Part shown: positions 1 through 64,000 of the stretch, in pieces | How positions within the stretch are numbered: the first letter of the stretch is position 1 | Layout: every line of letters starts with the position of its first letter | NCBI RefSeq assembly: GCF_006516955.1 | Contig: NZ_VHLG01000001.1 | Coordinates: 124,001-188,000, forward strand | Length of the DNA stretch: 64,000 bases | Reading direction: 5' to 3' | From: Martelella alba | Lineage (GTDB): Bacteria; Pseudomonadota; Alphaproteobacteria; Rhizobiales; Rhizobiaceae | The notes under the pieces: generated by a model | Told to the model about the DNA's origin: nothing | Database searches by the model: none | Seen by the model: only the letters and a program-made list of their open reading frames with translations | Made by a program: the position numbers and the translations under genes

Positions 1-600
1 AGCAAAGTCCCGGTCGCTGGAAAACAGGTGCTGCAGCATGGCAATCTCGTCACCCGACATGCCGATGCCGTCGCGCGGCGACCAGATTTCCGCGGGGCTA
101 TTGCCCTGAAGGATGAGGTCAGCGCCGGTCGCAACATCAATTGCGCGAATATCACCGCCACGCACCAGGCCAACCGCACGGTTCAGCCAGCCGCTGCTTT
201 CGGCATGGCTGCTGCCGCCGGTTTCAAGAATGTCCTGACCATCGAAATGGCTGCGCTGATTGCGATAGGGGGTCGAAACAGCATGTACGAAGCTCAGTTC
301 CTGTGACCGGAACAGTGGATAAAGCTCTTTTGCGGCCGGATGCAGACCGAAGCGTCCATCGAGGTCCAGCAAACCTTTATCGGGTGTCAGCGCCAGTTCT
401 GGCCGAAGGGAAATCAGCCGCGGATCACTATAGGGCTGAACCAGATCAAGCCCGTCCATCGCGCCGCGCAGAACAATGGCGACGAAGCGATTTTCGCCCT
501 CCCCCTTCGCCAGCGCGAACCGGCTGGTGAGCGGCAGGGCAGCGAGAGAGCAGGCACCGGTGAGAAAGGCGCGGCGGCTGCTATTCGTAACAACATCCAT
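1..600 (-). CDS. DUF1501 family exported protein (3' end outside window)
   Basis: The reading frame runs leftwards off the window, so only the first 200 residues are seen. It opens with a twin-arginine signal (SRRAFLTGACSLAALPL) after a short polar start, so the product should be exported folded. The next segment (FVAIVLRGAMDGLDLVQPY, and later a stretch around HAVSTPYRNQRSHFDGQD) is typical of the DUF1501 family, which is related to the alkaline phosphatase/sulfatase fold. The start ATG at 600 lies 10 bases after the stop of the DUF1800 gene on the same strand, so the two form an operon, as is usual for this pair. The biochemical role of the family is not established. Confidence 0.85.
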   Translation of the reverse strand, partial: MDVVTNSSRRAFLTGACSLAALPLTSRFALAKGEGENRFVAIVLRGAMDGLDLVQPYSDPRLISLRPELALTPDKGLLDLDGRFGLHPAAKELYPLFRSQELSFVHAVSTPYRNQRSHFDGQDILETGGSSHAESSGWLNRAVGLVRGGDIRAIDVATGADLILQGNSPAEIWSPRDGIGMSGDEIAMLQHLFSSDRDFA

Positions 601-610
601 TGATCATCCT

Positions 611-1981
611 TCATCGCTGATTGAATTGCGGGGATGCCAGAATGGCGAGCCGTGCAGCCTCACGGCTTGGTGCACGAGCGATAACGTTCTCAAGTGTCGC
701 TGATGTCAGCGGTCCCAGCGCATTGTCAGCCAGCTGAGCAGGCTCGATTTGTGAATTGATATGCCGTGTCAGTTGTTGTGCGAGCTGCAGCCGCGCCGCC
801 AGCTGATGTGCGGTAATCCAGCTCTCGCGGTCCTCGTCAAATCCCCTTGGACTTGGCGGATCCCATATGTCCTGCCCCATTGATGGAAGCGCTTCGTTGA
901 ATAATTGGTCAATATCGCTGCCGGCAAGTGTCCTGCGACTGACCGTCAGGGCACGCAGCGATGATATGAGATAGTCGCAGGGCTGTTTTGCCTTGCCAAA
1001 TTCGGGTGACCACGCAGATGGATGACACAGCATCACCCAATAGACCTGATCCAGCGCGCCGCCGCTTTCGACCCAGGTCTGCGTCATGGCGGAAACCAGT
1101 TGCTCATCCGGCTGGTCGGATATGAAATGAACGGCCAGCTTGCGGCTAATGGTTTCGGCGGTTTGCGGCGCGACCGAAAGATCGGTGAGAAAGCGATCAA
1201 TATCGGAAAGATTGTGCCCGTCGGCCGCGTAGCGACGCCCCATTATGGTAAATGGCCCCGCTGCACTGCGTGACGGATCGAAAACAGCGCGCATTTTCGG
1301 GCGCTCGACTGTCAGTCCGGCAAGCAGATAAGCCGCCTGGCGCACATCATCCTGCGTGTAGCCGCTGCCAGCCCCAAGCGTATGGAGTTCCAGAAGCTCT
1401 CGCCCGAGATTTTCGTTGATGCCCCGGTCCTGTTTTTGCCCAGCGCGGGAATCTGGATCCATGGATGTCGTCTGATCGAGATAGATCAGCATGGCCGGGT
1501 CAAGTATGGCGGCGCGCAGAAGCATGGCGAAGGACCCGGCGATATTCGGCCTGATGCGCTCAGCCTCGAATAATGGAACCATCAGACGGAGCTCCGGCGC
1601 CTTGCTGCTGGCTATACTGAAGTGATCCGACCAGAAGCGAACAAGTCGCTGGCCAAAGCCATCGGATGACATGACTGCATCACGCAGCATCATCACGCGG
1701 TCCTGTTCCATTGTGCGCGAAGCGGTGACGCGGAGCTGACGAAGCGCCTCCCTGTTGCTTTCGTCCTGCAATTGGTGCTGGCGGCGGGCCGTAAATTGCC
1801 CGACATAGCTATTCAACTCCCGCTTGCGCTTATCAATGCCGCCAACGGGATATGACGCCCGGGTGCGCGCAACGGTATGTGCCATTTGCAAGATAGACTG
1901 GGGGCTGCCGAACTTGCCATGATCTGCTGGCAACCCGTAGCCGAAGCGAATGGCGGCGATGGTGACTTGACTATCATGCAT
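611..1981 (-). CDS. DUF1800 family protein
   Basis: The product shows the DUF1800 pattern: an N-terminal AAIRFGYGLPAD segment, a central FWSDHFSI motif, the GRELLELHTLG motif that is the family signature, and a C-terminal ILASPQFNQR ending. DUF1800 genes are almost always next to DUF1501 genes, as here, where DUF1501 follows 10 bases downstream on the same strand. The start is uncertain: ATG at 1981 gives a protein beginning MHDSQVT just before the conserved segment, while ATG at 2014 or a start at 2074 would add 11 or 31 residues. None has a strong ribosome binding site. No signal peptide is evident. Function unknown; the pair is probably an exported or envelope-associated unit. Confidence 0.8.
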   Translation of the reverse strand: MHDSQVTIAAIRFGYGLPADHGKFGSPQSILQMAHTVARTRASYPVGGIDKRKRELNSYVGQFTARRQHQLQDESNREALRQLRVTASRTMEQDRVMMLRDAVMSSDGFGQRLVRFWSDHFSIASSKAPELRLMVPLFEAERIRPNIAGSFAMLLRAAILDPAMLIYLDQTTSMDPDSRAGQKQDRGINENLGRELLELHTLGAGSGYTQDDVRQAAYLLAGLTVERPKMRAVFDPSRSAAGPFTIMGRRYAADGHNLSDIDRFLTDLSVAPQTAETISRKLAVHFISDQPDEQLVSAMTQTWVESGGALDQVYWVMLCHPSAWSPEFGKAKQPCDYLISSLRALTVSRRTLAGSDIDQLFNEALPSMGQDIWDPPSPRGFDEDRESWITAHQLAARLQLAQQLTRHINSQIEPAQLADNALGPLTSATLENVIARAPSREAARLAILASPQFNQR

Positions 1982-2223
1982 CTGCTTTGAAATCCGGCCC
2001 TGTGTCGCAGTCATCGTGCAGGCGCACCGATTAAGAATCGGTTGAACTGGCGTACGCCAGCAATCTTGCTGCACCGTTCGCTAACGGTTACAGTTTAAAT
2101 GTGGAGAAAATGAAGAAGGTTCATGGCAATTTGCTGCACTGCGGCTAAAATTCGCCCGAGCGTCGGATTTTCCAGGCTTTGTCCGGTCTGGGGCTGATGT
2201 GAGATCAGCTGCTCAGGATCGAA

Positions 2224-2238
2224 GTTCCGTTTTCGTTC
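2224..2238 (+). promoter_or_regulatory. LexA (SOS) box upstream of uvrB
   Basis: The sequence is GTTC, seven bases, GTTC (GTTC at 2224-2227 and 2235-2238), an exact match to the direct-repeat LexA operator of Alphaproteobacteria. It lies 56 bases before the uvrB ATG. By family knowledge it should place uvrB under SOS control. Confidence 0.85.
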
Positions 2239-2293
2239 TGTTTTTGCCGGGCGGGCTCTTCCAATTTTGCGGGGAAGCGTCCATATTCCGGTC

Positions 2294-5071
<2,778 letters not shown>

Positions 5072-5265
5072 ATACGCCTGCTACGGCTATGCGACAGGGA
5101 TTTGCCCTGTTTCATTTCGATGTTGAGCGGCCCCAGCTCTCTTGTCTTGAAAGGCGGAACCAGCTGGCCGAAAGCATTGCTGGTATTGGAGGCAAGCCAG
5201 TCTCCACGCCGCGCCTTTCGCCATCAATCGAGCGACCGTTTTGGTTTTGGCCGACAAAAGATCTG

Positions 5266-5290
5266 GCGCTGCTTTGAGCAGCAGCGCTTT
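5266..5290. terminator. Hairpin between convergent uvrB and ELM1-like gene
   Basis: An 8-bp perfect stem (GCGCTGCT at 5266-5273 with AGCAGCGC at 5280-5287) has a short T-run on the plus side. It lies between two convergent genes and could end transcription from both sides. The 5072-5265 stretch before it holds no gene I can support. Confidence 0.5.
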
Positions 5291-5293
5291 ACG

Positions 5294-6271
5294 CTACGAT
5301 CGATCTGAAAATGCCCGCTCTATCTCTGCAGCAATGGCCACGGTTGCATCAACCGGTTCATAGGAATAGGGCTCGATCTTGCCTGAAAGCGAGCGCACAA
5401 GTTCCTTCTTCGTAAGACTTTCCAGGAAATGTTCGAGTTTGGGATTTATGCCCTCAGGACGAATGGTGAAAACCGGCTTGCCGGTGAAGAGCGCCTCACC
5501 CACCATATTATGGCTGTCTGCAGTCACCGCAAGATAGTCGGCGCCGGCCAGAAGCGCCTGATAGGGGTTCTCCCCCTCGCCCGTCCAGATCCAGTGCGGA
5601 ACATCTGCAAGCAGGGTTCTGACAGCGCCGATCAGATCTTCCGGCGTGCGTCGTGACGTCACCACAGCCACGCTGCCGACAGCAGGCAGGGCCTGACGGA
5701 CGGCATCGAGAAACGTTGCCAACGCCGTTTGCCGGTTGCTGGCGCGCGACAGCGGATCGCCGAGAATCAACGCAAGACGCGGCGACGGCAGTTGCATGAA
5801 GGGCCAGTCCTGCGACTGAAGCGCTTGGTCCAGCCCTTCACGTGTCAGGCGGTGGGGTGCCGTGTCGGTGACGATGACATTCTCACCGCGCAGTCGGTCA
5901 TGTGCCGGCACCCAGATCAGATCGGCATCGGACGTTCCATGGCGCGGATCCTTGAGGAAAACGGTAAAGGTCCTGCCGGCAGAGGCCTTTCTGATTGCGC
6001 GCAGATAGGCGACCAGCCGTCGTCCCGACGCGATGACAAGATCAGGAAATGGCGGCGCAATCGGGCTTGTCGGCACGCTTGGCCGGTGGCCTGGCGGAAT
6101 GGGCCCGGCAGGCATGAACCACTCCCAGGGGGGCCCTGGCAGGATGGTCTTTTCGACAACGGAAACACCAAGCCGGTTGGCAACGCCAAGGCACTGAACC
6201 CGGTCCCCGATCTTGCCATCGGTCAGCAGCCAGGCTGTCTTGCCCTGAAGCTTATGTGCTGAAACCGTCAT
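5294..6271 (-). CDS. Mitochondrial fission ELM1-like family protein
   Basis: The 325-residue protein matches the ELM1 family (Mito_fiss_Elm1), which has a GT-B glycosyltransferase-like fold and is widespread in Alphaproteobacteria. Recognisable segments are WLLTDGKIGDRVQCLGVA at the start, FLKDPRHGTSDADLIWVPAHD in the middle, and DSHNMVGEALFTGKPVF near the C-terminus, the last resembling a sugar-nucleotide binding motif. The ATG overlaps the stop of dgt by 4 bases (ATGA), so the two genes are translationally coupled. The bacterial function is not known; plant ELM1 recruits the dynamin that divides mitochondria. No membrane segment is obvious. Confidence 0.8.
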   Translation of the reverse strand: MTVSAHKLQGKTAWLLTDGKIGDRVQCLGVANRLGVSVVEKTILPGPPWEWFMPAGPIPPGHRPSVPTSPIAPPFPDLVIASGRRLVAYLRAIRKASAGRTFTVFLKDPRHGTSDADLIWVPAHDRLRGENVIVTDTAPHRLTREGLDQALQSQDWPFMQLPSPRLALILGDPLSRASNRQTALATFLDAVRQALPAVGSVAVVTSRRTPEDLIGAVRTLLADVPHWIWTGEGENPYQALLAGADYLAVTADSHNMVGEALFTGKPVFTIRPEGINPKLEHFLESLTKKELVRSLSGKIEPYSYEPVDATVAIAAEIERAFSDRS

Positions 6272-7608
6272 GCGCCACGCACCATCTGGGCAATTTTCAC
6301 CGCATAGCGATCCGTCATGCCGGAAACATAGTCAGACAAGGCATGCAGCGCTGTATAGGTATCGCTTACATTTCGCAGGTCGATGCCCGTGGCACGAGCC
6401 AGTTGCTGCGGATAGGATTTCAAGTCTTCTACCTTCCAGTCGGCCGCAGAAAGTGCATCAAAAACGGGCATCAGCCCGTCCAGAACCTGATGCACGACAT
6501 TGCGGCCCATGACTTCCAGTTCGGTTTTACGGGGCGAGGTGAAGATGCGTGTATTGGCAAGCGTTGCGATTTTATCGAAGCGCTCTCCGAGCTCTGAAGC
6601 ATCAATCAGCGCATCCGAGAAAGTACCCGCCATGATCGCGTCATAATGCGTGCGAAACGCCTCGACACTTGCCGCGATGGACTGACTTATCGCCATGGCG
6701 CGAAGAAAGGCAATGTTTTCAGCCTCGCTATTGCCAGCAATCGGTTCGCGCCCCGCCAGGTCGGAAAGAAGGTCCAAGACCTCATGATAACCCAAGTCAC
6801 GCGATGTGAAAGCGTCCTCGAGATCGAGGATATTGTAGCAGATATCGTCAGCAGCCTCGACCAGAAAGACTAGCGGATGGCGTCGCCACCAGGGGGCGCC
6901 ATCCGGCGTCGCCTCGGCGATCAAACCGGTTCGTTCCGCCACGCTCTCAAAATTTCGCGCTTCGCTTTCGAAGATGCCGAATTTCTTCAGGCCGCAATAA
7001 CGCTCCGTGAGCGTCGTTCTTCGCCGCGCTGTCACCGGATATTTGCTGAAGGTCGCAAGCGTTGCATGGGTGAGCCGCATGCCGCCATCACCACGATACA
7101 TTTCAAGGTTTGTCAGGATCCGAAACCCTTGCGCATTGCCTTCAAATGCTTCGAATTCCTCGGCAAAGACCGATTGCCGGTCAGCAAACAGACCGCGTCC
7201 GGCATCAAATCTTGCAGAAAACCAGGCGCCGATCGCATCTTCGCCCGAGTGGCCAAAGGGCGGATTGCCGATGTCATGCGCAAGGCAGGCCGCATGAACG
7301 ACACCGGCAAGCACCATACGCTCGCCAGCGCCGATCAGGCCCTGTTCTTCAAGGAAATTGCCGACATCAATGCCGAGCGAGCGCCCGACACTTGCCGTTT
7401 CGACGCTGTGAATCAGACGGTGGTGAATGTGGTCATTATCGTAGAGCGGATGGACCTGGGTTTTGTTGGCAAGGCGGCGAAACGGCGCGGAAAAGGAAAT
7501 CCGGTCGGCATCCTGATCGAATGCAGGCCGGTGGGGCTGGTGCCGGTAGGATGGATGGCCAAGCCTGCCAAGATCGAGAAGCCGGTCCCACTCCATCACA
7601 TGCGCCAT
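6268..7608 (-). CDS. dgt: Deoxyguanosinetriphosphate triphosphohydrolase-like protein
   Basis: This HD-domain dNTP triphosphohydrolase removes triphosphate from deoxynucleotides and so tunes dNTP pools. The N-terminal signature (FRRLANKTQVHPLYDNDHIHHR, of which RRLANKTQV is the core) is followed by the metal-binding H...HD motif (HSVETASVGRSL, then LAHDIGNPPFGHSGEDAI). The length, 446 residues, fits the family. It is the first gene of a two-gene unit with the ELM1-like gene (4-base overlap). The start ATG at 7608 precedes MEWDRLLDL. Bacterial members of this branch often act on all dNTPs and need a DNA or dNTP activator, so substrate specificity is not certain. Confidence 0.9.
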   Translation of the reverse strand: MAHVMEWDRLLDLGRLGHPSYRHQPHRPAFDQDADRISFSAPFRRLANKTQVHPLYDNDHIHHRLIHSVETASVGRSLGIDVGNFLEEQGLIGAGERMVLAGVVHAACLAHDIGNPPFGHSGEDAIGAWFSARFDAGRGLFADRQSVFAEEFEAFEGNAQGFRILTNLEMYRGDGGMRLTHATLATFSKYPVTARRRTTLTERYCGLKKFGIFESEARNFESVAERTGLIAEATPDGAPWWRRHPLVFLVEAADDICYNILDLEDAFTSRDLGYHEVLDLLSDLAGREPIAGNSEAENIAFLRAMAISQSIAASVEAFRTHYDAIMAGTFSDALIDASELGERFDKIATLANTRIFTSPRKTELEVMGRNVVHQVLDGLMPVFDALSAADWKVEDLKSYPQQLARATGIDLRNVSDTYTALHALSDYVSGMTDRYAVKIAQMVRGA

Positions 7609-7679
7609 GTCTCAAAACCCCGTCCTGTTCTTGTCAATCATTCAAGCTTCCCCTGCCCGCAACCGGTCACCAGACCGTT

Positions 7680-8333
7680 TTATTCGGCGGCCTTGCCGGA
7701 TGGCGCTTCAAGCGAATAGCCGTCATCCGCTTCATCATCGCTTTGAAGTTCATAGGCATAACCCTCCAGCATGGTATAGGCCTGCTCGATGAACTCGATC
7801 TGCTGCTCGGCACTGTGAATGGCCTCGGAGATCGACTCGGTGCGCGCTCTCAGCATGGAGCCGAGCACGTCGCTGCCGCCGGCCTTGTTTTTCTTGCGCG
7901 CCAGCCTGTCGAGATGCTTGCGTACCCGTGTGCGGTGACGTTCAAGCTCCAGGATATGGAACCGGTTCTTGAGGATGTCGTCCGACAGCTTGCGGCGCAT
8001 TGCTGCAACCGGATCGAAACTGCCCGGTTCGCGATCATCAAGGATCATCTCGTTGACCAGCGGTTCCAGCAGCATCAGACCTTTCAGATCCTTCGGGTCG
8101 GACAGCTCCGGGTCGAAACCCGTATCATCGAAGATCTTGCGGCGAACCGGATCCTTCAACAGGTCATAGGATGCCTGCAGCCGGGCGAATTGTTCTTCGT
8201 CGCCGCCGCTGTCTGGATGCGCCTCTTTTGCCAGGCGCCGGTAGGCTGTGCGAATTGCCTTTTCATCGGCACTGCGCTCAAGACCAAGTACTTCATAAGG
8301 GTCGATCAACATTCCACCCGCTTCGAGATCCAT
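7680..8333 (-). CDS. J-domain (DnaJ-like) protein
   Basis: The N-terminus is a J domain: DPYEVLGLERSADEKAIRTA leads into the HPD tripeptide (EAHPDSGGD) needed to stimulate DnaK ATPase. After about residue 75 there are no zinc-finger or substrate-binding domains of canonical DnaJ; instead a charged, probably helical region follows (DRLARKKNKAGGSD, then HSAEQQIEFIEQ). This is a type III J-protein, a cochaperone of unknown client. ATG at 8333 is chosen because a GAAGAG ribosome binding site precedes it; a GTG at 8348 is also possible. It ends 71 bases before the dgt start on the same strand. Confidence 0.85.
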   Translation of the reverse strand: MDLEAGGMLIDPYEVLGLERSADEKAIRTAYRRLAKEAHPDSGGDEEQFARLQASYDLLKDPVRRKIFDDTGFDPELSDPKDLKGLMLLEPLVNEMILDDREPGSFDPVAAMRRKLSDDILKNRFHILELERHRTRVRKHLDRLARKKNKAGGSDVLGSMLRARTESISEAIHSAEQQIEFIEQAYTMLEGYAYELQSDDEADDGYSLEAPSGKAAE

Positions 8334-8779
8334 TTTGTGCTCTTCCACTAGCGCGCCGTCCTGCCGGGTTCAAGACGCAAAGCGGCCGCATGCAGATTGC
8401 TGCCATTTCGACCGACGTTTGACGGCCAGGATTTCATTGCCTTACGAGTGGGCCGTTTTATGACGCCAAAGCCGTGATTTGACATTCCTTCGCCATAATT
8501 CTAAACAGCGGCAGTCGCTATTTACATGTTTTGACGTCTGTCATTTCGCGACGCGGATCGCCTTTGATCCTTACGGTTTGCAGCATTTGCCGTCTCTGAT
8601 GGCAGCGGGCGCAAAAGCCTCAGCGCTGCAAAGGGTTTTGAACCCGTCGGCTTTCTCCTGCAAAGCCGTGCCGTTTTACGTGCGTTTTCCCGGCCCTTTC
8701 CGGGACCTTGCGCCGACAACAATCAAACTGGCCACGTCATTGACGCGCAATATTGCGGCAATGCGGGCGAAGGATGTGC
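8334..8779. other. Divergent intergenic region
   Basis: About 445 bases between the J-domain gene (minus) and the betaine transporter operon (plus). It must carry both promoters. I see no convincing gene, tRNA or strong hairpin in it; short open frames here lack ribosome binding sites. Confidence 0.5.
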
Positions 8780-10006
8780 ATGAACGTTAAACTGAGTGCT
8801 CAGAACGTATCGAAACTGTTCAATGACAAGCAGGGGGAAGGTGCAAGCCGACTTGCCAGTGGACAGTCCAAGGAAGAAATCTTCCGGGAAACCGGCGTTA
8901 CCGTCGGTATCAACAATGTCAGTTTTGAGGTCAATGAAGGTGAAATCTTCGTGATCATGGGACTGTCGGGCTCCGGCAAGTCGACGCTTGTTCGTACGCT
9001 GAATGGCCTGATCCGCCCGAGCTCGGGCAAGATTGTGATTGGAGATACCGACGTCGCCTCGTGCGGAAAAGACGCTTTGCGTGACGTAAGGCGAAAGAAA
9101 ATCACTATGGTTTTCCAGCACTTCGCTCTGTTTCCGCATAAAACAGTTCTGGAGAATGTCGCCTTCGGCCTGAAGCTGAAAGGCGTTGCGCGTGACGAGC
9201 GTAACAAAGCTGCGCTGAATTCGCTGGCGAAGGTCGGGCTTGATGCCTACGCCGACAGCCTTCCGGATCAGCTTTCCGGCGGCATGCAGCAGCGCGTCGG
9301 CCTGGCCCGCGGTCTCGCCAATGACCCGGAGATCCTTTTGATGGACGAGCCATTTGGTGCGCTCGACCCGCTTATTCGCCGCGAAATGCAGGATGAGCTG
9401 ATCGTTTTGCAGCGCGAGCTGAAGAAGACCATCATCTTCATCACCCATGACCTCAATGAGGCGATGATCCTCGGCGACCGGATTGCGATCATGAAGGACG
9501 GCGCCTTTGTACAGGTGGGAACCGCGCAGGAGATCGTGTCCGAACCGGCCGATGATTATGTGCGCGCCTTCGTCGCCGATATCGATCGTTCGCGCGTTTT
9601 CAAGGTTTCCGACATTGCCTCCGATGCAGCCTGGGTCAATGCCGATGCGACAGCTATAGACGCGCTGAAGGTCATGGACCGACAGAAAAGCGACCTTGCT
9701 TATGTGGTGCGCGCCGGTGTTCCGGTGGGGCTGTTGATCCGCTCCGATGCGATGGAATGTTCGAAACTCACGCCCGTGCGTGACATCATGCAGGCCGAGC
9801 CCCCCGTGGTTGCCGAAGAGGCCTATCTCAACGAAGTCTACGCCGCCGCCCAGACTGGCGTTCCCATGGCCGTGACCAATGAAGACGGTAAGCTCGTCGG
9901 CGTTGTATCGCAGGAACAGATTTTCGAGCAGCTGGCAAGTGGCCCCGCCGATGAGGAGAGCGCGGAAAGTGACCCCGCAGCCCCCGCCGGCAAGGTCGCC
10001 GAGTAA
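8780..10006 (+). CDS. proV: Glycine betaine/proline ABC transporter, ATP-binding subunit
   Basis: The 408-residue ATPase belongs to the ProV/OpuAA quaternary-amine uptake branch. Visible motifs are Walker A GLSGSGKS near residue 60, the signature LSGGMQQRV near 165, Walker [13 protein letters not shown] near 184 and the switch histidine in [10 protein letters not shown]. The C-terminal 130 residues form a CBS-domain region ([18 protein letters not shown], then the paired motif ending [13 protein letters not shown]), which in OpuA senses ionic strength. ATG at 8780 follows a GAAGGA site at 8769-8774 and gives the usual short N-terminus. It is the first gene of a three-gene operon with permease and binding protein; it imports osmoprotectants. 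Confidence 0.92.
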
Positions 10007-10020
10007 TCTCAGGAGCTTAT

Positions 10021-10932
10021 ATGTTCGATCCTTCCGACTATCTCACCATTCCCTTCGACGATTGGGTCAACCACTTCGTCCGCGGCTTTCTGGTGCCGAA
10101 TTTCCGGCCATTTTTCCGGGCGCTGCAAGTGCCGGTCAATGAGGTCCTGACCGCATTCGACGCATTCTTCAACTGGATGCCGATGCTGGTGACAATGCTG
10201 ATTTTTGCATTGATTGCCTGGCGCGTCGTCGGCCGCTCGATGGCCATCATCACCGTGCTCGGTTTCCTGTTTGTCGATCTTATCCAGCTATGGCCGGATA
10301 CGATGACGACACTGGCGATGATCATCACATCGGTACTGTTCTGCACGATTATCGGCGTTCCCGTCGGCATTCTTGTCGCCCGCAGCGATACCGGCTGGAA
10401 GATTATCCGGCCGATCCTGGATATCATGCAGACCGTGCCGAGCTTCGTTTATCTCGTGCCGATCGTCATGCTGTTTGGTGTCGGTATGGCGCCGGGCATC
10501 ATTGCGACGATTATCTTCGCCCTGCCGCCGATCATTCGCATGACCAATCTCGGCATTCGCAATGTCCGCAAGGATCTGATCGAGGCGGCCGAAGCCTTTG
10601 GCGCGACCGGCTCACAAACCTTGATCGAAGTGCAGATTCCGCTGGCGATGCGCACCATCATGGCCGGATTGAACCAGACCCTGATGCTCGCCATGTCGAT
10701 GGTGGTGATTGCCGCGCTGATTGGCGCAGGCGGTCTTGGCCAGGTCGTCAATACCGGGCTCGGACGGCTGAATGTCGGCGGGGCAACAGCGGGTGGCGTC
10801 GGCATCGTTATCCTTGCAATCGTGCTCGATCGTATCACGCAAGGTTTTGCTGAACCGGGCTCGCCCAACCGTATGACGCTGTGGCAGGCGCTTGCCACCT
10901 TTGTGCGCGGCCAGAAGACCGGCGAAGCCTGA
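10021..10932 (+). CDS. proW: Glycine betaine/proline ABC transporter, permease subunit
   Basis: This 303-residue inner-membrane permease has several hydrophobic helices (first MPMLVTMLIFALIAW) and the ABC-permease EAA loop (EAAEAFGATGSQTLIEVQIP) that contacts the ATPase. The helices and IGAGGLGQVV segment are typical of ProW/OpuAB. It starts 15 bases after the ATPase stop with a CAGGAGC ribosome binding site and belongs to the same operon. A non-transmembrane N-terminal region of about 50 residues is usual for ProW. Confidence 0.92.
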   Translation: MFDPSDYLTIPFDDWVNHFVRGFLVPNFRPFFRALQVPVNEVLTAFDAFFNWMPMLVTMLIFALIAWRVVGRSMAIITVLGFLFVDLIQLWPDTMTTLAMIITSVLFCTIIGVPVGILVARSDTGWKIIRPILDIMQTVPSFVYLVPIVMLFGVGMAPGIIATIIFALPPIIRMTNLGIRNVRKDLIEAAEAFGATGSQTLIEVQIPLAMRTIMAGLNQTLMLAMSMVVIAALIGAGGLGQVVNTGLGRLNVGGATAGGVGIVILAIVLDRITQGFAEPGSPNRMTLWQALATFVRGQKTGEA

Positions 10933-10944
10933 GGGCCAGAATTT

Positions 10945-10968
10945 CGGCAGCCACCGCGGTGGCTGCCG
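10945..10968. other. 24-bp perfect palindrome between proW and proX
   Basis: CGGCAGCCACCG and its exact complement meet at the centre (10956/10957) without a spacer. It starts 12 bases after the proW stop and is not followed by a T-run, so it is not a standard terminator. In RNA it would form a hairpin at the 3' end of the proVW message, a common way to protect upstream RNA or limit read-through so that the binding protein is made in excess. Confidence 0.6.
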
Positions 10969-11076
10969 CATATATGGATGGCGCTGCCATCCCAAGGGAT
11001 CTCCGATCCCGCTCTAAACGTGTTGCCGCCCCTCCCGGCGGCAATGCCGCAACACGAACGAAACGGAGAGACACTC

Positions 11077-12078
11077 ATGAACCTCAAACTCACCACGATC
11101 GGTGCAGCGCTCGCATTGTCGCTGGCCTCACTGGCTCCGGCCATGGCTGCCGACCAGCCGGGCGCCGGCAAGACCATCAAGATGGCTCAGGCAACCTGGG
11201 ATACCGGCTGGTTTCAGGCTGAAATTTACAAGCAGATGTTTGAAGATCTCGGCTATGATGTCAGCGGTCCGATGACGCTTGACGCAGCCGCTTTCTACCA
11301 GGCGGTGTCGCAGGGCGATGTCGATCTTTGGGTCAATGGCTGGTTCCCCCTGCATGAAACCTACAAGCCGACCTTTGAAGGCTATGCCGAAGTCGATGGT
11401 GCTGTTGCCGTTGGCGGCGCGCTGCAGGGCTATCTGGTCGACAAAGCGGCCATCGATGAATTCGGTATCAAGACGCTGGATGATTTCAAGCGCCCGGAAG
11501 TCAAGAAGGCCTTTGACCGTGATGGCGACGGCCGTGCCGACCTGGTTGCCTGCCCTCCCGGCTGGGGCTGCGAGGTCACCATCACCGACACGCTGAACGA
11601 CTTCGATCTCAATGATGACATCGAAGCGATCAAGGCTGGATACTCCGCCTCCATGGCCGATGCGATTGCCGCCTATCAGAATGGTGAACACATTCTGTTT
11701 TACACTTGGACGCCGAACTGGACCGTGAACGAGCTTCAGCCCGGCAAGGATGTCATGTGGATCGAAGTCCCGCAGAAGGATGGCGTCGACATGCCGGCGC
11801 CGGCTGAGGGCCTTGATACCTGCGTCGCCGATCCCTGCTCCATGGGCTTCGTCGCCAACGATATTGTTCCGGTGATCAATACCAAGTTCAAGGAAGCCAA
11901 TCCGGCCATCGATGCTCTGCTGCAGGCAGCCTCGATCCCGCTTCAGGATATCTTTGCGCAGAATGCCGCCATGAATAATGGCGATGATGACGTGAAGGCT
12001 CAGGCGACCGCCTGGATCAAGGCCCATCAGGAACAGGTTGATGGCTGGCTCGATGCAGCCCGCGCGGCCGCAAACTGA
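11077..12078 (+). CDS. proX: Glycine betaine/proline ABC transporter, substrate-binding protein
   Basis: A cleavable Sec signal peptide (LALSLASLAPAMAADQ, cut after AMA) is followed by a type II periplasmic binding protein of the OpuAC/ProX class. Tryptophans that could form the aromatic cage for a quaternary amine are present (QATWDTGW, LWVNGWFPLHE, FYTWTPNWTV). Length is 333 residues. ATG at 11077 has a GGAGAG site and puts the signal peptide at the N-terminus. It lies 144 bases after proW, separated by a strong palindrome, and the operon ends at the terminator at 12153. Confidence 0.92.
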   Translation: MNLKLTTIGAALALSLASLAPAMAADQPGAGKTIKMAQATWDTGWFQAEIYKQMFEDLGYDVSGPMTLDAAAFYQAVSQGDVDLWVNGWFPLHETYKPTFEGYAEVDGAVAVGGALQGYLVDKAAIDEFGIKTLDDFKRPEVKKAFDRDGDGRADLVACPPGWGCEVTITDTLNDFDLNDDIEAIKAGYSASMADAIAAYQNGEHILFYTWTPNWTVNELQPGKDVMWIEVPQKDGVDMPAPAEGLDTCVADPCSMGFVANDIVPVINTKFKEANPAIDALLQAASIPLQDIFAQNAAMNNGDDDVKAQATAWIKAHQEQVDGWLDAARAAAN

Positions 12079-12152
12079 CAATCACGTCTGAAACATCGGA
12101 TAACAACGAGCGTTGCCCGGTGTTTTGGATCCAGCTGATTTGGCTGAAAAGG

Positions 12153-12186
12153 AAAGGCCTGGAGCTTTGGTACTCCGGGCCTTTTG
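12153..12186 (+). terminator. Rho-independent terminator of the betaine transporter operon
   Basis: Stem AAAGGCCTGGAG (12153-12164) pairs with CTCCGGGCCTTT (12173-12184) with one mismatch, and is followed by T residues. It lies 75 bases after the proX stop. Confidence 0.85.
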
Positions 12187-12191
12187 CCGTT

Positions 12192-13286
12192 TTATGCCTG
12201 AAGCCGCCGCCAGAAGGCCCATCGTGGCATGGGCCGCAATGCGGGGATGAGAACCTGTTTCTTGCGCAGCCGCTTGGTCAGGTGTTTGGCTGCACGGTTC
12301 CACCGCCATTGCATCTGATCGGCAATGAGACGGCGGATCTCGTCAACGGGCTTGCCGATTGCATTCTGGGCGATGCCAAGATCACGGCGAAATCGGTCGA
12401 GTAGTAGTGGATCGGCATTGCGGAGCAGGCTCAGTGTCAATGCCGGGTTCAGCCGAAGGGATTCGGCCAGCATAGAAAAACCCGAAATGTTACCCTGCGA
12501 GACATTGGTGAAGTAAAAACGCCTGGAGCAAGCCATCGCGACAAGATCTGTCAGCGCATCAATATTGCGCTTGAATGCGCCCTCACGACCGAGCTCATGG
12601 CCAGGCAGACCACCAGTGTCGGGTATTTGGCTCAGCATCAGCACGTCGGCACAGCCCGCCAGAAGCGCCGGCGCTTCTTCCTGGACTTGCGGACTGTCTG
12701 TGCACAGCAGGACGCGGCGCCCTCTCACTGAAGGTGCCAGTCGTTTCAGGAAGTTTCGATAATCTGTCTGGTAGTCGGTGTGGCGCACATGAATTGCGTC
12801 ATAGCCGAGCTTGAGCGAGAGCAGCCGTTTGACAATCTCGTTTGCTAGGAATGGTTGCAGACAGACATGTTGTAAAAAATTGAAGGAATCGCGCCCGCCG
12901 CCACACTGTTCATGAACCAGAAGTTGTTCCTTGTGGTCCGCCGCCATATCAAATTGGACGGGAACCTTTTTATCGGCAAGGACATAGCGTTGCTCGATGA
13001 ATTTGAGCTTATAGGTTGATAATTGATGTGTGACCGCCGCAGGCCTGACGCTGTCAATCTGGTTGAGGTCCTGCACCACATCAGCTGAATAGAGCCTCAA
13101 TGGAACGCCAAAATGGGCAAGTGGTTCAAAATAGATATGAAAGTCGTCCTTGAGGTTGCCCGCATTGGTATCAATGATAAGCGTCCGGCCGAAACGCTGC
13201 GCATAACTTCTGCACAGCTCAAGTTGCACAAGGCTGTCATTCAATCCGCCGAGCGGTCGAGCGAGAAGAAGCTTTTCAAATTCCAT
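12192..13286 (-). CDS. Fucosyltransferase-like glycosyltransferase (putative)
   Basis: The 364-residue protein has features of fucosyltransferase-type GT-B enzymes related to NodZ and eukaryotic O- or alpha-1,6-fucosyltransferases: an N-terminal GGLNDSLVQLELCRSYAQRF segment with small-residue loop and helix, HVRHTDYQTDYRNFL in the middle (HxRxTD-like, where such enzymes contact the GDP-sugar), a CTDSP segment, and TNVSQGNISGFSMLAESL near the C-terminus. No signal peptide or membrane helix is visible, so a cytoplasmic enzyme acting on an envelope glycan precursor is most likely. ATG at 13286 is preferred over a TTG at 13301. It stands alone, without other glycan genes nearby. Identification is by motif only and sugar specificity is unknown. 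Confidence 0.5.
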   Translation of the reverse strand: MEFEKLLLARPLGGLNDSLVQLELCRSYAQRFGRTLIIDTNAGNLKDDFHIYFEPLAHFGVPLRLYSADVVQDLNQIDSVRPAAVTHQLSTYKLKFIEQRYVLADKKVPVQFDMAADHKEQLLVHEQCGGGRDSFNFLQHVCLQPFLANEIVKRLLSLKLGYDAIHVRHTDYQTDYRNFLKRLAPSVRGRRVLLCTDSPQVQEEAPALLAGCADVLMLSQIPDTGGLPGHELGREGAFKRNIDALTDLVAMACSRRFYFTNVSQGNISGFSMLAESLRLNPALTLSLLRNADPLLLDRFRRDLGIAQNAIGKPVDEIRRLIADQMQWRWNRAAKHLTKRLRKKQVLIPALRPMPRWAFWRRLQA

Positions 13287-13410
13287 CAGGTTACGTAACA
13301 ATTATTGACTTACGCATGTCAACTAAACGAATTCTAAAATTTTAGCAATAAAGCATATCTCAAAAAAACAACCAGGAATTGATTTTCTATCAATCGACCT
13401 ATACCCGACG

Positions 13411-14682
13411 CTATTGTGCGGCCAGCTCGTTGCACGTCTTGATCACATGGCCGTAGAAATCCTGCAGACCATGGCAGAGATAGTGAAGACCGGCTTCGCC
13501 ATCGGAGGTTTTAAGGAATCTGTCCTTCGGGCAGTGCCCCCAGCAGAGCTGGAGATAGCGACACTGCTGGCATTTTTTCGGCAGGTTTTTTGACTTGTCG
13601 AGACCAAACCGCATCTGTTTTTCACCAAAGGCCAGGTTGCCTTCATGCTGGTCGAGGATATTGCCGATTTTGAACTCTGGATAAACAAAATGGTCACAAC
13701 TATAGATGTCACCATTATGCTCTACCGCCACGGCCTTTCCGCAAATTCGGCTGGTGACACATTGCTGTGATCCGCGACCAAGCAGCATCGAGAGCACGTT
13801 TTCGAACTGATCGATGAAAACCTTGCCAAAATCACGCTCCCGCCACTCATCCCATACGGTATTGAGGAAATGGCCCCACTGCTTTGGGCTAACCGACCAG
13901 TCGGCAACGACGGACCAGGATTTGCCAGGCTGGGCGGCGGGCGCATTTTCACGGGGCAGAAGATTCGGGTCCCAATGTTGCGGTGCAGTCTGGAAAAAAT
14001 CCTTCTTTTCCATGCCGGGAATGAACTGGATCAGCCGTGGGCGGATTTCATCACGCAGGAACCGATAGACTTCCAGCGGATGTTCTGCATTGGCATTGTT
14101 GATCACGCAGAGCGCGCTGAAGGGTATCTCATAGGCCTGCAAAAGCTTTGCAGCGGCGAGGACCTTCTGAAAGGTCGGCCGCCCGGCCTTGTTAACGCGG
14201 TACCGATCATGCAGATGTTCAGGACCATCAATCGAAAGGCCGACAAGGAAATTATGCTCCTTGAGAAACTGGCACCATTCCTCGTCGAGCAGAACGCCGT
14301 TGGTCTGGAGATCATTTTCGATCCTCTGGCCCGCCTTGGCATGGCGCTGCTGCAAGGCAACCACTTTCTTGAAGAAATCGAGCCCCATCAATGTCGGCTC
14401 ACCGCCCTGCCAGCTGAAAACGACCTCATCGCCATCCTGCGCCTCGATATACTGGCGAACATGTTGTTCCAGCACCGTATCGCTCATGCGCGGTGACTTC
14501 GGCTGGTGGAGAAGGCCTTCCTTATGCAGATAGAAGCAATATGTGCAATCAAGATTGCACTGTGCGCCCGACGGCTTCAGCATGGCATGAAAGCGGTGCG
14601 TCTGTCCCTTGGCGGCATAGCGGGAGGGATCAAGCGCCGGAAATGCCTTTTCCTCGTCCGTCGCCTTTTCGCTCAGATCCAT
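13411..14682 (-). CDS. Anaerobic sulfatase-maturating radical SAM enzyme
   Basis: Anaerobic sulfatase maturases (anSME/AtsB) oxidise the active-site serine or cysteine of a sulfatase to formylglycine. The radical SAM cluster motif CNLDCTYC (CxxxCxxC) lies near residues 42-49, and further cysteine clusters for two auxiliary [4Fe-4S] clusters appear in the C-terminal SPASM region (CGKAVAVEHNGDIYSCDHFV, then CQQCRYLQLCWGHCPKD). Length 423 fits. ATG at 14682 is favoured because GGAGG precedes it; ATG at 14694 is the alternative. It is encoded on the same strand as the serine-type sulfatase at 15933-17579, its likely client. Confidence 0.9.
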   Translation of the reverse strand: MDLSEKATDEEKAFPALDPSRYAAKGQTHRFHAMLKPSGAQCNLDCTYCFYLHKEGLLHQPKSPRMSDTVLEQHVRQYIEAQDGDEVVFSWQGGEPTLMGLDFFKKVVALQQRHAKAGQRIENDLQTNGVLLDEEWCQFLKEHNFLVGLSIDGPEHLHDRYRVNKAGRPTFQKVLAAAKLLQAYEIPFSALCVINNANAEHPLEVYRFLRDEIRPRLIQFIPGMEKKDFFQTAPQHWDPNLLPRENAPAAQPGKSWSVVADWSVSPKQWGHFLNTVWDEWRERDFGKVFIDQFENVLSMLLGRGSQQCVTSRICGKAVAVEHNGDIYSCDHFVYPEFKIGNILDQHEGNLAFGEKQMRFGLDKSKNLPKKCQQCRYLQLCWGHCPKDRFLKTSDGEAGLHYLCHGLQDFYGHVIKTCNELAAQ

Positions 14683-14834
14683 GACATCCTCCATTTGGCC
14701 TTGGTTGAAGAGTTCGAGAAATGCACCGCCGTGTCAATGGCCTTGCGACCTTCCCGCCCGGACCCGGCTGTATAGCGCTTCTGCATGACCGAAGAGCGAG
14801 ACGGCAGATAAGGCGTCGTCCCGCCGCACCCCAG

Positions 14835-15833
14835 CTAATCTTGCGGAAAGATTTCAGCCCAGTCATTTTTCATGCTGATGATTAGCCAGCCCTCACTGCC
14901 GGCATCATCCAGGCCCTTGTCGAGCCTGCCGAAATGGCTGTTGCGATCATAGGCATATTCGCGCGCGCTGTCATCGTGATGGACAATCATACCCAGCGTC
15001 CTGCCCGGGCCGCTCTTGGTCCATTGCAGCATCTGGTAATCGCCATCTGAATTGCCGAAAGCGGCGATCGGGCGGCGGCCGATATGGGAGAGAATGCCGA
15101 CAGGCTTGCCTTCCTTGTCGTCGATGAAGGCTACTTTGCCCGTGCGCTGAAGGCTGGGGACGCCGTCAACGACCTGATATTCCGAAACAATCGAAGAGCC
15201 GACAACCTGCTCGGGCGGGATGCCATAGACCTGTTCCGTCCAGGGGCGCATGAACTCAATGCCGCCGCCAGAGACGATATAGGTCTTGAAGCCATTTGCC
15301 CGCAGATAATCCATCAATTCGAGCATGGGTTCGTAGACAAGCGAGGTGTAGGCTTTGCCGAAATGCGGGTCCCTGGCCGTGGCTATCCAGTCCGTGACGA
15401 TTTTTTCGAATTCAGCCGTGCTCATGCCGGCATGCGTCGCGGCGATAATCTCCATGAGCCCCTTCTCACCGGATTGGCCAAGTGCTGTGATGTCATTCTC
15501 AAGCACGGCCTGAAAAGGCTGGGTTGTACTCCATTCAGGGTGTTCGCCAGCGAGCTGGTGAACACGGTCGATCGCGAAGGCCAGCTGCGTATACATCGGC
15601 TGCTCAACCCAGAGCGTTCCGTCATTGTCAAAGGTTGCCACGCGCTCAGCGACCGGAACGTAATCGGCGCTGTCATCACTCGTGACATCCGTGACAAACG
15701 CGATAATTGCCTGTTTGCTGGCGCCGTCATTCCAGGATGGCAACGGATCGTCCTGCGCAAAAGCGGCGACCGAGACAAAAATCCCGCTGCAAATGGTCGC
15801 AGTCACGGCGATGAAAACGGATCGGATCTGCAT
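14835..15833 (-). CDS. Exported HAD-family phosphatase
   Basis: A Sec signal peptide (IAVTATICSGIFVSVAAFAQ) is followed by a haloacid dehalogenase phosphatase core. Motif I is FDNDGTLW, with the nucleophile Asp two residues before the acid/base Asp; motif II is YIVSGGG; motif IV is around AAFGNSDGDYQML. The 332-residue protein should act in the periplasm on a phosphorylated small molecule, like class C/NapD-type acid phosphatases. It lies between the sulfatase and its maturase, all on the minus strand, and is probably co-expressed. It may release phosphate from the same polymer or ester pool that the sulfatase handles; that is inference. Confidence 0.75.
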   Translation of the reverse strand: MQIRSVFIAVTATICSGIFVSVAAFAQDDPLPSWNDGASKQAIIAFVTDVTSDDSADYVPVAERVATFDNDGTLWVEQPMYTQLAFAIDRVHQLAGEHPEWSTTQPFQAVLENDITALGQSGEKGLMEIIAATHAGMSTAEFEKIVTDWIATARDPHFGKAYTSLVYEPMLELMDYLRANGFKTYIVSGGGIEFMRPWTEQVYGIPPEQVVGSSIVSEYQVVDGVPSLQRTGKVAFIDDKEGKPVGILSHIGRRPIAAFGNSDGDYQMLQWTKSGPGRTLGMIVHHDDSAREYAYDRNSHFGRLDKGLDDAGSEGWLIISMKNDWAEIFPQD

Positions 15834-15932
15834 TGTATATTCGCTCCCATTGGCAACGCCATGAGTTTGGTCGAATAGGCATAAGCCCCCCGCCGCGACA
15901 AGCCGCGACGGAGGTGTCTTTACAAAGCGTGA

Positions 15933-17579
15933 TCAGTTTCCGGTGGGAAGACCGATACTGAAGCCGTTTTCTTTCAGCGAATCCTGAATGTATTTCAGAT
16001 TCTGATACTGGGTGATCGTGATCGGCCCGGTATAGGTCTCGCTCTGCAGTTTCCGAGGCGGATATTGAATGTAGGTCTTCATGATCGTGGACATCGCTTC
16101 ATTGGCGGGAATCATCGCCCATGTGGTTTCGGTGAAGTTGTTCATGAAGATGTCGTAGCGTTCCTGCGGGTCAGCAGCCAGATCGAAGACCTGCGGCACA
16201 GTGGCGACGTATTTCTCAGCGCCTTTCCAGCCAAGATTGGAATCGACGGCAAGACCACCGGTCGTCATACCATTATCGCCACGCAGATTGAACACATATT
16301 TGAAGTTGTCGACCCGGACGGCGCCAGGCGACAGTTCATTCTCGGTGAAGTAGAACCATTCGCGACGCTTGTCCGGCCCCGTTCCTTCGAGAACCGGCGT
16401 CATATCATAACTGTCAAAAATGGTCGGTTTGCCTTCGCGATCCTCGGTTGGCAGGGTGATGCCAGCGGCAGAGGCGAAGGTTGCCATCAGATCCAGCCCA
16501 CCGGCAATGTCATCGCTGCGCGTGCCAGGCTTCACATGGCCGGGCCAGCGAACAATTGCCGGAACGCGGCTGCCGCCTTCACGGTCCGTCCCCTTGGTGG
16601 AACGGAACGGCGTGTATCCCGCGTCGGGGTAGACATCCTGCCATGCGCCATTGTCAACTGTGTAGAAAACGAGCGTGTTGTCGGCCAGTCCAAGCTCATC
16701 CAGCTTGTCGAGAATGTTGCCGACACGCGAATCCAGTTCGACGACCGAATCGGCATATTTCGATTTGGATATCGATTTGCCGATGAAATCGGGATGCGGC
16801 AGGTTCGGCTGATGGTTCTTCATGAAGTTTACATTGATGAAGAACGGCTCAGATTTGTCCTTGGCAGCCTCCTCAAGGAAACCCATCGTGGCTTTTTCCA
16901 CATAGGCATCCAGATATGGAATGCCGACAACACCCTTGTCAGGAGTGTCGACATATTGACCGTTAACCTTGAAATCTTCGGTCGCCGTTTCACCCGCATT
17001 GCCGGAAAGCGCACCTTTGGTCGCTTTGACATACACGTCGCGTATATCCTGGCTCATATTGGGGAAGAATTTCGGGTCAGTGTAGGTGTAGGCATTGAGA
17101 TGATAAAGAAAGGCATATTTCATCTCGTCATAGCCCTGCGCATTCGGCAGGGCGTAGTCGGCCTCACCCAGATGCCACTTGCCGGTGAAATATGTCTTGT
17201 AGCCGCCGGTCTTCAACACGGAAGCAAGCGTCCACTCGGCTGCAGGCAAGCCGCCACCCTGCCCCTGAAAGGCAACGGTGGTCATGCCGGAGCGGTTGGG
17301 AATGCGCCCCGTCTGCATTGCGGCACGGCCGGGGGTGGAGCTCGGCTGACCATAGAAATTGGTGAAGAACATGCCCTCAGCGGCCAGCTTGTCGAAATTC
17401 GGCGTCGGCATGCCGCGCGCTGCGCCACCGAGGTAAGGCCCCAGATCCCCCCAGCCCGTATCGTCCGATACGATCAGAAGTATATTCGGTTTGGCCTGTT
17501 CCTGTGCTGCGGCCTGGCCAGCGGTCAGTGCAATGGCTGAGCAGGCAAAGAGCGATTTGACAATAGATTTCGTTTTCAT
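15933..17579 (-). CDS. Serine-type arylsulfatase, exported
   Basis: This 548-residue member of the alkaline phosphatase/sulfatase superfamily hydrolyses sulfate esters. It has a Sec signal (ACSAIALTAGQAAAQ), metal-binding DD in LLIVSDDTGWGDLGPY (Asp 39-40), and the catalytic motif S-T-P-G-R at 81-85, where serine replaces the more common cysteine. Serine-type sulfatases need a radical SAM maturase, which is encoded just downstream, as in Klebsiella AtsA/AtsB. The middle (FFINVNFMKNHQPNLPHPDF) and TGKWHLGEADY are sulfatase signatures. The substrate cannot be read from sequence. The gene heads the cluster; about 790 non-coding bases lie upstream. Confidence 0.9.
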   Translation of the reverse strand: MKTKSIVKSLFACSAIALTAGQAAAQEQAKPNILLIVSDDTGWGDLGPYLGGAARGMPTPNFDKLAAEGMFFTNFYGQPSSTPGRAAMQTGRIPNRSGMTTVAFQGQGGGLPAAEWTLASVLKTGGYKTYFTGKWHLGEADYALPNAQGYDEMKYAFLYHLNAYTYTDPKFFPNMSQDIRDVYVKATKGALSGNAGETATEDFKVNGQYVDTPDKGVVGIPYLDAYVEKATMGFLEEAAKDKSEPFFINVNFMKNHQPNLPHPDFIGKSISKSKYADSVVELDSRVGNILDKLDELGLADNTLVFYTVDNGAWQDVYPDAGYTPFRSTKGTDREGGSRVPAIVRWPGHVKPGTRSDDIAGGLDLMATFASAAGITLPTEDREGKPTIFDSYDMTPVLEGTGPDKRREWFYFTENELSPGAVRVDNFKYVFNLRGDNGMTTGGLAVDSNLGWKGAEKYVATVPQVFDLAADPQERYDIFMNNFTETTWAMIPANEAMSTIMKTYIQYPPRKLQSETYTGPITITQYQNLKYIQDSLKENGFSIGLPTGN

Positions 17580-18368
17580 CCCGTATCTCCAATCTGGATG
17601 ATGGCATTTCGGATTGCTTGCTGAGCATCGCCTTCACACGTGAAAGCAAAGCTCGGAGGTACCGACGGGATCCTGGTTGTGTATTTTTTTGGCCTTTCGT
17701 TCCAACAGGCTATCCCCCGGGGTAAGCTGAAACAATTCTTTCACCTCTTCAGAACACCAATTCTCAAAATGGTTTCGACTTATGTTTTTTTGTCGAATAT
17801 TTTGAGCTATTCAGAAGACGTTTAAAGATGACCCATATTTTTTTAGTATCATCTATTATGATTCCTATTTCAAATCAATGCCCTGTGTATACGTCTGAAA
17901 AACAATCATTTAAATTCAGAAAAAACTAAATTTTTCAAAGAATGGAAATCAAATATGAACTTGATTATATCGTTTTATCAAATGTTTGAATGTGTCGATT
18001 CTTGTCGTATTTGTCGCTAACTACTTACGCTTAGTGGGGCTTACGAAGCGCCAGTTGGCGCAGTTTCAACGCCAGATGCGCGGATAGGTCGCACCCGAGT
18101 GTGGAGGGATCGAAGCCTGGAAGGATCGCACGATCGATGCAGGTCGAGCGCACGACCTATGTCTTGGGGTGCGGCGAAAAATCAATCGTAAACGGTGACA
18201 ATATGTCGGTGATGCGCAAGACGTGAAGCATTGCTGCCGACCGGCCCTACTTGCCCGCTCGCTGTAAACACAAGGGGTTCGCCGGGCTTGGTCGCAGCCA
18301 TTGCAAATCATGGCTATCTCTGATCGTTCAGAGACTAAAGCGAGCAAGATCTATCCCCGCAGCGGCGA
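17580..18368. other. AT-rich intergenic region and possible left edge / oriT of the mobile element
   Basis: No gene is supported. 17640-18000 is markedly AT-rich with long A and T runs. From 18020 the composition rises to that of the mobile element. Structures seen: a perfect palindrome GCGCCA-GT-TGGCGC at 18048-18061, two CTTACG repeats flanking it upstream (near 18024 and 18040), and an inverted pair ATAGGTCG near 18084 with CGACCTAT near 18153. An origin of transfer is expected just upstream of mobC, so this is a candidate oriT, but no known nic consensus was recognised. Confidence 0.35.
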
Positions 18369-18689
18369 TTGCGGGAAACTGGCTTGAACAGTGATGTACA
18401 GAGAAAGCGGCCCCCAACGCATGGATTTATCGGGGTGCAAAAAATAACAGCTAAGTTATTGAGAAAGTTAACTCTCCTGGAGAGAGATGGTGCAGCTGAG
18501 CGGAGCAACATAGAACCGGAATCTCTGTCTGACATCTTTACTGAACTGGAAAATTGGGAGGTCATTCTCCGGGCCGATCCGCAAGCTGCGCAGGCACTTC
18601 TGGCGCTGAAAGACACGGATAGCGGCGTTACGGAAACACCGAAGCGAGACTGTGGGCAACTGTCCAGGGTCCGGGGGCCATCGCCATGA
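18369..18689 (+). CDS. Hypothetical protein upstream of mobC
   Basis: The frame encodes up to 106 residues from a TTG, or 84 from a GTG at 18435. The core is charged and probably helical (KLLRKLTLLERDG, SLSDIFTELENWEVILRADP). Its TGA overlaps the mobC ATG by 4 bases, which suggests translational coupling and argues that it is real. I do not recognise a family. A relaxosome accessory role is possible from position only. Confidence 0.4.
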   Translation: MRETGLNSDVQRKRPPTHGFIGVQKITAKLLRKLTLLERDGAAERSNIEPESLSDIFTELENWEVILRADPQAAQALLALKDTDSGVTETPKRDCGQLSRVRGPSP

Positions 18690-19114
18690 GCGCCCTCGCC
18701 AGCACCTTCACCAAAACCGCCAAGAACAAGGGCGGCGCGCGCGCCGGCCACAAGACGACACGCGACTGTCCGCGTGTCACCGTCCGCTTCTCGCCGGACG
18801 ATTATGAACGGCTGCAGGAACTGGCTGACGGCATGGCGCTTGGCGTCTATATCCGGGCGATGGCGCTGCAGGAGGAACTGCCGCGCCGGAAACCCCGCTC
18901 GGCGGCCTCGGTGGCCGACAAGGCCGCGATCGCGCAGTTGCTCGGATTGTTGGGGCAATCGCGGATCGCCAATAATCTGAACCAGCTTGCCTACCATGCG
19001 AATATCGGCAGCCTGACAATCGACGACAAGGCTCTGGGCCGGATCGACGAGGCCTACGCGCATGTGCTTCTGATCCGGGCGACGCTGATGCGCGCCCTTG
19101 GGATGCGGGAGTGA
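18686..19114 (+). CDS. mobC: Plasmid-type mobilization protein MobC
   Basis: MobC proteins help the relaxase open DNA at oriT. The 142-residue product has a basic N-terminal tail, a ribbon-helix-helix-like segment (CPRVTVRFSPDDYERLQELA) and the conserved C-terminal part (GQSRIANNLNQLAYHANIGS) found in MobC of alphaproteobacterial mobilizable elements. It is followed after 6 bases by the relaxase start, the normal order. It appears intact. Confidence 0.85.
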   Translation: MSALASTFTKTAKNKGGARAGHKTTRDCPRVTVRFSPDDYERLQELADGMALGVYIRAMALQEELPRRKPRSAASVADKAAIAQLLGLLGQSRIANNLNQLAYHANIGSLTIDDKALGRIDEAYAHVLLIRATLMRALGMRE

Positions 19115-19120
19115 CCCGGC

Positions 19121-19480
19121 ATGATCCTCAAGGGCAATCAGCGGGCCCATGGCCGGGAACTGGCCCTGCATCTGCTCAACACCGAAGACAACGAGCATGC
19201 GGTGATCCACGAGCTGCGCGGCTTTCTCGCCGATGACCTGATCGGCGCGTTCAAGGAAGCCGAAGCCATTTCGCGCGGGACGAAGTGCGAGCAGTATCTG
19301 TTCTCGCTCAGCCTCAATCCGCCGAAATCGGCGAAAGTGTCGATCGCCGAATTCGAGACGGTGATTGCCGATATCGAACGGCGGCTCGGCCTCACCGGCC
19401 AGCCGCGCGCCATCGTCTTCCACGAGAAGAAGGGCCGCCGCCATGCGCATTGCGTCTGGTCGCGGATCGATGAGGCATAA
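19121..19480 (+). pseudogene. Relaxase (VirD2-like), N-terminal fragment
   Basis: Only the first 116 or so residues of a MOB relaxase remain. The start (MILKGNQRAHGRELALHLL), the segment RGTKCEQYLFSLSLNPP and the HxH metal motif (FHEKKGRRHAHCVWSRID) match relaxases of alphaproteobacterial IMEs, which are normally several hundred residues long. Directly after SRID the frame meets a stop, and homology passes to an oppositely oriented methyltransferase fragment. The catalytic Tyr region may remain but the domain is cut before its end, so the protein cannot nick. This is the left boundary of the cargo region. Confidence 0.85.
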
Positions 19481-19614
19481 TCCTTCGTCCAGACGATATG
19501 TCCGACGATCCGGAAACCGGCCTCGTCCCATGCGGCGGTAAAGTCCGGCAATGCCGTCCAGCCGCAAAAGCTGATGCAGAGCGTATCCTGTTTCAGCACC
19601 CGGTGGATTATCAT
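19466..19614 (-). pseudogene. DNA methyltransferase fragment
   Basis: Read on the minus strand, about 45 residues (HRVLKQDTLCISFCGW, then GFRIVGHIVWTKDYASS) resemble the central part of N6/N4 DNA methyltransferases of the D21-type found on mobile elements, where the segment ends KxYASS. Both ends are missing: a TGA lies two codons before the first methionine, and the homology stops at the relaxase junction. A relic of a lost cargo gene, left by recombination. Confidence 0.6.
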
Positions 19615-20593
19615 GCGTCAGCGCCGAGGTCGCAGTACCCGGGATCTGTTCAATGCAAAATTCGTTCTTCTTACGAAGAATGGTCTTCTTGCCCAATTGA
19701 CACGAAGAAAGTGCGTCGAACTTGGCGTCGCGAGTCCTTCCTCCATACCGCCAGTCGTACATCGACGTGTTTTTTCGACTTCAATTTGGCTTCGCACGGG
19801 CCTTGGAGCAGGCAACCTCGAAATACCGAAGCGCCTTCTTTTGGCTAGTTGCGAGCAAGTTCTTGCAATACGGCCGGGCGTTGTAAATGCGGTTCGACAG
19901 ATCACACAGCAACTTGGAGACGAAGCGAAAATCCGGCAACTCGATTTACTTGTGTCACGCGACCGAAGCGCACAGATGTTGATGGACAAGACGTTGGGTG
20001 CGGCAAGCGTCCCTAACGCCGACAACATTTCCGAACTTTTCAACGAGATGTTGCATCCTTATCTCGAAGAAGAACGGCGGCAACACAAGAGTACCTTGAA
20101 CGAGGAACGGCAAAGAGCACTGGAGCGAAGCGCAAAGGACCATGAGAAGATCAGGACGGAGGCCGGCGCCCGACAATCTCTCGAGGAAGAACTGTGCCAG
20201 CAGCGGCGTGAAGATTTTACGGCGCACAAATCACTCTGCCGAGACGTTTCGATAATCCTCAGACGTCAGCAACGTACCAAGAAGGCCGTTGCGTGGCTTG
20301 GCGCATTGATCTTGGCAATTATGACTTTCCTTCCCCTCCCTGACTATATCGAGCCTAAATGGGCGTTCCGTCTGGCGGGTCTGATCGCTACGATCATGAT
20401 GACCTATTTGACAATAACCGGCAACAGCCTGCTTCACCTCGGTATCAGCAAGGAAAAAGCACTAAAAGAGCTTAAACGACAGGCACGAAAACGTGCCCTT
20501 GATCAAAAGCTAGAGCGGCATGATGTCGTATGGGAGGGTGACAGTTTTACTCTTGCTAACAATCGCGCTAAGGAGCACACAACGCTATTTTGA
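19574..20593 (+). CDS. N-terminally truncated membrane protein with PIN-like start (unknown function)
   Basis: The frame gives 339 residues, but the first 18 or so overlap the methyltransferase fragment and are probably not native. From about residue 25 (LFNAKFVLLTKNGLLAQLTRR) the sequence resembles the end of a PIN-like nuclease domain, followed by a helical region (STSIWLRTGLGAGNLEIPKR), a long charged coiled coil (about 150-235), and two membrane helices near the C-terminus (AVAWLGALILAIMTFLPLP and GLIATIMMTYLTITGN). The native N-terminus is most likely lost at the junction near 19620, which would remove PIN catalytic residues. GC content is lower than in the IME backbone. Probably inactive. 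Confidence 0.45.
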   Translation: MQSVSCFSTRWIIMRQRRGRSTRDLFNAKFVLLTKNGLLAQLTRRKCVELGVASPSSIPPVVHRRVFSTSIWLRTGLGAGNLEIPKRLLLASCEQVLAIRPGVVNAVRQITQQLGDEAKIRQLDLLVSRDRSAQMLMDKTLGAASVPNADNISELFNEMLHPYLEEERRQHKSTLNEERQRALERSAKDHEKIRTEAGARQSLEEELCQQRREDFTAHKSLCRDVSIILRRQQRTKKAVAWLGALILAIMTFLPLPDYIEPKWAFRLAGLIATIMMTYLTITGNSLLHLGISKEKALKELKRQARKRALDQKLERHDVVWEGDSFTLANNRAKEHTTLF

Positions 20594-20844
20594 GTTGCCT
20601 CGGAAGGCTATACCTTCCCGTCGGAGGCAGGTTAGGTAGAATCACCGGATTTCAAACGTCAGCGACCTAGTAGCCGTCTCTCTGGCTGGCTCCGGCACTA
20701 GACACGCCTAAATCGCAGTTGACGTCCGAAGGAGAATCCGCGAACAAAACAAGAATGTGGATAATTAATAATTATATTTTTTCGAGAGCGAGATGATCGT
20801 AAGAATATTTGATAATCTCCAACCCAAGGGAAAGTAAAATCGGC

Positions 20845-22260
20845 ATGATGCGCGATACGGTCTTCATCTGTCATGCGACTCCTGACGACAATACGTTCGT
20901 TCGGTGGCTTGGCGCGCGGCTGAGTGGGCATGGCTATCGTGTCTGGGCAGACCTGTTCGAATTGAAAGGGGGGACTCCCTTCTGGCGCACAATCGAAGAA
21001 GCGCTCCGGCAGCGAGCCATAAAAGTCATCTTCGTCGTTTCGCGCCAGAGCGTAGACCCTGCGCGATCGGGCGTCCGCAATGAGCTCTCGGTAGCGGATA
21101 CGCTGAAGAAAACCTTGGGTGATCAGGAATTCATCATTCCGGTGCGGATTGATGACGTCCCATTCGGCGATTTTCCGATACAGGTTCACCAACTCAATGC
21201 ACTCGACTTTTCGCGCGATTGGGGCGTTCGGCTTGTTGAACTGCTGGACACTCTCGAGGTGGCTAATGTCCCTCGGCATCAGGATGATCGTACCGCCGAG
21301 TTCGAGGCCTGGCTCGATAGTTTCACCAGTACGGCCGCTCTTGTTGAAAAGACCGAAGAGCCGGTCCTGACTAACTGGTTGCCCATCGCGACGCTGCCAA
21401 CTTCCGTGAATTTTTACGAGTATGCCGGCTCTGAGGGGGGCATCAGGGATGCATTTCAGGGCGCGGGGCTACCGCATCGTTTTTTCTATAGGCTAATCAT
21501 ATCTTTTCTCGATCTGGCCAGCCTGCAATCCAACTTGCCACCAGCCAGCACGCTTTCACTTCGGGCACAGTTGCCGCTGGCGGGTTTTCTGTCGGGTAAG
21601 ACGGCGAATGTCACTTCACCAGATGCTGCGGATGCGCGCAATATTGCTACCCACCTTCTGCGCGAGCACGTCGAGAGGCATCTCGTTAACCGCGGACTCA
21701 AACGTTATGAGACGTCCTCAGGCACCGCATACTACTTCCCCAGAGGTTTGGTCACTAACGACAAAGTCGCTTATCTGGCTGCCTCGGGTAAAACCACGAG
21801 AAAAAATGTCGTTGGACGTAGCGAGCGATATAGGGTGTTCTGGCATCTCGCCATGAAGGTGACTGTTACGCTGGGCGACATCCCATTCGTGCGCTTTAAA
21901 CCCTATATCTGCTTTTCTGAAGACGGCGTTACCGCCATCGCCGATGTAAGAAAAACGTCGGCAATCCGTCGGCAATTCTGTAAGAACTGGTGGAACAAGC
22001 ACTGGCGACAGTTGCAACAAGCTTTTTGTGCGTTTTTAGCCGCGGAAAATCAGAACATCCCCATCAGCCTTGGATCTGACGAACTGGTACTGAATAGAGC
22101 CCTACTTGAGTTGACGGCAGTGCGCCGGATGACGGACGACCTGATGCTGATGGAACCAGAAGAGGCAGAAGACCCCGCCGAATCTGAGATCGACGAATGC
22201 AGTAATGAGGACTTCCTGCTTGAGGACACCGATAAGGAAACATCGGAGGCAGCAGAATGA
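20845..22260 (+). CDS. TIR-APAZ protein of a SPARTA defence system
   Basis: The 471-residue protein has an N-terminal TIR domain (about 1-150) and a C-terminal APAZ domain (about 160-470), the partner subunit of short Argonautes. TIR features include VFICHATPDD at strand A, WLGARLSGHGYRVWADLFEL with the BB-loop, and VSRQSVDPARSGVRNELSVA, where Glu80 is the predicted NADase catalytic residue. In known SPARTA complexes RNA-guided recognition of invading DNA makes the complex oligomerise and the TIR domain destroy NAD(P)+, killing or arresting the cell. Its stop overlaps the Argonaute ATG by 4 bases (ATGA). ATG at 20845 (or 20848) follows AAGGGA; an upstream start at 20809 is less likely. An acidic tail ends the protein. 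Confidence 0.92.
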   Translation: MMRDTVFICHATPDDNTFVRWLGARLSGHGYRVWADLFELKGGTPFWRTIEEALRQRAIKVIFVVSRQSVDPARSGVRNELSVADTLKKTLGDQEFIIPVRIDDVPFGDFPIQVHQLNALDFSRDWGVRLVELLDTLEVANVPRHQDDRTAEFEAWLDSFTSTAALVEKTEEPVLTNWLPIATLPTSVNFYEYAGSEGGIRDAFQGAGLPHRFFYRLIISFLDLASLQSNLPPASTLSLRAQLPLAGFLSGKTANVTSPDAADARNIATHLLREHVERHLVNRGLKRYETSSGTAYYFPRGLVTNDKVAYLAASGKTTRKNVVGRSERYRVFWHLAMKVTVTLGDIPFVRFKPYICFSEDGVTAIADVRKTSAIRRQFCKNWWNKHWRQLQQAFCAFLAAENQNIPISLGSDELVLNRALLELTAVRRMTDDLMLMEPEEAEDPAESEIDECSNEDFLLEDTDKETSEAAE

Positions 22261-23771
22261 ACGAATGGCGTCTGATTCATATTGATGAACCGCAATTGGC
22301 ATTCGGCTTTGGCCAGAAAGCAGAACACCCGAAAGATGGCTTGTTCCTGTTCGGGCCGCCGGTCTCTAACCAGAGCCCAGCACGTATGGATATCGGCATC
22401 ATCGGTACTAAGCGAGCCGCGGCGATCTATGAAAGCTGGGTTCAATCAATCCAGACGAATATCGCCGAACCTGAAAAAGGAAGGCCCGAGAACAAGATGA
22501 TGTGGCCGGGTTTTCAGGCGGTCTTCGGCATTCCTTGGCCAGCAAAACCTTTCGCTTCATGCCAGATCGATGGCGCAGAACTCAGCCGCCGGATACGAGG
22601 CGACGATCGCCATGAGGCAATTTATAAGGCAGTTGACCTGTATGAAGAAGCCCTGCGCAGGTACTTACGAGAAGAAGAAGCGCGACCGCAGCTATGGTAC
22701 GCGATCGTACCCGAGGAAGTTTTCCGTTATGGTCGACCGCAATCGAATGTGCCACGCGATATTCGTGAGTCTACAAAGGGAGCACTAGGTAAGCGCGTGG
22801 CGCAAAAGATTCTTCGTGAGGGCTCCCTTTTTTCCGAAGAGGTCGAGGCTGCAGCAATTTATGAGTATGAACTCAATTTTCACAACCAGCTTAAGGCGAG
22901 ACTACTTGATACAAAACAGGTAATCCAGGTAGTTCGCGAGACGACACTCGCGCCGTTGCTCGCTGAGGAAGACAGCCGACGATCATTACAGGATACCGCT
23001 TCGGTCGCATGGAATCTCGCCACAACGAGCTTTTACAAATCTGGCGGCCGACCGTGGCGCATTGCTGATGTGCGTGAACATGTCTGCTATGTCGGACTGG
23101 TCTACAAACGTATCGAAAATGCCAAAGGGCGAGACAATGCTTGTTGCGGCGCCCAGATGTTCCTTTCAAGCGGAGACGGCGTCGTTTTCAAGGGTGCGGT
23201 AGGCCCTTGGTACTCGGAGGTCAACGGCCAGTATCAGCTTTCGAAGGAGAAAGCAGCCGAACTCATGGATATGGTCGTCAAAGCTTACTGCGATTCGCAT
23301 GATCGTCCGCCAACAGAACTTTTCATCCACGGTCAGGCGGCATTCGGCGACGATGAGTGGGCGGGCTTTGCGAGCTCGGTGCCGGAGGGCACGAAACTCG
23401 TCGGTGTTCGCATCAAGCGGCAAACCGAGATCAAGCTGTTTCGCTTTGGCGATCGTCCTGTATTACGAGGGACAGCCATGATCGCAGGAGCTCGAAAGGC
23501 ATATCTTTGGAGCGTAGGATTCACACCTCGTCTAAACACCTATCCTGGTCGGGAGGTGCCCAATCCGCTTACCGTGGACATCGTTCGTGGCGAAACGGAT
23601 ATTGAAACCGTTCTCGCCGACCTTTTATCGTTGACCAAGCTAAACTTCAACAATGCCGGATTTTCGGATGGCCTCCCGGTAACACTGAGATTTGCCGACT
23701 TGGTCGGTGAAATTTTGACCGCGGGCCCGACCGACAACACGCCGCCGCTACCATTTAAATATTATATTTAA
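22257..23771 (+). CDS. Short prokaryotic Argonaute (MID-PIWI) of a SPARTA system
   Basis: The 504-residue protein has only MID and PIWI domains, no N or PAZ. The MID region (about 120-230) contains LWYAIVPEEVFRYGRPQSNV. The PIWI domain follows, with YVGLVYKRIE near 278 and LFIHGQAAFGDDEW near 355; both places lack the Asp residues of the DEDX slicer tetrad, so it should bind but not cut. The C-terminus LTKLNFNNAGF and GLPVTLRFADLVGEI is characteristic of pAgos. In the family it loads a guide RNA, finds single-stranded target DNA, often from plasmids, and triggers the TIR-APAZ partner. Translationally coupled to the upstream gene. Confidence 0.93.
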   Translation: MNEWRLIHIDEPQLAFGFGQKAEHPKDGLFLFGPPVSNQSPARMDIGIIGTKRAAAIYESWVQSIQTNIAEPEKGRPENKMMWPGFQAVFGIPWPAKPFASCQIDGAELSRRIRGDDRHEAIYKAVDLYEEALRRYLREEEARPQLWYAIVPEEVFRYGRPQSNVPRDIRESTKGALGKRVAQKILREGSLFSEEVEAAAIYEYELNFHNQLKARLLDTKQVIQVVRETTLAPLLAEEDSRRSLQDTASVAWNLATTSFYKSGGRPWRIADVREHVCYVGLVYKRIENAKGRDNACCGAQMFLSSGDGVVFKGAVGPWYSEVNGQYQLSKEKAAELMDMVVKAYCDSHDRPPTELFIHGQAAFGDDEWAGFASSVPEGTKLVGVRIKRQTEIKLFRFGDRPVLRGTAMIAGARKAYLWSVGFTPRLNTYPGREVPNPLTVDIVRGETDIETVLADLLSLTKLNFNNAGFSDGLPVTLRFADLVGEILTAGPTDNTPPLPFKYYI

Positions 23772-23869
23772 GCTGGTATTTTCGTGATCAAGTTTTTTAT
23801 GCCGATGCGGGATCGTAAGCTGAAGGTATCGCGCTACGATATCTGTCTTCTCTAAAAGACTCTTATAAT

Positions 23870-23898
23870 TTGACATATTTATTTTTCAACCTTATCAA
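23870..23898 (+). promoter_or_regulatory. Candidate sigma-70 promoter
   Basis: A perfect -35 box TTGACA (23870-23875) is followed after 17 bases by TATCAA (23893-23898), in an AT-rich stretch 32 bases before the ATG at 23930. It suggests that the downstream two-gene unit has its own promoter, separate from SPARTA. Confidence 0.45.
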
Positions 23899-23929
23899 TT
23901 ATATATTGTCAAATAAACTGGTTTTCGCG

Positions 23930-24826
23930 ATGAGACACGAGAAGAAGAGGGCGATTGTTGCATACCCGCCAAGCTCGCCTCACTCGATTTTTCCTCCATT
24001 TATTGTTGACGCGGGCGCTCTTGGAATTGACCGCTTAATTCGCGCTATAGCTGCAGCTCTTGTGATTACCAAAGGACCTATTTTCGTCATCAATAGTTGC
24101 AAGATATCAGCACGCGGGGAGAGAAACGAAGCCGAATTACGCGTGTATGGAAGAATGTTTGATCAACTTAGGGCTAGCGGTTTCCTGGAAAAATTTGAGA
24201 GCCAAGTAAAGTTCTATGAATATGAGTACATTCAAGAACTTACGGACACTTCCTCGCAGGTGACCCTTGCAAATTCGCGGACATGTACCGACATAATCAC
24301 CGAAGCCAGCAAAAGTTATGGCTTTTCAACCGAGGCTGGATTGAGTTATCATGAGGATTCAATATCGCGCTCGGCCCACATAGAAGATCACACGCCTGTA
24401 GAAAGTTGGTCAGATATGGTAGAAAAAAGAGAAAAGACCGACTTTGAGAGGGGAATATACGAAGCAATTCGGCCTTATTTCGAAGAATTACAAGTTACAT
24501 CCAGGGAAATCAGGAAAGATGTAAGACAAACACAAAGCAACTTTGTCAATTTGTCTAGAGATATATCACAGTTAAATCTTTCTGTCACCTTTAACAACGA
24601 ACTGATTCAAGCCGTTGAAAGGGAATTCCTAAACTTCAAAACGGACGTGCATGCCGACAACGAACTTTTACGCCAAGAGATGGCGGATGACAATAAGAAG
24701 CTCCGTGAGGAGATGAGCAAGGGGAATGATGCGCTCCGCCATGAAATCCGTGAGGGTAACGAAAAAACCAATCAAATTCTTCAAGATATTGCCGAACTCC
24801 TAAGGAACCAAATGCGTCCGAGTTAG
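23930..24826 (+). CDS. Unrecognised coiled-coil protein, candidate defence gene
   Basis: I do not recognise a family. The 298-residue product has a basic start (MRHEKKRAIVAY), a mixed alpha/beta-looking N-terminal domain (FIVDAGALGIDRLIRAIAAALV, then IFVINSCKISARGERNEAEL), a middle rich in Ser/Thr, and from about residue 180 a long coiled coil ending in regular heptads (NKKLREEMSKGNDALRHEI). ATG at 23930 lacks a clear ribosome binding site; an in-frame TTG at 23870 would add a hydrophobic leader but coincides with a -35 box. The low-GC composition matches the other cargo. A small membrane protein follows after 12 bases, so the two probably work together. Location between SPARTA and a STAND gene makes a defence role likely but unproven. 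Confidence 0.6.
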   Translation: MRHEKKRAIVAYPPSSPHSIFPPFIVDAGALGIDRLIRAIAAALVITKGPIFVINSCKISARGERNEAELRVYGRMFDQLRASGFLEKFESQVKFYEYEYIQELTDTSSQVTLANSRTCTDIITEASKSYGFSTEAGLSYHEDSISRSAHIEDHTPVESWSDMVEKREKTDFERGIYEAIRPYFEELQVTSREIRKDVRQTQSNFVNLSRDISQLNLSVTFNNELIQAVEREFLNFKTDVHADNELLRQEMADDNKKLREEMSKGNDALRHEIREGNEKTNQILQDIAELLRNQMRPS

Positions 24827-24838
24827 GTTGTTGCTTTA

Positions 24839-25048
24839 ATGAAGAAAAAAATCTTACCAAACGATCTCGATCGAATGGAATACGACGAAAGAGGAAGGCT
24901 ATATTGGGATGGTGAGCCTGTAGTAACGGATGCAAAATTAGCATTGAATCGGCGTGAGAAACTCTTTGCGATCGTGATAGGTGTGTGCACAGCGTTGGGC
25001 GGGATTGGATCTATGATACAGGGTATTGTTGCGATTTTGACCAAATAG
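24839..25048 (+). CDS. Small single-pass membrane protein
   Basis: The 69-residue protein has a charged N-terminal part (MKKKILPNDLDRMEYDERGR) and one C-terminal membrane helix (LFAIVIGVCTALGGIGSMIQGIVA, 20-odd residues with glycine motifs suited to oligomerisation). It begins 12 bases after the coiled-coil gene and shares its base composition. By analogy with two-component abortive-infection systems it could be a membrane effector gated by the upstream protein; the sequence itself shows only topology and linkage. Confidence 0.6.
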   Translation: MKKKILPNDLDRMEYDERGRLYWDGEPVVTDAKLALNRREKLFAIVIGVCTALGGIGSMIQGIVAILTK

Positions 25049-25379
25049 CGGTCAATAGATTGCCGAATTCGAAATGACCAATATCGCCATAACATGCTCC
25101 GATACACCTTCCACGAAGGAAAGCATGCCGTCGCATGAGACGACGGGCCAGAAAGGGACAAAGGCACCACCAAATCCAGCGGGAAATCGGCGACTATCAC
25201 ACCAACAAGCATCACGTCGCGCTGCCAATCACTAATCTAATTGAGCGGTAATTCAAGGCACCCAACCATCGTTGAAGGCAAAGTGGCTGGTCTTTTATAT
25301 GAAGGGGATGCAACGGGGCAAAGCCCCTTGCCAAGGTGGTGGGGTCAGCCCCCACACAACCTTGCCTCCGAATGAAATT
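25049..25379. other. Intergenic region with two GC-rich hairpins
   Basis: No gene is supported. Near its right end are GGGG-CAAAG-CCCC (25315-25327) and GTGGGG-TCAGC-CCCAC type stem (25339-25355), possibly transcription stops between the plus-strand membrane-protein gene and the minus-strand IS remnant. The boundary with IS homology is near 25380. Confidence 0.4.
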
Positions 25380-25914
25380 CGGTCTTCAGGGCCATGTCGC
25401 GTCGGGTGCAGGCCGATAGGAGGCTCACGTCCGTGCGCTTGGCAATGCTCTCGTAATAGGTGGACGGGGCAATCGGCAGCAGTCTGCAGATCGGCTCGAC
25501 CCCGAGCACCGCGCAGTGTTCGTCGATGAAGGAAATCATCGCTTCAGTGGGCGGTCGAGCTCCGACTGGGCAAAATACGCTGAGGCTTTGCGTAAAATCT
25601 CGTTCGCCTGACGCAGCTCGCGGTTCTCCCGTTCCAGAGCCTTCATCTTCTCCGAGACATCGCTCGGCAGACCCGCTCGCTTGCCGCTGTCCACCGCGGA
25701 CTTCTTCACCCACTCATTCAGCGTGGGTGCAGAGCAGCCGATCTTGGCGGCAATCGAGCAGACGCCGTCCAACGGGAGGGATGTTCGGCTTCCTGCTCCG
25801 CCACCATTCGAACGGCGCGGGCGCGGACTTCAGGAGAGAATTTGTTCGTCGTCTTGCTTGTCATGGACCCTACTTCTCACGAGTTAGGGTCTCCGGCAAA
25901 GCCGGTGCGGTTCA
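25380..25914 (-). mobile_element. IS3-family (IS407-like) insertion sequence remnant
   Basis: Reading on the minus strand from the left inverted end (TGAACCGCACCGGCTTTGCC at 25914 downward) one meets an orfA start at 25864 ([19 protein letters not shown]), then a one-base frameshift near 25770, after which orfA continues ([19 protein letters not shown] to DRPLKR). OrfB begins ([20 protein letters not shown]) but is cut after about 60 residues (ARRDMALK-like segment), so its DDE catalytic region and the other inverted repeat are missing. The element cannot move. Its left end lies inside the STAND-ankyrin gene and supplies that gene's last 13 codons. Confidence 0.8.
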
Positions 25915-28900
25915 TCCCGCCATTGTCCGTCATTCCCTGATTGACCTCGGCATCCCGATCGAGCAGCAATTGGGCGACGTCGCGATGGCCTTGCTGACAG
26001 GCAAACATCAGCGCGGTCCAGCCAGTATCCGTCCTTCCCTGATTGACCTCGGCATCCTGGTCGAGCAGCAATTGGGCGACGTCGCGATGGCCTTTCGCAC
26101 AGGCAAACATCAGCGCGGTCCAGTCTCTGTCCGTAGTGCCCTGATTGACCTCGGCATCCCGGTCGAGCAGCAACTGGGCAACGTCGCGATGGCCTTTCGC
26201 ACAGGCCGCCATCAGCGCGGTCCAGCCACTGTCCGTAGTGCCCTGATTGACCTCGGCATCCCGATCGAGCAGCAATTGGGCGACGTCGCGATGGCCTTCC
26301 GCACAGGCCGCCATCAACGCGGTCCAGCCACTGTCCGTAGTGCCCTGATTGACCTCGGCATCGCGGTCGAGCAGCAACTGGGCGACGTCGCGATGGCCTT
26401 CCTGACAGGCAAACGTCAGCGCGGTCCAGCCACTGTCCGTAGTACCCTGATTGACCTCGGCATCCCGGTCGAGCAGCAACTGGGCAACGTCGCGATGGCC
26501 TTCCGCACAGGCCACCATCAGCGCGGTCCAGCCTCTGTCCGTAGTGCCCTGATTGACCTCGGCATCCCGGTCGAGCAGCAATTGGGCGACGTCGCGATGG
26601 CCTTCCTGACAGGCAAACATCAGCGCGGTCCAGCCTCTGTCCGTAGTGCCCTGATTGACCTCGGCATCGCGGTCGAGCAGCAATTGGGCAACGTCACAAT
26701 GGCCTTCCGCACAGGCCGCCATCAGCGCGGTCCAGCCAATGTCCGTAGTGCCCTGATTGACCTCGGCATCGCGGTCGAGCAGCAACTGGGCAACGTCGCG
26801 ATGGCCTTTCTGACAGGCCGCCATCAGCGCGGTCAAGCCAATGTCCGTAGTGCCCTGATTGACTTCGGCATCGCGGTCGAGCAGCAATTGGGCAACGTCG
26901 CAATGGCCTTCCGCACAGGCCGCCATCAGCGCGGTCCAGCCAATGTCCGTAGTGCCCTGATTGACCTCGGCATCGCAGTCGAGCAGCAATTGGGCAACAG
27001 AGAGGCATCCGAGAAAACTGGCCAACATTAGCCCGCTCCATCCGCCTTCGTGATCGGCCCCGAAATTCCTTAGAACTGATATCAAATCCCCATTAGAAAC
27101 TTGATGATCTTTGCCCATCTTGTCATGCCGGTTACAAAATAATAGCAGCGCTTCTGCTGCTTGCGAAACAATAATGCCATTGGACGCTCGAACAATCGAT
27201 TGGGGGGCAACACGGCCAAGCACGCGCGAGGATAGTGTTTCCTGGCCGATGCTCCTCAGTTGCTCCGACACATAGACGGCTGCGACCGAAATCGCTTCGC
27301 CAATTTGGTGGCCTGCCGGAAGCCTAGTTGGATCAAGTACGCTTCCCAATGCTTCCCAGGATTGACCGACATTGGGATCGTCCTGATCGTCATTGCCAAG
27401 GTTGCGCGCTGTTTGCCGAAGAAATGATAGAAGCTCCTTTGCATCACGATCGATCTGGCTTCTGTCGGCGTGATAAAGCATTTTGAAGAATGTTTGTCTA
27501 AATCTTCCCGCAAGACCAAATTCGCGCAGCCACAGAATAAAGAAGCTCTCGCCGAGAATGTCCGGTTCTAAACGCTGTAGTTCGAAACCAACAGCTTTGG
27601 ACGTTAACTGTGTGCATTGCTGTTTGATGTTGCTCAAAAGGAAATCGAAATCATCTCGATCAGCAAGGTCGCCTGGCAAGCAGTCCACGAGGTCAGCGAA
27701 GGAAGAGTCCCGCAGCGCCGTTGCAACAGCGACCATGCACCCCGCCCATTTTCCGCTTTTCCGCTCAGCGTCGGTTCCTGCTTTCCAGGGTAACCGATTG
27801 TGGGTTTCCAGATAATAATGGATGAGATCATACCTCTTCCCAAACGTAAGACCGGGGTCAGTCGCCAGCGCATATCCGCGCAGTGCGGCGAATAACGGGC
27901 ACCATGCGCCTTTGATTTTTTCAAGTTCGTCGATCACCGTATTGACGGTCTGCGTATCAAGCACTCGTCCGTGAAGATGCGACGCACGCTTCAATATCTC
28001 GATGAGCAGATCACGTGACTGGTCTGGAGGTTCAAGGTGCAGCGGTGACGAAAGATGAAATCGTTCCTTCTTCAGGTCAAAATCTGTGCCGCCAGTGGAA
28101 ATTCCCTCGAACCGCTTGTCCTGAAGCAACAGGTCGAAGGATTTGGGGAAAACATGGTCGATCAGCAAAACCCTGACTGGATGGATCGGGCTATTGTGAC
28201 CGTCTTTTTCCTCTTTCCCCCATCGAGCAAAAAAGACTGCGATGATGTCGGCAAAGTTATGAATATAGTCAACCACAATGAAAGTTGGTCGGTCGGGCTC
28301 CCAAATCCTCCAAATCTCCTGATCATTTTGATCAAATTGACGCCACTTTTCCTTGCTGTCGCGGTCCAAAAAACCAATGTTCCAATTGCTGTCACCATAT
28401 GATTTCCGGAATTCACGCATCCATTCAGTGACAAGACGGGTCTTTCCAGCACCGGATGGTCCTGTAAGCGCCCAGACCTGAAAATTTCCCCTGTTGCTCA
28501 GGGCAAAGTCGGTCAGTCTCTTCTTCTCAGTCTCTCGTCCCGTTAACGGCAACGCGTCCTCGACAAGCGGGCTAAGCCAATTTGACTTGTCCGCAGCGAT
28601 CGGTTGAACGTCAGGAAGCCAGAGAGGGGGCTCCTTGGAGATAGCCTTGTCATCAACCCGTCTGAAAACCTCGATTCCCCGGTCACGCAAATGCTCCTTG
28701 AAGACCAACGTATCGATTGTGTCGGCATAGCTCAGATTGTCGAGGAGACTGTGGAAACCATAGTAAATTGCAATTGCATATTCAATTCGTCCGTTGCCAC
28801 GTTGTAGGTCATCAATTTTGCCATCGTGCAGCGTCTTGATGATTTTCCAATCATTGTCGTCGTCACAGCCGACAGCTTCCAACCAGTTCGTCCATCGACG

Positions 28901-29074
28901 CTCGGTTTCCGCCTTATTACCCGTTGATTTGAGGGGGCCATATGTACGGAGCCTTGCGGCGTCTTTGCCGATCTTGGTTTTGAATTCCGTAACATGCGGA
29001 GCGCCATCTTCGATGAACTCTGTTGGTATTAGCTTTTTAAATTGCGAATATTTCAGAATTGCCGAAATGCCCAT
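25877..29074 (-). CDS. STAND-type P-loop NTPase with C-terminal ankyrin repeats
   Basis: The 1065-residue protein has an N-terminal domain of unknown type (1-175), an NTPase core with Walker A GPSGAGKT at 205-212 and Walker B FIVVDY at 265-270, a helical/winged-helix arm (about 340-650), and an array of 34-residue ankyrin units from about 679 to 1052. This layout of effector, NTPase and repeat sensor is that of STAND (NLR-like) proteins, several of which are antiphage sensors. The N-terminal effector type was not recognised. The last 12 residues ([12 protein letters not shown]) come from an inserted IS end, so the native C-terminus is lost. ATG at 29074 follows GAGGA; TTG at 29092 is possible. 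A small gene lies just upstream on the same strand. Confidence 0.8.
25919..27040 (-). repeat. Tandem 102-bp repeats encoding 11 ankyrin units
   Basis: Eleven head-to-tail units of 102 bases encode 34-residue ankyrin repeats of the form [20 protein letters not shown] plus [14 protein letters not shown]. Ten are almost identical in DNA and protein; the first (27040 side) is diverged ([14 protein letters not shown]). Variation is concentrated at a few positions: residue 6 and 9-10 (AACAE, FACQE, VACAE, FACAK) and 33 (I, R, S, T). Such uniformity implies recent expansion or gene conversion. Confidence 0.95.
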
Positions 29075-29124
29075 TAGGCCGCGTCCTCGCAAAACGTCCG
29101 ACGCGCATTATTCAAACAATACAG

Positions 29125-29526
29125 CTAAGGTTCAAGCCTAGGACAGGGGGGTGGTGAAAATGTTTCAAGGTCACGCATGTGGGCTACTCTCAACGTCGCT
29201 CCAGTGTCCTTATCTCGCGCGATGTAAGCTACATCATCCGCCGAGGGTGTCTGGAATACATCATTGAATTCTTCCATGACATGAATCCCATTGTCGGGGT
29301 TGATCCTCAATTTAGACGGGCCATTCTTGCGGTGCGGGTAGTTGAGATGATGCCAAACAAATTCGTATGGGCGGCCCTCTGCGTCAAAAAGAACGTGCGA
29401 CGGGCGGCCATCTGGAGGACTGTGCAATTTGCCGCCGAGCTTGATTGTCATCCAGCGCGGAAGGTTGGTCTCCTCATCGACACCAAAATCAAGCTCATAT
29501 TGCTGCTTTCGAATTCCATTGCTCAC
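29125..29526 (-). CDS. Hypothetical protein upstream of the STAND gene
   Basis: The frame encodes 133 residues from a GTG at 29526. It looks like a compact globular protein (QQYELDFGVDEETNLPRWM, YEFVWHHLNYPHRKNGP, GIHVMEEFNDVFQTPS) without membrane segments. I do not recognise a family. The stop is 50 bases from the STAND start on the same strand, so the two are probably cotranscribed and may form one defence unit. The start is uncertain because the AAGG before the GTG is too close to be an ideal ribosome binding site. Confidence 0.55.
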   Translation of the reverse strand: MSNGIRKQQYELDFGVDEETNLPRWMTIKLGGKLHSPPDGRPSHVLFDAEGRPYEFVWHHLNYPHRKNGPSKLRINPDNGIHVMEEFNDVFQTPSADDVAYIARDKDTGATLRVAHMRDLETFSPPPCPRLEP

Positions 29527-29833
29527 ACCTTATCATACATTAGCCGGCTAAATAAATTCAAGAAAATAGTAATTTACATAAAAATATCAATATGTTAGTA
29601 GATCATCTCTGCGCGTCGCTATTTTAGGGTCTGTGACTGAAAAATCCGGCCTTTTCTCAGACTGTACGATTCCAGAACTTTCCAGAGCATTCCAGAACAG
29701 TCCCCGGAAGACCCACCGAGGCCGAGAAGCGATGCTGTTCACAGAGCTTCGGCAATGGATCGAAATGATCCGGCGTCAACGTACGACTAGGAACTCAGCG
29801 CTGTTTTCCACGTCCTAGAAGGGACTTTGGAAA
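29527..29833. other. Intergenic region at the right edge of the cargo
   Basis: AT-rich at its start (to about 29600). It contains three close copies of TTCCAGA (29674-29698 region). No supported gene. The hypothetical protein on the left is minus and the next frame on the right is plus, so both promoters may lie here. Confidence 0.4.
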
Positions 29834-30247
29834 ATGAAACCGACTACCAGGAAATACGGACTATCGATTTGCACATGTAACCACGATGCTCCGTCGCTCA
29901 GGGTGATTAGGTCACCCCTGTTCAACTGTGAGCTTGCCATTGATATCAACGAACTGGACCTATCCGGTGACGGGATTGCCGATTGGGTTCTGACGGAAGT
30001 CTTCGAATATCGAACGGGAACGCTGTTCGGTTTCGATGGCAAGCCCTTGCCGGTCGACGAGAATGTCAACCTGACGGACGACCTCTGGGGGGCTGACCAG
30101 AAGCGCAGCATCAACCGGTACCGGGATCGCGCATCGAAGCCGTTCCGCTATCGCCTGCAAATGCGGCTGGTCTGGCCGGTCCTGCTGATCCATTTCGCCC
30201 GCGAAATCCATCGCTGCCGGACGGAAGGCTGCTGCGCACAACGCTGA
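29834..30247 (+). CDS. Hypothetical protein, probably chimeric at its 3' end
   Basis: The frame encodes 137 residues. The first 90 (including DINELDLSGDGIADWVLTEV and DGKPLPVDENVNLTDDLWG) look like a natural acidic protein with a Ca-binding-like DxSGDG segment. The last 45 are arginine-rich and read like an out-of-frame translation; a different frame over the same DNA (30097-30378) looks more natural. The junction between cargo and mobile-element backbone therefore probably falls near 30090. No family recognised. Confidence 0.35.
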   Translation: MKPTTRKYGLSICTCNHDAPSLRVIRSPLFNCELAIDINELDLSGDGIADWVLTEVFEYRTGTLFGFDGKPLPVDENVNLTDDLWGADQKRSINRYRDRASKPFRYRLQMRLVWPVLLIHFAREIHRCRTEGCCAQR

Positions 30248-30378
30248 CACGCAGACCGATCACGCCAAATTCCGCCTCCATCCAGCCCGACGGTTCCGCC
30301 GCCGGGCTGGATACTGCCCTCAACACCGGAGACGCCGCTGGCGCCGGTGGAGATCAAGCGCTCCGGAAATTGCACTGA
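30097..30378 (+). pseudogene. Remnant open frame, possibly the C-terminal end of the interrupted relaxase
   Basis: In the frame starting CCA at 30097 there is no start codon but a long natural-looking Pro/Ala/Gly-rich sequence (RIEAVPLSPANAAGLAGPAD, then SASIQPDGSAAGLDTALNTG) ending ALRKLH and a stop at 30376. It sits on the same strand and in the order expected for the end of the relaxase gene whose beginning is at 19121, with the cargo between. Assignment to the relaxase is inference; it could be the end of another lost backbone gene. Confidence 0.35.
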
Positions 30379-30418
30379 CCGGGGCGCGTCTTTCGAAACG
30401 ATCGGGGTGGATGAGGCG

Positions 30419-31096
30419 ATGAAGCTTGTTTCTTTGAATGGCGCTCCTTTCCATGAAGGTACCAAGGCAATGCTCCAGGCAACGAAGGCGAAGGCGGTCC
30501 TGACCGTTTTCGAGGGGCCGACCGTCCCGGCGATCGTTCGGGCGAACTACATGATCATGGCCGAGGCGGCGCTGGCGCGGCACCCGGCACTCCTGAAGCG
30601 GATCGATCCGGTCGCGGTCTTCGGCAAAGGAACGATCGTGGCGCTGGCGACCGTTGGCGATCATCTTGAACTCGGCATGTATGCCCTGCGCGGCAGCGAC
30701 GATGCGGGGTCCCTTCTCTTTTGCAAGGGCTCTGTTTCCTGGGAGCGGGTGAGAGGCGTTGTCCCGGCTTTGATCGCAGCGATCTTCATGGCGGATATGG
30801 CCCGATCGGGAGCCTTCGCCTCGGGTCAGGCGATTGCACGGATACTGCCGTATGACGGGGTCAATATTGGCTCCAGCCTCAACTTTGCCCGCGCCGGCTT
30901 TTACCCGGCCCGGTCCTATTCGGAACGGATCGAGCTTTCCCAAATCCACCGCGCGGTGAAGGGATCGGCGGAGGAACGTCCGGACGGGCTTTATGTCCGG
31001 GCGCTGGAAATGCGCGGCAAGGCCGGGGACATCAAGCGTCGCTCCCGGGAAAACCTCGCCGGCTGGCAGTTGCGCTTTGGTGCGGTGCGCCGATAG
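30419..31096 (+). CDS. Hypothetical protein of the mobilizable element
   Basis: A 225-residue protein with high-GC backbone composition (start MKLVSLNGAPFHEGTKAMLQ). It contains a central hydrophobic stretch (VVPALIAAIFMADMARSGAF) and a basic C-terminus. No family recognised. ATG at 30419 with GATGAGG just upstream is chosen; a GTG at 30347 would extend it over the remnant frame before it. It is followed by about 175 bases and then a run of mobile-element genes on the same strand. Confidence 0.6.
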   Translation: MKLVSLNGAPFHEGTKAMLQATKAKAVLTVFEGPTVPAIVRANYMIMAEAALARHPALLKRIDPVAVFGKGTIVALATVGDHLELGMYALRGSDDAGSLLFCKGSVSWERVRGVVPALIAAIFMADMARSGAFASGQAIARILPYDGVNIGSSLNFARAGFYPARSYSERIELSQIHRAVKGSAEERPDGLYVRALEMRGKAGDIKRRSRENLAGWQLRFGAVRR

Positions 31097-31271
31097 CTGA
31101 AAACGATATTCGGGATCAGGCCGCCGGGAATGGCGGCCTGATCCCGTTTGTCCGATTTCTGCGAAACGCCCCTCCTCCGAAGCAGCCCACAATCCGCCCA
31201 AACCCGGCCCGCTTGGTGTCCTCCGTCCCGCTATTCATCGCACATCACCTTAACCAACAAGGAGACGTGCG

Positions 31272-32504
31272 ATGCCGAATGTCCCTCTTGCCCGCCCCGA
31301 CCGGCTGACGAAGCCGGAGCGCCGGCCTTATCTGAGCGTGATCCTCACCCTTCTGCCGTTGATATCCTCGGTGATGCTGTGGGTGGCGCTCAACAATCTC
31401 GGCATGACCGGTGAAGGCGTGCCGGGCTTTATCAAGACCCTGCTCCTGCCGGTCGCCGCCTATATGGTCAGCTACGCCACCTACCGCATGGCGATCGAGA
31501 AATCCGCCACGCTGGTTTCGGTCGGTTTTAATGCGGCGGCCTTTGTCGGGCTGATTTCGATTTTGATCGTCGGCGCCGGAATGTTCATGGCCACCATGCC
31601 GGGTCTGATCATCCGGCAGGTCGAGGAACGCCGCCTGCAGGCCTATGTGAGCGAGACGGAACATTATGTCAATGTCCGCAGCGCGGCGGCGGCGCAATCG
31701 GGACGGCTGGTGCCGGTCGTAACAGCGATTGCCGCCGATCTCGCAGCCAATGCGGCCTGCGAGAAGCAGAGCTCCTGCGTGTCTCTCAGCGGCGGCGGCG
31801 GTTATGGCCCGGCGGCACGAACCCTTGATACGCTCGCGGCGCGTGCGGCTTCGGTCCGCGATGCGATTGCGGGCGGGCTTCAGCAGCGTGACAACGGTCA
31901 GGCGGCGCTGGCTGCACAGATGGCACAGATGGAAACCGTGCTGGCCGATGAAGGCACCGATATCTGGAAGCGGCGCACGGCCTTGCGCAAGCGCGATGGC
32001 GAGATCGACCCGCTGTTGAGCGGACTGGACGAGGCCGTTCCTGCATCGACGCTTGCCGCCTATGCCGGGGAATTGCGCGGCGGCGTCACTCTTCCGGGAC
32101 AGCCGGTTGCGACGAAGCGGATCGAAGCCCTGCTTGCCGGCTATGCCGGCAATATCGAGGCGGTTCTCGGTGACATCGGGGCAGATTCGGTCACCCGGCC
32201 CGTCTTTCCGGCCCGCTCCGGGGCGATCCAGACCTTTGCCTATATCGGGGACTTCGCGCCGGTTGCCGTTCTGACCTTTGCCGTCGAGCTGCTCTTCCCG
32301 CTGACCTTGTGGGCCTATACGGTGATGTCGCTGATCTGGGCCCGCCATCAGGACAATCCTGAAGCGCCCGCACCGCGCGACAGCCCCTTCGAGGACCTGA
32401 CCAACCTCAGGGCGATCGCGATCCCGAAACAGGACCCGCCGCGTCCGGCGGCGACGACGGCGCGGCGCAAGCCGGGGCCACGCCGGCGGCAGGCCGAAGA
32501 CTGA
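31272..32504 (+). CDS. Membrane protein of the mobilizable element
   Basis: The 410-residue protein has three hydrophobic segments in the first 110 residues (VILTLLPLISSVMLWVAL, LLLPVAAYMVSYATYRMAI, AAFVGLISILIVGAGMFMA), a long extracytoplasmic-looking helical region with two cysteines (NAACEKQSSCVSL), and one more membrane helix near 330 (VAVLTFAVELLFPLTLWAYT), then a basic tail. AAGGAG stands 7 bases before the ATG. No family recognised; a role in coupling to a host transfer channel is possible. It is followed by a hairpin terminator at 32512. Confidence 0.65.
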   Translation: MPNVPLARPDRLTKPERRPYLSVILTLLPLISSVMLWVALNNLGMTGEGVPGFIKTLLLPVAAYMVSYATYRMAIEKSATLVSVGFNAAAFVGLISILIVGAGMFMATMPGLIIRQVEERRLQAYVSETEHYVNVRSAAAAQSGRLVPVVTAIAADLAANAACEKQSSCVSLSGGGGYGPAARTLDTLAARAASVRDAIAGGLQQRDNGQAALAAQMAQMETVLADEGTDIWKRRTALRKRDGEIDPLLSGLDEAVPASTLAAYAGELRGGVTLPGQPVATKRIEALLAGYAGNIEAVLGDIGADSVTRPVFPARSGAIQTFAYIGDFAPVAVLTFAVELLFPLTLWAYTVMSLIWARHQDNPEAPAPRDSPFEDLTNLRAIAIPKQDPPRPAATTARRKPGPRRRQAED

Positions 32505-32511
32505 GGACCGG

Positions 32512-32540
32512 GGGGGAGCGCAGGCTCCCCCTCTTCTTTT
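32512..32540 (+). terminator. Terminator after the 31272-32504 gene
   Basis: GGGGGAGC (32512-32519) pairs with GCTCCCCC (32524-32531) around a GCAG loop, followed by a T-rich run (TCTTCTTTT). Confidence 0.75.
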
Positions 32541-32672
32541 GCCCTGATCCATATCGCCCTTTCCGAACAATCCGCCCGAACCTGGCCCGCATGGTCCGCG
32601 CCGAAGGTCTAGCCATGGGATGCCGCAGCGATGCGGCGTCCCATTGTCCATGAACCGATACGGAGTTCGTCC

Positions 32673-33215
32673 ATGCCCATCGATATCAGCACCTTGCCCA
32701 TATCCGGCCGGGTTATCGTCGCCGGCCTCGTCTGGGCCGGCGTTTCGGCCTTCGCGCTCGGACCCTTGCTTGCCGAACGCACCGCAGAGAAAATCGGCTG
32801 GCAGGAGGATTGCCAGCACCAGGTCGTTGCGGCGATTGCGGCACGGCAGCCCGAACCTGAGGCTGGCCCCTCTTTCGGCTGCGATCAGGTCTTCGGGAGC
32901 CTGCCGCCCGAATACCGCCAGCTCATGGACATGTTCGGCGCGGGCATGGCCTGCGACGCGCTCGATCAGGCGAATGCCCAGAAAGAGCGGCTTCTGGAAC
33001 TGCGCCGCCAGCATCTGGAAAACGTCGCCCATGAGGCCGGCTCCAAATGTTCCTGCGCCGTTACCTCTTTCGCCATGACCAAGCGATGGGACCTGGCGCT
33101 GGCGGCGGGCAGCGCTCGTCTTCTGGTTCCGGCATCCGTCTCGAACATGCACGCCTCGCTGCTGGAGGCGCTCACAAGCCCTGCCTGCGCCAACCTTGCC
33201 AAAGCGGAGGACTGA
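32673..33215 (+). CDS. Exported or membrane-anchored hypothetical protein
   Basis: The 180-residue product has one N-terminal hydrophobic segment (VIVAGLVWAGVSAFALGPLL) and then a soluble part with six or so cysteines spaced as possible disulfide pairs (EDCQHQ, FGCDQVFG, GMACDALD, KCSCAV). It is probably anchored in the membrane with a periplasmic domain. ATG at 32673 has a CGGAG site. First gene of a tightly packed set (next gene 3 bases on). No family recognised. Confidence 0.65.
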   Translation: MPIDISTLPISGRVIVAGLVWAGVSAFALGPLLAERTAEKIGWQEDCQHQVVAAIAARQPEPEAGPSFGCDQVFGSLPPEYRQLMDMFGAGMACDALDQANAQKERLLELRRQHLENVAHEAGSKCSCAVTSFAMTKRWDLALAAGSARLLVPASVSNMHASLLEALTSPACANLAKAED

Positions 33216-33218
33216 GCG

Positions 33219-33593
33219 ATGATCTTCGGTTCTCTCTCCATTGACGGCGGCGTCATTCACACGCATCGGGACAGCTATCTGATCAAGGGTCTCAGCGTGA
33301 TCTCGGTCCGCCGGCCCTTCCTGCCGACAGGGCTTTTGATTGCCGCCAGCATCGGCGGCTTCGGGCTTGCCTATGGCGATCTTCTGCATCCTGGCGAACG
33401 CATCATCATCGCCTTGATCGCGCTTGCAGCCCTTGGCGGCGGTTGGACGCTCGGACAATTGCAGCTCCTCAGCCGTGATCTGCGCGGTTCGGAATTGTCG
33501 GGCGCAATCTATGGCTCCTATGGCCACCTGAACCGCCTGCGCCGGCAGATCGTCGCGGCCAAACACGGCGACAGACCGGAGGGCGCGGCATGA
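33219..33593 (+). CDS. Small membrane protein of the mobilizable element
   Basis: A 124-residue protein starts with a short beta-rich segment (MIFGSLSIDGGVIHTHRD, YLIKGLSVISVRR) and has two membrane helices (TGLLIAASIGGFGLAYG and IIIALIALAALGGGWTLG). The N-terminal part resembles small DUF6232-like membrane proteins. It overlaps the next gene by 4 bases, so the set 32673-35600 is one operon. Confidence 0.65.
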   Translation: MIFGSLSIDGGVIHTHRDSYLIKGLSVISVRRPFLPTGLLIAASIGGFGLAYGDLLHPGERIIIALIALAALGGGWTLGQLQLLSRDLRGSELSGAIYGSYGHLNRLRRQIVAAKHGDRPEGAA

Positions 33594-33898
33594 GCAACCA
33601 CCGCCCCGGTCTTCGCGACATTGTCGGGATCAATCTCAAGATTGTCGGCGGCCTCGGCCTTGCCGTTCTCGCCCGCTGGATGTGGGCGCATGCCTCGGTC
33701 CTCTGGTGGGGGCGCTGGCCGCTCTCGATCCTGTTCGGCCTTGGCGCACTGACCGCTTTCGCCGACGCCATCGGCGCGGTCAAGGCCCTCGTCCATCACG
33801 ATCTTGAGCAGCGCTCCTTCCGCCGCAAGGGCGTCGCTCCCCGATCCGACCGTCTCGTCTCCCCGGACACCCTGCGCAAGAAAGGCCTGATCAAATGA
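33590..33898 (+). CDS. Small membrane protein preceding the coupling ATPase
   Basis: A 102-residue protein with two hydrophobic segments (NLKIVGGLGLAVLARWMW and WPLSILFGLGALTAFAD) and a basic C-terminus. Its stop overlaps the start of the coupling ATPase by 4 bases. Because the ATPase lacks its own membrane anchor, this protein may supply it; that is inference from topology and coupling. Confidence 0.65.
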   Translation: MSNHRPGLRDIVGINLKIVGGLGLAVLARWMWAHASVLWWGRWPLSILFGLGALTAFADAIGAVKALVHHDLEQRSFRRKGVAPRSDRLVSPDTLRKKGLIK

Positions 33899-35340
33899 GC
33901 TGGTCCTTCGGAAAAACAAAGGGGCTCCGGTTCGCCATGCCGGCGTCGGCGGTTCGCATGCCGGTCGATCCCGGCGGACGGCGGCTTCTCGGGCTCACCT
34001 TCGACGGCGAGCCGATCTGGGCACCCAGAGGGCATTCGTTGCTGCTGTCAGCCAATGGCGGGCACAAAACGACATCTGGCGCAATGGTCTGGCTCTATTC
34101 GGTGCTGTCTTCCGCGAACCGTCCTGCCCTTCTGGCGCTCGACAGCAAGGACGCCGAGATGGCCGCTCAGGCCGCCCCGATGATCGCCGAGATGGGCCTT
34201 CCGGTCGCCATCATCGACGATATGGGCGTGCTTGGCGACGACAATCCCTATCGGGTTTGCCTCAATCCGCTGGGCGGGGTGGTGTCGACCTATCAGCACA
34301 ATCCCGAAAACCTGGTCTTTTCTTCGGAGAATGCCAACCATGCCCTGATCCCGGAACCGCCGGATGATGCGAAAAATCAATACTTCAGGGACAATCCCCG
34401 CACGCTGATCGAGTTCGCGACCTATGCCCTGCTGAAGCGCAATCCGCGCCTTGCAACGCCGGGCGGCGTCTGGGGTCTGATCGCAAATCCGGTGATGCTC
34501 CTGAAGATCGCTGCCGTCGAGGCCGATGAAGGCGATGCCATGCTGAAGGCGCTCGCCATGGACGTGATCGACATGTCCGGTCATGAGCATTGGCCGCAGC
34601 ATCGCTCCGCAGCCCTGAAGGCACTCCGCATCTTTGCCGCCGGATCACGGCTCTATTCCGCCGGGCTTGAGGCCGATACCACCCATGCCGAGCTGATCCG
34701 CAAGCGGGCGGTGATCTTTCTTGTCGGTCCTCAGGCCTTCATGAACCGCCTCGGCTCGTTTTATGCGCTTCACATCATGGCCTTCAACGAGGCGCTTTAT
34801 GCCGGGGCCGGTCCGCTGACAATGATCGGCGACGAGTTCACCAATGCGCCGTTGAAGTCACTGGTCGAATCCCTGACGACCTTACGCGCTTACGGCGGCG
34901 AGCTTCTGATGATCGCCCAGAGCCGCTCCGAGATCGAACGGCGGTTTGGCCGGCTCGAAACCGAGACAATCGAAGAAAATGCCATTACAAAACAATGGTT
35001 TGGGCTCAGCTCCTTTACTGAGGCCGAGCGCGTTTCGAAGGCCATGGGCGAGGAAATAACGGTCTCGTCGAGCCTCGGCTCCACCACCGGCGATCTGCGG
35101 CTGCAAACCACGTGGCAGACAGGTAAGGCGCTGGTGATGACGCCGTCCGAACTGATGGCGATGCCGTCCGACCGGCAGCTCATCCACATCAAGGGTATCG
35201 GCTTCATCCTCGCGCTGAAGATCGGGATGCAGAACATCGCCCCCTATTGCCACCGGATCGGCGCCAATCCGCTCGAGGGCGGCGTCCTGCCGGCCGATCC
35301 CATCATCACACTCAAAACGCCAACACCGGAGACGGAATAA
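33895..35340 (+). CDS. VirD4/TraG-like type IV coupling ATPase
   Basis: Coupling proteins deliver the relaxase-DNA complex to a type IV secretion channel. The 481-residue protein has a Walker A (SANGGHKTTSGAM) near residue 52, Walker B (LTMIGDEFTNAPL) near 308, and the sensor-like LLMIAQSRSEIE, as in VirD4/TraG. Unlike canonical VirD4 it has no N-terminal transmembrane anchor; two small membrane proteins are encoded directly upstream with 4-base overlaps. With mobC and the relaxase fragment it defines the element as mobilizable. No VirB genes are seen, so it would have used a helper channel. Confidence 0.85.
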   Translation: MSWSFGKTKGLRFAMPASAVRMPVDPGGRRLLGLTFDGEPIWAPRGHSLLLSANGGHKTTSGAMVWLYSVLSSANRPALLALDSKDAEMAAQAAPMIAEMGLPVAIIDDMGVLGDDNPYRVCLNPLGGVVSTYQHNPENLVFSSENANHALIPEPPDDAKNQYFRDNPRTLIEFATYALLKRNPRLATPGGVWGLIANPVMLLKIAAVEADEGDAMLKALAMDVIDMSGHEHWPQHRSAALKALRIFAAGSRLYSAGLEADTTHAELIRKRAVIFLVGPQAFMNRLGSFYALHIMAFNEALYAGAGPLTMIGDEFTNAPLKSLVESLTTLRAYGGELLMIAQSRSEIERRFGRLETETIEENAITKQWFGLSSFTEAERVSKAMGEEITVSSSLGSTTGDLRLQTTWQTGKALVMTPSELMAMPSDRQLIHIKGIGFILALKIGMQNIAPYCHRIGANPLEGGVLPADPIITLKTPTPETE

Positions 35341-35600
35341 TGACCATCTTTCGCTATCTCGCATTGCTGGCATGGATCGCCGTGCCTCTCGCCGCCTGGG
35401 GTGTCTATGCCAGCAAAGGCCTGCCGCATGTCATCGTCGAATACACCTTCCTCGACAATGGCCATCCTTACGACCTGGCGGTGGAGCGGCATTATCTGAC
35501 CTGCACCTTTTGGGGGCCTTACGGCACCTTCCATGTCGATGCCGAACAGGGCAAATGCGCCTGGGTCCGGTTCTTCAGGCAGAGGCGGGCGGGTAAATGA
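35340..35600 (+). CDS. Small exported hypothetical protein
   Basis: The 86-residue protein begins with a hydrophobic segment (LALLAWIAVPLAAWGVYA), a likely signal or anchor, and then a short domain with two cysteines (YLTCTFWGPYGTF, QGKCAWVRFF). Its ATG overlaps the ATPase stop (TAATG). The 3' 80 bases overlap, in opposite orientation, the gene at 35519-35860. Confidence 0.6.
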   Translation: MTIFRYLALLAWIAVPLAAWGVYASKGLPHVIVEYTFLDNGHPYDLAVERHYLTCTFWGPYGTFHVDAEQGKCAWVRFFRQRRAGK

Positions 35601-35860
35601 ACCGAGCGAAGATAGGGCGCGTCGACCGGCTCGGGGATGCGGTGCTTGAGGGCGAACATCTGCGTCAGCTCGATACGCGCGAGCGTCTTCAGCCCTTTGA
35701 GGACAAGCGCCTGGGACACCGTGCCGCTGGCGATCAGATCGTCACAATGCGCCCGGTCCTGCAACGTCAGGCAGTAAGGTTCCACAGCCTCCCAGAAATC
35801 AACGTAGTCAAGAGGCGCCAGCCACGCCACCACATCCTGAATATCCTCGAACACGACCAT
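35519..35860 (-). CDS. Hypothetical protein, antisense to the neighbouring operon end
   Basis: The 113-residue product has a natural-looking N-terminal 85 residues (VFEDIQDVVAWLAPLDYVDF, CDDLIASGTVSQALVLKGLK). No family recognised. It is the only minus-strand gene in this part of the element and overlaps the end of the preceding plus-strand gene by about 80 bases, so its last residues may not be constrained. Confidence 0.45.
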   Translation of the reverse strand: MVVFEDIQDVVAWLAPLDYVDFWEAVEPYCLTLQDRAHCDDLIASGTVSQALVLKGLKTLARIELTQMFALKHRIPEPVDAPYLRSVHLPARLCLKNRTQAHLPCSASTWKVP

Positions 35861-35921
35861 AGCGACAGTTTAGCAAAAAGCGGATTCGCGACGCAAATCC
35901 GGCCAAAGAGGAGATGATCCG

Positions 35922-36401
35922 ATGCCATCGAACATTGCAGGCGAACTTGCCGCCACCTTCGACCTCGCCATTCGCCGCCATGAGGCGAAATCGCTGACGA
36001 CGGGAGAGGACTGGAAAGCCTTTGGCGAGATCGAAAACCGCTTCGAAACCGCCCGGACGGAAAGCGAGGCGCGTTATCGTGAGGAATACCGCACGCGCTT
36101 CGAGAAGGCGCGGCAGGACATCATCGACGAGAAGGCCAGTCCGGCGCACACGATCCGCACGCCCTTCGGGACCGACCGGTTCGACAAGGACATGATCGCC
36201 CGTCAGGCCCATCGAAGGGTCGAGCGGGACCACCAGGCCGAACTGGCCGCGATCGACGCCGCCGAAGGCGCGCGGATCGAGGCGCTGATGCGGGACGCCG
36301 AAGAGCGGCATGCCCTGAAGACCGTGGCGCGCGATGACTTTAACCGCAGCGCCGATCGCCGGTCCGGCCCGGATCGGCGCGGCCCCAGACGATCATACTG
36401 A
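35922..36401 (+). CDS. Hypothetical charged helical protein
   Basis: A 159-residue protein rich in Glu, Arg and Ala that should be mostly helical or coiled coil (AIRRHEAKSLTTGEDWKAF, YREEYRTRFEKARQDIIDE) with a basic Arg-rich tail. AAGAGGAG precedes the ATG. No family recognised; small charged proteins of this kind are common next to transfer genes. Confidence 0.6.
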   Translation: MPSNIAGELAATFDLAIRRHEAKSLTTGEDWKAFGEIENRFETARTESEARYREEYRTRFEKARQDIIDEKASPAHTIRTPFGTDRFDKDMIARQAHRRVERDHQAELAAIDAAEGARIEALMRDAEERHALKTVARDDFNRSADRRSGPDRRGPRRSY

Positions 36402-36436
36402 CATTCAACATAAGGATTGAGGAAAGGAAGCCGACC

Positions 36437-37039
36437 ATGAGCGATATCGAACCGAATCTCCGCGAAACCATCCGCAACAGCCCTGCCGGCAAGACCTTGA
36501 CGGAAAGCCAGTTCGACGAGGCCCTGATGATCACCGGCATCATCGACCGGGAAATCCACAAGAGCGGCGCCTTCCGCGAAAAGCTGACCGCTTATGCCGG
36601 GTCTTTTGCCCAGGGCCAGCCCTTCGACGCCCTGAAGGGCGAGGCGATGATCCGCGATATCTACAAGGCCCGCTATGGCGAGACGATGAACGCCGTGCGC
36701 GAAAAGCTGGTCGAACGCGAGGCGCAGGTCCATGACGCTCTTCGCCAGGACGCCCTGCCCGCAGCGCGCTCTATCCTCACCCGCATCCGGGAGGGCGAGA
36801 CCATGCCCTTCTACCGTGCCCATGACGATGCGGCGATCGCGCTTGCCGCGAAATGGAGCGTTACCGAGCAGTCCGCCAAGGTGGCGATGCACGAAACCTT
36901 CCGCGAGAACGAAGGCCGCGAACTCTACGAGGCCGGCAAGGAAGCGGAGAAAACCTATCATCAGTCCGCCCGCGACGCCGGGCGCGCCGAACGGAGCGCC
37001 GTTCCGGCGGAAAAGCGCCGGCTAACCCGTCAGCGATAG
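36437..37039 (+). CDS. Hypothetical helical protein
   Basis: A 200-residue, mostly helical and charged protein without membrane segments (NSPAGKTLTESQFDEALM, QVHDALRQDALPAARSIL). It follows the previous gene by 35 bases with GGAAAGGAAG ahead of the ATG. No family recognised. It ends about 135 bases before the next gene; that gap contains TTGACG at about 37094, a possible promoter for the recombinase operon. Confidence 0.6.
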   Translation: MSDIEPNLRETIRNSPAGKTLTESQFDEALMITGIIDREIHKSGAFREKLTAYAGSFAQGQPFDALKGEAMIRDIYKARYGETMNAVREKLVEREAQVHDALRQDALPAARSILTRIREGETMPFYRAHDDAAIALAAKWSVTEQSAKVAMHETFRENEGRELYEAGKEAEKTYHQSARDAGRAERSAVPAEKRRLTRQR

Positions 37040-37175
37040 GCGGATCATCCAAGCCCTTCTTTCCATAACGCATTGAATAAAAGGAATAAATTCCTTGACG
37101 AATGGACAGGATTCCCATTAGTGTTCTTCTTTTGTTCTTACCACAAAGGAGAACGTGAAACAAAACGGAGCCGAG

Positions 37176-37489
37176 ATGATGAGCCACACGCCGCAATCCC
37201 CAGACCATCCGCACCGGCCAGCAGATGACCGGCCGGTCTGGAAACCCTGTTCGCCGTCGTCCTCGGTTTTGTCGATCTCGGCTTCAGGCTCCATCCCCTG
37301 CAGCAATGCGACACCTTCCTGAAAACGGGCTTTGACGATGCCGCCTGTGGGCAGAATGACGAATTGCGTCGGATCATCGTGGAACAGATGGTAAACTCGA
37401 AAGAGATGCCGCCCGCCGCCGCGCCGGCCCGCCGCACCTCTTCAACCCACCCAAAAAAGGAGACGATCCAAGGAGGACACCATGACTGA
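37176..37489 (+). pseudogene. Small gene with a one-base frameshift
   Basis: Starting at ATG 37176 the first 22 codons read naturally (MMSHTPQSPDHPHRPADD), then near 37240 the natural frame shifts: after VW the next sensible sequence (ETLFAVVLGFVDLGFRL, then DELRRIIVEQMVNSKEMPP) is in a different frame and ends at 37489. Adding one G to the GG run there would restore about 104 residues. The restored end overlaps the next gene start at 37482. Either a real mutation or a sequencing error. Confidence 0.5.
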
Positions 37490-37625
37490 CGAAACCACCA
37501 AGACCGGGCCCTGTCCCGAAGACGACCTTATTGCCGCGATCAGGGCGGCGAAGGACCGTTACGACAAGGCCACGGGCAAGAAGGCCGATCCGCTGCTGAT
37601 CCTCGATGACGAGGAGCATGAATGA
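37482..37625 (+). CDS. Small protein upstream of the recombinase
   Basis: A 47-residue acidic protein (start MTDETTKTGPCPEDDLIAAI, end DEEHE) preceded by an excellent AAGGAGGA site. Its stop overlaps the recombinase ATG (ATGA), so translation is coupled. No family recognised; a small partner or regulator of the recombinase is possible. Confidence 0.65.
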   Translation: MTDETTKTGPCPEDDLIAAIRAAKDRYDKATGKKADPLLILDDEEHE

Positions 37626-39310
37626 TGGCCGGACCGGACGAACAGCCGGCAAAGGCCGTGATCTATTGCCGGGTCTCTTCGAAGGGGCAGGAATCGGACG
37701 GTCACGGCCTTGAAAGCCAGGAGACCCGCTGCCGCCAGCATGCGGCGGCAAAGGGCTACCAGGTTGCCGCCGTCTTTCCCGACACGATCACCGGCGGCAT
37801 CGACTTCATGAAACGTCCGGGCATGAAGGCCCTGCTCAGCTTTCTCGACGCCCAGCCGGACGAGCGCTTCGTCGTCATCTTCGACGATCTCAAGCGCTTT
37901 GCCCGCGACACCCGTTTCCATCTCGATCTGCGCGATGCCTTCCGCGCCCGGAAGGCAACGATCGAATGCCTCAACTTCCGCCTCGACGAGACACCGGAAG
38001 GCGAGTTCATCGAAACCATCATTGCCGCCCAAGGGGCGCTGGAACGCAAGCAGAACGGCCGGCAGGTCGCCCAGAAGATGCGCGCCCGCATGGAAAACGG
38101 CTACTGGATTCACAATCCCCCGGTCGGCTATCAATACGTCACGATCAAGGGGCGCGGAAAAGTCCTTGTTCCGAAGGAACCGCTGGCGACCATCGTCCGC
38201 GAGGCCTTCGAGGGCTATGCCGCTGGCCGCTTCCAGTCGCAGGCCGAGGTCAAGCGCTTCTTCGAAAGCTGCCCTTCCTTTCCGCGCACCAGAGCCGGCA
38301 TCGTCACCCAGCAACGCGTCACGGAAATCCTCACCCAGCCCCTCTATTCCGGCTATATCTGCAGCGACATCTACAGGCTCGACTGGCTGAAAGGCCAGCA
38401 CGATGCCCTGATCTCGCTTGCGACCTTTGACAAGGTGCAGGAACGCCGTTCCGGTGTCGCCAAGCTTCCGGCGCGCAAGAATATCGGCGATGATTTTGCC
38501 CTGCGCGGCTTCGTCTGCTGCGCCGGTTGCGGCGTGCCGTTCAGAAGTTCCTGGGCTAAAGGCAATACCAAGCGCTATCCCTATTATCTCTGCCAGACGA
38601 AGGGCTGTGAAAGCTATGGCAAGTCGATTGCCCGCGACCGGCTCGAAGGCGATGTCGGCGCGATCATCAAGTCCCTTCAGCCAGGCCCGAAACTCTTCGA
38701 ACTGGTCAGGGTGATGTTCCGCGATGCCTGGAACCAGCGTCTCGCGCTTGCCGACGACATGCTGAAATCCGGCAGGGAGCGCCTGCGGCAGACCGACAAG
38801 CAGATCGACACATTGCTTGCGAGGATCATCGACGCCACCAGCCCGGCCGTCATCCGCGCCTACGAAGACAAGATCGCCGGGCTCGAACGCGACAAGCTCA
38901 GACTGAGCGATCAGCTCGCCAATCTCGCCCCGCAGCCCGGCACCTTCGACAAAATGCTAGAACTCTCGCTAGGATTCCTCGCAAACCCTTGGAAAATCTG
39001 GGAAACAGGCAATGTCACGCTCAAGCGGACCGTGCTCAGACTGGCCTTCGAGGACCGGCTGAAATACCATCGAGAAAAGGGTGCTAGAACCCCCGAAAAT
39101 CGCTTTACCGTTCAAAGCTTTAAGGGGGGATTATACCTTGCAATTGCAAGGTGGTGCGGTCGAGAAGACTCGAACTTCCACGGGTTGCCCCACAGCGACC
39201 TCAACGCTGCGCGTCTACCAATTCCGCCACGACCGCATCGTGGTAGGTGCCGGTTCGTCCCGGCGCCGCTGCATGTAGCAAAAGCGATGACGCCGCACAA
39301 GCGCCTGTGA
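37622..39310 (+). CDS. Large serine recombinase (integrase of the element)
   Basis: The protein has an N-terminal resolvase domain ([20 protein letters not shown]; the nucleophile is Ser19), a Recombinase domain ([20 protein letters not shown]), a zinc ribbon with four cysteines ([20 protein letters not shown]), and a coiled coil near 370-430. It should catalyse integration and excision. The frame runs 562 residues, but the last 70 or so come from reading through the tRNA-Leu gene. The usual ending of this family ([12 protein letters not shown]) is present in another frame, shifted by one base in the C-run at 39090-39094, so the true C-terminus is uncertain. Coupled to the small gene upstream. 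Confidence 0.85.
39136..39151. other. 16-bp perfect palindrome at the tRNA-Leu 3' end
   Basis: CCTTGCAA and its complement TTGCAAGG directly abut the tRNA 3' end. It may act as a tRNA terminator hairpin (no T-run) or belong to the attachment site of the element. Confidence 0.45.
39152..39236 (-). tRNA. tRNA-Leu (anticodon GAG)
   Basis: On the minus strand GCGGTCG...CGACCGC acceptor arms enclose a D arm (GGCGGAATTGGTAGACGC), an anticodon arm with loop TTGAGGT (anticodon GAG), a class II variable arm and the T arm GTTCGAGTC. CCA is encoded at the 3' end (39152-39154). Its 3' end abuts the serine recombinase gene and is the probable integration site. Confidence 0.95.
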
Positions 39311-39434
39311 CACATTTTTTTCATTTATTCCGCATTGCCCTAACTGTCCGCCACGCGATGTCTGCTCAAGGGGCTGGCGAAGCTTGCCGCAAAGCCCCAA
39401 ATCTGCGAAGAAATGCGCAAAAAAGGACCGTTTC

Positions 39435-40172
39435 ATGCAAAGACAGGATATTCAAATCGCCATGCGGGCCGAAGACGGTTCTGCTCCCGTGCGCTGGTGG
39501 ATAACCGACAACCCGGTCTCCTATCCCTATGCTCTGGCCGTGATGGAGCGGGAAGTGGAAAGAATCGCTCATGGAGAAGCTGATGAACTGGTCTGGCTGG
39601 TCGAGCATCCGCCGCTCTACACCGCCGGGACGAGTGCCAATTCCGGCGATCTTCTGATGCCGGGTCGGTTTCCGGTCTACGAGACGGGGCGCGGCGGCGA
39701 ATACACCTATCATGGCCCGGGCCAGCGCGTTGCCTATCTTATGCTCGACCTGAAACGCCGGCGCAGGGACGTCCGTGCCTTCGTATCGGCGATTGAGGAG
39801 GTCATTATCCGATCGCTAGACAGCATGAATGTGCGCGGTGAGCGACGCGAGGACCGTGTCGGTGTCTGGGTGCGCCGGCCGGAAAAGCCGCTGCTCGCCG
39901 ACGGTCAGGTCGCAGAAGACAAGATTGCCGCGATCGGCATCCGGCTGCGGCACTGGGTGAGCTTCCACGGGCTTTCAATCAATGTCGAGCCTGAGCTGGA
40001 GCATTTCAGCGGCATCGTCCCCTGTGGCATTGCCGGCTATGGTGTCACCAGCCTTGTTGATCTCGGTCTGCCGGTTACCATGGGCGATGTTGATGTTGCG
40101 CTCAGGGCCGCCTTTGAAGAGGTCTTCGGGCCAACGGCGCGATGTCCTGGCGCGGACCCGGCCGAACCTTGA
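39435..40172 (+). CDS. lipB: Lipoyl(octanoyl) transferase
   Basis: LipB moves octanoyl from acyl carrier protein to lipoyl domains such as GcvH (encoded at 49242) for lipoate synthesis. Visible: [11 protein letters not shown], the [12 protein letters not shown] signature, the catalytic Lys in [18 protein letters not shown], and [12 protein letters not shown], where the conserved Cys lies. The length, 245 residues, fits. ATG at 39435 follows AAAGGA. It is the first gene beyond the mobile element, 200 bases from tRNA-Leu. Confidence 0.93.
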
Positions 40173-40257
40173 TCGGGTCACGTGAAGTGTTGTCTGTCTA
40201 CCGTCGCATTCTTCCTGTAGTCTTTTAGCAAGGCCTTGAAAGCGGGAGGAGACCGAT

Positions 40258-41034
40258 ATGGACGGGCAATTCATCTGGTACGAATTACTGACTTCTGATG
40301 TCGCGGCTGCGGGTGATTTTTACAGCAGGGTGACTGGCTGGCAGCGCCGCGATAGTGGCGTCGCTGGCACGGACTATGCGCTTTTTGCCGTTGAGGGCTT
40401 CGAAATGGCTGTCGGTGGGTTGATGGCGCTGACGCCGGAAATGATCGGGCGCAAGGTGCCGCCAAATTGGAGCGGCTACGTCGATGTTGCGGATGTGGAC
40501 GGCAAGGCCGCTGAATTTGAAAAGGCAGGCGGTCAAATCCTCGTTTCGCCACAGGATATTCCGAAAACCGGTCGATTCGCCGTACTTGCAGATCCCTTCG
40601 GCGCCGTGATCAATCTTTTCTGTCCTGCCCCGATGGATGGCCCGATGCCGGAAGGACCGAAACCGCCCTCACCCGGCACCTTCGCCTGGCACGAGCTCTA
40701 CACGAGCAATCCCGATGCGGCGATGGCCTTTTATGCCGATATGTTCGGCTGGCAGGCCGATGAACCCTTCGATATGGGGGAGATGGGCCAATATCTGCTG
40801 TTTTCGGCGGGCGGAAGGCAGATCGGCGGCATGATGCGCAAACTGCCGGATATGCCGATGTCTTTCTGGAACTATTACGCTGTAGTCGATGCGATCGATG
40901 CCGCTGCTGCCCGCGTTCGGGACAATGGCGGCCGGATCATCAATGGTCCACATCAAGTGCCGGGTGGAAGTTTCATTCTGCAATGTATTGACCCGCAGGG
41001 CGCGATGTTTTCGCTCACGGCATCAAAGCGATAG
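40258..41034 (+). CDS. VOC (glyoxalase-like) family protein with two domains
   Basis: Two vicinal-oxygen-chelate repeats are clear: FIWYELLTSDVAAAGDFYSR at the start and FAWHELYTSNPDAAMAFYAD near residue 140, each followed by a second half ending in DPFGAVINLF and DPQGAMFSL. Such proteins bind a metal and are glyoxalases, dioxygenases or resistance proteins; the substrate is not apparent. GGGAGGAG precedes the ATG. Single gene between lipB and the formaldehyde dehydrogenase. Confidence 0.8.
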   Translation: MDGQFIWYELLTSDVAAAGDFYSRVTGWQRRDSGVAGTDYALFAVEGFEMAVGGLMALTPEMIGRKVPPNWSGYVDVADVDGKAAEFEKAGGQILVSPQDIPKTGRFAVLADPFGAVINLFCPAPMDGPMPEGPKPPSPGTFAWHELYTSNPDAAMAFYADMFGWQADEPFDMGEMGQYLLFSAGGRQIGGMMRKLPDMPMSFWNYYAVVDAIDAAAARVRDNGGRIINGPHQVPGGSFILQCIDPQGAMFSLTASKR

Positions 41035-41168
41035 GCTGCGCTTCAGGATAACGCGATCGTGTCGATTTCTCGGCCTGGATTGTCGTTGCGGGGCTTGCTG
41101 CGCGCTTCATCTCCGTGGCAGATGTGTCAGCGAGGAAATACTTATGCATATTGAAGGAGAGAACGCTC

Positions 41169-42296
41169 ATGGACGTGCGCGCAGCAGTTGCCGTTGAAGC
41201 CGGCAAACCCCTTGAAGTCATGACTGTTCAGCTGGAAGGCCCGCGGGCCGGAGAAGTGCTGATCGAGGTCAAGGCCACCGGCATCTGCCACACGGATGAT
41301 TTCACGCTTTCGGGCGCTGATCCTGAAGGGATTTTTCCTGCGATTCTCGGTCATGAAGGCGCAGGCGTGGTGGTTGATGTCGGCCCCGGCGTCACCTCGG
41401 TGAAGAAGGGAGATCATGTTATCCCTCTCTACACGCCGGAATGCCGGGAATGCCCGTCCTGCCTTTCGCGCAAGACCAATCTGTGTACCGCGATCCGCTC
41501 GACCCAGGGTCAGGGCCTGATGCCCGATGGCACGTCGCGATTCTCGCTCGATGGCAAGCCGCTGTTTCACTATATGGGCTGTTCGACCTTTGCGAACTAC
41601 ACGGTTTTGCCGGAGATCGCGGTCGCAAAGATCAACCCCGACGCACCGTTCGACAAGGTCTGCTATATCGGCTGCGGCGTTACCACCGGTGTTGGCGCCG
41701 TCATCAATACGGCCAAGGTGGAAATCGGCGCAACGGCGATCGTTTTCGGTCTCGGCGGCATTGGCCTGAACGTCATTCAGGGCCTTAGGCTCGCCGGGGC
41801 TGACATGATCATTGGCGTAGACCTCAACAACGAAAAAAAGGCCTGGGGCGAACGTTTCGGCATGACGCATTTCGTCAATCCAAAGGAAATCGGCAAGGAT
41901 CTGGTGCCCTATCTGATCGATTTGACCAAGCGTGGCGCCGACACGATCGGCGGAGCTGACTACACCTTCGATTGCACCGGCAACACCACGGTAATGCGTC
42001 AGGCGCTCGAATCATCCCATCGTGGCTGGGGCAAGTCGGTCGTGATCGGTGTCGCTGGCGCCGGCCAGGAAATCTCCACCCGCCCCTTCCAGCTGGTGAC
42101 TGGCCGCAGCTGGATGGGGACGGCTTTCGGCGGAGCACGCGGACGCACCGATGTGCCGAAAATCGTCGACTGGTATATGGACGGCAAGATCGAGATCGAT
42201 CCGATGATTACCCATCTTCTGAAGCTTGAGGATATCAACAAGGGCTTCGACATGATGCATAGTGGTGAAAGCATCCGTTCGGTCGTCGTTTACTGA
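41169..42296 (+). CDS. S-(hydroxymethyl)glutathione dehydrogenase / class III alcohol dehydrogenase
   Basis: This enzyme oxidises the glutathione adduct of formaldehyde to S-formylglutathione with NAD+. At 375 residues it has the class III length. Catalytic zinc ligands are in ATGICHTDD and GHEGAGVV; the structural zinc site is the four-cysteine loop [15 protein letters not shown]; the nucleotide fold is [15 protein letters not shown] at 41169 gives the normal N-terminus MDVRAAVAV; an upstream in-frame start at 41115 is unlikely. S-formylglutathione hydrolase, the next enzyme, is encoded 1.6 kb downstream on the same strand. Symbol could be adhC, adhI or frmA. Confidence 0.92.
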
Positions 42297-42316
42297 GGAC
42301 CGGGACGAATAGAAGC

Positions 42317-42781
42317 ATGACCACGATCTATGTCGATGCCGATGCCTGTCCGGTGAAGGCGGAAATAATGCGGGTTGCCGAACGCAACGGGCTGCCGGTC
42401 ATTCTGGTCGCTAATTCCGGGCTTCGGCCATCGCGTGATCCGATGGTTCGCAATGTCATCGTCGGCGCTTCTTTTGACGCCGCCGATGACTGGATCGCCG
42501 AACGGGCCGCTCCGGGCGATATCGTCGTGACGGCCGATGTGCCGCTGGCGGAGCGCTGTGTTCATGCCGGCGCACTGGTAACAGGACCGACGGGCCGCAT
42601 TTTTGACGCGGCCAATATCGGCATGGCCCGCGCGATGCGTGATCTCGGCCAGCACCTGCGTGAAACGGGTGAGAGCAAGGGCTATAATGCAGCCTTCTCG
42701 GCGCGTGACCGGTCGCAATTTCTTCAGACGCTTCACCGCCTTTGCGGTCAGGCAAAAAGCCTGCCCAAGGGCACGGCGTGA
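42317..42781 (+). CDS. YaiI/YqxD (DUF188) family protein
   Basis: The 154-residue protein has the family signature TTIYVDADACPVKAEIMRVA at the start, and DDWIAERAAPGDIVVTADVP with the following DIPLA-like loop. It has a PIN-like fold with acidic residues; function unproven. It lies between the two formaldehyde-detoxification genes, 20 bases after the dehydrogenase, and may be cotranscribed with them. Confidence 0.88.
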   Translation: MTTIYVDADACPVKAEIMRVAERNGLPVILVANSGLRPSRDPMVRNVIVGASFDAADDWIAERAAPGDIVVTADVPLAERCVHAGALVTGPTGRIFDAANIGMARAMRDLGQHLRETGESKGYNAAFSARDRSQFLQTLHRLCGQAKSLPKGTA

Positions 42782-42797
42782 TGCATAAGGAGTTTTC

Positions 42798-43631
42798 ATG
42801 AAAATCCTGTCCGAAAGTACCGCCTTTGGCGGCATGCAGGGTGTTTTTGCCCATGATTCGGAAGTCTGTGGCTGTGAGATGACTTTTGCGGCCTTTATTC
42901 CACCGCAGGCAATCACAGGGCCGCGGCCGGTTCTGTGGTATCTGTCCGGCCTCACCTGCACGCATGCCAATGTGATGGAAAAGGGTGAATATCGCCGCCT
43001 TGCCGCCGAATATGGCTTGATCGTCATCTGCCCGGATACCAGTCCGCGTGGTACGGATGTTCCCGATGAGCTGACCAATTGGCAGATGGGCAAGGGAGCT
43101 GGGTTCTATCTCGACGCCACCGAAAAACCCTGGTCCGAAAACTACAGGATGTACAGCTACCTCACCGAGGAACTGCCGGCGCTTATCGCCTCAAGTTTCC
43201 GTGCCGATATGGAAAGGCAGGGCATATTCGGCCACTCAATGGGCGGTCATGGTGCAATGACGATGGCGCTGAAAAACCCTGATCGCTTCAAGAGCTGCTC
43301 TGCCTTTGCGCCGATCGTGTCGCCTTCAACGTCGGACTGGTCGATCCCGGCGCTGACGAAATATCTTGGTCCAGATCAGGCCGCATGGCGCAGCTATGAC
43401 GCCTGCGCGCTGGTTGAAGATGGCGCCCGCTTCCCTGAATTTCTGATTGATCAGGGCAAGGCTGACGGTTTCCTGGAAAACGGGCTGAAGCCCTGGATGT
43501 TCGAAGAGGCGGTCAAGGACACAGATATTGCTCTGACGCTGCGCCTGCATGAACGCTACGATCACTCCTATTATTTCATCTCCACTTTCATGGATGACCA
43601 TCTCCGCTGGCATGCGGATCGTTTGCTCTGA
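42798..43631 (+). CDS. fghA: S-formylglutathione hydrolase
   Basis: An esterase-D type alpha/beta hydrolase that releases formate and glutathione from S-formylglutathione, the second step of formaldehyde removal. Visible: LWYLSGLTCTHANVMEKGEY, the nucleophile elbow GHSMGGHGA with catalytic Ser, DQGKADGFLENGL with the Asp, and the His in YDHSYYFIS. Length 277 is normal. AAGGAG precedes the ATG, 16 bases after the DUF188 stop. Confidence 0.93.
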   Translation: MKILSESTAFGGMQGVFAHDSEVCGCEMTFAAFIPPQAITGPRPVLWYLSGLTCTHANVMEKGEYRRLAAEYGLIVICPDTSPRGTDVPDELTNWQMGKGAGFYLDATEKPWSENYRMYSYLTEELPALIASSFRADMERQGIFGHSMGGHGAMTMALKNPDRFKSCSAFAPIVSPSTSDWSIPALTKYLGPDQAAWRSYDACALVEDGARFPEFLIDQGKADGFLENGLKPWMFEEAVKDTDIALTLRLHERYDHSYYFISTFMDDHLRWHADRLL

Positions 43632-43690
43632 CGATTTGCATGGCACGAAACAAAAGGCGACGCGGAAAACGGGTCGCCCAGACTTTTGCC

Positions 43691-43847
43691 AAAGTCATTC
43701 AGATTGCCTGTTTGGGGTGGCGCTGCCCCTCCGTCGTCATCCCCGTGCTCGTCACGGGGATCCAGGCTCTTCAGAGCGTTGGATAAACGTATCTTTCGCC
43801 TCGCAGTCGCGCGCCAGCTAGGTGGCTGTGAAACGCACAGGCATGAC
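43691..43847 (+). repeat. Dispersed palindromic intergenic repeat, copy A
   Basis: The core CGTCATCCCCGTGCTCGTCA with its continuation forms a hairpin (ATCCCCGTG...CACGGGGAT near 43737-43759). The outer parts (AAAGTCATTCAG at 43691 and GCACAGGCATGA near 43836) match a second, inverted copy at 62642-62802. This is the kind of short hairpin element scattered through rhizobial genomes. Open frames across it give LDPRDEHGDDDGG peptides, which are not real genes. Confidence 0.8.
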
Positions 43848-43935
43848 GTCAAAAAAGGGGTGAGATTTGTCAGCGATCTGGGCGACCCGGAATTGCGTCG
43901 CCTTTCTTCGAAATTCGGGTTCTCGCGAAACTCTG

Positions 43936-44730
43936 TCAGCTCTGCATGGTCTTCAGCACCGTATAGGCCGTCACCATATCGATATAGCGCAGCTCCCGAC
44001 GCTGATCGGCTTCTGCGTCATGGCCCCAGTGCTCAATCGTCCAGTCTTCTTCCAGATGGGCTAGTTCCCAGGCCTGCTCAAGGCTGATTTCCTCACGCGC
44101 CACGGCCAGCGCCAAGATTGCCGAGCCCGTCAATGTCGTCATGACATGCATTGAAGCCAGTGTGAAAGGCTCTGCATGCTGCTGAAGAGCGTTCCTGAAA
44201 GAATCAATACTTTCTGCAGGTTGTTGTACAAACATAACGCTGTTTGCGAGCTTGAATCGTGCAGAGAATGAGCGCGCCATCCAGTTCAGCAGCGGATCCC
44301 AGCGATCTTTTTGACGCTGAACCAGCTCGGTCGGGCTCGATACGCGATAAAACAACAGATCGTTGCCGCAATAGGATACGATTTCGTCGAAAACAGCTTC
44401 GGCATTGTCGGAAATGCCGTCGAGTGTTGTATTTGCCAGTCGGGTCAGCGGCATCGTTGCCGGATCAATGACGTCAGCCTGGTCCTTCCATTCACGGCAG
44501 ATGAGATCTGCCAGCACGGCATTGGGCAGCTGCAAGGCGTGTCCGGCCGGTGTCTTGACGCCGCGCCCATCCAGTTCGATGGCGAAACCGCCACTGCCAG
44601 TCGCGACAAAACTGGCTTCATTGTAGAAGCGCCGCGGCAATTCGGATCGCATCAATTCCTGAGAACGCCTGACCGGATCAATCGCCGCCAGTTCCCTCTC
44701 GAAATTGTCAGTGTTCAAATGGTCTCGCAT
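43936..44730 (-). CDS. ATP12 family chaperone
   Basis: The 264-residue protein matches ATP12, the assembly chaperone for the F1-ATPase alpha subunit shared by mitochondria and Alphaproteobacteria. Segments: LPRRFYNEASF, FAIELDGRGVKTPAGHALQL, PLTRLANTTLDGI, DLLFYRVSSP, and the C-terminal EEDWTIEHWGHDAEA. It overlaps the 3' end of the HAD gene upstream by 23 bases on the same strand, so it is last in an operon of five genes (crcB to ATP12). Confidence 0.9.
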   Translation of the reverse strand: MRDHLNTDNFERELAAIDPVRRSQELMRSELPRRFYNEASFVATGSGGFAIELDGRGVKTPAGHALQLPNAVLADLICREWKDQADVIDPATMPLTRLANTTLDGISDNAEAVFDEIVSYCGNDLLFYRVSSPTELVQRQKDRWDPLLNWMARSFSARFKLANSVMFVQQPAESIDSFRNALQQHAEPFTLASMHVMTTLTGSAILALAVAREEISLEQAWELAHLEEDWTIEHWGHDAEADQRRELRYIDMVTAYTVLKTMQS

Positions 44731-45391
44731 GATCTTCTCCGATCAGCTGCACTAGAATGTCATTCGGTGATGTCAGAATCCGCTCGGCGCCGGCTGACAT
44801 CAATGCATCGGTTTGGCCATAACCCCAGCTCACACCCAGCGCCCGAGCCCCGGCTGATCTCGCCATCTGCATATCAAAAACAGCGTCGCCGATGACTGTC
44901 GTGTCAGCAGGATCAATTCCGGCTTCCGAGCAGCATTCCAGCACCATGGCCGGATGCGGCTTTGAGGGACAGTCGTCAGCCGTGCGCGTTACTGGAAATC
45001 GGCTGAACCAATTATGAACATCAAGCATATGATTGAGGCCGCGCCGTGATTTTCCCGTGACGGCGCCGATCAAAATTTCATCTTCTTCAAATAATCTTTC
45101 CAGGACATCCGCGATGCCTTCGAACAGACTTTCCTGCATCGACGGATCAGCCCTGACCTCAGAAAATAGCGAACGGTAATGCGCCATCATGGCGCGGGCC
45201 TCTTCATCAATCGCAGGCTTGTCCAGCAGGCCCGCAATGGCCACATCCAGCGTCAGGCCGACCGTTGCGCGGGTGGCCTCGACAGCCGGGGCCGCGTAAC
45301 CGAAGTCGAGGAAGGTTCGCCTCATCGTCTCCTGAATGATGACAAGGCTGTCAACCAGCGTTCCATCGCAGTCAAAAAGAACCAGTTTCAT
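44708..45391 (-). CDS. HAD-IA family hydrolase (copy 1)
   Basis: A haloacid dehalogenase-type phosphatase of 227 residues: motif I LVLFDCDGTLVDS, motif II AVTGKSRRGLNHML, motif III/IV CPSKPHPAMVLECCSEAG and TTVIGDAVFDMQMARSAG. ATG at 45391 starts at MKLVLFDCDG. It resembles phosphoglycolate phosphatases. A close paralogue lies directly upstream on the same strand, so the pair arose by tandem duplication. Confidence 0.85.
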   Translation of the reverse strand: MKLVLFDCDGTLVDSLVIIQETMRRTFLDFGYAAPAVEATRATVGLTLDVAIAGLLDKPAIDEEARAMMAHYRSLFSEVRADPSMQESLFEGIADVLERLFEEDEILIGAVTGKSRRGLNHMLDVHNWFSRFPVTRTADDCPSKPHPAMVLECCSEAGIDPADTTVIGDAVFDMQMARSAGARALGVSWGYGQTDALMSAGAERILTSPNDILVQLIGEDHARPFEH

Positions 45392-45479
45392 TCCTGTCCT
45401 GTCGCAGCAGGGGTAAATTCTCCTGCTTATCAACCATTTCTTTCATATCACAACACAAGAGAACGGTGAATAAAATTTA

Positions 45480-46130
45480 CTAGATATAGTTGAGGATGTC
45501 TTCGGGGGAGCCGACGGTCATATCCGCACCTGCCGATTTGAGGGCATCAACCGTGCCATATCCCCAGGCGACGCCGATCGCGTCTGCACCGGCGGCCTTG
45601 GCCATCTGCATATCAAAAACCGCATCGCCGATGACGAGGGTCTGTGCCGGGTTGAAATCGAGCTCGGCGCAGCATTCCAGAACCATGGCCGGATCGGGTT
45701 TTGAGGGGCAATCATCGGCGGTCCGAGACACACGAAAATGGGCCGAGAAGCCGTGCAAGCTCAGAATATGATTGAGGCCCCGCCGGGAATTGCCCGTCAC
45801 CGCACCGATGATGACATCATCGCGTCGCGCCAGCGCATCGACAAGCTCGGAAATGCCGGGAAAAAGCTGCTCGGTCATGGCCGGATCGGCATGGATTTCG
45901 GCAAACAGCGATTTGAAATGCAGGCGCATCGCCATCGCTTCTTCGTCCACCGTTTCGCGACCAAGCAGGCGGGCAAAGCTGATATCGAGCGAGAGGCCGA
46001 CGATCGACTTGACGTCTTCAAGGCTCGGAGCGGGATAGTTGAAGGCAATGAATGTGCGGCGAAAGGTTTCGTGGATCCGCCTGACACTGTCGACAAGCGT
46101 TCCGTCACAATCAAATAATACGAGCTTCAT
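45480..46130 (-). CDS. HAD-IA family hydrolase (copy 2)
   Basis: A 216-residue paralogue of the next gene with the same motifs (LVLFDCDGTLVDS, GNSRRGLNHILS, CPSKPDPAMVLECCAEL, LVIGDAVFDMQMAKAAGADA). ATG at 46130 begins MKLVLFDCDG and overlaps the pseudouridine synthase stop (46132) closely. This copy looks like the ancestral one in the rhizobial order crcB, pseudouridine synthase, HAD, ATP12. Substrate unknown. Confidence 0.87.
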   Translation of the reverse strand: MKLVLFDCDGTLVDSVRRIHETFRRTFIAFNYPAPSLEDVKSIVGLSLDISFARLLGRETVDEEAMAMRLHFKSLFAEIHADPAMTEQLFPGISELVDALARRDDVIIGAVTGNSRRGLNHILSLHGFSAHFRVSRTADDCPSKPDPAMVLECCAELDFNPAQTLVIGDAVFDMQMAKAAGADAIGVAWGYGTVDALKSAGADMTVGSPEDILNYI

Positions 46131-46131
46131 T

Positions 46132-47124
46132 CTAGTCCTTATCAAGGTCTTCCCGGTTGGCATCGAAACCGAGCAGGTTCCAGCTCTGTATCATATGCGG
46201 CGGCAGAGGTGCGGTGATGCGCAGCCGCCCGCCATCGGGGTGGGGAATATCGATATGACGTGCATGCAGATGGAGGCGTTTCTGCATGCCGCCGGGGAAA
46301 TCCCAGTTGGGATCATCGTCGAAATATTTCGGGTCGCCAATGATGGGGTGACCGATGTGGAGCGCATGAACGCGCAGCTGGTGCGTGCGTCCGGTATAAG
46401 GCTCCATCTCGAGCCAGGCCAGGCGGTTTGCCGCCGTCTCGACCACCCGGTAATAGGAGACGGCATGGTCGGCGCCATCATCGCCATGTTTGGCGATGCG
46501 CATGCGGTCGCCGTCCGGTGTCTGCTCCTTGGCGAGCCAGGTGGAGATCTTGTCCTCGCTCTTGCGCGGCACGCCCTTCACCAGCGACCAGTAGGTTTTC
46601 TTGGTGGTCCGTTCGCGGAAGGCTTCGGTCAACTTCTGGGCAGCACCTCTGGTGCGCGCAATCACCAGAACACCGGAGGTGTCCCGGTCAAGGCGATGCA
46701 CAAGGCGCGGCTTCTCGCCCTTTCTGCTGGTCCAGGCTTCCAGCATCTTGTCGATGTGGCGAACAACACCCGAGCCACCCTGGACTGCAAGTCCGGCGGG
46801 CTTGTTGAGCACGAACAGCCGGTCATCTTCATGCAGCAGCATGCGGGCCAGAAGTTCAGCATCAGGTGAGTGTTTCAGCGCCTTTGAGGCAATCGGGCCG
46901 CTGGCCTTCTGGTCGACACCCATCATCGGCGGCACACGCACCATCTGCCCCGGCTGAATACGGGTGTCGGTCTTGACCCGGCCGCCATCGATGCGGACCT
47001 GACCGGATCGGAGCAGTTTTTGCAGCGCACCAAAACCAAGGCCGGGATAGTGGATCTTGAACCAGCGATCGAGGCGCATTCCTGCCTCGTCATGGTCAAC
47101 CTTGATATGTTCGATACCCGCCAT
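46132..47124 (-). CDS. RluC/RluA-family 23S rRNA pseudouridine synthase
   Basis: It has an N-terminal S4 RNA-binding domain (RLDRWFKIHYPGLGFGALQK, about 1-75) and a catalytic domain with RLVHRLDRDTSGVLVIA, whose Asp attacks the uridine C6. A RluC-type enzyme of 330 residues; the exact modified positions are inferred (955, 2504 and 2580 in E. coli 23S rRNA for RluC). The ATG lies about 110 bases after the crcB stop and the gene is followed directly by the HAD gene. Confidence 0.88.
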   Translation of the reverse strand: MAGIEHIKVDHDEAGMRLDRWFKIHYPGLGFGALQKLLRSGQVRIDGGRVKTDTRIQPGQMVRVPPMMGVDQKASGPIASKALKHSPDAELLARMLLHEDDRLFVLNKPAGLAVQGGSGVVRHIDKMLEAWTSRKGEKPRLVHRLDRDTSGVLVIARTRGAAQKLTEAFRERTTKKTYWSLVKGVPRKSEDKISTWLAKEQTPDGDRMRIAKHGDDGADHAVSYYRVVETAANRLAWLEMEPYTGRTHQLRVHALHIGHPIIGDPKYFDDDPNWDFPGGMQKRLHLHARHIDIPHPDGGRLRITAPLPPHMIQSWNLLGFDANREDLDKD

Positions 47125-47232
47125 CCGAATTGTCGTCCTTATGAAACACGGCCTGCCCGGGCGCCGTTCACGAGGCAGCCCGAGTCATGAATGAATGCTC
47201 TAACGCATATTGGCAATCATTGAAACGGGCAG

Positions 47233-47661
47233 TCAGAAGGCGGCACGTCCGATCATCAGGCCGCCAAAGGCTGCGACAAGACCAAGCCCCACGCTGGCGG
47301 CAACGTAAAGCGCGGCCGTAGCATAGTCGCCGCGTTCAACCATGGTCATCGTATCCAGCGAAAAGGATGAAAAGGTGGTAAAGCCGCCGAGCACACCGGT
47401 GACGAGGAAGACGCGCATATCCGCCGACTGGTTGAGCAGCCGCGCGACAACCTCGACCAGCAGGCCGATCATCAGCGAGCCGACAATGTTGACGATAAAG
47501 GTTCCCCAGGGAAAGTTGGGTCCGGCCAGCCGAATGGCGGCGATACCGACGAAGTAACGTCCAGCCGCACCAATCCCCCCGCCAAGCGCTGCAAGAATGG
47601 CATGCGTAAATGTCTGAGACAAATCTGTTTCCTGAATGTCGTTCCAATTTTCCTGCGACAT
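47233..47661 (-). CDS. crcB: Fluoride ion exporter CrcB/Fluc
   Basis: A 142-residue four-helix membrane protein with the family signatures LGGGIGAAGRYFVG, WGTFIVNIVGSLMIGLL and GVLGGFTTFSSFSLD; two copies form the double-barrelled fluoride channel. The start is uncertain: ATG at 47661 gives a 25-residue polar leader, and starts at 47667 or 47709 would lengthen it. No fluoride riboswitch was recognised upstream. Confidence 0.9.
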   Translation of the reverse strand: MSQENWNDIQETDLSQTFTHAILAALGGGIGAAGRYFVGIAAIRLAGPNFPWGTFIVNIVGSLMIGLLVEVVARLLNQSADMRVFLVTGVLGGFTTFSSFSLDTMTMVERGDYATAALYVAASVGLGLVAAFGGLMIGRAAF

Positions 47662-47838
47662 TCGCATGCTGCCGCGCACACGGCAAGAGCCCCTCGCCGT
47701 TCGCCGCACGCAAGCCTGCCCTTCCCGGTTCGCTCGCCTGTGGGAAATAAGCCTGCAAGGCGGTGATTTTCACACCTATGGGGAATGAACCTCTTGCAAA
47801 TCTGTTCATCTGCCTGATAATCGGGCCAAACATCGTAT

Positions 47839-47993
47839 TGGGAGAATCCGCGGGACTTTTCGCGGTGCCGAAGGAGCAACTGCCCCGGAAACTCTCAGGC
47901 CAAAGGACCAGTGCGATGGCTAGACTCTGGAGACAAGGCGGGTAACCGCTGGCCGAAGGGATAATATTCTCAGGCGAACAGGACAGAGGGGGC
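47839..47993 (+). promoter_or_regulatory. Tandem glycine riboswitch
   Basis: Two consecutive glycine aptamers are visible. The first runs from GGGAGAATCC through GTGCCGAAGGAGCAA to CTCTCAGGCCAAAGGACCAG; the second from ACTCTGGAGA through GGCCGAAGGG to TTCTCAGGCGAACAGGACAG. It lies 75 bases before gcvT and should switch gcvTHP on when glycine is plentiful. Confidence 0.93.
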
Positions 47994-48069
47994 TCATTCG
48001 CGCGGCACGTCTTCAATCGTTGCCCAACCCCATGAGCCAGCGCCTGACCCGCGCTATCCGGAGGCATTC

Positions 48070-49212
48070 TTGAATACGCCAAACACTCTTAAACAAACGC
48101 CGCTTCATGCGCTGCATCTCCAGCTCGGCGCACGCATGGTTCCTTTTGCCGGCTATGACATGCCGGTGCAATATCCCGCCGGCGTGTTGAAGGAACATCT
48201 TCACACCCGCGAAAAAGCCGGTCTTTTTGATGTGTCCCATATGGGACAGGTCCATGTGCGACCGATTTCGGGCAATCTGGGTGACGCCGCGATCGCGCTT
48301 GAGCGTCTGGTACCCGTCGATGTCGCCGGACTCAAGTCCGGCCGGCAGCGCTATGCTTTCTTCACCAATGAGACGGGCGGCATTCTTGACGATTTGATGA
48401 TCGCCAATCGCGGTGACTATTTCTATGTCGTCGTCAACGCAGCCTGCAAGCACGCCGATCTTGCCCATATGAAGGCGGCGCTTTCCGATCTCTGCACTGT
48501 TGAGGAACATTTCGACGACCGTGCGCTGATCGCGCTTCAGGGGCCGCGAGCCGAGGCTGTGCTGATGGGGGTGTTCGATGGCGCTGCGGCGATGAAATTT
48601 ATGGATGTTCGCGATGCCTCCATTTTCGGCGCGGACTGCATCATCTCGCGTTCCGGCTATTCCGGCGAGGATGGTTTTGAAATCTCTATGCCATCGGAAA
48701 AGGCGGAAGAAATTGCCCGCGCACTTCTGGGGCACGAGGACTGCGGGCCTGTGGGCCTTGGCGCCCGCGATTCGCTGCGCCTGGAGGCTGGTCTCTGCCT
48801 CTATGGTAATGACATCGACACCACCACGACGCCGGTTGAGGCTGCGCTGGAATGGGCCATGCAGAAGGTGCGCCGCAATGGTGGCGATCGCGAGGGCGGC
48901 TACCCCGGTGCTTCCGTCATCCTGCCACAGCTGGCCTCCGGTGCATCGCGCCGCCGCGTCGGTCTGAAGGCTGAGGGTCGCGCGCCGATCCGTCCGCCGG
49001 CGAAGCTTTTTGCCGATGATCAGGGCGCCCGCGAGGTCGGTCACGTCACCTCCGGTGGCTTCGGCCCCTCGGTCGGCGCGCCGGTTGCCATGGGCTATGT
49101 GGAAACACCCCTCGCCGTCTCCGGAACCGTTCTCTATGCCGAGGTGCGGGGCAAATATCTGCCCGTCACCGTTACCGATACACCCTTCGTCACCGCCACC
49201 TACAAGCGCTGA
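48070..49212 (+). CDS. gcvT: Glycine cleavage system T protein (aminomethyltransferase)
   Basis: GcvT transfers the methylene group from the aminomethyl-lipoyl arm of GcvH to tetrahydrofolate and releases ammonia. Visible: MVPFAGYDMPVQYPAGVLKE, FDVSHMGQ, a folate-binding GYSGEDGFEI segment with its preceding SRSG, and GLGARDSLRLEAGLCLYGND. Length is 380. The start is TTG at 48070 with GGAGG five bases upstream. First gene of gcvTHP behind a glycine riboswitch. Confidence 0.95.
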   Translation: MNTPNTLKQTPLHALHLQLGARMVPFAGYDMPVQYPAGVLKEHLHTREKAGLFDVSHMGQVHVRPISGNLGDAAIALERLVPVDVAGLKSGRQRYAFFTNETGGILDDLMIANRGDYFYVVVNAACKHADLAHMKAALSDLCTVEEHFDDRALIALQGPRAEAVLMGVFDGAAAMKFMDVRDASIFGADCIISRSGYSGEDGFEISMPSEKAEEIARALLGHEDCGPVGLGARDSLRLEAGLCLYGNDIDTTTTPVEAALEWAMQKVRRNGGDREGGYPGASVILPQLASGASRRRVGLKAEGRAPIRPPAKLFADDQGAREVGHVTSGGFGPSVGAPVAMGYVETPLAVSGTVLYAEVRGKYLPVTVTDTPFVTATYKR

Positions 49213-49241
49213 ACCGCGCTCCTTTTAGCGAGATCTGAGCA

Positions 49242-49607
49242 ATGACCATCAAATTTACCGAAGAGCATGAATGGCTGAAAATTGACGGCGATGTCGCAAC
49301 TGTCGGCATTACCGCACATGCTGCCGAAGCGCTGGGCGACCTTGTTTTCGTCGAACTGCCGGAGCTTGGCACCAGCTTCGAAAAGAATGACGACGCGGCA
49401 ACGGTTGAATCCGTCAAGGCCGCTTCGGATGTGTTCTGCCCGCTTTCCGGCGAGATTGTCGAAATCAACGAGGCGATCGTCGAAAACCCCGCGCTCGTCA
49501 ACGAAGCGCCAATGGGCGATGGCTGGTTCTTCAAGCTGAAGCTTGCCGATGTCGCCGATGCCGATGGCCTGATGGACGAGGCCGCCTATATGGAGTTCAT
49601 CGCCTGA
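49242..49607 (+). CDS. gcvH: Glycine cleavage system H protein
   Basis: The 121-residue lipoyl carrier shuttles the aminomethyl group between GcvP and GcvT. The lipoylated Lys59 lies in [20 protein letters not shown]. LipB at 39435 is the likely source of its lipoyl precursor. The TGA overlaps the gcvP ATG by one base (TGATG). Confidence 0.96.
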
Positions 49608-52471
49608 TGACGACGCCTTCGGATTTCAAATTCACCGATTACCAGCCCTATGATTTTGCCAACCGGCGTCATATCGGCCCCTCGCCCGCTGAAATGGCCG
49701 AGATGCTGAAGGTGATCGGCTATGACAGCCTTGATGCCATGATTGACGACACGGTTCCGGCCGCGATCCGGCAGAAAGAACCGCTGGCCTTTGGTCCCGC
49801 GATGAGCGAGCGCGAAGCGCTCGACAAGCTGCGCGAGACCGCCGACAAGAACAAGGTGCTCGCCACCATGATCGGTCAGGGCTATTACGGCACGATTACG
49901 CCGCCGGTAATCCAGCGCAATATTCTGGAAAATCCGGCCTGGTACACCGCCTATACGCCCTATCAGCCGGAAATCAGCCAGGGCCGGCTTGAAGCCCTGC
50001 TCAACTTCCAGACCATGATGTCGGATCTGACCGGCCTTGATATTGCCAATGCATCGCTTCTGGATGAGGCAACGGCGGCAGCCGAGGCCATGGCCATGGC
50101 GAACCGTGTTTCGAAGTCCAAGGCGAATACCTTCTTCGTTGATGCTGCCTGCCATCCGCAGACCATTGCCGTCATCGAAACCCGCGCTGAACCGTTTGGC
50201 TGGGAGGTGGTCGTTGGCGATCCCTTCTCCGATCTGAAGCCCGAAGCCGTCTTTGGTGCAATTTTCCAGTATCCCGGCACCTATGGCCATGTGCATGATT
50301 TCACATCTGTGATTTCGGCCCTGCACGAGGCCAAGGCGATCGCCGTCATGGCTGCCGATCCGCTGGCGCTGACATTGTTGAAGTCGCCGGGCGAAATGGA
50401 TGCCGATATCGCCATCGGCTCGACCCAGCGTTTCGGCGTACCGCTTGGTTACGGCGGTCCGCATGCCGCCTATATGGCGGTCAAGGATGCCTATAAGCGC
50501 TCCATGCCCGGCCGTCTTGTCGGCGTCTCGGTCGATGCGCGTGGCAACCGCGCCTACCGTCTGGCGCTGCAGACCCGTGAACAGCATATCCGCCGTGAAA
50601 AGGCGACATCGAATATCTGCACGGCGCAGGTTCTGCTCGCCGTCATGGCCTCGATGTATGGCGTGTTCCACGGACCGGATGGCCTTAAGGCCATCGCGCA
50701 GCAGATCCATCGCAAGGGCGTACTGCTGGCCAAGGGGTTGGAAGCGCTTGGCTTTGTCGTCGAACCGGAGAACTTCTTCGACACGATGACCATCGAGGTC
50801 GGCGCCTTCCAGGCATTGATCATGAAGAATGCCGTCGATAACGGTGTTAACCTGCGTAAGGTCGGCGAGACGAAAATCGGCATTTCTGTCAATGAACGCA
50901 CGCGCCCTGCGCATGTCGAAGCGGTCTGGGCAGCCTTTGGCGGCAGCTTCTCGATTGCAGAGTTCGATGCAGACTATCGACTTCCAAAAGATCTCTTGCG
51001 TACAAGTGCTTATATGACGCATCCGATCTTTCACATGAACCGGGCTGAGAGCGAAATGACGCGCTATATGCGCCGCCTCGCAGACCGCGACCTGGCGCTG
51101 GACCGGGCGATGATCCCGCTTGGCTCCTGCACGATGAAGCTGAATGCGACGGTGGAAATGCTGCCGATCACCTGGCCGGAATTTTCCGATATGCATCCCT
51201 TTGCGCCGGAGAGCCAGACGACCGGCTATCGCGAGATGATTGCGGATCTTTCCGACAAGCTGTGTGCGATCACCGGTTATGATGCCTTCTCGATGCAGCC
51301 GAATTCGGGTGCGCAGGGCGAATATGCCGGTCTGATGACCATTCGTCGTTACCACAAGGCCAATGGTGAAGCGCATCGCGATGTCTGCCTGATCCCGACC
51401 TCTGCCCATGGCACCAATCCAGCCTCGGCGCAGATGGCCGGCATGAAGGTGGTTCCGGTCAAAGCCCGTGACAATGGCGATATCGACCTCGATGATTTCG
51501 CGGCCAAGGCTGCGCAATATGCCGAAAATCTGGCAGCCTGCATGATTACCTATCCCTCGACCCATGGTGTGTTTGAGGAAACGGTAAAATCTGTCTGCGA
51601 AATCACCCATCAATATGGCGGTCAGGTTTATCTGGATGGCGCCAATATGAATGCCATGGTCGGGCTGGCCCGCCCCGGCGATGTTGGCTCCGATGTCAGC
51701 CATCTAAACCTGCACAAGACCTTCTGCATCCCACATGGCGGCGGCGGTCCCGGCATGGGGCCTATCGGGGTCAAGGCGCATCTCGCGCCGCACCTGCCCG
51801 GCAATCCGGCGCTTGATGCATTGGGGGGTGCCGTTTCGGCCGCGGCCTTCGGATCGCCCTCGATCCTGCCGATATCATGGTCCTACTGCCTGATGATGGG
51901 TGGCGAAGGCCTGACGCAGGCGACCAAGGTGGCGATCCTCAATGCCAACTATATCGCTGCCCGGCTGAAGGGTGCCTATGAGGTGCTCTACAAATCCGAG
52001 AAAGGCCGCGTTGCCCATGAATGCATCATCGATACGCGCCCGCTGAAGGACAGCGCCGATGTCAGTGTCGATGACATTGCCAAGCGGCTGATCGACTGCG
52101 GTTTCCATGCCCCGACCATGAGCTTCCCGGTTCCCGGTACGCTGATGGTGGAGCCAACAGAATCGGAAACCAAGGCCGAGCTTGATCGGTTCTGCGATGC
52201 CATGCTGTCGATCCGCGCCGAGATTGCCGCGATCGAGGACGGCAAGGCAGACCGTGTCGACAATCCGCTGAAGAATGCACCGCATACGGTGGAAGATCTG
52301 GTTGGCGCGTGGGATCACCCCTATTCGCGTGAGGAAGCCTGCTTCCCGCCGGGCGCTTTCCGTGTCGACAAATACTGGCCGCCGGTCAACCGCGTCGACA
52401 ATGTTTATGGTGATCGCAACCTGATCTGCGCCTGCCCGCCAATGAGCGAATATGCAGAGGCCGCCGAATAA
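49607..52471 (+). CDS. gcvP: Glycine dehydrogenase (decarboxylating), P protein
   Basis: A 954-residue fused (alpha plus beta) PLP enzyme that decarboxylates glycine and loads the aminomethyl group on GcvH. N-terminal half: [46 protein letters not shown]-like segment [15 protein letters not shown]-terminal half: [13 protein letters not shown] and the PLP lysine in [20 protein letters not shown]. It is the last gene of gcvTHP; a strong terminator follows at 52498. Confidence 0.96.
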
Positions 52472-52497
52472 GACATTCCGGCCCTTTGAAATGACAC

Positions 52498-52530
52498 GAA
52501 GCCGGCGGAAACGCCGGCTTCTGCGTTTTA
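52498..52530. terminator. Terminator shared by gcvP and cowN
   Basis: GAAGCCGGCG (52498-52507), GAAA loop, CGCCGGCTTC (52512-52521), then GCGTTTT on the plus side. It lies between convergent genes; the cowN stop (52528) overlaps its trailing end. Confidence 0.85.
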
Positions 52531-52806
52531 CATACACGTTTCTTCCAGTTCTTCGAGCAGGCTCAGCGTGGCCTCGTCTCCGATATCTTCAAGCAGCTCC
52601 CTGAGTGTGGAAACGTAATTGTGGAGAACACGCAGATCATCGAAGCCCTGCGCGTGGGCCTGTTCGCGCTGTCTGAAGAAATAGGCCCAGAACGGACTTG
52701 TTGCGTCTCGCCGGTGGCATTCGAGTCTTGTCATGATCGCAGCACTTTTACGCTCCCAATCGGCCCCCTTGAAACTGACATAGCGGTCATAGGATCCGTC
52801 GCTCAT
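52528..52806 (-). CDS. cowN: CowN-like nitrogenase CO-protection protein
   Basis: CowN lets nitrogenase work in the presence of carbon monoxide. The 92-residue product follows the CowN pattern: [46 protein letters not shown] and the acidic end [14 protein letters not shown] at 52806 has AAAGGAAGG six to twelve bases upstream; a start at 52827 is less likely. A palindromic site and -10 box sit directly upstream, and a CooA-like regulator gene precedes it on the same strand. No nif gene is in the window, so its use for nitrogen fixation is inferred from the family. Confidence 0.8.
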
Positions 52807-52833
52807 CTCGCCTTCCTTTCGGTTCATAACGCG

Positions 52834-52876
52834 ATGATAGCAACAGGCGCGTCAAAGTCTGTCAGCTAGCTGACAG
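52834..52876 (-). promoter_or_regulatory. CooA-type operator and promoter of cowN
   Basis: An 18-bp perfect palindrome, CTGTCAGCTAGCTGACAG (52859-52876), contains TGTCA-N6-TGACA, the form of known CooA sites (TGTC-type half sites six apart). On the minus strand TATCAT (52839-52834) lies so that the palindrome is centred about 41 bases before the predicted transcription start, the class II activator position. A -35 box is absent, as expected for an activated promoter. Confidence 0.7.
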
Positions 52877-52897
52877 TTCGGCGTGCTCCGCATTACT

Positions 52898-53554
52898 TCA
52901 GCCGCAATTGCTGGCCTCTCCCGCCCATAGTCTCAACCTTTCAGGCTGCAGGATCACCAATCCTGACCGTCCATTCCTGGCGATCACGCCATCTTTGACC
53001 ATGGCATTCAGTTCGGTGGACGCCGTTTGCCGGGTCGTCCCGATCAGAGTGGCTATTTCTTCCATACTCAGCGCAAGCTGGATCACAATGCCAGCTTCCT
53101 GTTCGTCCGGCTGCTGACTGGTCTGACGCAGCAGATAGCGCGCAAGCCGTCCGCGTACCGGATGGAAGGCCAGATCTTCAATCATCGTCAAGCTTTGGGA
53201 AAGTGTCGCCGCAAGTACCCGGAATATCGCCTCCTGCAAAAGGGGGAAGTGACCAAGTTGCCGCTCAACCAGCCTGCGTGGCGCGATCAGGATGCGACTG
53301 TTCTCCTGAGCACTCAGCTGCGCGCGCGTATGGGTGCTGAATGCGTCACCGGGCAGCAGGTAGGTGAGGCTGAGTTCGCGTTCCTGCGTTGCGAGATAGA
53401 CGCGGAGGCGGCCGGTTCTGACAATCAGAATCTGATCCCCGCAATCATCGCGCAGCATTGTACCAGCCGGGAGGATCTGTTCGCGAAAGAACTGGGTTAG
53501 CGTCTCCCCCGCTTCACTTTCGAGAAAATCGCTTAGTGTTGGACTATGTCGCAT
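52898..53554 (-). CDS. CooA-like CRP/FNR-family regulator
   Basis: The 218-residue protein aligns closely with CooA, the heme CO sensor of Rhodospirillum rubrum: same distance from Met1 to the GET motif, GRLRVYLATQERELSLTYLL, MIEDLAFHPVRGRLARYLL at the dimer helix, and a helix-turn-helix (MEEIATLIGTTRQTASTELN). His75 matches heme ligand His77 of CooA. Cys75 of CooA is replaced by Ser73, and residue 2 is Arg, not the Pro whose amine binds the ferric heme. It may still bind heme through His75 with another sixth ligand. ATG at 53554 is chosen by this alignment. cowN follows on the same strand and is its probable target. Confidence 0.75.
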   Translation of the reverse strand: MRHSPTLSDFLESEAGETLTQFFREQILPAGTMLRDDCGDQILIVRTGRLRVYLATQERELSLTYLLPGDAFSTHTRAQLSAQENSRILIAPRRLVERQLGHFPLLQEAIFRVLAATLSQSLTMIEDLAFHPVRGRLARYLLRQTSQQPDEQEAGIVIQLALSMEEIATLIGTTRQTASTELNAMVKDGVIARNGRSGLVILQPERLRLWAGEASNCG

Positions 53555-53801
53555 AACTGCTACCCTCCGCAGTCTTGTCAGCAAAGGGGCAAACGCATGA
53601 TCCGTCAAGGCGCAACGGAGAGGCAAATGCTTCGATTTCACTGAATGACTGGCGGCATTCCAGGTCGAGTTTCATTCAGTTCGAGATAATTTATCGTGCT
53701 GAAACAGTGGTTTACGTGACCTTGCGGAGCCGGAAAGGCCTCCCTTTTTAGATCAGGTGGGCAACGCAAGCCGCACAGTGAGGCGAGAGTTCGGACAGCC
53801 T

Positions 53802-54869
53802 TCACATCCCGCTGCGGCTGGCAACAAACCGCGCCAGCATCGGCCCCAGCGCCATGACGAAGAAGAAGCGGGCAATCTGCATCGACATGACGAAGGCGAC
53901 GTCCACATGGGTGGAGGCAGAAATGATGGCTACGGCATCCGCCCCGCCGGGACTGGTGGCGAGATAGGCCGTCAGCGGGTCGACACCGGCAAAGACGACG
54001 AGAAGGCTCGCAAAGCCAGCACAGACGAGTACGAGGCAGATAATCGATAGCAGCACGCGCGGCAGCGCCTTGCCGGCATGGCGGATAACATCGCGGTCAA
54101 AGCGCGAGCCGATGCCCCAGCCAACCAGCGCATAGGAAAGCGCCAGAAGCAATTGCGGCAGCTCGATCGTGATGAGCCCGGCAATGTTCAGCGCGGAGCC
54201 CAGGATAACGGGAACAATCATCGGCCCCGCCGGGATTTTTGAGACCCGGCCGATCACGACACCAATGACAACCATGGCCAGCGTTGCTCCGAGCGCCTGC
54301 CAATCCGGCTGGGCCAGCCAGGATACGCTCGCGACAGCCGGTGCACCGCTGCTTGCCGCCCAGATTGTGGCCACTGTTGCCGCCACAATGGTGACGATCA
54401 CAACGCGTGTATACTGCATGAAGGCAACGAGGCGCATATCGGCGCCGAACGACGCGGACATCAGTGTCATCACCGTTGCAGCGCCTGGAAAAGAACCCCA
54501 GATCGCGGTCGTACCCGGCAGAACCTGCAGCTTGGCAAGGATCCAGCCAAGCAGGATCGCCGCGAAGACGACGGAGAGTACGCCCGCGACGAAAATCGGC
54601 CATTCCGTACCGATCTCTTTCACGATCGGCAATGTCATCGTACGGGCAATGAGGCAGCCGACAACCCCCTGTGCCAGATTGAAAGGCACACGCGGAACGG
54701 AGATCTTGTTGCCGAAAAAAGAAAAGCAGATCGCCGATATCATCGGCCCCAGCAAAAGCGCGGCCGGCAATCCGGCCCATTCCAGTACGATAATCAGCAA
54801 GAGAGATGCAACAATCAGACCGGACCAGATGGCAAGGCGTCGTTGAATAGAAGTCGGATTGTCAGTCAT
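53802..54869 (-). CDS. AbrB-family (ammonia monooxygenase-like) integral membrane protein
   Basis: A 355-residue protein with about ten hydrophobic helices in two similar halves: WAGLPAALLLGPMISAICFS and, near 205-235, GRVSKIPAGPMIVPVILGSA. PGTTAIWGSFPGAATVMTLM and TSPGGADAVAIISAST are the paired family motifs. Such proteins are annotated as AbrB or putative ammonia monooxygenase but are probably transporters. The neighbouring MarR gene, 145 bases upstream on the same strand, may regulate it. Confidence 0.85.
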   Translation of the reverse strand: MTDNPTSIQRRLAIWSGLIVASLLLIIVLEWAGLPAALLLGPMISAICFSFFGNKISVPRVPFNLAQGVVGCLIARTMTLPIVKEIGTEWPIFVAGVLSVVFAAILLGWILAKLQVLPGTTAIWGSFPGAATVMTLMSASFGADMRLVAFMQYTRVVIVTIVAATVATIWAASSGAPAVASVSWLAQPDWQALGATLAMVVIGVVIGRVSKIPAGPMIVPVILGSALNIAGLITIELPQLLLALSYALVGWGIGSRFDRDVIRHAGKALPRVLLSIICLVLVCAGFASLLVVFAGVDPLTAYLATSPGGADAVAIISASTHVDVAFVMSMQIARFFFVMALGPMLARFVASRSGM

Positions 54870-55014
54870 ATTCTGTCACCTTCGTCGTCGCAGGCCGGCA
54901 AATCCGGCACGGCACCCTGCCCTTCACATTCCAGTGTGATCGCGTTTTCCCGTCGCCAAAGCCAGCGGGACAATCCGATGATCATGACCCGTCTCCAGAA
55001 AAATTCACGGCCAT

Positions 55015-55461
55015 TCAGGTGATCCGTTCAAGCAGTCGAATGGCGTCAACAAGCTGCTGGCGCTCCTTGTCTGAGAAGCGTTCCGCCAGCACTGTGGCAA
55101 GCCAGCTTTCGCGTCGGGCGCGATCCTGCCCCAGCCAGGACGCAGCCTTGGCCGAAAGCGACAACAGCTGCTGACGGCCATCTTCGGGGTCTGCACGCCG
55201 GTCAAGAAAGCCCTGATCGTTTAATTTGGCAATAACAGCACTCATCGACTGGGCAGTGATCCCTTCTGCCCGGGCCAGTTCGCTCATCGTTGCCGCACCC
55301 TCGCGGTCAAGCCGCACGATCACGCTGGTTTGCGACGGCGTCAGTCCACCACGATCAACCTCATCGCGCAGACGCCGCCGGATCTGACGCATGGCGGCCT
55401 GAAGCGCCATGGAAAGGTGGGCCGGATCATCATCGCGGGCAGATTGTGGTGCGGATGGCAT
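55015..55461 (-). CDS. MarR-family transcriptional regulator
   Basis: A 148-residue winged-helix protein: dimer helices at the ends, the DNA-binding helix around LTPSQTSVIVRLDREGAATM and SELARAEGITAQSMSAVIAK, and the wing LNDQGFLDRRADPEDGRQ with the conserved DxR residues. Ligand unknown. It precedes the AbrB-type membrane gene on the same strand and may control it and itself. Confidence 0.9.
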   Translation of the reverse strand: MPSAPQSARDDDPAHLSMALQAAMRQIRRRLRDEVDRGGLTPSQTSVIVRLDREGAATMSELARAEGITAQSMSAVIAKLNDQGFLDRRADPEDGRQQLLSLSAKAASWLGQDRARRESWLATVLAERFSDKERQQLVDAIRLLERIT

Positions 55462-55580
55462 TGGGAAACTCTTCAGCTAAGATGATCAGTTTAGCTGAAT
55501 AACTGGCTTTGGCAACAGCAGATCACACGCAACCATGCTGTCGGCATCAAATGGATTCAAGAAACTGCGAAGACAAGAAA

Positions 55581-55656
<76 letters not shown>

Positions 55657-55686
55657 GGAGGCGACACTTACGTGTCGTTGACAGCG

Positions 55687-55715
55687 GCTATAAAGACGAT
55701 TCTCCGCTTTGGCAA
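55687..55715 (-). promoter_or_regulatory. Promoter of tRNA-Lys copy 1
   Basis: On the minus strand TTGCCA (55715-55710), 17 bases, TATAGC (55692-55687), about 30 bases before the tRNA. The same arrangement precedes copy 2. Confidence 0.6.
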
Positions 55716-55775
55716 GCACCGTTGATAACGCAATGCAAAAAAAGCCGGAACTTTCACAATTGAGATGGAAAACGA

Positions 55776-55799
55776 AAAAACGACGCCACAGCGTCGTTC
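55776..55799 (-). terminator. Terminator of tRNA-Lys copy 2
   Basis: On the minus strand AACGACGC, TGTG loop, GCGTCGTT followed by a run of T, about 28 bases past the 3' end of copy 2. Confidence 0.85.
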
Positions 55800-55826
55800 T
55801 TCAAACTCTTGATTTTCAAGAAAATT

Positions 55827-55902
<76 letters not shown>

Positions 55903-55932
55903 GGAAACGACGTTTTCGCGTCGTTGAAAGGC

Positions 55933-55961
55933 CGTATAAAGAGGATTATCGAAATTAGCAA
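55933..55961 (-). promoter_or_regulatory. Promoter of tRNA-Lys copy 2
   Basis: On the minus strand TTGCTA (55961-55956), 17 bases, TATACG (55938-55933), matching the element before copy 1. Confidence 0.6.
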
Positions 55962-56041
55962 GCACCTGTGACGGTTTTTTTACGCGTTTTTTCACCGGAC
56001 CCGGAAACGCCGGGAAAATCCCCCATATGCGCCCCTGGCCG

Positions 56042-56959
56042 TCAGGCAGCGAGGAAGCTTCCGCGCATCGTGCACACTGCATAACCGCCAATCCTTGCGC
56101 CAGAGATAGCAGACGATTCGACGTCGATATGGAGGTGGATATAGGACGGCCGCCCCATTTCCATGCCCTGCTCGATCAGAACAGCGTGATGTCCGTCGCC
56201 CAGTTGGTCGAACTGGTGGATGGCACCGGAAAAGGCCGCAGCCGCTGAACCTGTTGCCGGGTCCTCGGATATCCCCATGTCACCGCTGAACATACGCGCG
56301 TGAAAGCTTGAATCATGCCGGACGCCACCCCGTGTATAGATATAGGGAGAGGCCAACCTGCCATCGACAAGCGGCGCGAGCGACTTCCAGAGCCTCGAAT
56401 CGAAATCAATCATCTCCATGGCATGAAGGCTTGCCACGGGAATACAGATGAATGGGACCCCTGCTGTCCAGAGTGTCGGCACGTGATTCTCAAAACCGAT
56501 CATGGCCGGCTCCAGCCCCAGCATTTCCGCAAGTTTTGCCCGATCAAGCGTCTCCCGCGCCTGGCGTGATAGCTGTGGCAGGTCAAACTCGGCAAAGCTT
56601 GGCTTGCCGGGCCGCAATTTCACTGCGCATCGCACGGGACCTACCCTTTCGGCCAGTACCGAAACCATATCGACGGCTACCTCGCCTTCAGCGTTGCGCT
56701 CGGCAAGCGCTATGGCACCGCCGACGGTCGGATGACCGGCAAAGGGAAGCTCTCCGCCTGGGGTGAAAATCCGCGCTGTTGCCGTCTGGGAACGGTTTTC
56801 ACTGGCTTTGAAAAAGATCGTTTCGGAGAGATTGAACTGCCGTGCGATGGTTGCCATGGCCTCGTCAGAAAGCGGATCGGCATCAAAAACCACGGCAAGC
56901 GGATTCCCGGCAAGGGAATGATCCGTAAAAACGTCATAAATCGCAAAATCCAGCGCCAT
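56042..56959 (-). CDS. PhzF family isomerase-like protein
   Basis: The 305-residue protein matches the PhzF fold: FAIYDVFTDHSLAGNPLAVV at the start, ARQFNLSETIFF with the catalytic Glu, TPGGELPFAGHPTVGGAIAL, and DPATGSAAAAFSGAI with the phosphate-like binding loop. PhzF proper isomerises a phenazine precursor, but most family members have other or unknown small-molecule substrates. It starts 12 bases after the Nudix stop on the same strand and is probably in its operon. Confidence 0.87.
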   Translation of the reverse strand: MALDFAIYDVFTDHSLAGNPLAVVFDADPLSDEAMATIARQFNLSETIFFKASENRSQTATARIFTPGGELPFAGHPTVGGAIALAERNAEGEVAVDMVSVLAERVGPVRCAVKLRPGKPSFAEFDLPQLSRQARETLDRAKLAEMLGLEPAMIGFENHVPTLWTAGVPFICIPVASLHAMEMIDFDSRLWKSLAPLVDGRLASPYIYTRGGVRHDSSFHARMFSGDMGISEDPATGSAAAAFSGAIHQFDQLGDGHHAVLIEQGMEMGRPSYIHLHIDVESSAISGARIGGYAVCTMRGSFLAA

Positions 56960-56971
56960 GGGGTGTTCCTC

Positions 56972-57727
56972 CTAATCCGCCAGCCCGGTCGTCTTTTGAT
57001 CGAAATATAGCGCAAGTGCCGGCGGCATCGAATGAGCATAGTTAAAGGAGAAACGGTTGTCGCGGTTGATCGCGATGACACCATCAATTTCCTTTTCCTC
57101 ATCCACCTGCATATGGGCGTGGATTTTGGCTATGATCGCTTCAGTCGAAAGGGGCGAGCGAAAGAAACGATAAAACATCAGGCATGCATTATCGCGCGCG
57201 CAATAGAGTGTGTCGCCAGCCTCGAAATCAGCGAGATCAAGTCCAGTCTCCTCCCCGACTTCGCGCCGCATATTGGCCTCGATATCAACCTTGCCGTCAA
57301 TGATATCCTCAGGTTCAAGCGATCCTGATGCACAATAGACCTTGCCCGGATTGGCCGTGGTCTGGCTCATGCGGATGGCAATGACATCCCCCTCACCGGA
57401 AATCATCATCGCCATGGCAAAGGTGTGAAGACTTGCAGGGCGTGGCGTCTGCCGTCGCCACCAGAGGTGATAGGCATAGGGAATGACATAAGCACGTGCG
57501 GCAATGCGTCCGGCCTCAAGGGTTGCTGCATGCAGGTTCAGCAGAGAGCCGTTGAAAAGATGCGGGTTTTCTGCCTTCTCCCGCTCCCAATTGGCTTCAA
57601 TCGCGGCACTGTTCTTGATTTTCAGTGGGTTTTCGCCAGGATCAACCGTGATTTCCAGCCCGGAAAGTGCAAACGCAACCCCTTCGTCGGGCCAGTCATC
57701 GAATTGGAATGTAGCCGAAGCGTTCAT
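56972..57727 (-). CDS. NUDIX hydrolase
   Basis: The Nudix core MRREVGEETGL (REVxEExG) near residue 170 carries the metal-binding glutamates; its preceding loop is longer than usual (GSLEPEDIIDGKVDIEANM). ATG at 57727 starts MNASATFQFDDWPDEG, a pattern of the alphaproteobacterial 250-residue Nudix proteins; longer upstream starts are unlikely. Substrate unknown, a nucleoside-diphosphate derivative by family. Followed by PhzF. Confidence 0.8.
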   Translation of the reverse strand: MNASATFQFDDWPDEGVAFALSGLEITVDPGENPLKIKNSAAIEANWEREKAENPHLFNGSLLNLHAATLEAGRIAARAYVIPYAYHLWWRRQTPRPASLHTFAMAMMISGEGDVIAIRMSQTTANPGKVYCASGSLEPEDIIDGKVDIEANMRREVGEETGLDLADFEAGDTLYCARDNACLMFYRFFRSPLSTEAIIAKIHAHMQVDEEKEIDGVIAINRDNRFSFNYAHSMPPALALYFDQKTTGLAD

Positions 57728-57835
57728 CTTCCCTTCCCCATCTGCCAGCAAATCACGATTGGCGCGAGAGAACCACGTTGCGCGCGTGCAAACAAGGCCA
57801 TCGCCGCGGTTGGCCGTCTGCTGCACCTTCTTAAA

Positions 57836-57863
57836 CAAAAACCCGCCGGCAATGCGGCGGGTT
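57836..57863 (-). terminator. Terminator of the aminotransferase gene
   Basis: On the minus strand AACCCGCCG, CATTG loop, CGGCGGGTT and a T-run, 30 bases after the aminotransferase stop. Confidence 0.85.
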
Positions 57864-57890
57864 TCATGGCTGTCTAAATTTCGAGATATG

Positions 57891-59117
57891 TCAGGCGGCA
57901 GCCGCAAGCTGACTGCGCAGCAAGGCGCCAAGCCTGCTGATACCCTCGTCGATCAGGGCCGGAGTGGCGCAGGAAAAGCTCAACCGCATGTGATTGGCGC
58001 CCGAGCCATCAGCATAGAAGGCCTGGCCTGGCACGAAGGCTACCTTGGCCGTTTTCAGTGAAAGCTGCAACAGCGCGGCCGCATCCAAATCCTCCGGCAG
58101 TGTAATCCAGACAAACATGCCGCCTTCAGGACGGGTCCATTCGACACCGGCAGGCATATGTTTGGCAAGTGAGGCGAGCATGGCGTCACGCCGCTCCTTG
58201 TAAACCCTGCCGACTTTTTCCGCCTGCTGATTGAAATAGCTTTCGGCAACGCGGGCAATCGCCATCTGATTGATGGTCGGTGAATGCAGGTCGGCGGCCT
58301 GCTTGGCCAGAACCAGGCGCCGGATGATCGGCTTTGCCGCACAGACCCAGCCAACGCGAAGGCCTGGCGACAGGGTTTTGGAAAAGCTGCCACAGTAGAG
58401 CGTACGGGTGTTTTCGATACCGCCACTGCGTTCGCAGTCGATCGTCAGAAGCGTCTTCTGCCGCTCGCCATCATAGCGAAGTGCGCGATAGGCAGCGTCT
58501 TCGATCACGGCAACATCAAGTTCCTCGGCCAGATCGAGAAGCCGTTCACGCTCTTCAAGCGTCAGGGACTCGCCGGTCGGGTTAGCGAAATCTGCCGAAA
58601 GATAGGCAAATTTGACCTTTGACCCATTCATCTGGGCATCGGCAGCATAGGCCTGCGGCGTCGTATTGCCCTTGATGTCGAGCTTCTCGTAGCGCGGTTC
58701 ATAGGCATTGAATGCCTGAAGCGCGCCAAGATAGGTCGGCCAGGTCACCAACGCGGTGTCGCCCGGCGACAGGAACATCTTGCCAAGATAATCAAGCCCC
58801 TGCTGGGAGCCCGATGTGATGAAGATATTGTCGATTGTGCATTCGATGCCGCGCGCCTGCATGCGCTTTACGATCCATTCGCGCAGGCGCGGATAGCCTT
58901 CGCTGACCGAATACTGAAGCGCCACACCGGCTTCCGGTCCCGACAGGATGTCGGAATAGGCAGCCTGAAAGGCATCAGCCGGAAACAGCGCGGGATCGGG
59001 GATCCCGCCGGCAAACGAAATGATGTCAGGCTGCTCGAGGAGTTTCAGCAGTTCACGAATTTCCGACGCGCCCATCCGTTTGGCACGCGAAGCGTAGATC
59101 TTTTCCCAGTCAAGCAT
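57891..59117 (-). CDS. PLP-dependent class I/II aminotransferase
   Basis: A 408-residue fold-type I aminotransferase similar to 2-aminoadipate/LysN and MocR-type aminotransferase domains. Landmarks: ISFAGGIPDPALFP at the N-terminus, LQYSVSEGYPRLREWI, TSGSQQGLDYLGKMF, SADFANPTGESL with the conserved Asn-Pro, and the PLP lysine in CGSFSKTLSPGLRVGW. No DNA-binding domain, so it is an enzyme and not a MocR regulator. Its substrate cannot be read; aromatic or 2-aminoadipate are typical. It is transcribed alone, ended by the hairpin at 57836. Confidence 0.88.
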   Translation of the reverse strand: MLDWEKIYASRAKRMGASEIRELLKLLEQPDIISFAGGIPDPALFPADAFQAAYSDILSGPEAGVALQYSVSEGYPRLREWIVKRMQARGIECTIDNIFITSGSQQGLDYLGKMFLSPGDTALVTWPTYLGALQAFNAYEPRYEKLDIKGNTTPQAYAADAQMNGSKVKFAYLSADFANPTGESLTLEERERLLDLAEELDVAVIEDAAYRALRYDGERQKTLLTIDCERSGGIENTRTLYCGSFSKTLSPGLRVGWVCAAKPIIRRLVLAKQAADLHSPTINQMAIARVAESYFNQQAEKVGRVYKERRDAMLASLAKHMPAGVEWTRPEGGMFVWITLPEDLDAAALLQLSLKTAKVAFVPGQAFYADGSGANHMRLSFSCATPALIDEGISRLGALLRSQLAAAA

Positions 59118-59424
59118 GGGCGTTTCCTCAAGTCTTTTTTAAGTAGCGCCTAAAAACCACATGACCCGTTTTAAGTCAATAATGCTGACCTATTTTTTGG
59201 CAATAAAAATGATTTTTCTTTTCGCTCTCGGTAATTTTGCGTCGCCATCAATGCCTGTGTCGCAATTTTTACGAAAGGCGCCCCATCGGGACAGGATAAG
59301 GTCGCAATCATCTGCATCGCGAGAAAACGATGAAAATTCGAACCGGATTGGATGAAAACGGACTATTCAGTCTCGAATACAAATCTGCTAACAGCTTTAG
59401 GTGAGATTTATTCAGGAGAGGGAA
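59118..59424. other. Divergent intergenic region
   Basis: About 300 AT-rich bases between the aminotransferase (minus) and lipoprotein (plus) genes. It should hold both promoters. No gene or clear operator seen. Confidence 0.5.
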
Positions 59425-60183
59425 ATGAATAAATTTTCTTTGTCGGCTGTTTTACTGATTTTTCTTGTTGGCTGCACGAAGTCTGCCATCGTTGATCTCG
59501 ATTATGTTCAAACCAGTCTGGGGTATCGGAATTCGGGAGCGCTCGCGCCCGGAAAGATTTTCTTGTGGGATAATGCACAGAATACATTGGTCGATCTTCA
59601 CAGCATGGCGCGGCTGGGGGCCGAACCCTATGCCGCACCGGCATCATATCGGGCCAGCAGTGTCCGGGGGTTCAGTGTGGCCCTTGGCGGGCAGACCGGA
59701 GGACTGAAACCTTCGGTCACTGCGGATATTTCCGGGGCGGTGAGCAATAATATCTCCTACGCCGTGGATGATGCGATCCGGGTCAACAACAACAGGGTCT
59801 ATTCGGCCATGGCGGAAGCTTATGTTGATATGGGGGAAGACAGGTACCGGCTCTGGCATGTTGATGAACTGCGCAGCGGGGCAAGATACAAGCTCGTTCT
59901 CCTCGTGGATCCCGTTCTGGCATCAAAGGAGACCCTGACTTTCGATAACACCGCCGTTGCCAATGGGCACCTCAGCCTCAAATCGGCGACAGAGGGCACA
60001 ATTACCATCAAGTTTCCGGATGCAAGCACGTCATCCTGCAGAGCGAGCGGGGCCACGCGTGCGGCGTGTTTCATCAACGCCTTTGTCATGGATGCCTGGG
60101 TGAAGCCCGACACATTGCTGGGGTTCAGTCCGGCGACGGGCTATGACCCCACAGCCCTTTCCGAGGCTTTCCGCAAGCTTTAG
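59425..60183 (+). CDS. Putative lipoprotein of unknown function
   Basis: A type II signal peptide with lipobox (SAVLLIFLVGCTKS; lipidated Cys near residue 14) is followed by about 235 residues that I do not recognise, rich in beta-type segments (GFSVALGGQTGGLKPSVTAD, YKLVLLVDPVLASKETLTFD) and with two late cysteines (SSCRASGATRAACF). GGAGAGGGAA precedes ATG 59425; the upstream in-frame ATG at 59401 is less suitable. It should sit in the envelope. Function unknown. Confidence 0.7.
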   Translation: MNKFSLSAVLLIFLVGCTKSAIVDLDYVQTSLGYRNSGALAPGKIFLWDNAQNTLVDLHSMARLGAEPYAAPASYRASSVRGFSVALGGQTGGLKPSVTADISGAVSNNISYAVDDAIRVNNNRVYSAMAEAYVDMGEDRYRLWHVDELRSGARYKLVLLVDPVLASKETLTFDNTAVANGHLSLKSATEGTITIKFPDASTSSCRASGATRAACFINAFVMDAWVKPDTLLGFSPATGYDPTALSEAFRKL

Positions 60184-60272
60184 CGTCGCGTCCGGGCGGC
60201 GTTCAGCGCCTTTGCCAGCCATTGCATGCGGGCTTGCTTTTCGACGACGCTTGCTGCCAGAAGCGGCAAATG

Positions 60273-60300
60273 AAAAGGACCGGGCGTTCACCGCCCGATC
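60273..60300 (-). terminator. Terminator of ilvC
   Basis: On the minus strand GATCGGGCG, short loop, CGCCCGGTC, then CTTTT, 31 bases after the ilvC stop. Confidence 0.75.
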
Positions 60301-60330
60301 CCTGTAAAGTTGCCGCAATGGCGGTCAGGA

Positions 60331-61374
<1,044 letters not shown>

Positions 61375-61399
61375 TTATTTCCAAAACCGCGAAAAGCGG

Positions 61400-62023
61400 T
61401 CATTCCGTTGCAAAAAGCGCCCAGAAGCGGTCTACCGCCTTGCTGGCACGCTCGGCAAAATCCTTCGGCTCCAACCGGTCGCCAAGCAGCATGCGCACAT
61501 GCCAGTCACCGACAATCAGGCCGTAAAAGACGCGATAGGCGTCATCACCGTCATCAAAGACCAGAAGCCCCGAACGGCGGCCGTCCTCCAGAAGCGCGCG
61601 TGCCCGCTGGTCAATCTGAGCACGCCCGCGTGACAAAAGCATGGGGCCGAGCTTCACGCCATCCCGCCCTGCCCGGCCAATCGCCAGCCGGTTCAGCGCA
61701 AGTGAGACATCGCCAGCCAGAACCGCAAGCAGGTCAACCGCGAATGCACGCAGATGATCCTTCAGTTCAGTTGCCGACAGCCGGTGGCCGGCGCTTTCGA
61801 AAGTGCGGACCTTGCTGGCCTGATAGGCAATCATTGCTGAAAGCAGACCTTCGCGATCCCCGAACCATTTATAGAGGCTTTCCTTGGAGCAACTGGCAGC
61901 ACGCGCAATTCCCGCTGTCGTCACCGCCTTTTCGCCGCCCTCGACAAGCAGATGCAACGCCTGCTCCAGCACGGCCTGCTGGCGCGGGGTGAAACGCAGT
62001 TCTGCGTGGCGATCTTCAATCAA
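61400..62023 (-). CDS. TetR/AcrR-family transcriptional regulator
   Basis: The N-terminal helix-turn-helix is clear (GGEKAVTTAGIARAASCSKE then SLYKWFGDREGLLSAMI), followed by a TetR-type ligand domain. The native start is probably TTG at 62023 (MIEDRHAEL) because GGAGAG lies six bases upstream; longer frames up to 62185 would run through the operator-like palindrome. Target unknown, but the palindrome at 62042 suggests self-regulation. It lies just upstream of ilvC on the same strand. Confidence 0.8.
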   Translation of the reverse strand: MIEDRHAELRFTPRQQAVLEQALHLLVEGGEKAVTTAGIARAASCSKESLYKWFGDREGLLSAMIAYQASKVRTFESAGHRLSATELKDHLRAFAVDLLAVLAGDVSLALNRLAIGRAGRDGVKLGPMLLSRGRAQIDQRARALLEDGRRSGLLVFDDGDDAYRVFYGLIVGDWHVRMLLGDRLEPKDFAERASKAVDRFWALFATE

Positions 62024-62041
62024 GGCATGCTCTCCGCAATT

Positions 62042-62062
62042 GGTACTGTACGGTACGGTACC
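62042..62062. promoter_or_regulatory. Candidate operator of the TetR-family regulator
   Basis: GGTACTGTACGGTACGGTAC plus C is a 21-bp imperfect palindrome (18 of 21 positions match its complement) built of repeated GTAC units. It starts 19 bases upstream of the TTG start, where a repressor would block its own promoter. Confidence 0.6.
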
Positions 62063-62277
62063 GATCTTTTGCAGCAAAACCTGTCGGAGGTCAAGACGGA
62101 AATCGTGATCAGAGGAATGGCAAGAGTTTAAGCCGCGAAGGCGCAAATCACCTTGATTTGATGCCGATGGGGAAATTGAGAACACTGCGTAAACGTCAAA
62201 TCACTTGAAAAATGACAGGTGAAAGCCCAGATATTGATCAACCGATTAATTAACGGATGATTCGTTTAGGTGTCATC

Positions 62278-62535
62278 ATGAAAAACACAATGAAAAAGGT
62301 CGCCATGCTGGCGGCCGTTTTGCCGCTTCTGGCTTCCCCTGCTCTTGCGCTACAGCCGGTTCAACTCAATCTGGAGGACCAGCTTCCTGGCGTGAGCGCG
62401 CCGGAAGACGCTGTTGTCGGCTCGGTCGTGCATCAGAACGGCCAGGACCGCAACGGCAAGTCCTACACTGATATCTATATGGTCGCCCCTGATGGCAATC
62501 TCCACCATGTGGGCCGGTTTGCCGGAAGCAAATGA
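62278..62535 (+). CDS. Small exported protein
   Basis: An 85-residue protein with a Sec signal (VAMLAAVLPLLASPALALQ) and a mature part of about 60 residues (LEDQLPGVSAPEDAVVGSVV, YTDIYMVAPDGNLHHVGRF). No family recognised; probably periplasmic. ATG at 62278 is chosen; an upstream start at 62257 adds seven residues. Confidence 0.65.
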   Translation: MKNTMKKVAMLAAVLPLLASPALALQPVQLNLEDQLPGVSAPEDAVVGSVVHQNGQDRNGKSYTDIYMVAPDGNLHHVGRFAGSK

Positions 62536-62641
62536 TAGACGTGTTTCAGTGCGACTGAAACTTGACGACCGAAACTAAACAGATGGCCGGGCATGACCCG
62601 GCCATTTCTGACTGCTGGCAAACTCTATCCCCTCTCTAAAA

Positions 62642-62802
62642 TCATGCCTGTGCTTGGTCCACAGGCATCCAGCCGACGCGCGTCCGCGCGGCGAAAGGAC
62701 TGGTCTATTCAATGCCTTATGAATCTGGATCCCCGTGACAAGCACGGGGATGACGACGGAGGGGGGGATTATCTCCTCAGAACAGAGAAGCTGAATGACT
62801 TT
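62642..62802 (-). repeat. Dispersed palindromic intergenic repeat, copy B
   Basis: Inverted relative to copy A at 43691. The hairpin core (GGATCCCCGTGACAAGCACG with its continuation, 62724-62762) and the outer segments (CTTTGTCA/AAAGTCATTCAG side near 62791-62802, ATGCCTGTGC near 62644) correspond. A 155-residue frame across it (62593-63060) yields NLDPRDKHGDDDGG and is repeat-derived, not a gene. Confidence 0.8.
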
Positions 62803-63130
62803 GTCAACAGTCTGATGGCCGGGTACAATCCCGGCCATTTTTCGTATTCCGGCGACTTGCTGCCACTACGTCGCGAATCCCCGCATGCGGTTTCACTTTC
62901 CTCTACGGAAACAGACTTTATCTCATTCGTGATTTCGAATGGCGGAATGTTGCGCCCGTTGCCATTGGCTTGCGTTGCCGAATTGAGCGGAGCAAGTTTG
63001 CAGGTGCCGTATTACGGGTTCGTTCTGACGCCAGTATTTCTTTCCTGTTCTCTAACGTGATTATATTGGCGAATTTCAATCTATACAGGTATTTCCGGAC
63101 TTCAATATATGAAACGGGATCTCCTGATTG

Positions 63131-64000
63131 ATGACTTTCAGATCGCGGCTGACGCTGGTTTTCAAAAATAGCTTGCACCTGTTCACGGCAAACATGGCGA
63201 GCGCGGTCCGACTGTTATGGCCTTTTGCCGTGCTTGGTGTGCTGCAATATGAATTTCTTGCCATTGTGACGGCGGACAATGCCCTTGCCAACGCCATCGC
63301 GAACCGCCTGCAGATTTCCCTGATGGTATTCAAGATCCTCTCCGTCGCCTATCTTCTGCTTGCAGCTTCCGTTGCTGTTGCCTGGTATCGCTGCCTGCTG
63401 CAAGCGAAAGCACCCGGCTGGTTTGCGCATCGTTTTGGTCTGCGTGAATTTCTCGTCTGGCTGCCTTTGTTTGGCGTCTATTCTATTCATCGCGCATTCG
63501 CTTTTGCGTGCATCAGCGCTGGAAACCATCTCGATATCGAAACCGCGACCGGCCCATATGGCTATGTCTTTTCGGTGCTGGCTTTGCTTGTCTACATGCT
63601 GCTTGCGCCGCTCGGCCTGCGGCTGGCGCTCATTCTGCCGGCCATCGCAACGGATCGAAAAATTGCCTATCTGCTCAATATGCGGCCGAAGGATTTCTAT
63701 GTCTGGTATTGTCAATTCGGGCGCGGTTTCGGCCTGCCAATGGCAATCACCGGGCTGGGCGTCGTTGCCCTTTATAAGATTTCAATACCGCTGTTCCTTG
63801 CGCTTGGAAGCCTGGCTTTCTGGCTGGCCGGCAGTGTGGGCCTTGGTGACGTCTCGCAAGCACCAAACCCACAGTTAACCGTGTTGGTCTACGCGAGCTT
63901 TGTGGTGATAAAAGCCTGGCTGTTTCTCGGCTTCATGACCGTCATCTACGCAGCATACCGGATCGTTCTGGCTCAGATCACCACGGGAAAAGTGAACACC
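63131..64000 (+). CDS. Integral membrane protein, 3' end outside window
   Basis: An uninterrupted frame from ATG 63131 to the window end gives 290 residues with about six hydrophobic helices (LLWPFAVLGVLQYEFLAIV, ILSVAYLLLAASVAVAWY, YVFSVLALLVYMLLAPLGLR, LFLALGSLAFWLAGSVGLG, VVIKAWLFLGFMTVIYAAYR). No family recognised; no catalytic motif visible. It is preceded by about 600 bases without a supported gene apart from repeat copy B. Confidence 0.6.
   Translation, partial: MTFRSRLTLVFKNSLHLFTANMASAVRLLWPFAVLGVLQYEFLAIVTADNALANAIANRLQISLMVFKILSVAYLLLAASVAVAWYRCLLQAKAPGWFAHRFGLREFLVWLPLFGVYSIHRAFAFACISAGNHLDIETATGPYGYVFSVLALLVYMLLAPLGLRLALILPAIATDRKIAYLLNMRPKDFYVWYCQFGRGFGLPMAITGLGVVALYKISIPLFLALGSLAFWLAGSVGLGDVSQAPNPQLTVLVYASFVVIKAWLFLGFMTVIYAAYRIVLAQITTGKVNT

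Follow-up and report, generated by a model that had tools for sequence, protein, structure and literature searches.

A gene pair of Martelella alba raises the question of whether a SPARTA operon can be expected to act when it lacks residues that are reported as essential for activation in the systems of solved structure. The pair lies in a stretch of 64,000 nucleotides (the window; contig NZ_VHLG01000001.1, positions 124,001 to 188,000), and coordinates given without a locus number are positions of the window.

In the SPARTA system of Maribacter polysiphoniae (Map), NADase activity is reduced or lost with the changes G42R, D44A, R114Q, R54A, D111A and I110G/V113G (PMC10474274). In that of Crenotalea thermophila (Crt), it is abolished by Arg114 to Glu and Asn116 to Ala and, in the Argonaute, by Gln35 and Tyr37 to Ala (PMC11156904). 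According to the same papers, the contact between TIR domains needs Asp44 and Arg114 in Map, and Arg114 also in Crt (PMC10474274, PMC11156904), and the contact between Argonautes in Crt needs Gln35 and Tyr37 (PMC11156904). We infer that Asp44 and Arg114 touch each other directly. How general the reported essential contact is bears on SPARTA activation and on the use of these systems as DNA sensors.

Gene pair and domain organization

The TIR-APAZ gene occupies 20845..22260 on the forward strand (ATG at 20845, stop at 22260) and encodes an intact protein of 471 aa. It is followed on the same strand by an intact short Argonaute gene of the MID-PIWI type at 22257..23771 (ATG at 22257, stop at 23771; 504 aa). 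The two genes share 4 bp (ATGA), and a GGAGG motif precedes the Argonaute ATG within the 3′ end of the TIR-APAZ gene. A promoter scan gave no signal above chance, and none upstream of the operon.

The initial annotation had proposed a TIR-APAZ and short Argonaute pair and had suggested a check with TIR, APAZ and short-pAgo profiles. Both genes were recovered by such searches, with 478 bits (E 7e-144) for the PADLOC TIR-APAZ model, 690 bits (E 6e-208) for the PADLOC short-pAgo model and 74 bits (cut-off 28) for Pfam TIR_2 in the TIR-APAZ protein, while the Argonaute had no Pfam match at E 0.1. Both proteins could be aligned with solved SPARTA chains almost from end to end (E 1e-56 for TIR-APAZ, 8e-127 for the Argonaute), and the predicted fold agreed with the assignment. 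The Argonaute is a short pAgo with MID and PIWI domains only, which aligns end to end with solved short pAgo. That the APAZ region is fused behind the TIR domain is indicated by PADLOC, by the solved chains and by the Foldseek matches. For the SIR2 domain that marks SPARSA, no Pfam SIR2 match was obtained at E 0.1, and the matches to SIR2-APAZ models begin at residue 157 or later, i.e., within the APAZ part.

Domain borders, drawn from comparison with the solved chains and from the predicted fold, place the TIR domain at residues ~1-139, a bridging helix at ~150-163, APAZ at ~165-430 and an acidic tail at ~436-471. The tail (22150..22257, forward strand) has low confidence in the predicted fold and is likely disordered; acidic tails, judged by eye, are present in most of the TIR-APAZ relatives whose sequences were inspected. 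The alignment-based AlphaFold model of TIR-APAZ, built with 39 sequences, reached a mean pLDDT of 84 and a pTM of 0.61, and a single-sequence fold reached a pLDDT of only 35. The 35 best Foldseek matches of the model in the PDB were all SPARTA (TIR-APAZ/Ago) entries. The first 32, which are full-length solved chains, gave TM 0.42-0.54 by query with an rmsd of 12-15 Å, whereas the next three, chains of 251-286 residues, gave 3.0-4.1 Å; this gap may reflect a different hinge angle between TIR and APAZ in the model.

The pair shares with Map and Crt SPARTA (PDB 8fex, 8ifk, 8u72 and others) the two-gene layout, the domains, the catalytic Glu, the guide pocket, the Trp of the sensor loop and a non-slicing PIWI, at ~25-28% identity to the Map and Crt TIR-APAZ proteins in the Foldseek alignments. 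BabAgo/TIR-APAZ SPARTA (PDB 8qlo, 8qlp) also matches over the full length but has, like the other solved systems, Asp in the BB loop and Arg at the contact position. Judged from sequence, the operon very probably encodes a SPARTA abortive-infection system. SPARTA is already well described, and the operon is a further member of an ordinary system.

Catalytic and contact residues

Residues of the TIR-APAZ protein were compared over the 64 rows, Crt and Map included, that remained once nine partial rows and all those not longer than 430 aa had been set aside; Map enters these alignments with its first 146 residues and Crt to about residue 425. The predicted catalytic Glu80 (codon 21082..21084, forward strand) aligns with Glu77 of the Crt and Map chains, which bears out the intact NADase residue proposed at the outset. 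Glu80, Trp47 and His10 are invariant across the 39 sequences of the fold alignment, which holds none of the six rows that carry Asp at the catalytic position; in a larger set of 84 TIR-APAZ rows, 78 have Glu at this position and six have Asp. In Crt/Map numbering, Thr11, Gly42, Phe45, Trp46, Arg54, Ile110 and Asn116 are kept, and two changes are conservative (Tyr105 to Phe107, Tyr154 to Trp156).

The contact residues are different. The BB loop reads Thr44-Pro45 (20974..20979, forward strand) in place of Val43 (or Ala)-Asp44 of the solved systems, so that Asp44 is replaced by Pro45, and Arg114 is replaced by Gln116 (21190..21192, forward strand). Further changes are Val113 to His115, Leu159 to Thr161 and Map Asp111 (Glu in Crt) to Gln113. 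Map positions Asp111, Val113 and Leu159 are variable across the family, with Asp at 111 in only 2/64 rows.

The Argonaute was compared over the rows longer than 450 aa among L001, L002, L004-L007 and L029-L094, 70 in all with Crt and Map. Its predicted pocket for the 5′-phosphate of the guide is conserved, with His209 (His in 66/70), Lys213 (70/70), Asn465 (68/70) and the C-terminal Ile504 (62/70); Tyr148 of the Crt pocket is Phe156 here. In the PIWI sensor-loop region (residues ~312-330; 23190..23246, forward strand), Trp318 corresponds to Map Trp320 and is Trp in every row. The slicer columns, as named in PMC11156904, read Val282, Tyr326, Gln360 and Asp481. Replacement of the slicer aspartates, as originally stated, thus holds for three of the four columns; the fourth remains Asp as in Map and is acidic in 58/70 rows, Map included. 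These residues support a non-slicing PIWI. At the positions of the Argonaute contact, Gln35 (Asn in Map) is Ser37 and Tyr37 is Ala42, both within a gapped stretch of the alignment, and Ala is the most frequent residue at the Tyr37 position (34/70 rows).

At least seven positions that are reported as sensitive to mutation in Map or Crt differ: Asp44, Asp111, Arg114, Leu159, Val113 (in a double mutant) and, in the Argonaute, Gln35 and Tyr37. In the initial annotation all parts known to be required had seemed present; this does not stand for the TIR-TIR and Ago-Ago contacts, where the residues are Pro45, Gln116, Ser37 and Ala42.

Every biochemical step of the mechanism proposed for the pair is carried over from the Map and Crt systems. 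On that model, TIR-APAZ and the short Argonaute would combine as a heterodimer and take up a guide RNA with a 5′ phosphate. Once the guide pairs with single-stranded DNA of an invader, the PIWI sensor loop would move and the C-terminal helix of TIR-APAZ would be pushed out of place. The heterodimer complexes would then form a tetramer in which the TIR domains come together, and Glu80 would hydrolyse NAD(P)+, so that the cell is halted ahead of the spread of the invader.

A clade without the BB-loop acid

To place the contact residues, 84 TIR-APAZ rows were used, 82 of them distinct (L134/L037 and L133/L034 are identical pairs): Crt, Map and 82 loci out of 93. The other eleven loci were left out because their match began more than 10 residues from the start of the TIR domain or was shorter than 360 aa. 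An acid at BB-loop positions 43/44 is missing from 19 rows (17 distinct sequences) and present in all 65 others, and each of the three SPARTA proteins of solved structure carries both Asp44 and Arg114. In a quick IQ-TREE run from which the contact columns had been removed, these 19 rows were separated from the rest by a single branch (SH-aLRT 100), in an unrooted tree for which the program warned of long branches elsewhere.

Arg114 is also missing in 16 of the 19 rows. Residue 114 is Gln in 15, Arg in three and Thr in one of them (Gln 14, Arg 2 and Thr 1 among the 17 distinct sequences). Among the 65 acid-bearing rows it is Arg in 39, Asp in 9, Gln in 4, His in 4, Glu in 3, Pro in 2, Ser in 2, Gly in 1 and Thr in 1. 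The Arg is thus not family-defining, being found in 42/84 rows. The three rows of the clade that keep it (L160 and the identical L134 and L037) lie outside a subgroup of 16 rows (support 92). By parsimony, the acid changes once, and residue 114 changes 11 times when scored in three states (Arg, Gln, other). A single history in which the acid was lost first and Arg changed to Gln later fits this pattern. The catalytic helix of the clade carries Glu80 in all 19 rows, Arg78 in 16 and Asp85 in 15.

By record titles, the members of the clade come from at least ten families. We take all of them to be Alphaproteobacteria, the tree giving the families and Pseudomonadota and the plasmid records the class. 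The changes at the TIR contact are a trait of the lineage, and their recurrence throughout the clade suggests that the contact is made in some other way, not that it has decayed. No mention of the contact residues of this clade was found in the portions of the SPARTA literature consulted.

Selection, relatives and spread

The nearest relative is the pair of Mesorhizobium sp. LSJC280B00 (L029), with 82% (TIR-APAZ) and 91% (Argonaute) identity over the best segments. It has the same BB loop and Gln at the contact position, but its Argonaute is frameshifted close to the 3′ end, and none of six neighbouring proteins of the window that were tested had a match at its locus. Against L029, dN/dS was 0.14 for TIR-APAZ (TIR 0.09, APAZ 0.16, tail 0.12) and 0.07 for the Argonaute over the 450 codons ahead of the L029 frameshift, or 0.13 when the frameshifted end is counted. 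Both genes are under purifying selection, and the values of 0.14 and 0.07 argue for function.

Two Argonaute copies look broken: that of L029 (7992-9446 of its locus), with an apparent frameshift toward the end, and that of R. brockwellii (L158, 5395-6908 of its locus), annotated in two pieces. Intact copies exist elsewhere. The frameshift and the split copy indicate that the lineage is lost at times.

The Argonaute query found 66 loci in the genome collection, 63 of which had a TIR-APAZ match as well, some of them partial. Within the genus, it is present in 1/13 genomes, that of M. alba itself. Related Argonautes, of SPARTA or other kinds, occur in 27/297 genomes of the family, including its own, and in 101/72,556 plasmid records. 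Plasmid records with a TIR-APAZ relative number 35, of which 28 are typed as conjugative, and IMG/VR gave no such relative; phage records gave no match for the Argonaute. Two plasmid SPARTA copies (L159, L164) have other genes nearby: one adjoins TIR and SIR2 genes (pAspH13-3a) and one lies near a Hachiman HamA gene (pAA04).

How the clade may be activated

It is possible, and we propose it tentatively, that the clade including the Martelella operon is activated through a TIR-TIR contact unlike the Arg114/BB-loop contact of the solved structures. This would be a refinement of the SPARTA explanation and is not exclusive of it: in a SPARTA with a rewired intrastrand TIR contact, the acid would have been lost, Arg114 would have changed to Gln later, and residues typical of the clade, such as Arg78 and Asp85, might carry the contact. 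The loss of the acid in every row of the clade and in no other, the full support of the clade once the contact columns are removed, the position of the Arg-keeping rows outside the 16-row subgroup, the prevalence of Gln at 114 and of Arg78 and Asp85, and the presence of Asp44 and Arg114 in all three solved proteins are consistent with such a history, which we consider possible but short of probable. It is weakened by the fact that the acid was lost in a single event without independent repeats, and that residue 114 is labile outside the clade too, where Arg is kept in only 39/65 rows and Gln occurs in four rows that have the acid. The wide variation at Asp111, Val113 and Leu159 also means that some of the reported needs may be local to Map. 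If a rewired contact is correct, the 'essential' contact residues would be essential only in the solved lineage. The operon is of value as a test case, since its lineage bears by nature a residue which impairs the model system.

The same substitutions could instead mean that the TIR domain is intact in sequence yet unable to assemble, and that the operon is dead or dying. R114Q and D44A weaken or abolish the NADase of Map (PMC10474274), both positions are changed here, and the Argonaute of the nearest relative is frameshifted. Since the same residues are maintained across a clade that spans several families, with Glu80 throughout and dN/dS far below 1, decay is improbable. Still much less probable is a nuclease-type system (REase-TIR-APAZ or SPARDA-like) with the TIR domain as a scaffold. 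It is brought to mind by six related proteins (L004-L007, L143, L145) from the same family or order, which have Asp for the catalytic Glu, Arg for Trp46 and an N-terminal extension of 184-234 aa in 6/6; the one extended relative tested matches the REase-TIR-APAZ model. Such systems have TIR-APAZ and a short Argonaute in common with the Martelella pair, and the extra N-terminal nuclease is theirs only. The window protein begins at the TIR domain, its frame could be extended by at most 12 aa before the first Met, which leaves no room for a nuclease domain, and the REase-TIR-APAZ model matches it only from profile position 154 onward; it also retains Glu80 and Trp47. Its length already contradicts a nuclease type. 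The six Asp-bearing proteins themselves have, from their sequences, probably gained a nuclease and lost NADase activity. Extension alone does not track the loss of Glu, as 12 Glu-bearing rows have frames extended by 67-216 aa.

Carrier insert and neighbouring genes

The SPARTA operon lies in an insert of ~21 kb (17711..39151) between flanks that are common to the sister genome G303, which matches up to 17710 and from 39152 and lacks the Argonaute of the window. Past both edges G303 carries different sequence near contig ends and so shows no empty site. The left edge is defined by G303 alone; the right edge, at a tRNA-Leu(GAG) gene (39152..39236, reverse strand), holds among the other genus genomes listed too. 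A large serine recombinase gene with resolvase, recombinase and zinc-ribbon domains (37622..39310, forward strand) crosses the tRNA gene on the opposite strand. Upstream of the operon lie a NikA/MobC-like gene (18686..19114, forward strand) and a relaxase-like ORF (19121..19480, forward strand) that stops after 119 aa, and a gene for a TraG/VirD4-type coupling protein is found at 33895..35340 (forward strand). The carrier is an insert with a serine recombinase at its tRNA-Leu(GAG) edge and a truncated relaxase toward the opposite end, and the placement on a mobile element, made in the initial annotation, is supported. A search for direct repeats of at least 18 nt joining the insert edges gave none; the short cores usual for serine recombinases would escape at that length. 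GC3 is 0.75-0.82 in the MobC, TraG and recombinase genes vs 0.54-0.60 in the SPARTA genes, which suggests that the defence genes arrived as separate cargo.

Two neighbouring frames were considered as partners of the operon. The gene downstream (23870-24826) was not matched in any of the 93 other loci, in plasmids or in 296 other genomes of the order, and the 339-aa ORF upstream was likewise unmatched in those loci; the genome-collection loci in this comparison have flanks of only ~1.5 kb, often on contigs that stop short. Both were set aside, the former as a standing SPARTA partner and the latter as a conserved one. The downstream gene (forward strand, GC 0.44) encodes a 318-aa protein with no relative found and, judged by eye, a possible coiled-coil end. 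Further along, a reverse-strand gene (25877-29092) encodes a protein of 1071 aa with ten Pfam ankyrin stretches and matches to AAA/STAND-like NTPases below the cut-off. Its DNA repeats with a period of 102 nt, and 8/10 other copies are 83-91% like the reference copy.
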